Part shown: piece by piece, positions 1 through 47,510 of the stretch | Numbering within the stretch: position 1 is the stretch's first letter | How the letters are laid out: each line of letters opens with the position of its first letter | NCBI GenBank assembly: GCA_946625675.1 | Contig: CAMOTI010000084.1 | Span: 1-47,510 of the forward strand | DNA length: 47,510 nucleotides | Origin: an uncultured Prevotellaceae bacterium | GTDB lineage: Bacteria; Bacteroidota; Bacteroidia; Bacteroidales; Bacteroidaceae | Direction of reading: 5' to 3' | Position numbers and translations under genes: made by a program | The notes under the pieces: generated by a model | The model's input: the letters and a program-made list of their open reading frames with translations, nothing else | Told to the model about the DNA's origin: nothing | Databases searched by the model: none

Positions 1-1584
1 AGAGAGCGGTGTGCGCTTGATATATCCGAGGTGTGAAATCGTGATGACCACCTGTTCGTTAGGATAGAAATCCTCAGGATTGAAATTCTCGCTTGCCGAG
101 TAGTCAATGGTAGTCTTTCTGTCGTCTCCCCATTTGTTCTTGATTTCAAGGAGCTCATCCTTCATGACCTTCTTGCAGAGTTCCGGATCGTTGAGAATAG
201 CATCGAGATAAGCGATAAGCTTCTTGATTTCCTCGTATTCGGCATGCAGCTTGTCTTGCTCAAGACCTGTGAGCTGACGCAGCCTCATCTCCACGATAGC
301 CCTTGCCTGCACATCGTCGAACCCGAAGCGTTTCTTGAGATTTTCGATGGCCTCCTGAGGCGACTTGGCAGCCCGGATGATATGCACCACCTCATCGATA
401 TTGTCGGACGCGATAATAAGCGCCTCAAGGATGTGTGCCCTCTCTTCGGCTTTTTTCTTGTCGAACTTGGTTCTTCTGATGGTGACCTCATGCCTATGGT
501 CCACGAAATACTTGATACACTCTTTCAATGTGAGGAGTTTCGGTCTTCCGGAATTGTTCTCTGACGCACCGACAAGGGCAATGCAGTTGACTGAGAAGCT
601 GGACTGCAAGTCCGTCATCTTGTACAGCTTGTTGAGAATCACATTTGCGTTAGCCTCCCTCTTGACATCGATGACGATTCGCATACCCTCGCGGTCGGAC
701 TCATCATTCACATTGCTGATACCGTCAATTTTCTTTTCGTTGACCAGTTCTGCGATCCGCTTGATCAGCTCAGCCTTATTGACATTGTATGGAATCTCGT
801 GTACAACAATTTTCTCATGCTGTCCCTCGTTCTCGATTTCGGTTTTTGAACGAATGACGATACGTCCTCTTCCTGTCTCATACGCCTCGCGTACCCCATC
901 AATACCGCAAATGATACCGCCAGTAGGGAAATCAGGCGCCTTGATAAACTGCATAAGTCCGTCGATGTCAATGTCGGGGTTGTCAATCATAGCCACACAT
1001 CCATCGATGACCTCAGAAAGATTGTGAGTTGGAATATTTGTGGCCATACCGACTGCAATACCGGTTGCACCGTTGACAAGAAGATTCGGTATTTTAGTAG
1101 GAAGTACCTTAGGCTCCTTGAGTGATCCGTCGAAGTTATCCTCAAAGTCCACAGTGTCCTTGTAGAGGTCGTCCATCATGGCCTCTCCAATCCTGTTAAG
1201 CCTGGCTTCGGTATACCTCATAGCAGCCGCACCGTCGCCATCGACAGAACCGAAGTTACCCTGTCCGTCGACGAGGCAATACCTCATAGCCCAGTCCTGT
1301 GCGAGTCTGACAAGCGCTCCATATACAGAAGAGTCGCCATGAGGATGATATTTACCGAGCACATCACCTACGATACGAGCGCATTTTTTGTAAGGCTTAT
1401 CGTATGTGTTGCCCAGCTCCATCATTCCATAAAGAATACGTCTGTGCACAGGTTTGAATCCATCCCTGACGTCAGGCAGGGCACGTGCCACAATAACGGA
1501 CATGGAATAGTCGATATACGACTTTTTCATGGATTCGTTAATATCAATTTTGATGATTCTGTCTTGATCTAGTCCTTCCAACAT
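1..1584 (-). CDS. gyrA: DNA gyrase subunit A, C-terminal part cut by window edge
   Basis: Reverse translation from ATG at 1584 gives MLEGLDQDRIIKIDINESMKKSYIDYSMSVIVARALPDVRDGFKPVHRRILYGM..., then GKYHPHGDSSVYGALVRLAQDWAMRY and AAMRYTEARL, with GYIKRTPLS at the edge. Absent from the ORF track because no stop lies inside the window. Confidence 0.95.
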   Translation of the reverse strand, partial: MLEGLDQDRIIKIDINESMKKSYIDYSMSVIVARALPDVRDGFKPVHRRILYGMMELGNTYDKPYKKCARIVGDVLGKYHPHGDSSVYGALVRLAQDWAMRYCLVDGQGNFGSVDGDGAAAMRYTEARLNRIGEAMMDDLYKDTVDFEDNFDGSLKEPKVLPTKIPNLLVNGATGIAVGMATNIPTHNLSEVIDGCVAMIDNPDIDIDGLMQFIKAPDFPTGGIICGIDGVREAYETGRGRIVIRSKTEIENEGQHEKIVVHEIPYNVNKAELIKRIAELVNEKKIDGISNVNDESDREGMRIVIDVKREANANVILNKLYKMTDLQSSFSVNCIALVGASENNSGRPKLLTLKECIKYFVDHRHEVTIRRTKFDKKKAEERAHILEALIIASDNIDEVVHIIRAAKSPQEAIENLKKRFGFDDVQARAIVEMRLRQLTGLEQDKLHAEYEEIKKLIAYLDAILNDPELCKKVMKDELLEIKNKWGDDRKTTIDYSASENFNPEDFYPNEQVVITISHLGYIKRTPLS

Positions 1585-1771
1585 TTTCTAAAAAATTAAA
1601 CAGATAACAAATCTTTTTACAAATTTTTGTAAAGTTAGCAATATTTTTTGAGATTTGCAAGCAAAAGAGGGAAAAAGGTCGTGGCGAGCGGAGTTTTGCT
1701 CATCAAAACGCGCAATTTGGCACGTAAGAGAGCCTATTTTGCATTTTAGGTAACGAATCGGCACTCCCTTT

Positions 1772-3106
1772 TCAGCTCCCTGCAACGCACCAGACGACGT
1801 TATTCGGGCTCAAATAGCGTTTCATGACATCACAGATTTGCTGAGGCGTCGCCTGTTTCATCAGCCTCAACGTAGCGACCGTGTCGGCAGCTTCATTGCC
1901 CACGCCGATTTTCTTAATGAGCTGGTTTGTGAAAGCGAAATTGGCCTCATAAATTCTGCAAACGCTTCCTGAGTAATACTTTTTGACGATGTCGATTTCA
2001 TCTTCGTCAGGAAGTTCATTGATGATTCGCTGAATCTCGGACTTCACTTCACGAATCACATTATCCACATGCTGGTTGGCCGTCTCAGTCTGCACACAGA
2101 AGACAGTAAAAAAAGGATTGGCAATAAGTGCTGAATTGATACCATACGTATATCCCTTGTCTTCCCTGATATTGCTCATGAGGCGGCTTCCAAAGAATCC
2201 TCCCAGGAGCATGTTAGCCAAGATCATGTAGGCTCTGTCCTCTCCATTCAGCTTAGGTAGCACGCATCCCGCATATAGAGCAGACTGGACTGTAGGCTGA
2301 CTCATCGAAAGCTTGACACGGTTATGCTGGCAGTCCACAATCAGTTGTTCATCATTACCGGCAAGTCTGTACTGCGCAAGAGGCACTGCAGGGAAATTAA
2401 TATGCGACAAAACAACGGAATTGGAATTGCTTCCCCACGTTCCGCTGCCGAAAATGCCACACAGAAGTCCGACAGAGCTCTCATCGTAGCCCCCGGTCAT
2501 AAATATTCTGCAATTCGCAGAATTCACACATTTTTTATTATAATCCCTGAGAGCGTCGGGAGTGAGTTGAGAGAAAAGTTCTGCATACTCGTAGGACGCC
2601 ATAGGATGTGTCGGTCCGAAAAGTGTCTCATAAAAGAGCCTCTCTGCTTGTGCCCTAACCCGGTCCTTCTTAATCATAAAATTAGCATAAGCCTGCTGCA
2701 AGGCAATCTGGACGGAGTTAGGGTCGAAAGCCGGGTTGCATAGAACATCCTGCACAATATCCACCACGGGGTGCAGATGCTTTTTCAAGCACACGATTGA
2801 GATAACCGCGTATGTCTTGTATACAGCAGACGAAAACGAGGCCCCATAGAAATCGAGCATCTCGTTGATTTGCTGAACAGATTTGGACGCAGTCCCCTCC
2901 TTGACAAGTCTGAAAGCAAGCATAGCCTGTAAAGGCAAATCCTGCACCCATGCCCCGCCAGTAAACATAAAGTCGACTCTTACTAAGTCAGTCCCAGCAA
3001 CAGGAATGAGATAAAGAGGCACCCCATTGTCCATATTCTGCGTCTGGACCATGGGCAGAGATTCGAGGTTGACAAACTGAGTATCAGGAGCAACGTTTCG
3101 GTTCAT
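1772..3106 (-). CDS. M16 family peptidase-like protein lacking the HXXEH zinc motif
   Basis: 444 aa. M16 fold features (NGVPLYLIPV..., EDKGYTYGINSAL, C-terminal M16-like repeat), but the HFLEH region reads MLAFRLVKEGT. Confidence 0.8.
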   Translation of the reverse strand: MNRNVAPDTQFVNLESLPMVQTQNMDNGVPLYLIPVAGTDLVRVDFMFTGGAWVQDLPLQAMLAFRLVKEGTASKSVQQINEMLDFYGASFSSAVYKTYAVISIVCLKKHLHPVVDIVQDVLCNPAFDPNSVQIALQQAYANFMIKKDRVRAQAERLFYETLFGPTHPMASYEYAELFSQLTPDALRDYNKKCVNSANCRIFMTGGYDESSVGLLCGIFGSGTWGSNSNSVVLSHINFPAVPLAQYRLAGNDEQLIVDCQHNRVKLSMSQPTVQSALYAGCVLPKLNGEDRAYMILANMLLGGFFGSRLMSNIREDKGYTYGINSALIANPFFTVFCVQTETANQHVDNVIREVKSEIQRIINELPDEDEIDIVKKYYSGSVCRIYEANFAFTNQLIKKIGVGNEAADTVATLRLMKQATPQQICDVMKRYLSPNNVVWCVAGS

Positions 3107-3167
3107 GACATTAGTTGAGAGTTTAGAGTTGAGAATTTAGAGCTGAGTTTCTCAGTCTGGACTTTTC

Positions 3168-3929
3168 TCAGCTTAACGCAGCGTTTTTTATAAACAATTC
3201 GGCCCTCTGCAGGTCCTCCGGCGTATCAATCCCCACGGTCTCAACATTTGTGATTCCCGCCTTGATTTTATAGCCGTTTTGCAGCCACCTGAGCTGTTCG
3301 AGCGACTCAGCCAACTCAAGCGAGGACTGTGGAAGAGCCGTGATTTCAGAAAGCACCTGGGCTCTGTAAGCGTAAATTCCAATATGCTTATAGAACGTGT
3401 GCGTGCTCATCCATTCAGTTCCCTGTTCCTTTCCCCTGATGAAAGGGATGACAGACCGCGAGAAATACAAAGCCTGATTGTCATTGCCGAGTACGACCTT
3501 TGGTGAATTAGGATTGACCAGTGCGTCGAATCCGTCGTTGACATCGAACGGCTTGACAAGCGTAGCGATATCCACAGACTCATCATCGAAACAATCTTTA
3601 ATTGCCTGTATTTGTGATGGCTGAATAAAAGGCTCATCCCCCTGCACGTTGATGACCACGTCGAAACCACGTCCTACTTTGTCAAAAGCCTCATTGCACC
3701 TGTCTGTGCCGCTTTTATGGTCGGGGCTGGTCATTACGACCTCTCCTCCAAAACGTCTGACTTCTTCGGCAATGAGTTGGTGGTCAGTAGCCACTACGGC
3801 AAAGTCGACAAGCCCTTTCACTTGTTCATATACGCGCTGTATGACCGATTTGCCAGCCAGCATCGCAAGTGGTTTTGCCGGGAAACGAGTGGAGGCATAT
3901 CTGGCTGGAATGATAGCAATAAATTTCAT
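3168..3929 (-). CDS. kdsB: 3-deoxy-manno-octulosonate cytidylyltransferase
   Basis: MKFIAIIPARYASTRFPAKPLAMLAGKSVIQRVYEQV, VINVQGDEPFI, GIDTPEDLQRAE; 253 aa. Confidence 0.95.
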   Translation of the reverse strand: MKFIAIIPARYASTRFPAKPLAMLAGKSVIQRVYEQVKGLVDFAVVATDHQLIAEEVRRFGGEVVMTSPDHKSGTDRCNEAFDKVGRGFDVVINVQGDEPFIQPSQIQAIKDCFDDESVDIATLVKPFDVNDGFDALVNPNSPKVVLGNDNQALYFSRSVIPFIRGKEQGTEWMSTHTFYKHIGIYAYRAQVLSEITALPQSSLELAESLEQLRWLQNGYKIKAGITNVETVGIDTPEDLQRAELFIKNAALS

Positions 3930-3963
3930 GGTTGAAAAAGATAATCAAAAAATTCAAAAAGAA

Positions 3964-4011
3964 GACGGATTTGCAAAGTCTGCAGTTCATGCTTGACAGA
4001 GCAAATCCGTC
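3964..4011 (-). terminator. Inverted repeat downstream of PBP1A, possible terminator
   Basis: GACGGATTTGC (3964-3974) is a perfect reverse complement of GCAAATCCGTC (4001-4011). On the minus strand it is followed by a T-rich stretch (TTCTTTTTGAATTTTTTG). The 26-nt loop is long. Confidence 0.5.
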
Positions 4012-4037
4012 GTATGATTGACTATTGAGTGACAATA

Positions 4038-6719
4038 TTATTCAAACGAGTTATCGATTGCCCCTTCCACAGGTGGCGGTGGCGGCGGAGCCACAGGTTT
4101 TGGTGTAGGAGTCGGTGCAGGAGCGTTATTATTACCGCTATTGGAAGCGCCGGAATTGCCGGAGTTTCCACCTCCGCCTGAACTGGACTCATTCTTCTTC
4201 TCGCTGGAAGATTCATGTTTAGGTTCGGACTTTCGTTCGCCGGACGAAGACTCAGATTTTCTTCTGCCTCTTCTCGCCACATTGTTTCCAGACGAAGAAT
4301 GGAATCTTGTTCCGTTCTTTATGGTTCTTCCTGGGCGTTTGGCATCATCTTCCTCGTCGATGATGATATCACCGCCTTCAGGCACGTCGAGTCCGGAAAG
4401 TTCGCTCTCGCACATATCGAAGTCCTCAGGAATTTCGAATTTGTTGCTTTGGTCGATGCCATAACGATTATGCAGCACTTCGTCGCCATACACCTTCTTC
4501 ATAAAGAGTCCGTAGATAGGCAATGCAGCAGCAGCACCCTGACCGTTTGACATGCTGGTGAAGTGCACATCCATGTCTTCACCTCCTACCCAGCATCCTA
4601 CAACGAGCTTAGGTGTGAATCCCATGAACCATCCATCGGCATTGGAGTTCGTGGTTCCTGTTTTCCCCCCCATATCAGCCCTGATGCCGTAGACACGTCC
4701 GATACGAGTTGCCGTTCCTTCCCTGACGACTCCCCTAAGCATTGTAATCATCTTGTATGCCGCATCCTGGCTCAACACCTCGTTCAGTCTGGGGGTGAAT
4801 GTGTCGATGACATTACCGTCGGAATCCTCGATTCTCTCGACGAGCAGAGGTGCAGCCCTTATACCGTAATTAGGGAAAATCGTATATCCGCTGACCATCT
4901 CACCCACACTGATGTCGCAAGGACCAAGGCAGAGAGTCATATTAGGTTCGATAGAGCGGGTGTTTATACCGCACTGCCGGAGCATGCCAATGAACTGATA
5001 CGGGTTCATTTGCGACATTACCCATGCTGCAATCCAGTTGTTAGACTGCGACAGTCCCCACTTGAGAGTCACCATGGCTCCATACATGGCATGGGATCCG
5101 TTACGAGGTGCCCACCCTCCATAGTTAACGCGCTTATTGGGCGCCTTGTCGCAAGGCGTGAGACCGTTCATCATGGCCAGCGCATAAAGATATGGCTTGA
5201 TTGTGGATCCCACCTGGCGCCTACCGCCCCCGAGGCAGTTATCGTATTGGAAATGTTTGAAGTCAAGTCCGGGCACATAAGCTCTGACGGCGCCCGTTGC
5301 AGGCTCCATAGCCATCATAGCCGTTCTGAGGAACTTCTTATAATAAAGGATAGAGTCTCGTGGACTGAGTTCTTTGGTGATTTCCCCTCCGTAGGAGAAG
5401 AGTCTGGTGGTAACCGGTGTGTTGTACACCTTTCTAATGGAGTCCTCGTCTATACCGCTTTTCACGAGTTGGTTGTACTGGTCGGTCTGCTTATAGTATC
5501 TCCAAAGTATGGACTCCACTCTCTGCGACGAGATGCCCGTGTAAGGCGCATTCTTGCTTCCTCTTTTTTCGGCTTCGAATCTGGGCTGAAGGGTCTTTGC
5601 CACATGCTGATAAGCAGCAGCCTCCGCATACTCCTGCATTCGGGAGTCGAGTGTGGTGTAGATCCGGAGTCCGTCGGTATAGATGTTGTAGTTTGTTCCG
5701 TCCTTCTTGGTGTGTTTGTTGCACCATCCATAAAGCGGGTCGGTCTCCCATGCCACCGAGTCGTCAGCAAACTTCTGCTGCTGCCAAGCGGCGTAGTTAG
5801 ACTTCTCCGGCTTCTTCGCCATCATGATGATTCTGATATGCTCTTTAAAGTAAGGCGCGAATCCGTCGTCTTGTCTTGCCACGTTAAATTTGGACGTGTC
5901 GAGGGGTGAGTTCTTAGCTTCCTCCAGTTCCTCATCAGAAATATGGCCAAGCTCATGCATTTTCTCAAGCACAACATTACGTCTCTCGGTCATACGCTCC
6001 TTATTGATTTGGGGATTGTAATAAGACGGGTTCTTACACATACCCACGAGAGTGGCAGCCTCTGGGAGTGTGAGGTCTATAGGGTCTTTTCCGAAATAGG
6101 TTCTCGACGCATTCTTGATGCCGACTGCATTGTGGAGGAAGTCGAAGTAATTGAGGTACATCGTGAGAATTTCCTCCTTGGTATAATATCTTTCGAGCAT
6201 CGTGGCGATATACCACTCTACCGGCTTCTGCATCATACGATCGGTGAGCGTAGTCTCAGCAGTAACGCCAGAATAGAGCTGCTTAGCCAGCTGTTGTGTG
6301 ATGGTACTACCGCCACCAGCAGACTCTTCACCCATAAATCCACGCTTTACCAACACACGTCCAAGCGCTCTCATGTCGATTCCCGAATGTTCGAAGAATC
6401 GTTCGTCCTCCGTGTCGACGAGTGCCTGCACCAGTACCTCGGGAAGCGAGTCAAATGGTACAATGAAACGGTTGGCCGAGGCGTAGCTCCATGTGCCCAT
6501 AAGCTTGTTGTCGTGCGTATATACCTTTGAGGCAAATTTGTTGACAGGGTTTTCCAGCTCCGTGATTTGTGGCAGATTTCCCAGCCATCCTTTAGATATG
6601 GCATACACAGCACCGGCCATCGCAAGCATCGCCATAAGGAACAATCCCCATACGATAATAAGTCCGACCTTTATGCTTCTTTTCTTATTCTTTCTTTTTT
6701 TATTCGATTTCTTAGCCAT
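4038..6719 (-). CDS. Penicillin-binding protein 1A (GT51 transglycosylase plus transpeptidase)
   Basis: 893 aa. TM anchor; EDERFFEHSGIDMRALGRV and GGSTITQQLAKQLYS (GT51); GSTIKPYLYA (SxxK), SQSNNWIAAW (SxN), GGKTGTTNSNADGWF (KTG). Low-complexity Ser/Gly/Pro C-terminal tail. Confidence 0.93.
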   Translation of the reverse strand: MAKKSNKKRKNKKRSIKVGLIIVWGLFLMAMLAMAGAVYAISKGWLGNLPQITELENPVNKFASKVYTHDNKLMGTWSYASANRFIVPFDSLPEVLVQALVDTEDERFFEHSGIDMRALGRVLVKRGFMGEESAGGGSTITQQLAKQLYSGVTAETTLTDRMMQKPVEWYIATMLERYYTKEEILTMYLNYFDFLHNAVGIKNASRTYFGKDPIDLTLPEAATLVGMCKNPSYYNPQINKERMTERRNVVLEKMHELGHISDEELEEAKNSPLDTSKFNVARQDDGFAPYFKEHIRIIMMAKKPEKSNYAAWQQQKFADDSVAWETDPLYGWCNKHTKKDGTNYNIYTDGLRIYTTLDSRMQEYAEAAAYQHVAKTLQPRFEAEKRGSKNAPYTGISSQRVESILWRYYKQTDQYNQLVKSGIDEDSIRKVYNTPVTTRLFSYGGEITKELSPRDSILYYKKFLRTAMMAMEPATGAVRAYVPGLDFKHFQYDNCLGGGRRQVGSTIKPYLYALAMMNGLTPCDKAPNKRVNYGGWAPRNGSHAMYGAMVTLKWGLSQSNNWIAAWVMSQMNPYQFIGMLRQCGINTRSIEPNMTLCLGPCDISVGEMVSGYTIFPNYGIRAAPLLVERIEDSDGNVIDTFTPRLNEVLSQDAAYKMITMLRGVVREGTATRIGRVYGIRADMGGKTGTTNSNADGWFMGFTPKLVVGCWVGGEDMDVHFTSMSNGQGAAAALPIYGLFMKKVYGDEVLHNRYGIDQSNKFEIPEDFDMCESELSGLDVPEGGDIIIDEEDDAKRPGRTIKNGTRFHSSSGNNVARRGRRKSESSSGERKSEPKHESSSEKKNESSSGGGGNSGNSGASNSGNNNAPAPTPTPKPVAPPPPPPVEGAIDNSFE

Positions 6720-6880
6720 TCGTTAATGGTAAAAAAAATGTAAAAACAAAACAAAATATTTCAACATGCAAAGTTAGTCTAAATTTTCCACATAACAAAA
6801 TTTTTAGATATGTTTTGGACATTAAGCAACCATAAATACGTAGAACAATAGCAAGATTAGCAAATAAAGTCTTAAAAAGT

Positions 6881-6911
6881 TTTCATAATCGAACAAAAAG
6901 TATTAACTTTG
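6881..6911 (+). promoter_or_regulatory. Bacteroidetes-type promoter for transporter-queC-queF
   Basis: -7 element TAACTTTG (6904-6911) fits TAnnTTTG. A weak -33-like TTTC lies about 19 nt upstream (6881-6884). Confidence 0.5.
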
Positions 6912-6941
6912 CAGCCGATTTTAAAAAACAGTATTCATCAA

Positions 6942-6989
6942 GTTGGGGGAAATCCCAACCGTGTGCTTGAACACCACGTTAAAAACAAG
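6942..6989 (+). promoter_or_regulatory. Candidate preQ1-I-type riboswitch with a preceding hairpin
   Basis: Hairpin GTTGGG/CCCAAC (6942-6959). Then P1 CGTG (6960-6963)/CACG (6975-6978), loop CTTG (6966-6969) complementary to tail CAAG (6986-6989), with an A-rich connector TTAAAAA. ATG of a YhhQ-type queuosine-precursor transporter at 6995. Confidence 0.5.
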
Positions 6990-6994
6990 AAGAC

Positions 6995-7684
6995 ATGAAA
7001 GAAAAAACGAGTCATGTAAGCGTGGCTTACATGTTGATGGGCATCCTGTTCTGTGTATGCCTGATTGCAAGTAATTTATTAGAGACGAAGATTGTTCAGT
7101 TAGGATCCTATTCGATGACAGCCGGTTTCATCGTCTTTCCAATTTCTTACATTCTGAACGACTGCATCGCAGAAGTCTGGGGTTACAAGAAAGCCCGTCT
7201 GGTGATATGGATGGGGTTTGCCATGAACTTCTTTGTCGTGGCCCTCGGAGGCATCGCCTGCGCCCTTCCCGCTGCCCCGTTCTGGGAAGGCGAAGAAGCG
7301 TTTCAGTTTGTTTTTGGCCTTGCCCCTCGAATCGCAGTTGCTTCGTTAGCAGCCTTTCTGGTAGGCTCATTCATCAACGCAATGATTATGAGCAAGATGA
7401 AGATAACGAGCAAAGGCCGTCATTTTTCCTGGCGTGCAATACTGAGTACCTTGGGCGGCGAAGGAGCTGACTCCTTGATTTTTTTCCCGCTGGCCTTTGG
7501 CGGCTTGATGCCCGGCAGCGAGCTGCTGAAACTGATGATTTTGCAAGTGAGTGCCAAGACCTTGTACGAGGTGGTTGCCTTGCCACTTACGATACGCGTG
7601 GTAAATTACGTAAAGAAAGCAGAGGGGACAGACGTGTACGACGAGCATATCTCCTATAATCCGTTCAAAGTTAGAGAGATATAA
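6995..7684 (+). CDS. Queuosine precursor transporter (YhhQ/VUT family)
   Basis: 229 aa polytopic protein with ILNDCIAEVWGYKKARLVIWMGF and GGEGADSLIFFPLAF; adjacent to queC and queF. Confidence 0.9.
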   Translation: MKEKTSHVSVAYMLMGILFCVCLIASNLLETKIVQLGSYSMTAGFIVFPISYILNDCIAEVWGYKKARLVIWMGFAMNFFVVALGGIACALPAAPFWEGEEAFQFVFGLAPRIAVASLAAFLVGSFINAMIMSKMKITSKGRHFSWRAILSTLGGEGADSLIFFPLAFGGLMPGSELLKLMILQVSAKTLYEVVALPLTIRVVNYVKKAEGTDVYDEHISYNPFKVREI

Positions 7685-7813
7685 TCCTGTTTCCCGTATT
7701 GTCATTTGACTGGTATCAGGAAAGAAGAAAACCAGAAGAGAGAGGCTCAAAGAGTCCGAAGACGGTAATAAGAATTTATGAAGCCAATTAATAGGATTAT
7801 ATGAAAAATTAGA

Positions 7814-7833
7814 AGACGCCCCGCGGGGCGTCT
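7814..7833. repeat. Perfect 20-bp palindrome in queC leader
   Basis: AGACGCCCCGCGGGGCGTCT is self-complementary and ends 12 nt before the queC ATG (7846). Confidence 0.9.
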
Positions 7834-7845
7834 ATACAAAATCAG

Positions 7846-8508
7846 ATGAATTTAGATAAAGACAGTGCTCTGGTTGTATTTTCTGGCGGTCAGGACAGCA
7901 CTACCTGCTTGTTTTGGGCAAAGAGGCACTTCAAACATGTCTGCGCCCTGACGTTCAAATATGGCCAGAAACATGTTCTTGAGATAGAACAAGCCAAAGA
8001 GATAGCCCGGATAGCCGACGTTCCGATAGAAGTTATGGATGTCAGTTTCATCAGTGGATTGAGCAGCGGTTGCTCGCTGACAGACAACAGCATAGAGATG
8101 GACGAGGACAAGCCCGCAGACGCTCCGCCAAACACTTTTGTACCAGGCCGGAATTTGTTTTTCTTGTCGATCGCAGCCGTTTATGCCAGGGAAAAAGGTT
8201 GTATGAACCTGGTAACAGGCGTTTCGCAGACCGACTATTCCGGTTATCCTGACTGCAGAGACTCGTTTATCCGCTCGCTGAACGTGTCGTTAAACTTGTC
8301 GATGGACGAGCAGTTCGTAATCCACACGCCACTGATGTGGCTTGACAAATGCGAGACATGGGCATTGGCAGACGAGCTTGGCGTATTTGACTTAGTACGT
8401 ACAAAGACCTTGACTTGCTACAACGGGATAATCGGTGACGGATGCGGAGAGTGTCCGGCATGCAAGTTGAGACGAAGAGGACTGGAACAGTATCTTCGGC
8501 TTAGTTGA
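7846..8508 (+). CDS. queC: 7-cyano-7-deazaguanine synthase
   Basis: 220 aa. [13 protein letters not shown]-loop; C-terminal zinc cluster [21 protein letters not shown]. Confidence 0.95.
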
Positions 8509-8636
8509 GAGTTTAATGTTGGGATGATTGCTATAACGTAATACAGCTTATACAAGAACCAATCGATAGAAATCAAAGTAATTCATTCTATTAAAGCAAA
8601 ATAACAAACTTTATTCAAGTAAGAGTTTAAAAGTAT

Positions 8637-9107
8637 ATGGAAGGACGCGAACATGAGGGTCTTCAGTCCCTTGGAAAGAAAACAGAATACAGGACGGACT
8701 ATAGCCCTGAAGTGTTGGAGACATTTGAGAACAAGCATCAAGGAAATGACTACTGGGTGGTATTCAACTGTCCGGAGTTCACAAGTCTATGTCCGATAAC
8801 CGGCCAGCCTGACTTTGCAGAGATCAAAATCAAATATATTCCAGATGTACGCATGATTGAAAGCAAAAGTCTGAAACTGTATTTGTTCAGTTTCCGCAAC
8901 CATGGTGACTTCCATGAGGACTGCGTGAACAAGATCATGAAGGACTTGATTCAGTTGATGGATCCTAAATACATCGAGGTTGTGGGACTTTTCACTCCCC
9001 GCGGTGGAATTTCCATCTATCCATATGCGAATTATGGCCGTCCCGGCACTAAGTATGAGCAGCTGGCAGAACATCGTTTTATGAATCATAGCCTGTCGGC
9101 ACAGTAG
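8637..9107 (+). CDS. queF: NADPH-dependent 7-cyano-7-deazaguanine reductase (short QueF type)
   Basis: 156 aa. [54 protein letters not shown]. Confidence 0.95.
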
Positions 9108-9117
9108 TTGTATTGAC

Positions 9118-10068
9118 ATGGCATATCTGGGAGAATTCATATCGCTGATTGTAGCAGTCTTGTGGACTGCCTCCGCCCTGTCTGCCGAAATAGCGACAAA
9201 ACGCACCGGCGTGCTGGTTTTGAACGTATGGCGCATGGGTTTGGCTTTGGCGGCATGCTCTTTGTTGCTTTTTTTCTCTACAGGGCATCCATTGCCGCTG
9301 ATGGCAGGCGGACAAGCTTGGCTATGGCTGCTGCTCAGTGGTTTCGTTGGCTATTTTTTAGGTGACTGGTGTTTGTTCAACAGCTACTTGGTGATCGGTT
9401 CCCGCTTCGGTCAGTTGTTCATGACGTTGGCTCCGGCATTCACCGCTTTTTTCGCCTGGGTGATGATAGGGCAGACGTTGTCGTGGTTTACGTTGCTTGC
9501 CATGTTGATCACGCTATTGGGAATCGGTGTGGCCGTGACCGACAAGAAAGGCACGGAGTCGGGTCATCCAGTTACGTTTAAAGGCGTATTGCTGGGCATA
9601 GGCGCGGCATTAGGACAGGGATTGGGACTGGTGATGAGCAAGATTGGCTTGGACCATTTCACTTCGAACATAGAGGGAACAGAGCTGTCGGACATGGGTT
9701 TCGTTTTACCGTTTGCCAGCAATCTGATTCGCTGTATCGCAGGTCTTATTTGTTATACGGGTTGGCTGATGGTGAGTCGTGCCCGACACGCACACGGAGC
9801 ACGCCCTCCACTTGGCAGTATGCTTCGCGACAGGAAAGCGATGATAGCGTTATGCGTGACGTTGGTTTCCGGTCCGTTCCTTGGCGTAGGGCTTTCGTTG
9901 GCAGCTGTGCAGTACACAGCAGCAGGCATCGCGTCCACCATTATGGCGACTACGCCAATACTGATACTGCTGCCTTCGCATTGGCTGTTCGGCCAGCGTA
10001 TAACATTGCGTGCAATCGTGGGAGCATTGATTTCGTGTGTGGGCGTGTCGTTATTTTTCATGGTGTGA
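9118..10068 (+). CDS. EamA/DMT family transporter
   Basis: 316 aa, about 10 TM segments in two EamA-like halves (FLGDWCLFNSYLVIGSRFGQLFMTLAPAFTAFFAW; GPFLGVGLSLAAVQYTAAGIASTIMATTPILILLPSHWLFGQRIT). Confidence 0.88.
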   Translation: MAYLGEFISLIVAVLWTASALSAEIATKRTGVLVLNVWRMGLALAACSLLLFFSTGHPLPLMAGGQAWLWLLLSGFVGYFLGDWCLFNSYLVIGSRFGQLFMTLAPAFTAFFAWVMIGQTLSWFTLLAMLITLLGIGVAVTDKKGTESGHPVTFKGVLLGIGAALGQGLGLVMSKIGLDHFTSNIEGTELSDMGFVLPFASNLIRCIAGLICYTGWLMVSRARHAHGARPPLGSMLRDRKAMIALCVTLVSGPFLGVGLSLAAVQYTAAGIASTIMATTPILILLPSHWLFGQRITLRAIVGALISCVGVSLFFMV

Positions 10069-10381
10069 AATGATAAGATTTTCACAGACACACGTATTAC
10101 GGACATACAAACAACGTACAAACATAAAGTAAGTTCGTACATGTGATGATTACAATAGGATAAAAAGCCGAAAGCGAAGCTATGAATTGCTCCATAGTTT
10201 CGCCTTCAATTCTCTCCTTTTTCTCAGAAATTTCACATCCGTCACGGACGATACTAAACAATTATGATTTGTTGATGCAAAGTTACGAAGAAAAAGGGTA
10301 TGCGTCAATCATCATTTGTTATGAAAATAGGCATAAAGACGGGCAGAAATCCCCAAAATCACATTTAACCATGAAAACACC

Positions 10382-11641
10382 CTATCGTTTCACATAAATT
10401 GGGCAAGAAACGGAAATGCCGGTGTTGTGCGCTTTGAAGGCATGGGCGCGGACGTAGGCACCGAGGGCTATGTTGTTGAGTTTTGGGAAATGGTATTTGA
10501 GTCCGATGGTCTCGTAGAAGGGTTGCTCCACTTCGCAGGCTTTTTTTCCGTGCTGCCTGAAGACATAGAACCCAAAGGACATGGAGAGAGAGAGGTTGTG
10601 GTAGAAGACATCGTGCTTGCCTGAAATACCTATGGATATGGGTGAGTGACTCTTATGATAACCGTTGATTTTGTCGAGTTTCTTCACGCGGTCCATATAA
10701 GAAAGATAATAGACATCTATTCCGACCCCTGACGCCCATCTTCGCGCATATCGGCTCATGTAGTCGGCAGAGAGGGTGTATACAGCGTATTTCGAGAAAT
10801 TGTTTGAACGGTAGTCCGGGTCGTCCATAGGTGTTTTGAACTGTGTCTGCAGCCAGTCTTCATACAGCGTGCAAAAACCGACGTTTGCGGTGATGTTCCA
10901 GTATTTTGTCTTGTCGAAGGGAACCGTCTGTTTATATTGATCCTTCTTCAGGAGTTCGTCATAATAAGGATAATACACCAGTCCGAGGGTTGGTCCGATT
11001 GTGTTTGACCCTTTGTTCGGTCGTTTAAGCGTACCGGAGCTGTGGTGGTTGAACTCGATTCCCGCCTTGAGTCCCCAGTCTTTGGCAAAACGGTAGGTGG
11101 CGTGGAAGGCCGCACCGAAATAGATGGTCATGTGACTTGAAATCATAAGGTTGTCGGGGGAAGACGTCCTATTGTATTTTTTATTGGCGAATCCGAGTCC
11201 GATATTAAAAGCATAATCAGTCTCCCACCTGTAGTTTCGGAAGAAAGGCCGTTCGAATCCGGCATATACAGATAGTGCGTTTCCCAGTCTGGAATCAAAG
11301 TCTACAGGTTGTCCCAATCCGAGGTCTCCATCTGCATCGCGGTGTAGCTTGACATGGTTGTAGAGATTATAGTTGATTCCGGCATAGAACGTCGGGAATC
11401 CATAATCCTGGGCAAAGATGTCCTGGTCGCTTGGCAATGACACATGACGCAGTTGTGCAGAGAGCGTGACCGCCCCGTTTTGGCTGACCAGTTCCTTGAT
11501 TTGCGTGTCCATGGTAGGCACGACGCATGGATTAACCATCAGCTGTCCTCCCCAGTGCTTGATGGTGTCGTTGACTTCAGCAGAGACAGCAGTGAAAAAG
11601 AAACAGAAAAGAGCTAAAAAAAAGACCTTGGATTTATTCAT
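10382..11641 (-). CDS. Acyloxyacyl hydrolase / PagL-like lipid A 3-O-deacylase family outer membrane protein
   Basis: From MNKSKVFFLALFCFFFTAVSA (signal peptide). Beta-barrel-like strands and the PagL-type motif EFNHHSSGTLKRPNKGSNTIGPTLGLVYY. Confidence 0.7.
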   Translation of the reverse strand: MNKSKVFFLALFCFFFTAVSAEVNDTIKHWGGQLMVNPCVVPTMDTQIKELVSQNGAVTLSAQLRHVSLPSDQDIFAQDYGFPTFYAGINYNLYNHVKLHRDADGDLGLGQPVDFDSRLGNALSVYAGFERPFFRNYRWETDYAFNIGLGFANKKYNRTSSPDNLMISSHMTIYFGAAFHATYRFAKDWGLKAGIEFNHHSSGTLKRPNKGSNTIGPTLGLVYYPYYDELLKKDQYKQTVPFDKTKYWNITANVGFCTLYEDWLQTQFKTPMDDPDYRSNNFSKYAVYTLSADYMSRYARRWASGVGIDVYYLSYMDRVKKLDKINGYHKSHSPISIGISGKHDVFYHNLSLSMSFGFYVFRQHGKKACEVEQPFYETIGLKYHFPKLNNIALGAYVRAHAFKAHNTGISVSCPIYVKR

Positions 11642-12329
11642 GATTTTTAATGGCGATGACACAATGGAGGATCAGAGGAATGCCGTAAAGCAAAATAGCG
11701 AGGATCACAACAGGCTGAGGCCATTCCTGTCCTGGTATGAAATCGAGAAAAAAAGCATGCAGGATCATGGCTAAAAGCTGCGAAACGACAAAAAGAGTGA
11801 TGAAATAGTCAGCAATCCTCACTGGCAGGCTGACCGTGGCCTTCACGACATCGCTGACAGCATTGAACCTGCCGATGGAATAAGCATAAATGATTGATAG
11901 CAGATAAAGAATGAAAGCTATGATAGGGAACAATCCTCGCTGCAACGCCGAGTTGCTGAATGTGCCAAACGCGCTAAGAAGGATATTACCCGGAAGAAGC
12001 GAAAGAATGACAGCAAAAGTGATTAAAAATCCCAGGGCAGCAGCCACCAGCATATAAGCCCTCTTCTGTCTGAGGTATTTCTGCTTGGAAAATCCCGATA
12101 AGATGCCAGACTCGGCAATCATGCTCACCGTGGCAGCTCCCATGACCACATAATGCCATGGCGCCATACGGAAATTATACATAATCGTGGCCACCATCCA
12201 TCTCATCCCTTCGCTTGAAAGGATGTTTCTGCAGTTGGCTCCATAGACATTGGCAATCCATGATACGACAGCCGTAATGACGATAAGAGCCAACAAGATA
12301 ATGGGCAGCAAATAAAGAAATCGTCGCAA
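11634..12329 (-). CDS. Short multi-TM membrane protein resembling a truncated AbgT-family transporter
   Basis: 231 aa, about 6 TM. CRNILSSEGMRWMVATIMYNFRMAPWHYVVMGAATVSMIAESGIL resembles AbgT NLLSxEGLxWxxxxxxxNFxxFAPLGxxLxxxLGxGxAExxGLL. Overlaps the next start codon by 8 nt. Confidence 0.55.
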   Translation of the reverse strand: MRRFLYLLPIILLALIVITAVVSWIANVYGANCRNILSSEGMRWMVATIMYNFRMAPWHYVVMGAATVSMIAESGILSGFSKQKYLRQKRAYMLVAAALGFLITFAVILSLLPGNILLSAFGTFSNSALQRGLFPIIAFILYLLSIIYAYSIGRFNAVSDVVKATVSLPVRIADYFITLFVVSQLLAMILHAFFLDFIPGQEWPQPVVILAILLYGIPLILHCVIAIKNHE

Positions 12330-12409
12330 GAGGAAATAATAGTAATTTATCTAAAAAAGTAATACGAATAGCTTTCATCACAACAGAAAGGAGGTCACCA
12401 CTCCCCCAC

Positions 12410-13135
12410 TTAATCGTCGTCAGGCTCAAGATTGTCGATGTCGATAATTCTGAGCTGTATCGCTCTCGTGACAAGTCTGGTGGCATTTACTCCATTGAGC
12501 CTTTCAGAATCAGAAAAGAGTCTGTTGATGAGGTCCATCTGCCGTTTTTCAAGCGACTTCACTCCGAAAGGCATGCCTCTGAGTTGCGCAATCATGTCCT
12601 TGGTGTATCCAAGAGCCAGGTGTCTGAGGAACCTCTCGTCGTACTCATCGATGTCGTAATCGACAAACGCCTCCTGCTTCCTGGACTCACTAAGCACCGA
12701 GCGGCGATATCTCTCCAGGATTTTCTCGAGGATAGGCTGATTGAACACGAGCCGTTTGCCGTCCATAACGCTTTGCACATCCCCTTTGGTAAGAAGCTCG
12801 CCACTTTTAAGAATGATTCCGTCGGCCCCTGCGTCCAGCACATCTACCCACAACTTCTCATTAAGCGTTTCGCCAGTAAAAATAAGCACATGCAAATCTT
12901 TGTATTGTTTTCTGAGTTTCCGGCAGATTTCCACTCCGATAGTTGTGGATCCTCCGAGTCCCAGATCCAGCAATACGAGGTCCGGCACTTGCTGTTTGAT
13001 CAGTTTCCAGAAATCCTCCTCATTCTGTGCAGTGCCGATGATTTCGGCCTGCGGGATGTCGTTTTTGAAAATTTCCTCAGTTCCTTTAAGTTCGAGTTTG
13101 ACATCCTCCACGATGATGACCTTGAATTTGTCCAT
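12410..13135 (-). CDS. Response regulator with divergent LuxR-like C-terminal domain
   Basis: Receiver motifs KVIIVEDVK, DLVLLDLGLGG, LIFTGE, GIILKSGELL. C-terminus FLRHLALGYTKDMIAQLRGM...NATRLVTRAIQLRII resembles a LuxR/NarL HTH. Confidence 0.85.
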   Translation of the reverse strand: MDKFKVIIVEDVKLELKGTEEIFKNDIPQAEIIGTAQNEEDFWKLIKQQVPDLVLLDLGLGGSTTIGVEICRKLRKQYKDLHVLIFTGETLNEKLWVDVLDAGADGIILKSGELLTKGDVQSVMDGKRLVFNQPILEKILERYRRSVLSESRKQEAFVDYDIDEYDERFLRHLALGYTKDMIAQLRGMPFGVKSLEKRQMDLINRLFSDSERLNGVNATRLVTRAIQLRIIDIDNLEPDDD

Positions 13136-13178
13136 ATATTGTTATTGTTTTATTGAAAATCAGGCATCTGAAAGCAGA

Positions 13179-16100
13179 CTAAGAATCAGCTTCAGATTGA
13201 AGTTGTGATGACTCTCTTGCAGCAGGAATGGTGAAACACAGTTGCAGTCCGTTTCCGTCATTGTCGAGTTGACAGGCATATATTCTGCATCCCCTCCTCA
13301 CGTGTTCGTCGTGCTCACGTATGATTTGCTTGGCGATGAGCATCTGTGCCCCGTTAAGCCTGTCGAGCTGAGGGTCGTATACCAGGGCTTCGGGATAGAA
13401 CATCGACTTGATTTCATCCTGCGACTTTTTGATGTTGTCGAAAGAAAATGCAAACTTAATAAATTCTTGTGACTTTTCAAAATTCAGCGTCAAAGTTCCT
13501 TTATTTTTTTGTAAATATAAAGCCTCAACAACATTTTCGATGAGATAGAAGAGCATAGTCTGGTCAGCGACCACCATCCATCCGTAAGACTCCGGCTTCG
13601 ACTGATGGACAAAATTCACTTCCGTATCATACTTCCTGGCATATTTTTTGACAGTCTTTTCGACGAACGCAGCCACCTCGGCAATCTTTATGTTTTTTCT
13701 TTTGAACATCGGGCGTTGTATTTGCTTGGCTGTACAGTCGGCAAGAATAGTGAAGATCTCCTTATAATAAGAAGTCAGTTCCGCCATTGAGTTCACATTG
13801 TCCTCCAAGAGCTCCGGATTATTCCAACATTCAGTCTTGCTGATGTTATCCACAATCTGCCGGATTCTGTTGGGATAATACATGGTTTCGTGCTTGATGG
13901 TTGACAATGTATTATCGATGACCAGGTTCTGCACATGTACGAGGTTCGCCTCTCTGTCGGCCCTTCTTTTCTCATCCTCAATAATCTCGATGTTGTCGTT
14001 GATGCTCTCCATCCTAACAGATGAATAGTAGATATTCTCAGCAGTGTACTTAGCGATATTGCGCAGCATCCGCTCATCGTTGTCGTTCAGATGGTCGCTA
14101 TAAAGCAGAAAGGCAATCACGCCAATGGTTGCGCCATTATCGATGTCGAGTGTGTAAATACGGGTCTTGCCATTGTCGAGTGTAAGATTCGCTTTCTTCT
14201 CGAATGCATCCTTGATGACAGACTCCAAATATTCTTGTTGCGGACAGTTTTCGGAGAAATAGATTTTGTCCTTCCCCATGCAGAGCACTACTCCATTGGT
14301 TCGTCTGACTTCGTTGACTCCCTGCCTTATGATTGTGGCCAGGCTTTTCTCGTCTTCGTTGTTGAAAATCCTGCGGTTCAACTCAAGAATCTGCCTCATG
14401 GCAAATGTGGGAAGGATATTGTTTTTGTAATAGATGAAATAATAGATGACCGCTCCAGTCAGGATTGCCGTGATGACAAGGAATAGAAGAGTTTTTCCGT
14501 TGCCGTTTGCCTGTTTTATCTCATTACATCTTGCATCGAGCTCCTTATCTTGAGATGAGTTCTTGTGCAGTCGGTTGAAAATTTCATTATTATAGAAATA
14601 AAGATTCCATTGCTTAAGTGCAAGTGCCGCAATAGCCACCTCGTTTCTCATCTGCATGATGGTCTGGTAGTCAGTGATAAATCCGTCGTTCCACCACTCC
14701 ACCTCAGCCATTGCCTTTTCATCATAAATCTTGATGATCTTTGTGCTGTCAGGGTTTTGCTTCATGTAGAACTTGTTGAGATGGAAAATGACGGAATCGG
14801 CCATTTGCAACGCAAATTGGTATTGCTGATTGACGTTGGCGTTGAAGAGGTCCTGCACGAAATAGTTGGCCATGATGACATCAGAATCATTCGGCTGAGC
14901 AGAAATCTTGGTGTGCACATCGTCGAGCTGACGCTTCTCATGATGGCAAGACGAGAAAAGCATAGGTAAAACAAGAGCAAGCATCATCAGCTTGTTTCTG
15001 ACAGTCCCTTTTGGAAGTCTGAAGAAAAACCGGCTTCCCTTTCCGATTTGGCTTTCTATTCCGAATTTGCAAACACTGAAAACGGAGTTGGTTTTCTTGT
15101 ACTTGTCGATAATGCCTTTGCAGTTGAGCAATCCGAATCCAAACCCCTTGTTTTTCTTCAGTTCCTCATCAGAGTCGGTATCACCGATTTTTGCAGAGTC
15201 ATACACTTTCTCTCCGAGTATGGTGTTCACGTCTTCCTGTGTCATTCCCCTGCCTTGGTCTTTCACCGACACCTCCACATAACCATCCTGTTCCTTCGCA
15301 TAAAGTTCCACCTCCCCACGATCGAACGAGTACTTTCTGGCATTTTCAAGGAGCGTGTTCATCATGAAGAGCGTGAGCGCCCTGTCCGCTTTCACGACAG
15401 AGTCGGTGTCCTGTATAATCAATTCAATCCCTTTCGCCTTGAACGACCTGAGATTGGTTTTGAGAATGTCGAAAAGAGGCATGAGAGGGAAATTCTCAAT
15501 ATTGAGCGACACCTCTCCCTGCCTTATCTTGATCCATGATGAGAGGATATCGTTGTAGACATTGATGCGCTCAATCAGTTCAGCGACATAATTGAGCCTG
15601 CGCTCAACCAGTGGTCTGACATCCAGAATCATCTGTTCCTGTTGCGCTTTTCCTCCGCTATCTTTCGCCCCGTTGATGTCCTCTCTGATTTTCCTGACCT
15701 CATTGACCGCCCTGTCGAGGAAAGGAGTGATGGCATAAACGATGGCCAGGCATGTAGCCTTGTTGATGTATTGCCGTTTCTGCTCGTCGAGCCTTTTCTC
15801 CTTGCTTATTCTCTCAGCCATGGCCATTTCCTGATGTTCTTCCAGATTAGAGAAGTCGAGGTCGGTCTTTTCTCTCCATCTGACCATTTCCTGCTCCATG
15901 CTCTTCTGCTCTTGCATGAAATTTCTGAGATAGTTGTTTTTCACCTTCCTTGTGAGATATACGAGAGCGAAAGCGAAGAGGGTAAGAAAGACGGCAGCAA
16001 AAATCATATATCGGTTGACGTCGGCCTGTTCCTTTTGGAGTGTGGCAAGAATCTGTTCCATTCTTTTGTCCTGCCGGGTGATGTCCCTGATATCCAGGAA

Positions 16101-17375
16101 TATGTTTCTATTATAGTCGGACTGAGCCTTCAGCCCCATGGCACTATAGACGATGCAGAAATGTTCCCTGATGTCGGCCATCCACTCAGGGAGGCAGACT
16201 ACTGAATCAGCAATCCATTTCATTTCAGTGGAGTTAAACTCAGCCTTGCCTTTCTCCACAAGCGCCTTTCTCTGCAATTCGAATTGGGCAAACTGTGCGG
16301 AGTCCGGATATGCATACAGCACGTCATTGTCGTTGCTCACCCTCTTGTGATGAATGTTGACACAATCGAGCGCACTCTGCATGGCACCAAGGGCCTTCTC
16401 GTTATCTCCGGCCGCGATATAGAAATCAGCGATGGTGTTATAGGTCTGCGCCACATCGAACAGCGATCCGTAATTCTGGAAAATGTCGAGGGCGAAAAGA
16501 CAAATGTCGAGTGGCAGTGATTTGTCGTCGGCCGAATCCGGCTGTTCGATGATTTCCTTGATGAGATTAATTCGGCTCGGCCTGTATTCCTTCTGTTTGA
16601 TAAGGTCTTCCGCTACAGAGGTAAGCGATTTCGCGAGTATGTAATTCAGGTTGTTAGCTTTAGCCTCCGTTGCCGCCTCAAGGAGGTTGGATGTGTTGTC
16701 TTCCGTAAGCCTGTTGTCCACGTTCTTCGCATTACCGAAGAGGAAGAAGAACATCAGTCTTTGCTGCGCGTCCTCCTCGACAATACGATAGTTGTCCATA
16801 ATGAATTTCATCTCAGCATCCCCGTCCTCCTCTTGTCGTAGATAATAGTAATAGACATATAAAGTGAGATGGAACTCAGAAACAGCAAAATTCCATATTC
16901 TTGTCTGTCGTTGGTTCATGGAAGAAACCTCAGGCCTGATACGGTCCATTTTCCGCAATGCATCATTGTAGTAGTCGTAGAAAGCCTTGTTGACCGACCT
17001 TCTTTGGCATATTTTCATCATAATTACATCCGCCACCAGCCTGTACAGTTCATTGGTGGAGTAATCCAACACATTCTTGAGACATACACTGGCTGAATCA
17101 TAGTCCATGGTCATATACTTGGCAAATCCGATGTGGCAGAGAGCCTCATCCCTTCCATCGTTGTATCCATAAGATTTCTCGTGTATATCCAGCGCCTTCT
17201 CCGCGTAGTAGACGACGGAGTCCGCCTTGACGTAGTATGCCTTGTACGCCTTATCGTTGAGTTGGTCGATTGCCTCTTTTTCCTCATCAGAGAGCTTCTG
17301 ACACGCCACACAAGCCATCAAAGTCAAGAAAGTGAAGCAAATAAACCGTAAAAACACATTGTCCGCCATAGCCAT
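13179..17375 (-). CDS. Two-module membrane sensor histidine kinase-like protein
   Basis: N-terminal lipoprotein-like signal (MAMADNVFLRFICFTFLTLMACVACQ), TPR-like helical sensor, TM (YMIFAAVFLTLFAFALVYL), HATPase with N/G1/G2 boxes (FMMNTLLENARKYS, VKDQGRGM, KGFGFGLLNCKG). In-frame second module with hydrophobic/lipobox segment (KLMMLALVLPMLFSSCHH), second TM (LLFLVITAILTGAVIYYFIYY) and H-box-like STIKHETMYYPNRIRQIV. ATG at 17375, 4 nt after the upstream stop; ORF track extends to 17429. Confidence 0.85.
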   Translation of the reverse strand: MAMADNVFLRFICFTFLTLMACVACQKLSDEEKEAIDQLNDKAYKAYYVKADSVVYYAEKALDIHEKSYGYNDGRDEALCHIGFAKYMTMDYDSASVCLKNVLDYSTNELYRLVADVIMMKICQRRSVNKAFYDYYNDALRKMDRIRPEVSSMNQRQTRIWNFAVSEFHLTLYVYYYYLRQEEDGDAEMKFIMDNYRIVEEDAQQRLMFFFLFGNAKNVDNRLTEDNTSNLLEAATEAKANNLNYILAKSLTSVAEDLIKQKEYRPSRINLIKEIIEQPDSADDKSLPLDICLFALDIFQNYGSLFDVAQTYNTIADFYIAAGDNEKALGAMQSALDCVNIHHKRVSNDNDVLYAYPDSAQFAQFELQRKALVEKGKAEFNSTEMKWIADSVVCLPEWMADIREHFCIVYSAMGLKAQSDYNRNIFLDIRDITRQDKRMEQILATLQKEQADVNRYMIFAAVFLTLFAFALVYLTRKVKNNYLRNFMQEQKSMEQEMVRWREKTDLDFSNLEEHQEMAMAERISKEKRLDEQKRQYINKATCLAIVYAITPFLDRAVNEVRKIREDINGAKDSGGKAQQEQMILDVRPLVERRLNYVAELIERINVYNDILSSWIKIRQGEVSLNIENFPLMPLFDILKTNLRSFKAKGIELIIQDTDSVVKADRALTLFMMNTLLENARKYSFDRGEVELYAKEQDGYVEVSVKDQGRGMTQEDVNTILGEKVYDSAKIGDTDSDEELKKNKGFGFGLLNCKGIIDKYKKTNSVFSVCKFGIESQIGKGSRFFFRLPKGTVRNKLMMLALVLPMLFSSCHHEKRQLDDVHTKISAQPNDSDVIMANYFVQDLFNANVNQQYQFALQMADSVIFHLNKFYMKQNPDSTKIIKIYDEKAMAEVEWWNDGFITDYQTIMQMRNEVAIAALALKQWNLYFYNNEIFNRLHKNSSQDKELDARCNEIKQANGNGKTLLFLVITAILTGAVIYYFIYYKNNILPTFAMRQILELNRRIFNNEDEKSLATIIRQGVNEVRRTNGVVLCMGKDKIYFSENCPQQEYLESVIKDAFEKKANLTLDNGKTRIYTLDIDNGATIGVIAFLLYSDHLNDNDERMLRNIAKYTAENIYYSSVRMESINDNIEIIEDEKRRADREANLVHVQNLVIDNTLSTIKHETMYYPNRIRQIVDNISKTECWNNPELLEDNVNSMAELTSYYKEIFTILADCTAKQIQRPMFKRKNIKIAEVAAFVEKTVKKYARKYDTEVNFVHQSKPESYGWMVVADQTMLFYLIENVVEALYLQKNKGTLTLNFEKSQEFIKFAFSFDNIKKSQDEIKSMFYPEALVYDPQLDRLNGAQMLIAKQIIREHDEHVRRGCRIYACQLDNDGNGLQLCFTIPAARESSQLQSEADS

Positions 17376-17379
17376 TCCT

Positions 17380-18246
17380 TTACTTGAGATTTTCCGCCTT
17401 CTTAAATTCAAGAGGTCCCAATCCCACATGCGTTTTAAACCACTTTCCGAAATAGGACTGGTTGGGGAAATTCATGACCTCAGCAATCTCCTTGACAGTG
17501 AGGTTGGACTCGGTAATGAATTTTTTTGCCTCTTTAACCAGAATAGATGTGATCCACTGTGAAGGAGTCTGTCCCGTGCGTTGCTTAACCACGGAAGAGA
17601 AATATCTCATAGAAATATACTGCCTATTGGAATAAAACGACACCTCATGCTGTGTGAGGTAGTGTTCTTTAAGGTCGTTAAGGAACTTTCTGACAATATC
17701 GTCCCTTCTGTCGACAGAGTTTTTGAGCCCATTGTCGGCATCGGCATAAGCCATGATAATTTGCAAGACCAGATTTAACTTGACATTTTCGATTTGTAGG
17801 TTGTTGAGCTGCCAGAATCGTCTTTGGTTGTTGTCGGCAAAGAGTTTTGACAGTTCGAGATGCTTTTGGTAAAGTTCGATGTAGTTTTTGAGAGAGGTGA
17901 GATCATGTTCCGACAAATCCGTGAGAGGATTCTGCCTGATATACAGAATTGAGTCGACATCAGTGATCCTGGTAAGCAGAGGCTGCACGACATTGACATC
18001 AACGGACATCATGATTCCATATAAGTCCTCAGAAGCATCAATGATTTTCAGAATGGAATAAGGAAAATAAACGACAATATTGTTTTTTTTCATCTCATAC
18101 TTGGTGTCATCAAGAAAAAAAGTGACATTTCCATTGAGACAGATAAACATACCGCTTAGAGCAAATCTGAGCGGTTCGGCTTCTGGCATAAAGCCCTCGT
18201 TTTTATTTCCAGAAATAATTCTATATACGACGTTGTCCTGGGGCAT
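17380..18246 (-). CDS. AraC family transcriptional regulator
   Basis: 288 aa. C-terminal HTH KEAKKFITESNLTVKEIAEVMNFPNQSYFGKWFKTHVGLGPLEFKK; N-terminal cupin-like domain. Confidence 0.92.
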   Translation of the reverse strand: MPQDNVVYRIISGNKNEGFMPEAEPLRFALSGMFICLNGNVTFFLDDTKYEMKKNNIVVYFPYSILKIIDASEDLYGIMMSVDVNVVQPLLTRITDVDSILYIRQNPLTDLSEHDLTSLKNYIELYQKHLELSKLFADNNQRRFWQLNNLQIENVKLNLVLQIIMAYADADNGLKNSVDRRDDIVRKFLNDLKEHYLTQHEVSFYSNRQYISMRYFSSVVKQRTGQTPSQWITSILVKEAKKFITESNLTVKEIAEVMNFPNQSYFGKWFKTHVGLGPLEFKKAENLK

Positions 18247-18395
18247 GATAAAATTGTCATTATAATAATCACAAAATTAGTAATAAAATCATTCAACAAG
18301 AAAAAAAAAGTGGAAAATGTTCGAAAAGAAAGATAAAGTAAGGTAAAAACTGACAAAATAATTACAAAATAAACATGAGAAATTACATTATAACC

Positions 18396-18426
18396 TTTGC
18401 AAAACAAATAAAAAAGACTAATTTTG
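18396..18426 (+). promoter_or_regulatory. Bacteroidetes-type promoter for the RND efflux operon
   Basis: -33 TTTG (18396-18399), 19-nt spacer, -7 TAATTTTG (18419-18426). Confidence 0.6.
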
Positions 18427-18452
18427 CAAAATATTCAGTAAGCGTTAAAAAA

Positions 18453-18492
18453 GAAGACGAGAAGACAAGAAGACGAGTAGACAAGAAGACGA
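18453..18492 (+). repeat. 8-bp tandem repeat GAAGACNN, 5 units, in the efflux-operon leader
   Basis: GAAGACGA GAAGACAA GAAGACGA GTAGACAA GAAGACGA. Confidence 0.95.
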
Positions 18493-18592
18493 GACTATAG
18501 TCTGCTACGACCAGCATTCCAATGGGACAAAAGCAAGGCAAGTTGTTTTCTTAATTTTACTAAGCAAATAATTAATTAAAACCAAGAATAAA

Positions 18593-19705
18593 ATGAGAAT
18601 AAAGCAAATCGCATGGGCAATGCCAAGACGCGTCAGGAGCAATCTTTTCTTCATGCTCTGCATGCTCATGCCGCTGACGCTGTTAAGTTGCCATGAAGAA
18701 AAGGTGAGCAAGAAATCTCCCCAATACGTAAAGACAACGACTGCAGAGTCGACAGGAGAAGAAAGTCTGATCAGCTACCCAGGAAAGACGAAGGCCGCCG
18801 ACGTGGTGAGTCCTTCATTCAAGGTGAGCGGTACCTTGTCGAGAATATACGTGAAAGAAGGCGACCATGTGAGGAAAGGTCAGCTGATAGCAGAGCTTGA
18901 CGCCCACGACTATGACGTTCAGCTACGCGCCACAGAAGCCGAATACGCTCAGATAAAAGCAGATGCTGAGCGTGTGATTTCCATGTATAATGAAGGTACA
19001 ACGACCGCATCTAACTACGACAAAGCCCGTTACGGTCTTCAACAGATTGAGGAGAAATTATCGCATCACCGCGATCAGGTGAAATACTGCAAACTGTATT
19101 CTCCGATTGACGGATATGTGCAGAGCAAGAACCACGACGTAGGCGAGAACGTAGGTGCAGGCATGTCGGTATTGTCACTGTTTTCGTCCTCTAACATAGA
19201 GATAGAGATATTCATTCCCGGATCGGACTACAGCCGTCGCAGCGACATGCTCCGTGCGATATGCACTTTTGACGTGATGCCCGACAACATTTATTCCCTT
19301 GACATCTCGCGAATGAGCAAAGAAGCCAACGCAAGCCAACTTTATATGGTCCGCCTGAGTTTCAAGCCCGGTGCCGACATCAAGCGTATTACCCCCGGAA
19401 TGACAACGATGGTATATATAAGCTATGTGAAAGGAGTAAGTCAAGGCACAGTGATAATCCCCTCTTCATGCATCCTTCGCAGCAAAGGGCGCTCCCTGGT
19501 TTACGTTTACGACAAGAGTTCCAGCACAGTCCAGCCTCGCGTGGTTGAGACAGGAAACCTTGACACCCGCGGCAATATAGAAGTGACCTCAGGCCTGTCG
19601 GCAGGCGAGACAGTGGTGTCGGCAGGCGTGAGATTTCTCAAGCCAGGCGAGCGCGTTAAGGAAGCCGACAAAACCTCCCCGTCGAACAAAGGCAAACTTT
19701 TGTAG
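18593..19705 (+). CDS. RND efflux periplasmic adaptor subunit (HlyD/MFP family), lipoprotein
   Basis: 370 aa. Lipobox LTLLSCHEE; SGTLSRIYVKEGDHVRKGQLIAELDAHDYDVQL and C-terminal VTSGLSAGETVVSAGVRFLKPGERV. Confidence 0.93.
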   Translation: MRIKQIAWAMPRRVRSNLFFMLCMLMPLTLLSCHEEKVSKKSPQYVKTTTAESTGEESLISYPGKTKAADVVSPSFKVSGTLSRIYVKEGDHVRKGQLIAELDAHDYDVQLRATEAEYAQIKADAERVISMYNEGTTTASNYDKARYGLQQIEEKLSHHRDQVKYCKLYSPIDGYVQSKNHDVGENVGAGMSVLSLFSSSNIEIEIFIPGSDYSRRSDMLRAICTFDVMPDNIYSLDISRMSKEANASQLYMVRLSFKPGADIKRITPGMTTMVYISYVKGVSQGTVIIPSSCILRSKGRSLVYVYDKSSSTVQPRVVETGNLDTRGNIEVTSGLSAGETVVSAGVRFLKPGERVKEADKTSPSNKGKLL

Positions 19706-19749
19706 ACAGAGAGAAAAAATCAAAATGAAATTCCGCAACAAACGACACG

Positions 19750-22700
19750 ATGGCAAACATAGATTTTTCGAATTGGGCATTAAACAACCGTAAACTGATT
19801 AACTTTTTCATCATCTGCCTTGTGATTGGCGGTGTCATGAGTTTTTATGACATGCCAAAGCTGGAGGATCCGGAGCTGAAAGTGAAGCAGGCCATGGTTG
19901 TGACCACCTATCCAGGCGCTTCAGCCCACGAAGTGGAGCTGGAGGTGACCGACAAAATCGAGAAGAGCATCCGTGAGATGCGATCGATATATACGATAGA
20001 GAGCCAGTCGATGAACGACTTGAGCATTATCTCAGTGGAGCTCAACAAGACCCTTCCCGACGCAGAAGTAGAGCAAGAATGGGATATGCTCCGGCGTAAA
20101 GTAGAGAATGCCTCCCATTCCCTCCCCTCCGGTGCAAGCAATCCGATAGTGAGGGATGATTTCGGCGATGTTTACGGTATGTTTTATAGTCTGACAGGAG
20201 ACGGTCTGAGCAATATAGAGATGTCGGACTATGCAGAGTTAGCCAAACGCAACATAAGCGACATAGAAGGCGTTGCCCGCTGCGACATCTACGGTGTGAA
20301 AGAAGAGTGCATCTACGTAGACATGAAGCAGGAGAAGATGGCAAACCTGGGCGTAATGCCCACAGAAGTGCTTCAGACCCTAAACAGCCAGAACAAAACC
20401 GCATACAGCGGCTACTTCAATAACGGCGGCAACCGCATCCGTATTCAGGTGGCGGACAAGTTCAAGACAGTGGACGACATCGGGATGATGCTTATCCAGG
20501 GCCATGATAACGACCAGCTTCGCATCCACGACATTGCCAAAGTGTACAAAGCTTATGCCACCCCAACACGCAATGAGATGTACCGTGACGGTAATCCCGC
20601 TTTAGGCATATCCATTGCCTGCATCGGGAGTTACGACGTGGTGAAAGTGGGCAAAAAAGTAGACGAAGTCATCAAGTCCTTGCAGTCCCGCATGCCCGTT
20701 GGCGTGAAGTTCGAGAAAATATTCAATCAGCCCGAACGCGTAAACGCTGCCATCTCCACATTCCTTGTCAACTTGGCAGAATCCGTCCTGATTGTGATTA
20801 TCGTGTTGATATTCACGATGGGTTTCAAGTCAGGATTGATAATCGGTATCAGCTTGGTAACGATTGTGTTAGGCTCGCTCGTTGTACTGAGTGGCTTTGA
20901 CGGCACCTTGCAGCGAGTTTCGTTAGGAGCCTTCATCATAGCCATGGGAATGTTGGTGGACAACGCGATAGTCATCGTCGACGGCATCCTGATTGACCTA
21001 CAGAACGGAATGCCCAAGCGTGAAGCCCTATGTAACATAGCACGCAAGACGAGCATGCCGTTGCTGGGTGCCACCATCATCGCAATACTTGCTTTCTGGC
21101 CCATATTCCTGAGTCCGGACAGCGCCGGCGTGTATGTCCGCGACTTGTTTATCGTGATTGCCGTGTCACTGTTCCTGTCCTGGATACTGGCATTGATTCA
21201 GGTACCTCTGATGGCAGACCGGATGCTCCGGAGTCCCGAAGAGGAGGCCGCTGCCAAAGAGCGAAAAGAAGCGAAGAAAAGGCTTAAGAACAAACACAAG
21301 ACTGAAGATTCAGCCTCATCCCTACAAGCCACATCCACAGTCGCTCCAGGATCGTCTGAAATATCAAAATCGGAACAAGCCAACGTGGAGACACCTGCGC
21401 AAAAAAATTCCTATGGCGGCTTCACCTACCGGCTGTTGGAAAAGATTCTGAGACTCGGCATCCGCTTCCGTTATGTCGCCATTGCCATCGCCATCGGACT
21501 GCTTGCTTTCTGTGGCTGGTGCTACCAATATCTGAATCAAGCCTTCTTCCCCGACATGGAGTATGACCAACTATATATGGAATACAAGCTCCCCGAAGGC
21601 GTGAACTCCACCCAAGTGAATAAGGACCTGACAGAAATAGAGGCTCTGCTCCGAAAAGACAAGAATATCACCCATATCACACGCAGTATAGGTGGAACTC
21701 CCAGCCGTTACAATTTGGTGAGGAGCATCGCCACACCTTCGTTATCGTACGGAGAGTTGATCATCGACTTTAAGAGTCCCGAGGCACTGGTACACGACAT
21801 GGACAGCCTTCAGACTGTTTTGAATTCCCTCTATCCTGACGCATACATCAAGCTGAAGCGATACAACCTGATGTTCAAGAAATATCCGATAGAGGCTTGT
21901 TTCCATGGTCCCGACCCAGCAGTGCTTCATGTGCTTTGCGACTCCGCGTTGAGCATCATCCGTAACAGCAAGACATGCTATCTTCCGACCTCAGACTGGA
22001 GTCCTCAGGTCCCAGTGCTGGACATCAAATACGACCAGTCGAGCGCGCGCACCAGCGGTCTGAGCCGCAGTGACGTGGCCACCTCGGTGATGGCGTATAC
22101 GGGCGGCATACCTATTGGCACTTTTTATGATGGCATCAACCGCAAGAGTATCTACCTGAAATGTACAGACGCAGAAGGAAACGACATCAGCCGTCTGGAG
22201 AACGTGGCCGTATTCGGCCTGATGCCCAACTTGCAGAAGGTGATGAACCGCTCCACCATTCAAAAACTGATAAGTGGGAAGCAGACCAAAGGAGAGGTGA
22301 TCGAGACACTAATGCAAAGCACGCCATTGCGTCAAGTGGCCAAAAGCATCGACATCGTTTGGGACGAGCCAGTGGTGATGCGCTTCAACGGCCAGCGTTC
22401 GATGCGTGCTCAATGCTCTCCCGTACCAGGCGTGGGCACCGAGGCAGCCCGTAGAGAAATCGCTGAAAAGATCGAGGCCATAGAGCTGCCAGCAGGCTAC
22501 AGCCTGTCATGGGAAGGCGAGAAGCGCGCGAGCGACGACTCGATGAAATACCTGTTTGCCAACTTCCCGCTCGCCATCCTGCTGATGATCGTGATACTCA
22601 TCATCCTGTTCAAGGACTACAAAAAGCCGTTGATGATATTCTGCTGCGTCCCGCTTATCGTGATCGGCGTAATACCGACCATCGCCCTGACCGGCAAGCC

Positions 22701-23097
22701 CTTCGGCTTCGTGGCCATCATCGGCGTCTTAGGCCTGATAGGTATGATGATCAAAAACGGCATCGTGCTGATGGATGAAATCGAATTGCAAATCAACAAT
22801 GGTGTGACACCGATGCGCGCCCTGATAGACAGTTCGAAGAGCCGCCTTCGTCCTGTGATGATGGCCTCATTGACCACCATACTGGGTATGATTCCCTTGA
22901 TACCCGACGCATTGTTTGGGTCGTTGGCAGTGACGATTATGGGCGGATTGTTTATGGGCACCGTCATCACACTGATATTCATCCCGATCCTGTATGCCAC
23001 ATTCTTCGGTCTGAAGACCAAAGAAAAGGAGATAGACGACCTGTATGAAAAGATGGAGCCAGAGGCAATCGCACAGGAAGACGAGCAGAAAGACTAA
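19750..23097 (+). CDS. RND efflux transporter permease (AcrB/HAE-like)
   Basis: 1115 aa, 12-TM architecture: VVTTYPGASAHEVELEVTDKIE, GMLVDNAIVIVDGI, KPFGFVAIIGVLGLIGMMIKNGIVLMDEI, SRLRPVMMASLTTILGMIPL. Confidence 0.95.
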   Translation: MANIDFSNWALNNRKLINFFIICLVIGGVMSFYDMPKLEDPELKVKQAMVVTTYPGASAHEVELEVTDKIEKSIREMRSIYTIESQSMNDLSIISVELNKTLPDAEVEQEWDMLRRKVENASHSLPSGASNPIVRDDFGDVYGMFYSLTGDGLSNIEMSDYAELAKRNISDIEGVARCDIYGVKEECIYVDMKQEKMANLGVMPTEVLQTLNSQNKTAYSGYFNNGGNRIRIQVADKFKTVDDIGMMLIQGHDNDQLRIHDIAKVYKAYATPTRNEMYRDGNPALGISIACIGSYDVVKVGKKVDEVIKSLQSRMPVGVKFEKIFNQPERVNAAISTFLVNLAESVLIVIIVLIFTMGFKSGLIIGISLVTIVLGSLVVLSGFDGTLQRVSLGAFIIAMGMLVDNAIVIVDGILIDLQNGMPKREALCNIARKTSMPLLGATIIAILAFWPIFLSPDSAGVYVRDLFIVIAVSLFLSWILALIQVPLMADRMLRSPEEEAAAKERKEAKKRLKNKHKTEDSASSLQATSTVAPGSSEISKSEQANVETPAQKNSYGGFTYRLLEKILRLGIRFRYVAIAIAIGLLAFCGWCYQYLNQAFFPDMEYDQLYMEYKLPEGVNSTQVNKDLTEIEALLRKDKNITHITRSIGGTPSRYNLVRSIATPSLSYGELIIDFKSPEALVHDMDSLQTVLNSLYPDAYIKLKRYNLMFKKYPIEACFHGPDPAVLHVLCDSALSIIRNSKTCYLPTSDWSPQVPVLDIKYDQSSARTSGLSRSDVATSVMAYTGGIPIGTFYDGINRKSIYLKCTDAEGNDISRLENVAVFGLMPNLQKVMNRSTIQKLISGKQTKGEVIETLMQSTPLRQVAKSIDIVWDEPVVMRFNGQRSMRAQCSPVPGVGTEAARREIAEKIEAIELPAGYSLSWEGEKRASDDSMKYLFANFPLAILLMIVILIILFKDYKKPLMIFCCVPLIVIGVIPTIALTGKPFGFVAIIGVLGLIGMMIKNGIVLMDEIELQINNGVTPMRALIDSSKSRLRPVMMASLTTILGMIPLIPDALFGSLAVTIMGGLFMGTVITLIFIPILYATFFGLKTKEKEIDDLYEKMEPEAIAQEDEQKD

Positions 23098-23220
23098 AAT
23101 AAAAGCGAAATCGGCCACATTCAAATTTGCCGGGCCACATCTTAGCTCGTGTCAGCAAACAGGCACACATAAAGTAAAATATCCGCCGAACAGTATCAGC
23201 AAAATCAAAAACCACAAGAC

Positions 23221-24636
23221 ATGAAACGAACAGCCGTATTACTAATCAGCATATTCGCATTCGTTGAAGCTTTCTGTCAGCAGACATTGTCCCCAGGAAG
23301 CACGCTCTCCCTCCAGAAAGCCCAGGAACTGGCCCTGAACTATAATAAAAGCATCGCACACTCAAAATTACAATTTGAGCAGGCCGGCTATGACCTGTCG
23401 ATGTATAAGAGCCATAATTTTCCGCGTTTGAACTTAATCGCCACCGACTTCTACTCAACAGCCAGCAGCAATCTCAGCATAAAGGGAGGCAATCTTCCGA
23501 TATTCAGCTATAACGAAGCAGCCGGAAGCTACGTACCGAACGTAATCATGAATGCCGACGGCAGTCACACGCTGAGCCAATATGCCTATTTCCCGGACAT
23601 CAACATGAAACTGAAACTGAAGAACATCTTCATCGGAGGTTTGCAGGTGACCCAGCCAATATACACCGGCGGGAAGATCAGCGCAGCGATATCCATGGCC
23701 GAGATAGGCCAGCAGATGGCCAGTGTGAACATCCGCTTATCCGAGGACGAAGTGATAGTGAAAGTGGACGAAGCCTATATGAAGGCCGTTCGAGCGAAGG
23801 AACTGGAGGTGGTCTCCGACAGCTACTACGACATGTTGAAAGAATTGGAACGAACCGTTGAGAGCGCAGTCCGTCACGGCTTACGTCTTCGTAACGACCT
23901 GATGAAAGTTCAAGTCAAGAAGAATGAGGCCGAATTAGGTCATCAAAAGGCAGAAAACGGCTATTTGCTGGCTCGTATGAGCCTATGCCATCTGATGGGC
24001 GTTCCTCTGACAGAAGCGTCGAAACTTGAGGTAGAGACAAACACCGCCAATCAGGACCGCATGGTCCCCAAGCACAAAGGCGGTGTGGAATACCGTCCGG
24101 AGTACACCCTGCTTGAGAAACGCGCAGAACTGGCCGAGCAGCAGGTGAAGCTGGACCGCAGCGAGTATTTACCCAATGTTGCATTGTTTGGAAGCGTGAT
24201 GTATGCCAACGGTGGCGAGTTGGCCGGAAAAAAACTGCTTGACAACGGCAGCGGCACAATCGGTGTCATGGTGAAGGTTCCGTTATATAATTTCGGTGAA
24301 GGCAGCAACAAAGTGCGCTCCTCCAAGGCAAAGGCCCAGATGGCCGCCCTTGAGCTTCAGGAGAAATCCGAATTGATGGAACTGGAAATCGCCCTATGCC
24401 GCACGAATTTGGAAGAATGCGAGAAAGAGGTGGAGATAGCCCGTAAGAGCTATGACCAAGCAAGCGAAAACCTTCGCATATCGAAATCGGCCTATGACAA
24501 CGGTATTGAATTGCTTTCCGACTATTTCGACGCCCAGGCCCTGTGGCGTGAAGCAGCCGCCACACTGGTGGAAGCCCGATGCCAGCTGTACCTGGCCTAC
24601 ACAAAATTGCTGAAAGCCACTGGCCAGCTGAGATGA
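23221..24636 (+). CDS. TolC family outer membrane efflux protein
   Basis: 471 aa. Signal peptide, LSLQKAQELALNYNKSIAHSKLQFEQAGYDL, ITQPIYTGGKI-like (VTQPIYTGGKISAAI), SKSAYDNGIELLSDYFDAQALWREAAATLVEARCQLYLAYTKLLKATG. Confidence 0.95.
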   Translation: MKRTAVLLISIFAFVEAFCQQTLSPGSTLSLQKAQELALNYNKSIAHSKLQFEQAGYDLSMYKSHNFPRLNLIATDFYSTASSNLSIKGGNLPIFSYNEAAGSYVPNVIMNADGSHTLSQYAYFPDINMKLKLKNIFIGGLQVTQPIYTGGKISAAISMAEIGQQMASVNIRLSEDEVIVKVDEAYMKAVRAKELEVVSDSYYDMLKELERTVESAVRHGLRLRNDLMKVQVKKNEAELGHQKAENGYLLARMSLCHLMGVPLTEASKLEVETNTANQDRMVPKHKGGVEYRPEYTLLEKRAELAEQQVKLDRSEYLPNVALFGSVMYANGGELAGKKLLDNGSGTIGVMVKVPLYNFGEGSNKVRSSKAKAQMAALELQEKSELMELEIALCRTNLEECEKEVEIARKSYDQASENLRISKSAYDNGIELLSDYFDAQALWREAAATLVEARCQLYLAYTKLLKATGQLR

Positions 24637-24713
24637 AAAAGATTTACGATTTAGTTTTATATTCAAATATTTTAAGAATTCAGGATTTAAGCACTTAAAA
24701 TACAAAAGGAATA

Positions 24714-26111
24714 ATGATAAAACGGTTGTTGGTTTGCATGGCAATCTTGTCTGCCCCAATTTCCATGGCAGGTCAAGAGCAAAAGGACTCGGGTGAAGAC
24801 AGTATAATATTCAGACCGTACTATAAATATCGCGTAAGTCTGAAAGATAAGTCAGGAAACGGCTATTCCGTCAATCATCCAGAGAAATTCCTATCATCGA
24901 AATCACTTGAGCGGCGTCGTCGTCAAGGTCTGAGTGTTGACGAAAGCGACCTTCCCGTAAGCAAGAAATATCTGGAAAAGATTCGAAAATGCGGTGTTCG
25001 AATCGTCCATACGAGCAAATGGAACAACACCGTGCTTGTTCAGACCGAAGACACGCTTGAGATGACCAAAGTGTCAGAATTGCCGTTCGTGACAAACGTA
25101 CGCAAGGTTGCCGCTTACACACGTGCTCCCCAAAAACGAAAGACTGACCGTAAAGAGATGGTGAGCAAAGCAGCTGTTCCCGGCGACAGCCTGCAAGGTT
25201 TAGGTTATTATGGAAAAGCAGAGAATCAGATCAAGCAGCTTCATGGCGACGTACTACATTCCCAAGGCTATCGCGGCGCAGGCATGACTATAGCGGTCAT
25301 AGACGGCGGCTTCCATAACGCCGACATCATCCCGATGCTTCAGAACGTGAAGATACTGGGTACAAAGGACTTTGGCGGGAATAACGAAAATGTGTACGAA
25401 CTGGAGCGCCACGGACTGATGGTCTTGTCGTGTATAGGAATGAATCAACCCTACTACATGGTAGGCACCGCACCCGAAGCCTCGTTTTACCTGCTTCGCA
25501 GTGAGGACAGCGACACGGAGCAACTGGTTGAGGAAGACAATTGGTGTGCCGCCTTGGAATATGCCGACAGCGTAGGCGTTGACCTGGTAAATTCCTCTCT
25601 GGGCTATACCGTGTTCGACAATCCGCTCGACAATGTGGAATACTGGGAACAAGACGGAAAGACCCACATAAACTCCCGCTCCGCCTCGATGGCAGCCTCC
25701 AAGGGCATGATTGTGTGCAACAGTGCCGGGAATTCAGGCAACAACTCATGGAAGCGGATAGGTGTACCAGCAGACGCCTCTGACATCCTCGCCGTAGGAG
25801 CCCTGACCCCAAAGGGTAAAAACACGAATTTCTCGTCGGTAGGTCACAGTGCCGACGGACGAGTGAAACCAGACGTATGCGCCCAGGGAGAGAATTGCTC
25901 GCTGATGGGCAACTATGGAAACCTGACCGTAGCCAACGGCACTTCGTTTGCTTCTCCAATCCTGTGCGGGATGGTGGCATGCTACTGGCAAGCCCACCCC
26001 ACCCTGACAGCAAAAGAAGTGATAGAAGCCATACATCGTCTGGGCGACCGCTATGAGCATCCCGACAATGTATATGGCTACGGATTGCCGGATTTCAGCA
26101 AAGAAGATTAG
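24714..26111 (+). CDS. Secreted S8 (subtilisin-like) serine peptidase
   Basis: 465 aa. Signal peptide; catalytic Asp MTIAVIDGGFHNAD, His ERHGLMVLSCIG, oxyanion Asn CNSAGNSG, Ser NGTSFASPILCGM. Confidence 0.93.
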   Translation: MIKRLLVCMAILSAPISMAGQEQKDSGEDSIIFRPYYKYRVSLKDKSGNGYSVNHPEKFLSSKSLERRRRQGLSVDESDLPVSKKYLEKIRKCGVRIVHTSKWNNTVLVQTEDTLEMTKVSELPFVTNVRKVAAYTRAPQKRKTDRKEMVSKAAVPGDSLQGLGYYGKAENQIKQLHGDVLHSQGYRGAGMTIAVIDGGFHNADIIPMLQNVKILGTKDFGGNNENVYELERHGLMVLSCIGMNQPYYMVGTAPEASFYLLRSEDSDTEQLVEEDNWCAALEYADSVGVDLVNSSLGYTVFDNPLDNVEYWEQDGKTHINSRSASMAASKGMIVCNSAGNSGNNSWKRIGVPADASDILAVGALTPKGKNTNFSSVGHSADGRVKPDVCAQGENCSLMGNYGNLTVANGTSFASPILCGMVACYWQAHPTLTAKEVIEAIHRLGDRYEHPDNVYGYGLPDFSKED

Positions 26112-26112
26112 A

Positions 26113-26296
26113 GAAGACTGGAAGACAAGAAGACAAGAAGACAAGAAGACGAGAAGACTGGAAGACAAGAAGACGAGAAGACAGGAAGACGAGAAGACAG
26201 GAAGACAAGAAGACAAGAAGACGAGAAGACGAGAAGACAGGAAAACAAGAAGACGATAAGACAGGAAAGCAAGAAGACGATAAGACGATAAGACAT
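26113..26296 (+). repeat. 8-bp tandem repeat GAAGACNN, about 23 units
   Basis: Starts 2 nt after the subtilase stop. Units GAAGACTG/AA/GA/AG with a degenerate right end (GAAAACAA, TAAGACAG, GAAAGCAA, TAAGACGA). Confidence 0.97.
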
Positions 26297-26306
26297 CATA
26301 CTATTC

Positions 26307-26346
26307 AAAAAAACAGACAGCAGCATAAGCTCCTGTCTGTTTTTTT
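26307..26346. terminator. Bidirectional intrinsic terminator between convergent genes
   Basis: AAAAAAACAGACAG (26307-26320) / CTGTCTGTTTTTTT (26333-26346), perfect 14-bp stem. Confidence 0.88.
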
Positions 26347-26378
26347 GTCAGTCAGCAGAATCGATTCTACTGACTGAC
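26347..26378. repeat. 32-bp near-perfect palindrome
   Basis: GTCAGTCAGCAGAATCGATTCTACTGACTGAC; a single mismatched pair, no loop. Confidence 0.9.
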
Positions 26379-26411
26379 TGATAGTTATTAGTAGATTAGT
26401 GGTACAATGGG

Positions 26412-29400
26412 TTATTGTCCTGCAATGATGTTGATGATGGCCACAATGTCGGAGATGTCTACCTTAGTGTCACCGTTCACATCAGCGAAGCGATACTCGG
26501 CAGTACCTGCAATCTGGTTGATGACAGCCACGATGTCAGAAATGTCCACCTTGGTGTCCTCGTTGACGTCGCCAGCAATATTCTTCACCGGTCCGAGATA
26601 GAAGAGCTGGAAGTCGTCGAACATACACCAGTCGCCTCCGATAGTCGTGTTCTTGTAAAGACCGAAGTTGATGCTTCCACCTTCCTTGATTACAGTGCTG
26701 ACCTCGTTGAGATAGGCATTGTTGTCGTTGGCGAAACGAGCAGCTGCACCTCTCATGGAGTTAGGATAGAAATAGCGCTCGCTTCCATCGTCGAACCAAG
26801 AATCGTATATCCATGCATCGTTAGCATCTACAGCTGAGATGTTTCCGTCAGTGTCAAACTGTTCTTTGTACGAAACAGCCGTGTAAGTAACGTTTCCGTC
26901 TTCGTCTACATTCTCCGTTTCTTCAAGCCATGCATTGAGAGTCTGGTTTTCCTCACCCAGCTCAGCAGCCGGGTTGACAGCATCGAATGTGTACTGCGTG
27001 TATGAACGCTCAGTGAAGATAGCATCCTCGTTGCAGAGAGAAACCACATCTTTCTCGTTGCTGTTTGCGAAGAACTTCACATTCGGCGTGAAGTTGGCAT
27101 CGAACCAAACATGCTCATAAGCTGCATTGAAGTTGCCGTCACGATAGAACGATTTCACTTTCACAGTGTACAGACCAGCCGGGAGAGAATACAGTGTCTG
27201 TTCGATTCTGAAGTTCGTGTTGTAAGCCTCAGAATTCTGAAGGCCGTTGTCGGTACTGAAATTACCGGTCCATCCCTTCTGTCCCTCAGTGAACGACGGG
27301 TTGACGATGAGAGCGGTGATGTCAACCGGATTGTCCTCCGACGCCTTGTCCATACCGAGTTCAGCCATGATGGTCTGGTTGTAGTACACAGCAAGTTCCT
27401 TTTCGTACTCAACCAACTTGTCTGCCTTGGCAAATTCAGCGATGAGAGCCTGTGCCTGCTCCTGAATCTTGGCCTGCAGCTCTTCGTTGTTGACTGATGA
27501 ATAAGACTCGACGATTCCCACATATTTCACGTATTCGTTGTAGTCGTTCACACAGTCCATGATATCCTTATAAGTGGCCGTCTCCTGGTTGTAGAGTTCG
27601 AATGTGTAACCCACAGCTGTGTCAAGATACTGGCTTTGGTTTGTATCGGGCTCATACTTGGCTTGGAGTTCTGAGAACATAGCAGTCACGTCATGGCTGT
27701 TAAGGTATCCGTTCGCCTCATTGATATAGTTCTGAGCCTCTTCGATAGTAGATAGTGCAGCGGCATAGGCATCATATCCCTGAACCGGCATTTTCACGTT
27801 CTCAAGCATCTTCTGTACTGCGTCACGGTCGCCCTGCAGCATGAGTTCATCGAGTTTGATGGTGATTTCATCAAGTTTCTTCTGAGTGAGTTTTGAGAAA
27901 TCAGGATTCTCACCATAATAGAGAAGCTGCATACCCGTGAAAGAGCTGAATCCGTTGGCGAAGAAAGCAACACGTGCAGTACCGTTCGTTACCTGGATCA
28001 TGTCTGTAGAATAGTAAGTCCAGTCGTCGAGGCTGTAGTTCCACCAACCCGAGAGTCTGGTTTCCTCCTGAGACTGAGCGAAGTTGTCGCCCGACTGAAT
28101 TCTGATACCCATCTTGCAGTTTCCGTTCCAGTCGTTAGACCAAGTGATACCACAACCCTTGATGCTGTAGAATCCGTTCTGCAGTCCGGTGAGGTTCTGA
28201 GCGATTTCACGCTCGTCACCAGGCAAACTCCACTGTTTAGCACTTGAGAGCTTGTGGTTCCAGTAAGGCTCATATCCTCCGGTATTCACTTGATACCAAG
28301 CATTGGTGACAGTCTCGTCCGTTCCGATAGTGACACCCTTTCCGATAGGAATACGAGTAGTGGTCTGATATGTTTTGTTGTCGCCGTCGCCAGACTCACC
28401 GAGATCAGCCCATCCGAGCAATCCGTTTTCTCCGTTGAGCACTCTTTCCTGCGGCACCCATCTGTTTTCAGCCTCATTCCATTCAGGATTGTATTCAGGC
28501 TGGCAGAAGAACGGATAAGCGATGAGATTAGTCAGGTCGAGCACACCGTCCTCATTAGGCTTAGTGACAAGATAAGCCGCTCTGGCCTGCTGAAGCTCCT
28601 TCAGAGCCACACCGTAGTCAGCGCCGGACTTCGTGTACACACCCGTTCCGTCAGCTCCGAACTCATCAGTTTCCACATTCTTTGCATTCTGGATGGCAGT
28701 CTTGAATTCCGGCAGTCCGCTATAATCCGTAGTGTTAGCCAGATCGTCGCAAGATGCGATTAACGACGACAAAGCTTTTGCGTCGTTGAGATACACCTTA
28801 TATTCCGTAACGAGCTGGTCGAGTTTTTGCGTAGCCTGCTCGTACTCCTCAACAGAAGTGTAGCCGTCAGACTCCTCCTCAATTTCAGCGAAGATGTTTT
28901 CATAATAATAAAGCAGAGAAGAATAGCCGGCAATCGCGATTTCCTCACGGAATTCATCCACGAGGTTCATCTTGTTCTGGAAATCCTCCTTTGCAATGTC
29001 CACAAGCACCCCCTCCGAAGCCTCACCGAGATATGTAGCTGTAAAGTTGGAGAAGATGCACCAGTCATTAGCAAGAGTGGCGGTTTTGCGCACACCAATT
29101 CTGAAATAGCCGTCTTCCTTTTGAACGACTTTGATAGAATTGCCTAAATAGAGTCCGGCATCAAACCATCTTCTGGTTCCCTCCATACTGTTAGGAACAT
29201 AATAATGTGTATCATTGTAAATATACTCAATGTCATCAGGCCAGTTATTTGTGGTACCCAGGAATCTTCCATCTGTGTATTCAGAAGAAGCGATACTTAT
29301 GAGAGGAGCAGAGGTTTCCCTTGTAACCTCCGTGACCTTAAGTGCGTCGTCAACATTGACAGACTCACCAAAGAAAACAGCGTTGATCTTCTCGGATTTT

Positions 29401-29708
29401 TCCCAGTAGGGCCTTTGGTAGTCTCCACGATAGAATCCCTGAACAGAGAACTGGTAGTATCCAGCCGGGAGGAAAAATGTTTGTGACAACTGTGCATTTT
29501 TAGGCTGGTTGAACATCTCCCAGGACTGCCAGTCGTATGCACCTCCTCCATTTTCAAAGATCCACACACCGGCGTCGTTGGACTGTCCGGAATAATCCTG
29601 CCATTCCAACTGGTCGGAAACGTCATCTCCTTCTTTCCAGTCATTCTGAGCGAAAGCAGAAGAGAACGTCAATCCCGCCAAAGCGACGAAAGTAAAAATT
29701 TTTTTCAT
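26412..29708 (-). CDS. Large secreted protein with repeated beta-sandwich-like modules and C-terminal dockerin type I repeats
   Basis: 1098 aa. Signal peptide MKKIFTFVALAGLTFSSAFAQ; C-terminus DVNEDTKVDISDIVAVINQIAG...DVNGDTKVDISDIVAIINIIAGQ; N- and C-terminal modules share LPAGxYxxxVxxFYR, PNSMxG, DWCxFxxFxxxYLG. Confidence 0.85.
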   Translation of the reverse strand: MKKIFTFVALAGLTFSSAFAQNDWKEGDDVSDQLEWQDYSGQSNDAGVWIFENGGGAYDWQSWEMFNQPKNAQLSQTFFLPAGYYQFSVQGFYRGDYQRPYWEKSEKINAVFFGESVNVDDALKVTEVTRETSAPLISIASSEYTDGRFLGTTNNWPDDIEYIYNDTHYYVPNSMEGTRRWFDAGLYLGNSIKVVQKEDGYFRIGVRKTATLANDWCIFSNFTATYLGEASEGVLVDIAKEDFQNKMNLVDEFREEIAIAGYSSLLYYYENIFAEIEEESDGYTSVEEYEQATQKLDQLVTEYKVYLNDAKALSSLIASCDDLANTTDYSGLPEFKTAIQNAKNVETDEFGADGTGVYTKSGADYGVALKELQQARAAYLVTKPNEDGVLDLTNLIAYPFFCQPEYNPEWNEAENRWVPQERVLNGENGLLGWADLGESGDGDNKTYQTTTRIPIGKGVTIGTDETVTNAWYQVNTGGYEPYWNHKLSSAKQWSLPGDEREIAQNLTGLQNGFYSIKGCGITWSNDWNGNCKMGIRIQSGDNFAQSQEETRLSGWWNYSLDDWTYYSTDMIQVTNGTARVAFFANGFSSFTGMQLLYYGENPDFSKLTQKKLDEITIKLDELMLQGDRDAVQKMLENVKMPVQGYDAYAAALSTIEEAQNYINEANGYLNSHDVTAMFSELQAKYEPDTNQSQYLDTAVGYTFELYNQETATYKDIMDCVNDYNEYVKYVGIVESYSSVNNEELQAKIQEQAQALIAEFAKADKLVEYEKELAVYYNQTIMAELGMDKASEDNPVDITALIVNPSFTEGQKGWTGNFSTDNGLQNSEAYNTNFRIEQTLYSLPAGLYTVKVKSFYRDGNFNAAYEHVWFDANFTPNVKFFANSNEKDVVSLCNEDAIFTERSYTQYTFDAVNPAAELGEENQTLNAWLEETENVDEDGNVTYTAVSYKEQFDTDGNISAVDANDAWIYDSWFDDGSERYFYPNSMRGAAARFANDNNAYLNEVSTVIKEGGSINFGLYKNTTIGGDWCMFDDFQLFYLGPVKNIAGDVNEDTKVDISDIVAVINQIAGTAEYRFADVNGDTKVDISDIVAIINIIAGQ

Positions 29709-29969
29709 AGGAAATTTTTAATTAGTTAATAATATATATAAAGTTGATTAAGTTGTTAATATGTCATTTCTGAATTGTTGCAGAATTGTGCGGGTATTAA
29801 AATTCGAATAAAACAAGGTTAGACACATCATAATGATATTTCAGCCATTTCCTCACGAAAAATTAACCCCAACACAGTCTAACGGCCAAAACTCTTCTCT
29901 AAAACCAATGCATACTTATAAAACAGATAAGTCGCAAAAAACGGAAGTAGTGCTGTTAAAATGTTTGAT

Positions 29970-29995
29970 GGACGGAAGAACGCCTTCTCCCGTCC
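29970..29995 (-). promoter_or_regulatory. Stable hairpin in long 5' leader of the dockerin gene
   Basis: GGACGGAAGAA (29970-29980) / TTCTCCCGTCC (29985-29995), 11-bp stem with one G-U-type pair. Likely -7 element TAACTTTG (minus) at 30054-30061 implies a ~340-nt leader. Confidence 0.55.
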
Positions 29996-30245
29996 CAAAC
30001 CAAACTAACTAACACAATTATAAAAAAACTACTAACGTTCGATTTTGATGTTGCAAAGTTAGCATGATAAACTTAAAAAAGCTATATGAAATGATTCTTG
30101 AAATGCAGATTTTGAAACCGAATGTTGCAAAACAACAAAATCTAAAATGAATGTATCAAATCTAACATTTTTTTATGCTAATTCTATGTTCAAAGAATAA
30201 AAAAAATCTCTAAATTTGCATAAAAATAAACCAAACTACCGAAAA

Positions 30246-33200
30246 ATGGCAAAAAAACTCATTATTCTTCTATTAATTTTCCACATTTGTAACATTGCGG
30301 AATGCCAGCCACCACATTTGTACACCATGCAACAAGGGCTGAAAAGTTCGTATATTGATAATTTATACGTTGACAGTGCAAATTTTGTGTGGGTATGCAC
30401 AACAAACTCCCTTGAAGTGTTCGACGGCTACCGTTTTGAAGACATCAGTTTTACTGACAAGAAAAGCGGTAAACAATTATTTAATAAGGTGAGCAGTGTC
30501 CGCCAGATAGACAAGACCCACTATTGGATACAAAGCAATATCGGACTGTTTGTGTATGACCTCGAAGACAACAGCTACGAGAAAGTGCAATTATCAGAAA
30601 CAGAAGAAGACTTGGTGAACAAAGGTTCGCTGAATCACAGCGTGCCCTACCCGGGCGGAAAGAAAACGTTGTTCTCCAGTGAAGGATTCGGCTTGTTTGT
30701 CATAGAAAACGCCACCCATCAGGTGGACAGTGTACTGTCGATGAAGCTGAACGGTCTTGTAGGCGAGTCATACATATGGAATATACTGATAGACCAGAAG
30801 AAGCGTCTATGGGTTTCCGATTTGCGAAACGAGATAACAGTAATAAACCTGTCGAACGATCAGAAACTTCAGCTTGAAGTGAGTGAATCCGCGCGGAAGA
30901 TTATGTCGAACAGCTATGTGACCAGTTTCTGTGAGGACAATAAAAACAATAAAATTTACATGTCGATGTCTCACAACGGCGTGTTGGTGTTTGACGGAAA
31001 GAGCAACACGATACGAGAGTTGAAAAACAACGACCACAGCCTTTATGGCAACTGCCTGGTACAAACCCCTTCAGGCGATTTGTTTTTAGGCACAGACAAT
31101 GCCGGCATCTATCAGATAGACAGTTCGGACGAAAGCATCCATTCTCTGAACAACCAAATAGAAGACATAGACCTTCAGAAGGCCAAAATCCACTCATTAG
31201 CCGTAGACAAAGACGAAAATCTGATTATAGGCATTTATCAGAGAGGCGTCATGGTGATCACCAAGCCAAATGGTTATTTCAAGTACACCGCATTGTCGCT
31301 GAATTCCAACGGAAAGAACAGTTCTTGCGTAACGTCCTTCTGTACAGACCGTTCCGGCAATCTATGGGTCGGCACAGACGGCTCAGGCCTGTTTGTGAAC
31401 GGCGAGAACCGGAAAGACGGCCTTCAGTCACTTCTGATCCAGTCGGTGGTATGCGACAAAGAAGGCACGATATGGTGTGGTTCATGGCGTGGTGGCATCT
31501 GCTGCAGCAAAGACGGCAATCACTTTTTTGTCCCCGAGTTCCTGTCCGGATACACCAACAGCAATATCATGGACATGGCTTATGACAGCGCAAGCCACAA
31601 ACTCTACGCAGGCACAAACGGCGAGGGCGTACTTTGTATAGACTTGTCGAGCAACAATGTGAAAAAGATAAACGGCAGCGACGTGTACCGTTGGATCAAC
31701 AAGTTATACCTTGACAAAGATGGTGACCTATGGATAGGCGACCCCATCAACCTGTTTCAATACCACCCGATAAGCGACCAATATGTCCAAATACGTCTCA
31801 ACGACAAAGACATCAACCTGATACACGGTTTCGGCGAGAACGGCACCCACCTGCTTTTGGGAACTGATGACGGTCTGATTTGCTACGACAGGAAAGAGAA
31901 GAAGGTGGTAACACCAGACTATCTTTCAGAAGTTCAGTCAAATATACCGATAAAGAACATCGTTGTAGATAAAAAATATATCTGGATATCAGCCAGCAAC
32001 AAAATCATCTGCGTTGATAAAGAAAGCGGGCGGACAATAGAATACGAAAGTTTCAGTGGCTATTATATCGGTGAATTCCATCGTAATGCCAGCATTCTTC
32101 GTCCAGACGGCAGCATATGCTTCGGTGGCGACAATGGATACTTGAGTTTTCACCCCAGCCAGCTCATGAGTCTGGGCACAAACATCAAGCAGGTGTATTT
32201 CTCCCCCATATGGCTGGGCAAGCAACTGGATGGGAGCAATTCCTACCATATATCGTTCAGTGTGCCCGAACTATCGATGAAAGACAGGGTGTGCTATCGC
32301 TACAAGCTCGAGGGTTACGAGAAAAACTGGCATGTCACAGACTCTTCAACTCCAGAAGCCTACTATGCAAGTCTTCCCTCCGGCAGCTATACCTTCCATG
32401 TTCAAGCCTATTTCCGTGACACCCCGGACAAGTTTACGGAGCAGACACTGGAAATACACGTACCCTATCCCTGGTATGCCACTTGGTGGGCCTATTTACT
32501 TTATGCCGGCATACTATGGTATATAGGCTACATCATCTATCAGAACATCCAAGAACGCCGTCGTGCCCGTAAGATGCTACGAGAGGCAGAAGCGAAGGAG
32601 CGCGTGAAAGAAGACAAGCTTCGTCTGTTCACAAGCATCGCCCACGAATTGCGTTCTCCTCTGACCATGATCATGTCCCCCCTTCGTCAGCTTGCCACCA
32701 GCGACCGCAATTTGGAGCGTCAGGGCAATTACTCGATTATGCAACGAAACTGCAACCGCCTGCTTCGCATCGTGAACCAGATGCTTGACGTAAGGAAAAT
32801 CGAGAACGGACAATTCCATCTTCACTTCAGCGAGACAGAGCTGAACACATACACGCGAGAGGTGATGGAATCGTTTAAAGGAGTGGCAGCCGCCAAAGCG
32901 CTGACCTTCACGCATGAGTCAAAGGAAGAATCGATACCCGTATGGATAGACACGGTTCATTTTGAAAAGGTGCTGTTCAACCTCTTGTCGAACGCGTTCA
33001 AATACACCCCTTCCAATGGGCGAATCATCGTGCGTACAAGCTGTCAGCTGAACAACCCCGACACAGAAAGCCATCGGATGATAGACGATTACAGGGTGAT
33101 AGAATATGCGGAGATCCGCGTGTACAACAGCGGTAGCCATTTAAATGCAGAGGATTTGCGTCACATCTGGGAACGGTTCTATCAGAGCAGCAGTCAGCCG

Positions 33201-34367
33201 CAACAAGAAGGCAGCGGCATAGGCTTGAACCTGGCCTACGAGTTGGTTCGTCTGCATCACGGCGTGATCGAAGCCCACAACATCGGTGAAGACGGAGTAG
33301 AATTCACCGTTCGCATACCGATGGGCAATGTCCATTTGAGTACAGAAGAGACCTCTCCCCGTGTACAGAAAGACAATGAGGCATCCATCCTTCCGCCCGT
33401 TGAAAGTCCAGTAGAAAGTCCTACAGCCCTCGATTCGCACGAAGAAGAAGAAGAAGTTGAGCAGGAAGAGACGTCAGAGTTGCCTGTCAGTCCATCCGAC
33501 GCGGAATCAGAAAAGGACGAAGACGCACAAACTAACCAAAAGCCGTCAGATCCAGGTGTGTTAAACGACCAGGTGACCATATTAATCGTGGATGACGATA
33601 AGGAGTTGTGCAGCTATGTCGCCAGTGAGATAGGAAAGGAATACAAGGTTCAGACAGCACATAGCGGAAACTCCGCCTGGCAGCAGATTCTGACCAGTCG
33701 TCCGACAATTGTAGTGACCGACTTGATGATGCCCGACGGCGATGGCTACGACCTGTGCCGTCGGATCAAGGCCAATCCAGAGACCGACCACATAGCCGTG
33801 ATCGTCCTGACCAGCGAGTCGACCGAGGACAGCCAGCTCCGCACGATGAATCTCCAGGCCGACCACTTCCTTCCGAAGCCCTTCAATCTGTCGCTGCTGC
33901 TCAGCGCCATCTCGCAAGTGCTCCGCGTGCGTGAGAATATCCGCAACAAGATGCGCCGGACCGAAATCGGCAACAATTATGGCAGCATAGAGGTTTCGTC
34001 CTATGAGGACCAGTTCATCCATCAAGTCCGCGACCTGGTGCTTGCCCATATCGACGACACGAATTTCAACGTCAACGAGCTGAGCAAGGAGATCGGAATG
34101 AGCCGTGTTCACCTGAACCGCAAGCTGAAAGAGCATTTCGGTATATCTCCTATCGCCTATATCCGAAGTATCAGATTGAAGCAGGCCGCCTATCTGCTTG
34201 TGAACAACAAGGTGAACATCTCCGAGGTGGCCTACCGCGTCGGCTTCTCCTCCCACAGCTATTTCACGAGCATATTCCACGACTTCTTTGGCATGAGCCC
34301 TAAAGAATTTGTGGCAACATATGCCGACAACCTGAATGACGAGACCTTACAGAAACTGCTGGAATAA
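30246..34367 (+). CDS. Hybrid two-component system sensor/regulator (HTCS)
   Basis: From MAKKLIILLLIFHICNIAEC. Beta-propeller repeats (GNLWVGTDGSGLF, LWIGDPINLF), Y_Y_Y-like domain (YRYKLEGYEKNW), TM, HisKA FTSIAHELRSPLTMIMSPL, HATPase (NLLSNAFKYTP, GSGIGLNLAYELV), receiver (VTDLMMPDGDGYDLCRRI), AraC HTH (ISEVAYRVGFSSHSYFTSIFHDFFGMSPKEF). Confidence 0.95.
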   Translation: MAKKLIILLLIFHICNIAECQPPHLYTMQQGLKSSYIDNLYVDSANFVWVCTTNSLEVFDGYRFEDISFTDKKSGKQLFNKVSSVRQIDKTHYWIQSNIGLFVYDLEDNSYEKVQLSETEEDLVNKGSLNHSVPYPGGKKTLFSSEGFGLFVIENATHQVDSVLSMKLNGLVGESYIWNILIDQKKRLWVSDLRNEITVINLSNDQKLQLEVSESARKIMSNSYVTSFCEDNKNNKIYMSMSHNGVLVFDGKSNTIRELKNNDHSLYGNCLVQTPSGDLFLGTDNAGIYQIDSSDESIHSLNNQIEDIDLQKAKIHSLAVDKDENLIIGIYQRGVMVITKPNGYFKYTALSLNSNGKNSSCVTSFCTDRSGNLWVGTDGSGLFVNGENRKDGLQSLLIQSVVCDKEGTIWCGSWRGGICCSKDGNHFFVPEFLSGYTNSNIMDMAYDSASHKLYAGTNGEGVLCIDLSSNNVKKINGSDVYRWINKLYLDKDGDLWIGDPINLFQYHPISDQYVQIRLNDKDINLIHGFGENGTHLLLGTDDGLICYDRKEKKVVTPDYLSEVQSNIPIKNIVVDKKYIWISASNKIICVDKESGRTIEYESFSGYYIGEFHRNASILRPDGSICFGGDNGYLSFHPSQLMSLGTNIKQVYFSPIWLGKQLDGSNSYHISFSVPELSMKDRVCYRYKLEGYEKNWHVTDSSTPEAYYASLPSGSYTFHVQAYFRDTPDKFTEQTLEIHVPYPWYATWWAYLLYAGILWYIGYIIYQNIQERRRARKMLREAEAKERVKEDKLRLFTSIAHELRSPLTMIMSPLRQLATSDRNLERQGNYSIMQRNCNRLLRIVNQMLDVRKIENGQFHLHFSETELNTYTREVMESFKGVAAAKALTFTHESKEESIPVWIDTVHFEKVLFNLLSNAFKYTPSNGRIIVRTSCQLNNPDTESHRMIDDYRVIEYAEIRVYNSGSHLNAEDLRHIWERFYQSSSQPQQEGSGIGLNLAYELVRLHHGVIEAHNIGEDGVEFTVRIPMGNVHLSTEETSPRVQKDNEASILPPVESPVESPTALDSHEEEEEVEQEETSELPVSPSDAESEKDEDAQTNQKPSDPGVLNDQVTILIVDDDKELCSYVASEIGKEYKVQTAHSGNSAWQQILTSRPTIVVTDLMMPDGDGYDLCRRIKANPETDHIAVIVLTSESTEDSQLRTMNLQADHFLPKPFNLSLLLSAISQVLRVRENIRNKMRRTEIGNNYGSIEVSSYEDQFIHQVRDLVLAHIDDTNFNVNELSKEIGMSRVHLNRKLKEHFGISPIAYIRSIRLKQAAYLLVNNKVNISEVAYRVGFSSHSYFTSIFHDFFGMSPKEFVATYADNLNDETLQKLLE

Positions 34368-34420
34368 GGAAAGAGCAATGAAATAAGCCGAAAACGTGCG
34401 AATTCGAATAAACAAAACGC

Positions 34421-34461
34421 AGAAAAAAGGACCGACGTGATCGTTGTCAGTCCTTTTTTCT
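34421..34461. terminator. Terminator hairpin after the HTCS gene
   Basis: AGAAAAAAGGACCGAC (34421-34436) / GTCAGTCCTTTTTTCT (34446-34461), one mismatch, T-tract. Confidence 0.85.
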
Positions 34462-34522
34462 GTATGATTGTTATAGGTCCTATTTCTGTATGATTGTTAA
34501 AGGTCCTATTTCTGCATGTAGG
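34451..34522 (+). repeat. 26/27-bp direct repeat, about 2.7 copies
   Basis: TCCTTTTTTCTGTATGATTGTTATAGG / TCCTATTTCTGTATGATTGTTAAAGG / TCCTATTTCTGCATGTAGG. Confidence 0.85.
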
Positions 34523-34541
34523 TTCTTGTGATAATAGGCGG

Positions 34542-36614
34542 TTAAAGTTGGTCTTCCGCGATATCCGGGTTGTTGTAGACAGTGCTGGGCACAAGCTCAA
34601 TCATGTCGAAAGAGCACTCGTTGTTCTCACTCTCCATTTTCTGCTGCATACGCAGATAATGGTCAGACTTTCCGTCGGAATGGAATATTCCTATGATTTT
34701 TCTGAGGTTTTCAGGATAATTACGGAAAATTGTGGTGATGCTGGTGTTGTTTGTGCTGAATCCAGAAGATTTTGGTCCTTTCATCCATCCCCTGTACCTG
34801 AACTGCTTATCGAAAGCCCGAATCTGGTCTTCATCGCCCAGTGCCTCATCCGAACGATATCCAATGTTTGCACTGTTTCCGCTGGGTCGCATGTCGAAAG
34901 GAATGCCTTGCGGTATGTTGTCGATAAAGAACTGCACGATTCCTCGGCTTGGCAGTCCGATACAGGTGAGGAACCTGACTTCCCAGTCACCTTCCGGCAC
35001 AGGCGGCAGTTTGACTGTAAGATCGTATCTGCCCTTGACAACGATTTCGTCCCCCTCGTATGAGGCGAAAGGAAGATATCGCGGTCTTATATGCACATGC
35101 GTGGCATCAGTGAAGTAGAAGTTCTTGGCAGATCCCGCCTTGAATCCGAGACAAGTGTTCGGGTTAGTGGCTGCCTGCGTGCTGAATGACTGCTGCCCGT
35201 AAAGTCCCGGGTTGGTGGAGTTATTGATTTTCGTGTTGTGTCCTCTTGCGCCACTGGTCATAAAATCAGGAGACAGCGCCGAACAGTCAATCCTCATGCG
35301 TTCGCTCATGACATCATCCTGAGTTTTGACATTGAGTCCAGGATGAACTCCATAGCTAAGGATATCGTCGATGTAATGATAAACGCCATTCAGCGAAGCC
35401 TGGTCGACCTTAGACTCACTGGCCGGAATGACAAGCGTTCCTCTGATTTTATATCCTCTTTGGTCTGGTCTGGACTGAATTCCGCGCCTGTTGATATACA
35501 GTCCGGCATCCGAGCCGCTTGGGAATGAGAATTTCATGATGGAATACGGCATCATCGTCTCATACCAGCATGAAATGTCCCAAATTCTTCTGAAGAAGAG
35601 AGCAGACGCCAGCACACTGTTCGGTCCGTCGACGGCAGTAAGCCTGTAGTATGTCCCCTGGAAAGGAAGGAGATGATAAGAGATGAACCTGTTGAGTGAG
35701 TTCCTCCTGTCTGTGGGGTCAGATATATCGGCATCCTCGGGATATACTGGGTCGTAGCACTCTTTTGCCAGCTTCTTCAATCCCTCGATGTCCGTGACAC
35801 CATATTTTTCACTCAACACCTTATTTGTGGGCACAAAGGCAGTGAACTTATAATATCTGTGTTCCATATAAGCGACATTGTCGTACTCGTTTCCAGTATG
35901 CACGACAAGACGGTCGTTGGTCCAGTCCACAGAATCATTACCCACAGTGTAACTTTCGTCTACATATTTCTGCAAAGAGTCCGCCATGTGGGTTATGATG
36001 AGTGCGTCGTAGAACAGGGTCGCCTCCTTGTCCTGTCCGATGATGTCGGGCAGCATGAAATTGTTCGTGCCAATCACCTTGTTCATGGTATGCACCACCC
36101 CATTCTTCACGGAGTCATCCATTTGCAGCATCCTTGATGTCTTGTTGATGTAGACAGCCAGTCTCACCTCTCCCGGCACAGACAGCGTGTCGGAATCGCA
36201 GGTGATGGTGAGCGGCCTGTCAAGCATATTCATCACAGGATACGTGCCGTCGTTATAATCGGTAGTGAAATACTCCTGCTCAATGATATGCGTAAAAGTA
36301 ATGGTGTCGCAGTCTTCCTTGGACAACTGGCTGACATCCGTAAGCCCTCTACCGTGCAAGTATTCGTCGATAGCGTCGTTAGTAGGAGCAAATACCGTGT
36401 AAGAGCCGTATGTTCCAAGCAAGTCCATCATATTGGCTCTTTGAACGATTTCAGCAAACTCACTGAATTTCTCTCGGTTTTTGATAAAATCCGACGCATA
36501 CTCCGTCTTCAAGACATAAAGATATTCTTCGTCTGGATCGTCATCACATGAAATAAGGGCCATGACACCAGACAGTGCAACAGCCAGAATTAATAAATTG
36601 GTGTATTTAGCCAT
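34542..36614 (-). CDS. Fasciclin (FAS1) domain lipoprotein
   Basis: From MAKYTNLLILAVALSGVMALISCDDD (lipobox). MMDLLGTYGSYTVFAPTNDAIDEYL and a second FAS1-like segment (YYKFTAFVPTNKVLSEKYGV). Confidence 0.88.
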   Translation of the reverse strand: MAKYTNLLILAVALSGVMALISCDDDPDEEYLYVLKTEYASDFIKNREKFSEFAEIVQRANMMDLLGTYGSYTVFAPTNDAIDEYLHGRGLTDVSQLSKEDCDTITFTHIIEQEYFTTDYNDGTYPVMNMLDRPLTITCDSDTLSVPGEVRLAVYINKTSRMLQMDDSVKNGVVHTMNKVIGTNNFMLPDIIGQDKEATLFYDALIITHMADSLQKYVDESYTVGNDSVDWTNDRLVVHTGNEYDNVAYMEHRYYKFTAFVPTNKVLSEKYGVTDIEGLKKLAKECYDPVYPEDADISDPTDRRNSLNRFISYHLLPFQGTYYRLTAVDGPNSVLASALFFRRIWDISCWYETMMPYSIMKFSFPSGSDAGLYINRRGIQSRPDQRGYKIRGTLVIPASESKVDQASLNGVYHYIDDILSYGVHPGLNVKTQDDVMSERMRIDCSALSPDFMTSGARGHNTKINNSTNPGLYGQQSFSTQAATNPNTCLGFKAGSAKNFYFTDATHVHIRPRYLPFASYEGDEIVVKGRYDLTVKLPPVPEGDWEVRFLTCIGLPSRGIVQFFIDNIPQGIPFDMRPSGNSANIGYRSDEALGDEDQIRAFDKQFRYRGWMKGPKSSGFSTNNTSITTIFRNYPENLRKIIGIFHSDGKSDHYLRMQQKMESENNECSFDMIELVPSTVYNNPDIAEDQL

Positions 36615-36640
36615 AGTCAATTAAATTTACTAAAGACATG

Positions 36641-36648
36641 CAAATTTA
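36641..36648 (-). promoter_or_regulatory. -7 promoter element for the fasciclin gene
   Basis: Minus strand TAAATTTG fits TAnnTTTG; no clear -33 element seen. Confidence 0.4.
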
Positions 36649-36728
36649 GTCAAAATAATCGGATTCGATTCAGAAAAAACTGAAAAAAATCCGATTATAT
36701 CAAAAATCAAAATGATTTGTCACAAATA

Positions 36729-38288
36729 TTATAGTTTCACGCAGACTTTTCCCCCAATGTTTTTGGTTGCATAATAGAAAAGAGCGTATCTGGTTCCCAT
36801 GAAAAGGCGCCGGTAATCAAATATCATCTTGTAGTCTCCCCCTATCTGCTGAAACTGGCCATCACCAAAAGAGTAGAAGAAATTGGCGATATCGCGTCCA
36901 GGGTTGAAATCCCCGGTCATAACGAGAGAAATCTGCTTGAGTTTTGCCTTTGGGATCTCCACCCTTTGGACTTCCTTGGACTCAACATTTGTGATGGCTT
37001 TTGTGTCGTTTGAGAGGCTGACACTTTCCTCCGAGAAAATGAGGAATGTCTTTTTACCTTCCTTCTTGATGGTCATCACACCCGAGTCGCCGTTGAAAGC
37101 CGCCAGCCCGGTGCAGTCACCGTCCTTCAATGCAGAAGCGTCGATGGTAACCGTGTCAGCGCACGTAGGTCCCCAGGTTCTCCAGGTGAAGGTGTTGCGT
37201 GCGTCGTAGATGTTGTTGGCAAGCGTTGATGTCGTAAGCGTTATTGAGTTTCCCGGTTTAGATATAGATCCTGTCTCCGTAGTGATGTCCTGCTTGATAT
37301 AGTTATGGTTGACCTGATAGTCCTTCTCAATCACGGCAAGATGCGGCTGCTTGTGACACTCGCAATCCCCGTCGAGTGAGACGGTTTCCGGAATAATACC
37401 GTCTCCGTTCGTGCCAAGCATAGGCCATCCGTCAATCCAGGAGCAAGGCTCGATAGTAAGAATACGTCCGCATCCGCCCCTGTCCTGGAAGATGACGCCG
37501 TACCATTCCCCATGTTTTCCGTCGACAATAGTACCCTGTCCAGCATAGTTGAATCCGCCGAACTTGCTCTTCAAAATAACCTTCGAGTCGTACGGCCCTT
37601 CGATGTTCTTGCTTCTGTATGCAATTTCCTGTCTGCCCGTCCTTGGCCATGAGATGCAGAGCAAGTAATACATTCCATCGTGCTTGATGACTCGGCTTCC
37701 TTCATGAAGTCCGTCCGGTTTCCCTTTGAGTTCAAGTGTCTTATTCACCCCACCCTTCTTCACATCTGAGAGATCGGGCTCCAGCTCTACGAGTCGAATG
37801 TTTCCGCTACCCGAGAAGACATATACCCTTCCGTCGTCGTCGAAGAAAAGGGAAGCGTCGTGGAAAGCCGGAAGTCTGCTATGCAATTTCCATCCATTCG
37901 CCGGGTCGTCCGTCTTGAAGACCATGGACTTGTGAGGATCGTCGTTAGCTACAAACAAAGCCCAGAACGTTCCGTTGTTGTAGCGAAGGGACGTGGCCCA
38001 CTGTCCCCTTCCATAGACAGTACCCTCCTTTAGGTCATATCGAGGCGTGTCCTTGATTTCATCGAAAAGATAAGACACGGTCTCCCAATGTGCCAGGTCC
38101 TTGCTTCGCATAATAGGTCCGCCTGGGAAAAGGTGCATAGTCGTGGTGACCAGGTAATAATATTCGCCAACACGGATGATATCCGGATCCGGGCAATCAG
38201 CCCAGATAAAGGGATTCTTCACTTGAATCTGCGCAGATGATGCTATGGCAGTCATCAAAAGGCAAAAAGAGAAAATGATTTTTTTCAT
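36729..38288 (-). CDS. Glycoside hydrolase family 43 (beta-xylosidase/arabinofuranosidase-like)
   Basis: 519 aa. Signal peptide; NPFIWADCPDPDIIRVGEYYYLVTTTMHLFPGGPIMRSKDLAHWE; HDASLFFDDDGRVYVF; HEGSRVIKHDGMYYLL; C-terminal beta-sandwich. Confidence 0.92.
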   Translation of the reverse strand: MKKIIFSFCLLMTAIASSAQIQVKNPFIWADCPDPDIIRVGEYYYLVTTTMHLFPGGPIMRSKDLAHWETVSYLFDEIKDTPRYDLKEGTVYGRGQWATSLRYNNGTFWALFVANDDPHKSMVFKTDDPANGWKLHSRLPAFHDASLFFDDDGRVYVFSGSGNIRLVELEPDLSDVKKGGVNKTLELKGKPDGLHEGSRVIKHDGMYYLLCISWPRTGRQEIAYRSKNIEGPYDSKVILKSKFGGFNYAGQGTIVDGKHGEWYGVIFQDRGGCGRILTIEPCSWIDGWPMLGTNGDGIIPETVSLDGDCECHKQPHLAVIEKDYQVNHNYIKQDITTETGSISKPGNSITLTTSTLANNIYDARNTFTWRTWGPTCADTVTIDASALKDGDCTGLAAFNGDSGVMTIKKEGKKTFLIFSEESVSLSNDTKAITNVESKEVQRVEIPKAKLKQISLVMTGDFNPGRDIANFFYSFGDGQFQQIGGDYKMIFDYRRLFMGTRYALFYYATKNIGGKVCVKL

Positions 38289-38303
38289 TATTCTGAAATT
38301 GAA

Positions 38304-40367
38304 CTAATTGATGAGGAAAGTCTTCGTATAACCCTGGTATGTAGCTTTCACAACCGCCCTTCGGCTTGAAATCTTGCTGATATCATACTTCACATCAGCA
38401 GAAGACGGTATGACATTAATATTGGAGTTGTCGTTCATTGGAGCATACAGCTGATAATTGGTAGCATCCATATATCCGTTCTCGGAAGTCACAAACATCG
38501 GGTTTTCCGGTATAAAAAGCTCTTTCCCGTCAACAAGGATTTTCAGGGTTGGCACAACCGGCGGATTCAGCATTTCGCCTTTAGAGAATCCGATGCCATG
38601 GAGGTCGAAAAGTCCTTGCGGGCGCTGCGGCTGCTGGTTTCTCGGTCTGCCTCCCCATTGTCCGTTGTTGTTCTGTGGTTGCTCAACCTCAGGTCCTTCG
38701 ACCACGAGATAGATGGCATGTTTTCCTTTGAGTCCTTCCACAGCAGGCACCTTAGCCTGGAAAGTCTGTGCTTTCTTTTCGGCGTTCTCAGGCACATTGA
38801 TGACAGCGATTTCTTTTCCGTTCCATACGGTGTTGGCATAAGGTCCGTCGACAAGCACATGAATCTTAAATGCCCCTTTTCCCGAAGGCGTGAGATTGAT
38901 GTTTATTGTGGTTCCATCACCATTCTTTGTCGGTTCGAATGGTTTCAGTCCGTTCTGTGCCTTGTCGAGACCACCGAAGCCAAAGTATTTGAATCCGATG
39001 ATTCCCCTGTTGGTGATACCAGCCAGGTCCATATGGTTGTTCCACACGTCGTAGTTATCCTGCATCCAGTTGTTTCCGTTGACATAAGCGGCAATACCGG
39101 CAGAATAATACTGATAAGGCGGCAGACCAAAAATCTGGAATCCCTCAGACGTGACCTCAGCACCAGTGTATTCAGTTCCGTCAGATGCTTTTGCTGTCCA
39201 TTCGTTGTTCTTGGCATAGGGGTCGAATCCCACGATTCTCACCTTGCCTCCATCAGCCACAGCCTTTTTGTCCCACTCGATTTTCACGGGAGCAACCATG
39301 GCCTGACGTGCGTTGCCGAATCCACGTGGCGGGCGGTGATAGAATACATACCATTGACCGTTGATTTCCTGCAAAGAACCGTGCGTGTTATGTCCGAAAT
39401 TAGTGGTTGTGAGATGGGTTCCGTCCTCATTCGGCACGACTCCACGAGAATCGACGAGCACACCTCCCGAGCGCCAAGGTCCGAGCGGTGAGTCACCGTA
39501 AGCGTAACGAAGTGCAGAGTTCGTTGATCCGAGTCCGTAATCCGGTCCGGAGTAGCCAGAGAAAACCATCACATACTTGTTGCCCACCTGTCGGATACTC
39601 GATGCCTCGAAGAAGTTGAAGTCGCCAGGGTTCTGTCCTTTGTAAAGAGCCGGATATTCTGTACCTTTGGGGTCTCTCACCTCTCCGTAGCGTTCGCTTG
39701 CGGGAATGAAATAATCATGGATTTTGGTTCCCGGCCTTACAGCATACATATTATCCTGGTCGAGTTCGAAGGCAGTGGAATGGCGGAATCCATAGAAAAC
39801 GTATGCACGGAATCCCTTGTCGAAGTCCGGGTCCTTCTTGTCAGTGATATTCTCAACAAAAACAGAGGGGTCGAAGTCGATAATGGAACCTTCGACACAC
39901 TGCGTGCCGTCCTCATTGATGTTGACAGGAGTGAACGGCCCGTCCGGTCGGTCGCCCTTGCAGACTGTAGCCACACGACGCCATCCACGGGAATGCGGAT
40001 AGAGCCAGTATGTTTTCTTACCAGTCTGCTTGTCCTTGACTTCGACCAAATCAGGCGCATACATCGTATCCCATTTTCCATTGACAAAGTAGGAGAAAAT
40101 CGGTCCCTCGTCCCTCCAGTTGGTGAGGTCCTCCACGGGTGCCGACCACATACGGATATCGTTACCACAGTAAGAAGTGTAGTGAACGTCATGAGACCCG
40201 ATGATATATGCCCGGTAGCTTCCAGGCTTGTCGGGATCCTCAAACACACGAGGCTCTCCGTCAGGGATATGTTCCCAAAGCGGGAGGTAAGGGTTTTGCG
40301 CGTTGGCACTCATTGCCGCAGAGAACACAGCAAAAAACAGTGAAATTCTGAAAAGGAACTTATTCAT
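38304..40367 (-). CDS. GH43-like secreted glycosidase
   Basis: 687 aa from MNKFLFRISLFFAVFSAAMSANAQ. GEPRVFEDPDKPGSYRAYIIGSHD, APVEDLTNWRDEGPIFSY, MYAPDLVEVKDKQTGKKTYWLY, FFEASSIRQVGNKYVMVFSGYS. Confidence 0.85.
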   Translation of the reverse strand: MNKFLFRISLFFAVFSAAMSANAQNPYLPLWEHIPDGEPRVFEDPDKPGSYRAYIIGSHDVHYTSYCGNDIRMWSAPVEDLTNWRDEGPIFSYFVNGKWDTMYAPDLVEVKDKQTGKKTYWLYPHSRGWRRVATVCKGDRPDGPFTPVNINEDGTQCVEGSIIDFDPSVFVENITDKKDPDFDKGFRAYVFYGFRHSTAFELDQDNMYAVRPGTKIHDYFIPASERYGEVRDPKGTEYPALYKGQNPGDFNFFEASSIRQVGNKYVMVFSGYSGPDYGLGSTNSALRYAYGDSPLGPWRSGGVLVDSRGVVPNEDGTHLTTTNFGHNTHGSLQEINGQWYVFYHRPPRGFGNARQAMVAPVKIEWDKKAVADGGKVRIVGFDPYAKNNEWTAKASDGTEYTGAEVTSEGFQIFGLPPYQYYSAGIAAYVNGNNWMQDNYDVWNNHMDLAGITNRGIIGFKYFGFGGLDKAQNGLKPFEPTKNGDGTTININLTPSGKGAFKIHVLVDGPYANTVWNGKEIAVINVPENAEKKAQTFQAKVPAVEGLKGKHAIYLVVEGPEVEQPQNNNGQWGGRPRNQQPQRPQGLFDLHGIGFSKGEMLNPPVVPTLKILVDGKELFIPENPMFVTSENGYMDATNYQLYAPMNDNSNINVIPSSADVKYDISKISSRRAVVKATYQGYTKTFLIN

Positions 40368-40392
40368 GATTATATACAATTTGATGTTTTTG

Positions 40393-40400
40393 CAAAGTTA
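40393..40400 (-). promoter_or_regulatory. -7 promoter element for the GH43 pair
   Basis: Minus strand TAACTTTG; lies between the GH95 terminator and the GH43 start. Confidence 0.5.
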
Positions 40401-40415
40401 GCATAAATTTAAGAA

Positions 40416-40447
40416 AAAAGTATCGGAAATATGTTTCCGATACTTTT
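40416..40447 (-). terminator. Terminator downstream of GH95
   Basis: AAAAGTATCGGAAA (40416-40429) / TTTCCGATACTTTT (40434-40447), perfect 14-bp stem, 4-nt loop, T-tract on the minus strand. Confidence 0.88.
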
Positions 40448-40488
40448 CACTATGTTACTTTCAGAGTTGAAAGTTTAAAGATTAAAGT

Positions 40489-42897
40489 TTAATGTAAAAT
40501 GTTGGGTACACGAATGTTGACTTTCTCACCTTTTCTGACGTTGATTTCGTAGTCATAGACCCCGTCGTGCGAGTTGATGAGTCTGCAATTCTTTGCCTGA
40601 ATCTGGTCAGCGAATCTGATTTTGAGCACACCATCCACAGCCGGAATGACAGTGGCAGCAGTCAGGTGGTTGTTGTCCCATGCAATCGCCACTTCGAATC
40701 CTCCACGCGCCTTGAGTCCTTGCACCTCACCCGACACCCACTTGTCAGGCAAAGCAGGCAGCAGATGTACGAATCCCTCCTGACTCTGCAGTAACATTTC
40801 CGCGATACCGGCCGTAACTCCGAAGTTTCCGTCGATTTGGAACGGAGGATGCGCATCAAAGAGATTCGGGAATGTTCTGCCATCAGGATATTGCCGTTCC
40901 TTTCCTTCGTTAGGCAGAAGTCTGAGCATGTTGGAAATGATTTTGAACGCATGGTTTCCGTCGAGCATACGCGCCCAGAAATTCGTTTTCCATCCCAGGC
41001 TCCATCCTGTGGCTTGGTCTCCCCTCTGGTTGAGTGTTACGCCAGCCGCTTTCCAAAGATCCGGTGTCTTGTAGGGAGAAATTTGGTTGGACGGATGCAG
41101 ACCGTAGAGATGCGAGATGTGGCGGTGCTGGTCGTTAGGGTCGTCAAGGTCTTCACGCCATTCCTGCAGCTGTCCATACTGTCCCACCTTCATTGGTGGA
41201 ATTTTAGCGATAGCCGATTTCAGTTTCTGCTGGTAATCAGCATCAAGATTTAAAATTTGCGCAGCCTGCAATGTCTGCGAGAGAATGTCCCTGGCAATCT
41301 GATTGTCCATGGTGCATGCGGCGCAGACCGGAGTGGACTTTCCTTTTCCCCCATGTTCGGGTGACACACTGGGCACGACAAGCAATTCTCCGTCTTTCTC
41401 CACCATATAATCAAGGTAGAAGTCAGCCGCCCCCTTCATGACAGGATAGTATTCCCGTAGGAAATTCTTGTCGAGCGTGAACTGATAATGTTCCCAAAGA
41501 TGAGTGCAAAGCCAGGCGCCCCCATTCGGAAACATACCCCATGGTGCACCGTCCACGGGTCCTGCAATTCGCCAGAGGTCCGTGTTATGATGCGCCACCC
41601 ATCCGTTGCAGCCATACATCGTCTTTGCCGTCTCAGCTCCGGTGACACTGAGGTCCTTAATCATAGAGAAAAGCGGTTCGGCCGTTTCAGAGAGGTTGCA
41701 CACCTCAGCCGGCCAGTAGTTCATCTCCGCATTGATGTTGATGGTGTATTTGCTGTCCCACGGCGCGTTCTTTTTGTCATTCCACACCCCTTGCAAGTTG
41801 GCCGGTTGTCCTCCTGGCTGAGAAGATGAAATCAGTAGATACCGTCCGAAATTGAAAAGCAGCGCCACCATTCCCATGTCGTCGCTTCCATAGAACTTGT
41901 CAAGACGTTGGTCAGTAGGCAGCAATTCGTTTGGTGATGAATTTCCTTTGCCAGATTTAGCCGAAGGGAGCGCACTCAACCTGAGGTGCACCCTTTCATA
42001 TTGCTGCTGATATTTAGCGGTATGCCGTTTGAGTAGCTGCTTAAAGTTGAATTGACCAGCGGCCTTGATACAGGCATCATTTTTAGCCTGTTGGTTTCCG
42101 GAAACATCGTGGTAGTTGACAAAATTCGTAGCCGCAGAGATAATCAGTGTAGCTTCCGCCGCATTGTCAACTTTAATTGACTCACTTTGGGAAGAGACTG
42201 TCCCATCGGTAATAACCTTCGTGATGGTTTGTGACTTAAGCGCAGCTGGAATTCCCTCCTGCTCCACACCTTCAATCCATGCGATAAGTTCCTGTCCGGA
42301 GGTGCTGACCTTAAACGGCAACTGCGACTGATAGCCGAGAGCGAAGTTCAGTTTTCCTTTCTTGTCCGCCTTAAGATTCACCACGATGACATTATCCTGC
42401 ATAGACGCAAAGACCGTACGTGTGTAGTTCACGCCATCACAAGAATAAGAAGTGACAGCAGTAGCATTGTCGAGGTTTAGTTCGCGTCTGTAGTTGCTGA
42501 CATTCAGATGGTTCAGATTGATTATCAGCGAACCAGCCGGCAGGAATCTCATTCCGTGAGGCCCTTTCACGAACTCCCTGTTGAGAATACCTTCTGCCTC
42601 TTTCTCTTTACCTTCGAAAATAAGGTCTCTGACCTCTTGCAGATGCTGAAGGGAAGTGGTGGAGTTATTGTTATGAGGTCCGCCACTCCAGAAAGTCTCC
42701 TCATTCAGCTGGATTTCCTCTTTTTCAGTACCACCATATACCATGGCCCCCAACTTGGAGTTGCCAATAGGCAGTGCCTCAAGCCAGACTTTAGCCGGCT
42801 TGTCGTACCATAACAGGTTTTGCCACTTTTGCTTTTGCTGTGCACAGATATTGCCCGCGATAATCAGGCAAAAGAGTAAAGAAAAAAACTTTTTCAT
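40489..42897 (-). CDS. Glycoside hydrolase family 95 (alpha-L-fucosidase / alpha-L-galactosidase type)
   Basis: 802 aa. LLWYDKPAKVWLEALPIGNSKLGAMVYGGTEKEEIQLNEETFWSGGP; NLQGVWNDKKNAPWDSKYTININAEMNYWPAEVCNLSE; QIDGNFGVTAGIAEMLLQS. Confidence 0.93.
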   Translation of the reverse strand: MKKFFSLLFCLIIAGNICAQQKQKWQNLLWYDKPAKVWLEALPIGNSKLGAMVYGGTEKEEIQLNEETFWSGGPHNNNSTTSLQHLQEVRDLIFEGKEKEAEGILNREFVKGPHGMRFLPAGSLIINLNHLNVSNYRRELNLDNATAVTSYSCDGVNYTRTVFASMQDNVIVVNLKADKKGKLNFALGYQSQLPFKVSTSGQELIAWIEGVEQEGIPAALKSQTITKVITDGTVSSQSESIKVDNAAEATLIISAATNFVNYHDVSGNQQAKNDACIKAAGQFNFKQLLKRHTAKYQQQYERVHLRLSALPSAKSGKGNSSPNELLPTDQRLDKFYGSDDMGMVALLFNFGRYLLISSSQPGGQPANLQGVWNDKKNAPWDSKYTININAEMNYWPAEVCNLSETAEPLFSMIKDLSVTGAETAKTMYGCNGWVAHHNTDLWRIAGPVDGAPWGMFPNGGAWLCTHLWEHYQFTLDKNFLREYYPVMKGAADFYLDYMVEKDGELLVVPSVSPEHGGKGKSTPVCAACTMDNQIARDILSQTLQAAQILNLDADYQQKLKSAIAKIPPMKVGQYGQLQEWREDLDDPNDQHRHISHLYGLHPSNQISPYKTPDLWKAAGVTLNQRGDQATGWSLGWKTNFWARMLDGNHAFKIISNMLRLLPNEGKERQYPDGRTFPNLFDAHPPFQIDGNFGVTAGIAEMLLQSQEGFVHLLPALPDKWVSGEVQGLKARGGFEVAIAWDNNHLTAATVIPAVDGVLKIRFADQIQAKNCRLINSHDGVYDYEINVRKGEKVNIRVPNILH

Positions 42898-45284
42898 TGA
42901 TATGTGATTTTTTGAATAAATTGTCCCGGATCTCCGATAATCAAAGACAAGGTATGTTGAGATTTAGATTTGTCCAAAGGGAAGGAAATCAGGTAGTCCT
43001 TTCTGTTTTCAAACACCTGCATCTTCCATTCATAAGCCCACTCGATGATTTTGTTCTCACACATCACCGGCTTTTGTCCGTCCACAGAAACTCCGAAGCG
43101 GTTGCTCCTTGAATCATCCACCGGCCACATGGGAATCGTTGATATCTGAATCCGGACAGAATCCCCTTGTATCGGCTTATCCAGCAGGATATCGAATTTT
43201 GGTGAGGAAGGCGAGAGCGGGTCAGCGGACTTGTCAAAAGGTTTTCCCATTTGCAAAGCGACCCAATCCGTACCAATACCTCTGATTAAGCGGAAATGAC
43301 CGCCTTGCACAATATCGGCCAGATTGACTTGATTAGCATAATGTGTATACAGTTGGCTTTCAGGCAACTTGAATCTGTCCGTAGGATGTCCAGTAAGTTC
43401 AGGCATCTGTTGGTATTTAGCCACAAATCCCGGTGGCACCTGCGACATCATCTGATTCCATTTTCCGTTGTTCATCGAGTTATAGTATGCCATCAGCGCA
43501 TTGATGTCATCGAATGCCTTCTTTGAGCGAATGGCATCTCCGGTGTTCCCTGTCTCATGGTTATGCTGTGCATAGAGGAATTTCCGGTTCATGAGGTCGG
43601 CCGCCTTGACCGAGAAATGCAGAATTTGGAAAAACGCCAGTTGCTTATCCTGTGGAAGTTCCTCCATGATCCGCTGTGTCTCTTCAGAAATCCCCGAATA
43701 GAGCTTCAGCCGTTGCTGTGCCGATCCATCCTGGAAAGAGAAATCGGAATCATGCAGTCTGTTATTCTCCTCAGAGTCCCATTCGAACTCATATCCCATG
43801 TATTCGGGTTTACGTTGCCATGCGAGTCTATAATATTCGTCAAGTACATGTTGCAGACGTTCCTGGTATTTCGTTCCGAAAACAGACGCCAGCCATTTAG
43901 CCTGATACGTGTTGACATTCTCGATATTGAACGCAGACACATCCCATGCCAAGTCGAAGAACGTCTGCATGCCCAGTTCCATCGGCTTGATGTCACCGAC
44001 ATTGAGCAGCCAGTAGCGGTCAGCTCCCGCCTCGTATGCCTTCATCAGCTCCTCGTACATAAGAACGGGCGGTGTGGTGTTTATCCAAAGATAGTCGTGA
44101 GGTGTGCCGAGATAACTGAGATGATAATATACTCCGCTACCGCCTTTTCTGTTTCTCTCAGCCTCATTGCTCACGCGCTTCATGTATCCATAGTTGTCGT
44201 CAGGCCATACAATCGTGATGTCCTCGGGGACATTAAGTCCAGCATTATAGATGTCGAGTGTCTCTTTGTAAGGTACAAAAATCTGAGGGATATCCGTGAT
44301 ATTCTTCTTTTTATATTTTGTGAGGATTTCCCTTTGGTCCTGGAACACCTTCTCGAGTGTCCTGGCCCTGACAGCAGGGTCGGTGGATCCTTTCATTGCC
44401 TCGTCGTGGAGTCCACGCATTCCCATCGTGTAGATATTGTCGTATTGTGCAGTCTCCCGAATTCTGTTGTCGAGTTTGTTATAGATCGTCTCCTTATTCG
44501 TCAGGTAGTTCCATTCGCCGTCCCGTTCTTTTGTCCATTCCGACGGAGCAGCGTTGTTGAAGAGGAGAGGCTCGCAATGGCTGGTCGTAATCATAATCCC
44601 CCACTCGTCCGCCACCTTCTGGCTTTCGGGATGGCTGTAGAAAGCCCCGGTGCAGGTATGCATGGCCGGCGCAAGCATATTACCTTTCAGCCGGAGAATG
44701 AGTTCGCATACTTTGTCGTAAGTTTTCGGCCCGATATCTCCGAGTTCTTTCTCAAAGTTTTCAGCAGCCCAAGTCTTGAGTCCCCAGTCCTCATCGTTGA
44801 TGAAGATGCCCCGGTATTTCACAGAGGGAGACTTGGAGATCATGTTTTCGTTGAAATCAATATCAGCCTGTCGGCTCACAGGAATGTCAGCCCACCAGTA
44901 CCATGGATTGACCCCGATTTTCTCGCTGATATAAAAAACGCCGTATGCCAGTCCTCTTGGGTCGCTACCCGCTACAAAGACATTGTTCTTATCCGTCTTA
45001 ACAGCGAAACGTTCCCATCTCCCATTCAGGGATTTAGCTTCCTGAAAGTTGGTGAAGCGGCTTTTATTGCAGACACCGATGATAAGATTTTGTCCGTTGA
45101 TCTTGGCATTCGCAACAGGAGGCCTGACACCACAGACCCGCTGGATGTCGTCCGCGATGACCTCAGCCAGTTTGAGCGCGAGCGGGCAGTCGTTTTTGTC
45201 GACCACGACGGTCACCTTGGCCAGATTGACAGCCCGGGCAGCAGTAGTGGCGATGATGAATAATAGAATGAATAGTTTTCTCAT
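42894..45284 (-). CDS. Glycoside hydrolase family 115 (xylan alpha-glucuronidase)
   Basis: 796 aa. Signal peptide; KYRGIFINDEDWGLKTWAAENF; MLAPAMHTCTGAFYSHPESQKVADEWGIMITTSHCEPLLFNN; WPDDNYGYMKRVSNEAERNRKGGSGVYYHLSYLG. ATGA overlap with GH95. Confidence 0.93.
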   Translation of the reverse strand: MRKLFILLFIIATTAARAVNLAKVTVVVDKNDCPLALKLAEVIADDIQRVCGVRPPVANAKINGQNLIIGVCNKSRFTNFQEAKSLNGRWERFAVKTDKNNVFVAGSDPRGLAYGVFYISEKIGVNPWYWWADIPVSRQADIDFNENMISKSPSVKYRGIFINDEDWGLKTWAAENFEKELGDIGPKTYDKVCELILRLKGNMLAPAMHTCTGAFYSHPESQKVADEWGIMITTSHCEPLLFNNAAPSEWTKERDGEWNYLTNKETIYNKLDNRIRETAQYDNIYTMGMRGLHDEAMKGSTDPAVRARTLEKVFQDQREILTKYKKKNITDIPQIFVPYKETLDIYNAGLNVPEDITIVWPDDNYGYMKRVSNEAERNRKGGSGVYYHLSYLGTPHDYLWINTTPPVLMYEELMKAYEAGADRYWLLNVGDIKPMELGMQTFFDLAWDVSAFNIENVNTYQAKWLASVFGTKYQERLQHVLDEYYRLAWQRKPEYMGYEFEWDSEENNRLHDSDFSFQDGSAQQRLKLYSGISEETQRIMEELPQDKQLAFFQILHFSVKAADLMNRKFLYAQHNHETGNTGDAIRSKKAFDDINALMAYYNSMNNGKWNQMMSQVPPGFVAKYQQMPELTGHPTDRFKLPESQLYTHYANQVNLADIVQGGHFRLIRGIGTDWVALQMGKPFDKSADPLSPSSPKFDILLDKPIQGDSVRIQISTIPMWPVDDSRSNRFGVSVDGQKPVMCENKIIEWAYEWKMQVFENRKDYLISFPLDKSKSQHTLSLIIGDPGQFIQKITYQ

Positions 45285-45313
45285 TGTGTGTGCGTTAGTT
45301 TGAATGAAGAAGA

Positions 45314-45376
45314 ATGGGAGTTATGGGAATTATGGGAACTATGGGAGTTATGGGAGTTATGGGAATTATGGGAATT
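45314..45376. repeat. 9-bp tandem repeat ATGGGARTT, 7 units
   Basis: ATGGGAGTT ATGGGAATT ATGGGAACT ATGGGAGTT ATGGGAGTT ATGGGAATT ATGGGAATT, 30 bp upstream of the GH115 start. Confidence 0.96.
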
Positions 45377-45391
45377 ATGAAAAAAAAGAGG

Positions 45392-45430
45392 ATGGACATA
45401 ATGAGCCCATGGCAGGCTCACTATGTCCAT
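45392..45430 (-). terminator. Terminator downstream of the esterase gene
   Basis: ATGGACATA-A-TGAGCC (45392-45407) / GGCTCA-C-TATGTCCAT (45415-45430), one internal mismatch; followed on the minus strand by CCTCTTTTTTTT. Confidence 0.85.
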
Positions 45431-45439
45431 GAACAGGAA

Positions 45440-47059
45440 TTATTTCTTTAAGAGTTTCAGCATGACTTCGGCATAGTTTCGTCCGAGCATACGGTAGCCT
45501 TCTGCAGTGAAGTGCAGACCGTCGGGAGCACCCGGGCAACCAGCCGAGGAAACGACATGAGCTGTCGGTATGACTTGTGGAGTGCGTGCGATGACCTCAT
45601 TGTGGGCATGGCAGATACCACCATTCTCCTTATGCATGAGCTCTCCGATGAGCAGAGGCACGTCTTCGGCATTGAGTCCGAGTTCCTTGAGCAGTCGGGT
45701 GTAGACGAGGTTGACACGGTCAGGCCAGTCGGGCTGCGTGTTGTCCGTACATCCCTGGTGGATGAGAATGCCTTTGATGACACCCACTTTCTGCGCCTGC
45801 TTAGCGCAATCCACAAGACGGCGGTACGGGTTATTGTCGTACTGACGGCAGAAGCCCTGGAGCCAATTGGCCGCATGGGAAATGTAGTCAGCACACTTGT
45901 CCTCATCGAAGAGGTTGATGCTGCATCCACCTACCGCCACGTTGATGACTCCGACTTTGATGTTTTCAGGCAATTTCTCGACGAGTGTCCTTCCGAAATA
46001 GTCAGCCGGAGTGAGCCCGTTGTTTCCCCTGCAAAGTGGTGGATAAGCCACATACCAGTTGAACTTCGAGCGGTTGTCCTGCTGCATATCCACAGCAGCC
46101 ATCATTCTGAACCTTGGATTGACATACTCGCAGTCCTCAATCTCAATAGGCGCGTTTCCCTCCATGTTAGACTGTCCGAAGCAGAGATAGATATGAAAAT
46201 TAGGGTCGAATGTTGTGGGCTGTTCCATCTCACCCGTCTTGAGCACTACCTTCTTCACTCCTCCAGCGTTCTGCGTGTCGTCAAGATTGAAGCGTTTGCA
46301 GAAATTCCATATTTCGACGCTGTTCTCCATTCTCGGGATGTGTCCACCACCTTGAGCCAGAAAAAACTCAACCACACATCCTGAGGATATGTTGGTCCAC
46401 ACTTCTTTAGAACCTTTTATATCACCGTAAGGTGAATAGTCGTCGAGTTTGATATAAGTAGAGGCATCGTTCATCTTCGCCATGTGCTCCACATAGTCGT
46501 GGATGCGATATCGTTCGTAGGCGAAGACATCATCCCCTAACTGATGGCACTGAATGAGGTTGACCGGTTTGGAGCATTTGTTCCAAGGCTGCTCCATAAA
46601 CTGAATGCCGCTTGTCGGTGCAAAAACTGCGACCTTGTCCTGCACCTCACCCATACAATGATACATAAGCATGGATCCCATGGAGAATCCCGACCAATAG
46701 ACTCGCTTAGGGTCGGTCTTGTATTTCTCAGACAGGAAGTCGATGGACTTGAGCACGAAGTTCTTGTCCTTATTCGTTCTTGTGTCCCAAGTGTTTCCGT
46801 CGCTTCTAAGGTATGCAACGACAAACTTGGCAGTGTCGACCATCTGATAGAATTTATCGTGCTCGTATTGGTATTCAGGATTCTGGTTCATGCCGTGAGT
46901 GACAATCATAAGCGGGAAGTTCTTCTTCAGTTTTTTGGGAGTGAAGACGATGATGTTGCGGTTTTGTCCGTCGACATCAACGAAAAGGCTGTCCTTCTTG
47001 AACGCAGAAGCGGAGAGGACAGAAAAGACAGCAATAAATGATAGAAGTAATTTTTTCAT
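45440..47059 (-). CDS. Two-domain esterase: CE1-like alpha/beta hydrolase plus CE6/SASA-like acetylesterase
   Basis: 539 aa from MKKLLLSFIAVFSVLSASAF. N-terminal FPLMIVTHGMNQN and VYWSGFSMGSMLMYH (GxSxG); C-terminal FHIYLCFGQSNMEGNAPI, VAVGGCSINLFDED, HQGCTDN. Confidence 0.87.
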   Translation of the reverse strand: MKKLLLSFIAVFSVLSASAFKKDSLFVDVDGQNRNIIVFTPKKLKKNFPLMIVTHGMNQNPEYQYEHDKFYQMVDTAKFVVAYLRSDGNTWDTRTNKDKNFVLKSIDFLSEKYKTDPKRVYWSGFSMGSMLMYHCMGEVQDKVAVFAPTSGIQFMEQPWNKCSKPVNLIQCHQLGDDVFAYERYRIHDYVEHMAKMNDASTYIKLDDYSPYGDIKGSKEVWTNISSGCVVEFFLAQGGGHIPRMENSVEIWNFCKRFNLDDTQNAGGVKKVVLKTGEMEQPTTFDPNFHIYLCFGQSNMEGNAPIEIEDCEYVNPRFRMMAAVDMQQDNRSKFNWYVAYPPLCRGNNGLTPADYFGRTLVEKLPENIKVGVINVAVGGCSINLFDEDKCADYISHAANWLQGFCRQYDNNPYRRLVDCAKQAQKVGVIKGILIHQGCTDNTQPDWPDRVNLVYTRLLKELGLNAEDVPLLIGELMHKENGGICHAHNEVIARTPQVIPTAHVVSSAGCPGAPDGLHFTAEGYRMLGRNYAEVMLKLLKK

Positions 47060-47312
47060 TTTAGTTGTTATTTGTAAAAGTAAGAAAGCCGTGCTTCGCC
47101 GGTTTATTGTGCCGCAGAAAACTGCGTCGTACAGGAAAGCAATAGTAATGTAACGTGAGTTCGACGAATTATAGAATAAAGCAAGTTGGTTATCTACTGC
47201 TCTTGCCATATAGACGCATGGCTTCTTTTTTTTTCTTTACACGAATGTTCATGAATGACCACGAATTATCACGAATTAATATTTTTAATTGACATGAATT
47301 ATTACGAACACT

Positions 47313-47389
47313 AATTTCCGAATTTGACAAGTGGGCAGAGTCAAACTTGTTTGAACTATGCCATGACAAAGAGGAAATCATGAAATAAT
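47313..47389. repeat. 77-bp direct repeat, copy 1
   Basis: AATTTCCGAATTTGACAAGTGGGCAGAGTCAAACTTGTTTGAACTATGCCATGACAAAGAGGAAATCATGAAATAAT; 4 mismatches to copy 2. Confidence 0.95.
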
Positions 47390-47425
47390 CTGAACGAATT
47401 TTCACGAATAGTTTCTTAAAACACG

Positions 47426-47502
47426 AATTTCCGAATTTGTCAGATGAGCAGAGTCAAACTTGTTTGAACTATGCCATGACAAAGAGGAAATCATGAAATA
47501 AT
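47426..47502. repeat. 77-bp direct repeat, copy 2
   Basis: AATTTCCGAATTTGTCAGATGAGCAGAGTCAAACTTGTTTGAACTATGCCATGACAAAGAGGAAATCATGAAATAAT; offset 113 bp from copy 1. Confidence 0.95.
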
Positions 47503-47510
47503 GTTCATGA

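Follow-up and report, generated by a model that had tools for sequence, protein, structure and literature searches.

A conserved two-component locus of the Bacteroides/Prevotella family with a two-module kinase and an AbgT-derived membrane protein

Gene content and conservation of the locus

The window, which is the whole stretch of 47,510 nucleotides analysed from an uncultured Prevotellaceae bacterium, contains five closely spaced genes on the minus strand. Their order and spacing agree between our ORF calls and the initial annotation. The first gene encodes an AraC-family regulator (17380-18246) with a Pfam match to the AraC HTH. It is followed by a kinase gene (13182-17375, with the ORF ending at 13179), whose 1398-aa product starts at the ATG at 17375 and has Pfam matches to DUF5112, HATPase, and DUF5113. 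The third gene encodes a 241-aa response regulator (RR; 12410-13135) that matches PF00072 with 60 bits and PF19355 (DUF5932) with 187 bits. The fourth gene begins with a TTG codon and encodes a reduced membrane protein of 231 aa (11634-12329) that is derived from AbgT according to profile and fold comparisons. The last gene encodes a PagL-like outer-membrane protein (10382-11641, ATG at 11641). The gaps are 4 nt between the AraC and kinase genes, 43 nt between kinase and RR, and 80 nt between RR and the small membrane gene, which overlaps the PagL-like gene by 8 nt. The set diverges from an RND efflux operon, as had been reported; its MFP-RND-OEP genes, identified by Pfam and NCBIfam, occupy 18593-24636 on the plus strand.

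Farther along the window is a carbohydrate-degradation locus (26412-47209) with a true hybrid two-component system (HTCS; 30216-34367), GH43, GH95, and GH115 proteins, and a sialate acetylesterase-like esterase. This locus, in a Bacteroidota genome, also encodes a type I dockerin-domain protein of 1098 aa (26412-29708) and a fasciclin-domain protein (34542-36620).

A comparison of gene neighbourhoods divides the five genes. When 151 genomes of the same GTDB family were searched, about 121 had a true RR orthologue (127 matches, six of which are generic receivers only). The kinase gene lies beside these orthologues, and in most cases the membrane gene does too. Of 80 named loci, 77 have the AbgT-derived gene directly downstream of the RR gene, most commonly with an overlap of approximately 11 nt, and three lack it. 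No RR was found at E < 1e-40 in any of 195 Bacteroidales genomes outside the family. The conserved core thus consists of the kinase, the RR, and the AbgT-derived gene, and this three-gene two-component system is confined to the Bacteroides/Prevotella family within the genomes tested. In two genomes of one genus, the RR gene is followed by a frame of 793-847 aa that is not AbgT-like (L089 106-2649; L090 122-2503). A record titled Roseburia sp. (L104) also contains this Bacteroidaceae locus and is probably a mislabelled MAG.

The two outer genes have other affiliations. The PagL-like gene is present in 63 genomes, and only in the window and its closest relative, G066, is it linked to the core; it is outside the conserved core and is a recent, local gene. 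Its proposed likeness to PagL is borne out by a PF09411 score of 30 bits over a cut-off of 23. Like the PagL lipid A 3-O-deacylase, the protein keeps the HxS motif and the Asn (H199-x-S201 and N209), whereas Asn213 occupies the position at which PagL has Glu140, a position that we place by presuming the P. aeruginosa PagL spacing of S128-N136-E140. Asn is also found in every homologue read across this column. A sequence search of the PDB for relatives of the PagL-like protein returned none. Orthologues of the AraC regulator in other genera are 34-42% identical and lie divergently beside the same MFP-RND-OEP pump. None of them adjoins a kinase in the five regions read (L046, L058-L061), and AraC-kinase adjacency occurs only in the window's genus. 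Outside this genus, its orthologues pair with the RND pump and not with the kinase.

The initial annotation had proposed that all five genes form one envelope or antimicrobial stress operon that controls lipid A modification and efflux. The short gaps seen in both the window and G066 favour this proposal, but the neighbourhood comparison rules out that the five genes are conserved together, an outcome that the annotation itself had named as refuting it: conservation among the family genomes holds for the kinase, RR, and AbgT-derived genes and fails for the linkage of the AraC and PagL-like genes. The PagL-like gene is linked in so few genomes, and AraC so regularly follows the pump, that a lipid A/efflux module finds no comparative support, and the Asn at the Glu140 position further detracts from it. 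We consider a single five-gene operon very improbable. The best explanation is that the locus comprises three units, namely an AraC regulator paired with an RND pump, the conserved three-gene system, and a PagL-like gene that was acquired locally. In the window's genus, the core might be functionally linked to efflux, and adjacency is the one observation that speaks for this.

A kinase with two complementary modules

The kinase chain is composed of DUF5112, a DUF5113-like domain, a TM segment, DHp/CA module 1, a second TM segment, DUF5113, a third TM segment, a GAF-like domain, and DHp/CA module 2. Module 1 spans residues 505-790 (15006-15863, minus strand) and module 2 residues 1095-1398 (13182-14093, minus strand). 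The two modules are homologous (hhalign E 7e-16) and DUF5113 matches the chain twice (14427-14873 and 15957-16472). These observations uphold the earlier description of a dual-module kinase and show that the chain is a tandemly duplicated sensor-TM-DHp-CA unit.

Conservation was counted in an alignment of 78 kinase homologues. Module 1 has an intact N-box (N678), G1 box (D706-G708-G710), and G2 box (G746/G748), and the homologues keep the N-box, DxGxG, and GFGL boxes of this module. With gapped rows set aside, the N-box is found in 75 of 75 homologues and D706 in 76 of 76. The acceptor position of this module, residue 548, is Ala in the window; nearly all homologues have Gly, Ser, Asn, or Ala there. 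His does not occur in this column in any of 75 aligned rows, and a single row (L161) has His at a neighbouring position. Module 2 shows the reverse pattern. Its H-box, LSTIKHETMYYPNRI, contains H1162 (codon 13890-13892); both H1162 and P1168 are present in 78 of 78 homologues, and the pattern KHExxYYP is kept. The DxGxG motif is found in none of the 78, and the CA domain is degenerate. Judged by these residues, the ATP-binding boxes are retained only in module 1 and the phosphoacceptor His only in module 2, so that catalytic and acceptor functions appear to be segregated into different units.

A model of residues 500-1385 (pLDDT 81.6) contains two DHp/CA-like units, and Foldseek matches it to histidine kinases. 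The kinase frame is split into two ORFs in Phocaeicola sartorii JCM 17136 (L106 2561-6963), and in Mediterranea massiliensis it is shifted (L137 2266-6967); each case is either an assembly error or a real frameshift.

The receiver domain of the RR is canonical. Counted from residue 2, it has invariant E9, D10, D56, T86, and K109, which correspond to the usual acidic pair, Asp, Thr, and Lys. The phosphoacceptor Asp is D57 of the 241 residues. Reading by eye suggests that the DUF5932 output domain is probably a divergent HTH of the NarL/LuxR type. The parts expected of a two-component system (a CA domain for ATP, an acceptor His, and a receiver Asp) are complete only when the two kinase modules are taken as one set.

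We explain this arrangement by tandem duplication of an ancestral sensor-TM-DHp-CA unit and subsequent complementary losses in its two copies. In the simplest scheme, the CA domain of module 1 would bind ATP and phosphorylate H1162 of module 2, from which the phosphate would pass to the receiver Asp of the RR. Alternately, module 1 might phosphorylate another protein, and a different kinase might feed module 2, which would then be a unit for phosphotransfer or a phosphatase. Kinase-fold proteins that lack the His do exist, such as DivL (4q20), which is among the Foldseek matches to our model, and DHp domains without an active CA domain can serve as phosphatases or phosphotransfer proteins. However, the two halves reside in one chain, their losses are complementary, and a single canonical RR gene adjoins them, which makes other partners for the two modules rather unlikely. 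The complementary halves yield a testable prediction about phosphate flow inside one chain.

Reduction of an AbgT protein

The small membrane protein of the window has no match in Pfam or NCBIfam when searched alone, and a search of the window's own genome, about 70% complete, for PF03806 found no match. Its resemblance to AbgT, which had been noted earlier, is nonetheless confirmed by a family profile of the reduced protein, which matches the AbgT structures 4r0c and 4r1i at E 1.7e-27 in two separate stretches. In Bacteroides fragilis and its relatives, the same slot is filled by full-length AbgT (482-506 aa), with PF03806 scores of up to 447 bits. The closest solved structures to this full-length form are likewise 4r0c and 4r1i (E about 1e-92). 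Phocaeicola vulgatus, Prevotella, and others share with the lineage of the window a reduced form of 198-267 aa, and a shorter form of 143-145 aa occurs in one clade.

In hhalign, the reduced form aligns with the full form as one collinear match (E 1.9e-38) that is interrupted by a single internal deletion. Across the reduced proteins, residues ~1-100 and 233-350 of the full form are kept, and residues ~100-233 and ~350-484 (the end) are lost. The deletion boundaries are alike in nearly all reduced forms. In the window, residues 12-~80 and ~88-196 correspond to residues 20-100 and ~240-356 of full-length AbgT. A half-size transporter built from inverted repeats was also considered, prompted by two matches of the small protein within frames of 490 aa; the alignment is collinear and does not show two repeats, so this candidate was rejected. 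In one genome (G146:C38:109861-110397; L050), a search gave an open frame of 1033 aa that covers the AbgT-like match, and the ORF caller instead placed a 208-aa gene there, followed by a 790-aa frame; a fusion is possible.

The AlphaFold model of the reduced protein has a pLDDT of 94.6. In a Foldseek search, five AbgT chains rank first with probabilities of 0.99-1.0 and TM-scores of 0.60-0.69 by query length, with weak E-values (0.06-0.6). No convincing fold match was found by Foldseek besides the two solved AbgT structures.

Proteins of the AbgT and DASS types have a two-domain layout (PMC7329351, PMC6359215). By this layout and by the topology of YdaH and MtrF, the lost blocks would be the two halves of the transport domain, and the kept part, which comprises TM1-2 and a central three-helix block, is probably the scaffold that forms the dimer. 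In AbgT proteins, the substrate lies where the transport domain meets the scaffold domain (PMC7329351), and the Na+ sites are located in hairpins (PMC6359215). The reduced protein has neither the full length of ~500 aa nor the two hairpin segments of the transport domain. Because both segments are absent, we describe it as derived from AbgT and do not file it as a transporter.

Thirteen pairs of reduced genes give dN/dS ratios of 0.05-0.19, with 0.08 for the 144-aa form, and these values indicate that purifying selection acts on the reduced genes and that they are not decaying. Loss of over half of the ancestral protein and the variable length (about 230, 205, or 144 aa, or absent) might bring a decaying pseudogene to mind. 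This reading is scarcely credible, and the dN/dS values, together with a frame that is intact across many genera, refute it at the sequence level.

Full-length forms and a Mediterranea pair with reduced genes (L134/L137) are split from all other reduced forms by one branch, whose support is 95.6 for kinase plus RR and 99/95 for the scaffold columns. For two independent reductions, with the Mediterranea pair nested among the full-length forms, AU p is 0.049 for kinase plus RR and 0.33 for the scaffold columns. A second, independent reduction in Mediterranea is possible. Kinase and AbgT lengths co-vary, shorter with shorter (Spearman 0.75, n=68, kinship ignored), but the co-variation is not significant under phylogenetic control, which leaves only 4 independent pairs.

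Proposed function and relation to known systems

We propose that the third gene was originally a full AbgT transporter gene adjoining the kinase gene. In most lineages, both halves of the transport domain, and with them the substrate and Na+ sites, would have been lost, and what is presumed to be the dimeric scaffold, TM1-2 with the central three-helix block, kept. This scaffold would most likely be a structural co-regulator and membrane partner of the kinase, with the reservation that conserved neighbours can share regulation without contact. A transporter with a second role like that of DctA (see below) could drop transport and keep the part that faces the kinase. The reduced protein might instead still move something, perhaps as a small channel or an oligomeric half-size transporter, while the adjacent two-component system merely controls its expression. 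Purifying selection on the reduced genes and the persistence of full-length forms in Bacteroides are consistent with such residual transport, and regulation of transport alone could account for the constant co-location. However, both hairpin segments are gone in nearly all reduced forms, and the further reduced 144-aa form is still conserved. An alternating-access transporter is hard to reconcile with these two observations, and we regard residual transport as unlikely, though worth keeping in mind.

The explanation that we favour, with a probability of roughly 55%, combines the division of the locus into three units, a kinase that acts across its modules, and an AbgT transporter turned into a kinase co-regulator, with a presumed signal at one end of the pathway and presumed target genes at the other. 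The core is a real variant of two-component signalling that has apparently not been described so far. Its two unusual features, the complementary decay of the kinase modules and the reduction of the transporter, are well supported. Tentatively, and at a little short of even odds, a transporter stripped down to a dedicated kinase subunit and an obligate two-module kinase might together form a family-wide, undescribed complex of dominant gut Bacteroidota. No papers on DUF5112, DUF5113, or DUF5932, or on an AbgT-kinase pair in Bacteroides, were found in the open-access literature. The system is widespread in Bacteroides, Phocaeicola, Mediterranea, and Prevotella, yet its distinctive domains have only DUF names, which represents a knowledge gap for major bacteria of the gut and rumen. 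The AbgT lengths (about 484, 235, 205, and 144 aa, and none) form a series that provides a natural dissection of the part of the transporter that the kinase might need.

The membrane protein resembles YdaH (4r0c) and MtrF (4r1i) of family PF03806 in profile and predicted fold over TM1-2 and the central three-helix block, and full-length members fill the same genomic slot in Bacteroides. It differs from them in that both transport-domain halves and the PF03806 match are missing. In E. coli, DctA is a structural co-regulator of the kinase DcuS, independent of transport (PMC8307970). The locus described here likewise has a transporter-like gene in conserved association with two-component genes, but DctA belongs to an unrelated family and remains a full transporter, and contact and function are here only proposed. 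As in the HTCSs of Bacteroides, the sensor kinase is a large protein of Bacteroidota; unlike them, it has no fused receiver or AraC domain and is accompanied by a separate RR with DUF5932. In the split kinase CheA3/CheA4 of Rhodobacter sphaeroides, ATP binding and the phosphoacceptor are in separate proteins, neither of which acts alone (PMC3591291). The ATP-binding and acceptor functions also appear to be in different units here, but the modules are in a single open frame and not in separate proteins. Hence the kinase would work like CheA3/CheA4 without being of that type, with both units in one membrane-bound chain derived from a tandem duplication.

Follow-up and report, generated by a model that had tools for sequence, protein, structure and literature searches.

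A putative split histidine kinase arranged as two complementary half-kinase modules in one reading frame

The nearest precedent for the arrangement described here is the CheA3/CheA4 pair of Rhodobacter sphaeroides, for which split-kinase chemistry has been proven biochemically: the kinase (ATPase) function and the phosphorylatable His are located on two units that work only together (PMC3591291). CheA3 and CheA4 are cytoplasmic, are encoded by separate genes, and have lost whole domains, whereas the half-kinases described below retain the whole fold, are paralogous and membrane-bound, and share one frame. Two kinase supradomains in one polypeptide are known from TodS, in which a receiver lies between them and a transmembrane (TM) region is absent; the relay of TodS uses His190, Asp500, and His760 (PMC4861429). 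The tandem half-kinase resembles TodS in having two kinase modules in one chain but differs from it in lacking a module 1 His and, according to its Pfam architecture, an internal receiver, and it is therefore not of the TodS type. DivL has a histidine-kinase fold without a phosphoacceptor His and serves as a partner that acts on a separate kinase; in the present case, by contrast, the His-bearing partner lies in the same frame.

The window, the whole stretch of 47,510 nucleotides that was analysed, contains an intact open frame of 1416 codons on the minus strand (13179–17429), which was identified by Pfam and profile comparison as a sensor kinase of the DUF5112/DUF5113 type, built from two paralogous modules (Table 1). 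The first-pass annotation had placed the start of the gene at 17375, and this is indeed the first plausible ATG, with the open frame itself reaching 17429. Pfam assigned DUF5112, two DUF5113 stretches, and a single HATPase_c to the frame; the suggested DUF5112 and DUF5113 families were recovered far above their cut-offs (PF17139, 172.2 bits versus 29.4; PF17140, 201.5 versus 27.1), and the genome-level DUF5112 match had coordinates identical to those of the match in the frame. For comparison, we used a set of 121 distinct homologous sequences, corresponding to 59 clusters at 60% identity. The column of the lipobox residue Cys43 contains C in 114 of these 121 sequences and a gap in 5, and the lipobox makes the protein a probable lipidated histidine kinase. 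GAF families were matched in 8/78 members, and the GAF-like segment is missing from the shortest homologues (L058, L061, and L062).

Table 1 Features of the tandem half-kinase gene and the adjoining genes.
Feature	Residues	Position	Strand	Evidence
Tandem half-kinase gene, DUF5112-DUF5113-kinase module 1 + DUF5113-kinase module 2		13179..17375	-	
N-terminal signal sequence with lipobox Cys43	19-43	17301..17375	-	
DUF5112, TPR-like periplasmic sensor	54-318	16476..17270	-	Pfam PF17139, E=1.9e-50
DUF5113 copy 1		15957..16472	-	PF17140, E=8.4e-28
TM helix, module 1, out to in	474-494	15948..16010	-	Sequence; family core median 20
Helix 1 of the module 1 DHp, lacking the phosphoacceptor His	556-575	15705..15764	-	
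Module 1 HATPase_c, intact	689-807	15009..15365	-	PF02518, E=9.4e-16
Module 1 ATP-site boxes: N-box; G1; G2		15333-15359; 15243-15260; 15129-15146	-	
Module junction RLPKGTVRNKLMMLALVLPMLFSSC, internal signal-peptide-like, lipobox Cys828	804-828	14946..15020	-	
DUF5113 copy 2	853-1001	14427..14873	-	PF17140
TM helix, module 2	989-1010	14400..14465	-	Sequence; family core median 22
GAF-like cytoplasmic domain	approx. 1028-1113	14091..14348	-	AF2 secondary structure
DHp helical hairpin of module 2, with His1180 (codon 13890-13892) as candidate phosphoacceptor		13716..14084	-	
Module 2 degenerate ATPase domain	approx. 1245-1404	13218..13697	-	
Cognate response regulator, receiver + DUF5932		12410..13135	-	Pfam
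Small membrane protein (function unknown), the cluster's third gene in many relatives		11634..12329	-	

In agreement with the initial description, the ATP site of module 1 is complete: the N-box LLENARKYS (residues 691–699), G1 box DQGRGM (724–729), and G2 box GFGFGL (762–767) are all intact (HATPase_c, E=9e-16), and N696, K699, D724, G726, G728, G764, and G766 are invariant in 121/121 homologues. The same module was correctly described as lacking the H-box His. Its helix IVYAITPFLDR has Val564 (codon 15738–15740) at this site, five residues before P569, and the homologues have Val (113 sequences), Ala (5), or Ile, Met, or Leu (1 each) at the corresponding position, never His. A His is found somewhere within the helix 1 stretch in 18/121 sequences, at shifting positions that include residue 565 (5 sequences) and residue 568 directly before the Pro (about 11); neither is conserved, and a check of all 121 homologues found module 1 to be without a conserved phosphoacceptor His.

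Module 2 shows the complementary state. Residues H1180 and E1181 of the H-box-like helix noted at first reading are present in STIKHETMYYPNRI, and H1180, E1181, Y1185, and P1186 (KHExxYYP) are invariant in 121/121 homologues, with H1180 being the sole invariant His of the protein in an alignment of 25 diverse sequences. The helix is not a standard HisKA H-box, however, given that the Pro follows the His at +6 rather than +5 and that Pfam yielded no HisKA-type match in either module. The search did detect HisKA in another kinase of the same window and genome, an ordinary hybrid two-component regulator (30216–34367, plus strand; Reg_prop, HisKA, HATPase_c, receiver, and AraC) that has HisKA and HATPase_c in one module. 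The orthodox HisKA combination of His-Glu/Asp with a Pro at +5 is thus found in neither module of the tandem protein. Because of the Pro spacing of 6 and the lack of a HisKA match, the role of H1180 as candidate acceptor rests on its invariance and its position in the predicted fold. Module 2 also lacks the classical HE/DxxN/T phosphatase residue and has a Tyr at +4.

The ATPase region next to this His was described in the first-pass annotation as having an N-box-like LIENVVEAL and no recognisable DxGxG or GxG box. The former assignment did not hold up, since LIENVVEAL is out of register: in the profile alignment, N696 of module 1 aligns with E1302, and N1299 lies three residues early. The latter was upheld, the window's module 2 having no ATP-binding motif that could be recognised. 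Across the homologues, a DxGxG was found in 0/121 module 2 sequences, the G1 Asp is kept in 94/121, and a GxG is present in the G2 region of 8. Module 2 has thus mostly lost the G1 glycines, the N-box Asn (present in 17/121), and the G2 loop, and no complete ATP site was found in it among the 121 homologues. HATPase_c was detectable by Pfam in module 2 of 66/78 homologues, whereas the window's own module 2 gave no match. The degenerate domain nevertheless has a conserved motif of its own (R1371 in 120/121, H1373 in 116/121, G1380 in 120/121, and C1381 in 116/121), and it has therefore probably been repurposed rather than being in decay.

The two modules have a common domain order and are paralogous end to end, with the alignment spanning DUF5113 through the last ATPase strand (profile-profile probability 99.8, E=1e-27, 436 columns). 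This match indicates, at the level of sequence, an origin by tandem duplication followed by complementary loss. AF2 modelled the cytoplasmic part of module 2 as a GAF-like domain followed by a DHp hairpin and then an ATPase fold (mean pLDDT 90.7), and the best Foldseek matches of this model include the histidine kinases WalK, HK853, and DivL (probability 1.00), with the DivL-type structure 4q20 among them. A 962-residue AF2 model covering both modules, which represents a monomer and not a dimer, had a mean pLDDT of 86.2 and a pTM of 0.60. In the AF2 prediction, about 70 residues of helix separate DHp 1 from the module 1 TM helix above it, and only a few residues lie between the end of the module 1 ATPase domain and the hydrophobic junction that links the modules.

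The complementary pattern of an ATP site in module 1 and a His-Glu pair in module 2 was held in 121/121 homologues and is therefore not attributable to chance; none of the 121 had two complete modules. A cognate response regulator directly follows the kinase in 115/117 loci with enough sequence (62–86% identity). Its receiver is canonical, with E10, D11, and D57 conserved in 134/135 sequences (one gap) and T87 and K110 in 135/135. The DUF5932 part of the regulator (12410–12745, minus strand) looks like a divergent LuxR-type HTH, with NarL-like models matching beyond the receiver, and was confined to the window's bacterial family in the samples searched. Behind the regulator, an ORF 25–43% identical to the small membrane protein was found in 72 loci.

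Several other genes surround this cluster. A PagL-like lipid A deacylase or outer-membrane barrel (10382–11662, minus strand) is located downstream. An AraC-type regulator gene (17380–18246, minus strand) stops 5 bp short of the kinase start codon, with an AraC relative found near the kinase only in a few genomes (L070, L072, and L097, and weakly L058). Divergent from the AraC gene are RND-type efflux genes (18593–23097, plus strand), a periplasmic adaptor and a pump by sequence reading. Farther away, a protein of 1098 amino acids (26412–29708, minus strand) carries a COOH-terminal dockerin type I domain, which is unusual for a gut Bacteroidales genome.

Given that the complementary pattern is conserved over 59 clusters, phosphorylation across the two modules is the best reading of these data, and we consider it likely that the frame encodes a split histidine kinase formed as a tandem duplication, with the ATPase site and the candidate acceptor His on different units. 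An ancestral kinase consisting of a periplasmic DUF5113, a TM helix, a DHp, and an ATPase domain would have been duplicated in tandem, and the copies would have divided the chemistry between them. The ATPase domain of module 1 would phosphorylate His1180 of module 2, and the adjacent receiver-DUF5932 regulator would then receive the phosphate on its Asp57. The two halves would probably be forced to cooperate in this manner. The reaction would need to be permitted by both periplasmic sensor parts, which would make the pair an obligate coincidence device. Counted against such a mechanism are the nonconserved His near the module 1 site in a few homologues and an awkward geometry, with the module 1 ATPase near the junction and DHp 1 far below the TM helix. 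Cross-module phosphorylation on one polypeptide had already been proposed in the first-pass annotation; the phosphorylation part of that proposal has been strengthened by the breadth of the pattern and was contradicted by none of the checks, whereas the single polypeptide has become uncertain given that the junction looks like a cleavable signal peptide.

The last module 1 ATPase strand (RLPKG) is followed directly by the junction, in which basic residues lead into a short hydrophobic core and then a site of the lipobox or AxA type. The charged n-region has the consensus RLPKGxRK, and the lipobox in the window is FSSC. As judged by regular expressions, a lipobox or strict AxA site was present at the junction in 40/59 clusters, compared with 8/59 and 5/59 at control TM helices (Fisher p=2e-9 and 2e-11, respectively), and the median length of the hydrophobic core was 16, versus 20 for TM2 and 22 for TM4. 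These features suggest that the junction is an internal signal-peptide-like segment, at which the chain may be cleaved into two parts. Tethering by the junction would hold the module 1 ATPase close to the membrane unless it is released. An internal translation start was also considered for this site but was unsupported, since no ATG is universal there: an ATG falls within the tested stretch in 66/121 homologues, and the commonest codon at the residue after KG is GTG (45/121).

Because the fused frame is conserved along with the signal features, cleavage into two half-kinases is possible. The most serious alternative is a polyprotein, in which signal peptidase I or II would cut one precursor at the junction and the half-kinases, released in a 1:1 ratio, would come together again as an obligate two-sensor heteromeric kinase. 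This alternative is compatible with the chemistry of the split kinase and differs from it in the state of the chain. The charged n-region, the short core, and the frequency of the site all speak for it, as does the alternation of lipobox and AxA among clades, which is as seen in ordinary signal peptides. An internal signal of this kind is the cleavage site in Bradyrhizobium FbcH (cytochrome b/c1). On the other hand, a cut would leave module 1 with a signal tail, a clear junction site is missing from some members, and the fusion was never seen resolved into two genes, with a true split of the modules being found in neither the family nor the genus samples. One apparent split, in genome G585 (frames of 511 and 717 amino acids on different contigs), was rejected as an assembly break because both frames reach contig ends. 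We therefore regard the polyprotein as possible but doubtful.

Each module might instead pair with a copy of itself or with another kinase, such that module 1 phosphorylates a separate partner and module 2 only transfers phosphate to, or removes it from, the regulator. Hetero-oligomeric kinases are known, and the catalytic role of module 2 is not fixed, given its missing phosphatase residue, but the complementary losses sit in one frame in every homologue, so that an outside partner is unnecessary, and the regulator adjoins the kinase gene in nearly all loci, all of which renders this arrangement improbable. A nonphosphorylating system, with a mechanical ATPase cycle in module 1 and a structural role for H1180, would fit the unusual H-box and the missing HisKA match but is the least credible proposal in view of the invariant His-Glu pair and the canonical receiver (D57, T87, K110) encoded next to the kinase.

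Among the genomes sampled from the window's bacterial family, DUF5113 was present in 97/121; in samples of single genera, it was present in 10/13 genomes of the window's own genus and in 73/80 and 18/19 genomes of two others. Both copies usually lie within a single frame of about 1000–1540 amino acids, and do so without exception in the homologues examined that do not lie at contig ends. Most of the family members sampled carry the kinase, usually as a single gene, and its named carriers include Phocaeicola vulgatus, Bacteroides pyogenes, and B. finegoldii. A search for ancestors outside the family, in class- and order-level samples, gave only weak single matches, with PF17140 and PF19355 being nearly confined to the family, and DUF5112 matches outside it were mostly short and partial.

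None of the papers searched names DUF5112, DUF5113, or DUF5932, and our analysis suggests functions for all three. The tandem half-kinase and its regulator represent a conserved, apparently unstudied signalling system in a bacterial family to which Bacteroides, Phocaeicola, and further gut bacteria belong. Cleavage at the junction, if it occurs, would make the system a rare bacterial signalling polyprotein. If the proposed mechanism is true, it would offer a naturally occurring pair that cross-phosphorylates at a fixed stoichiometry and whose one-way phosphorylation is open to single-mutation tests.
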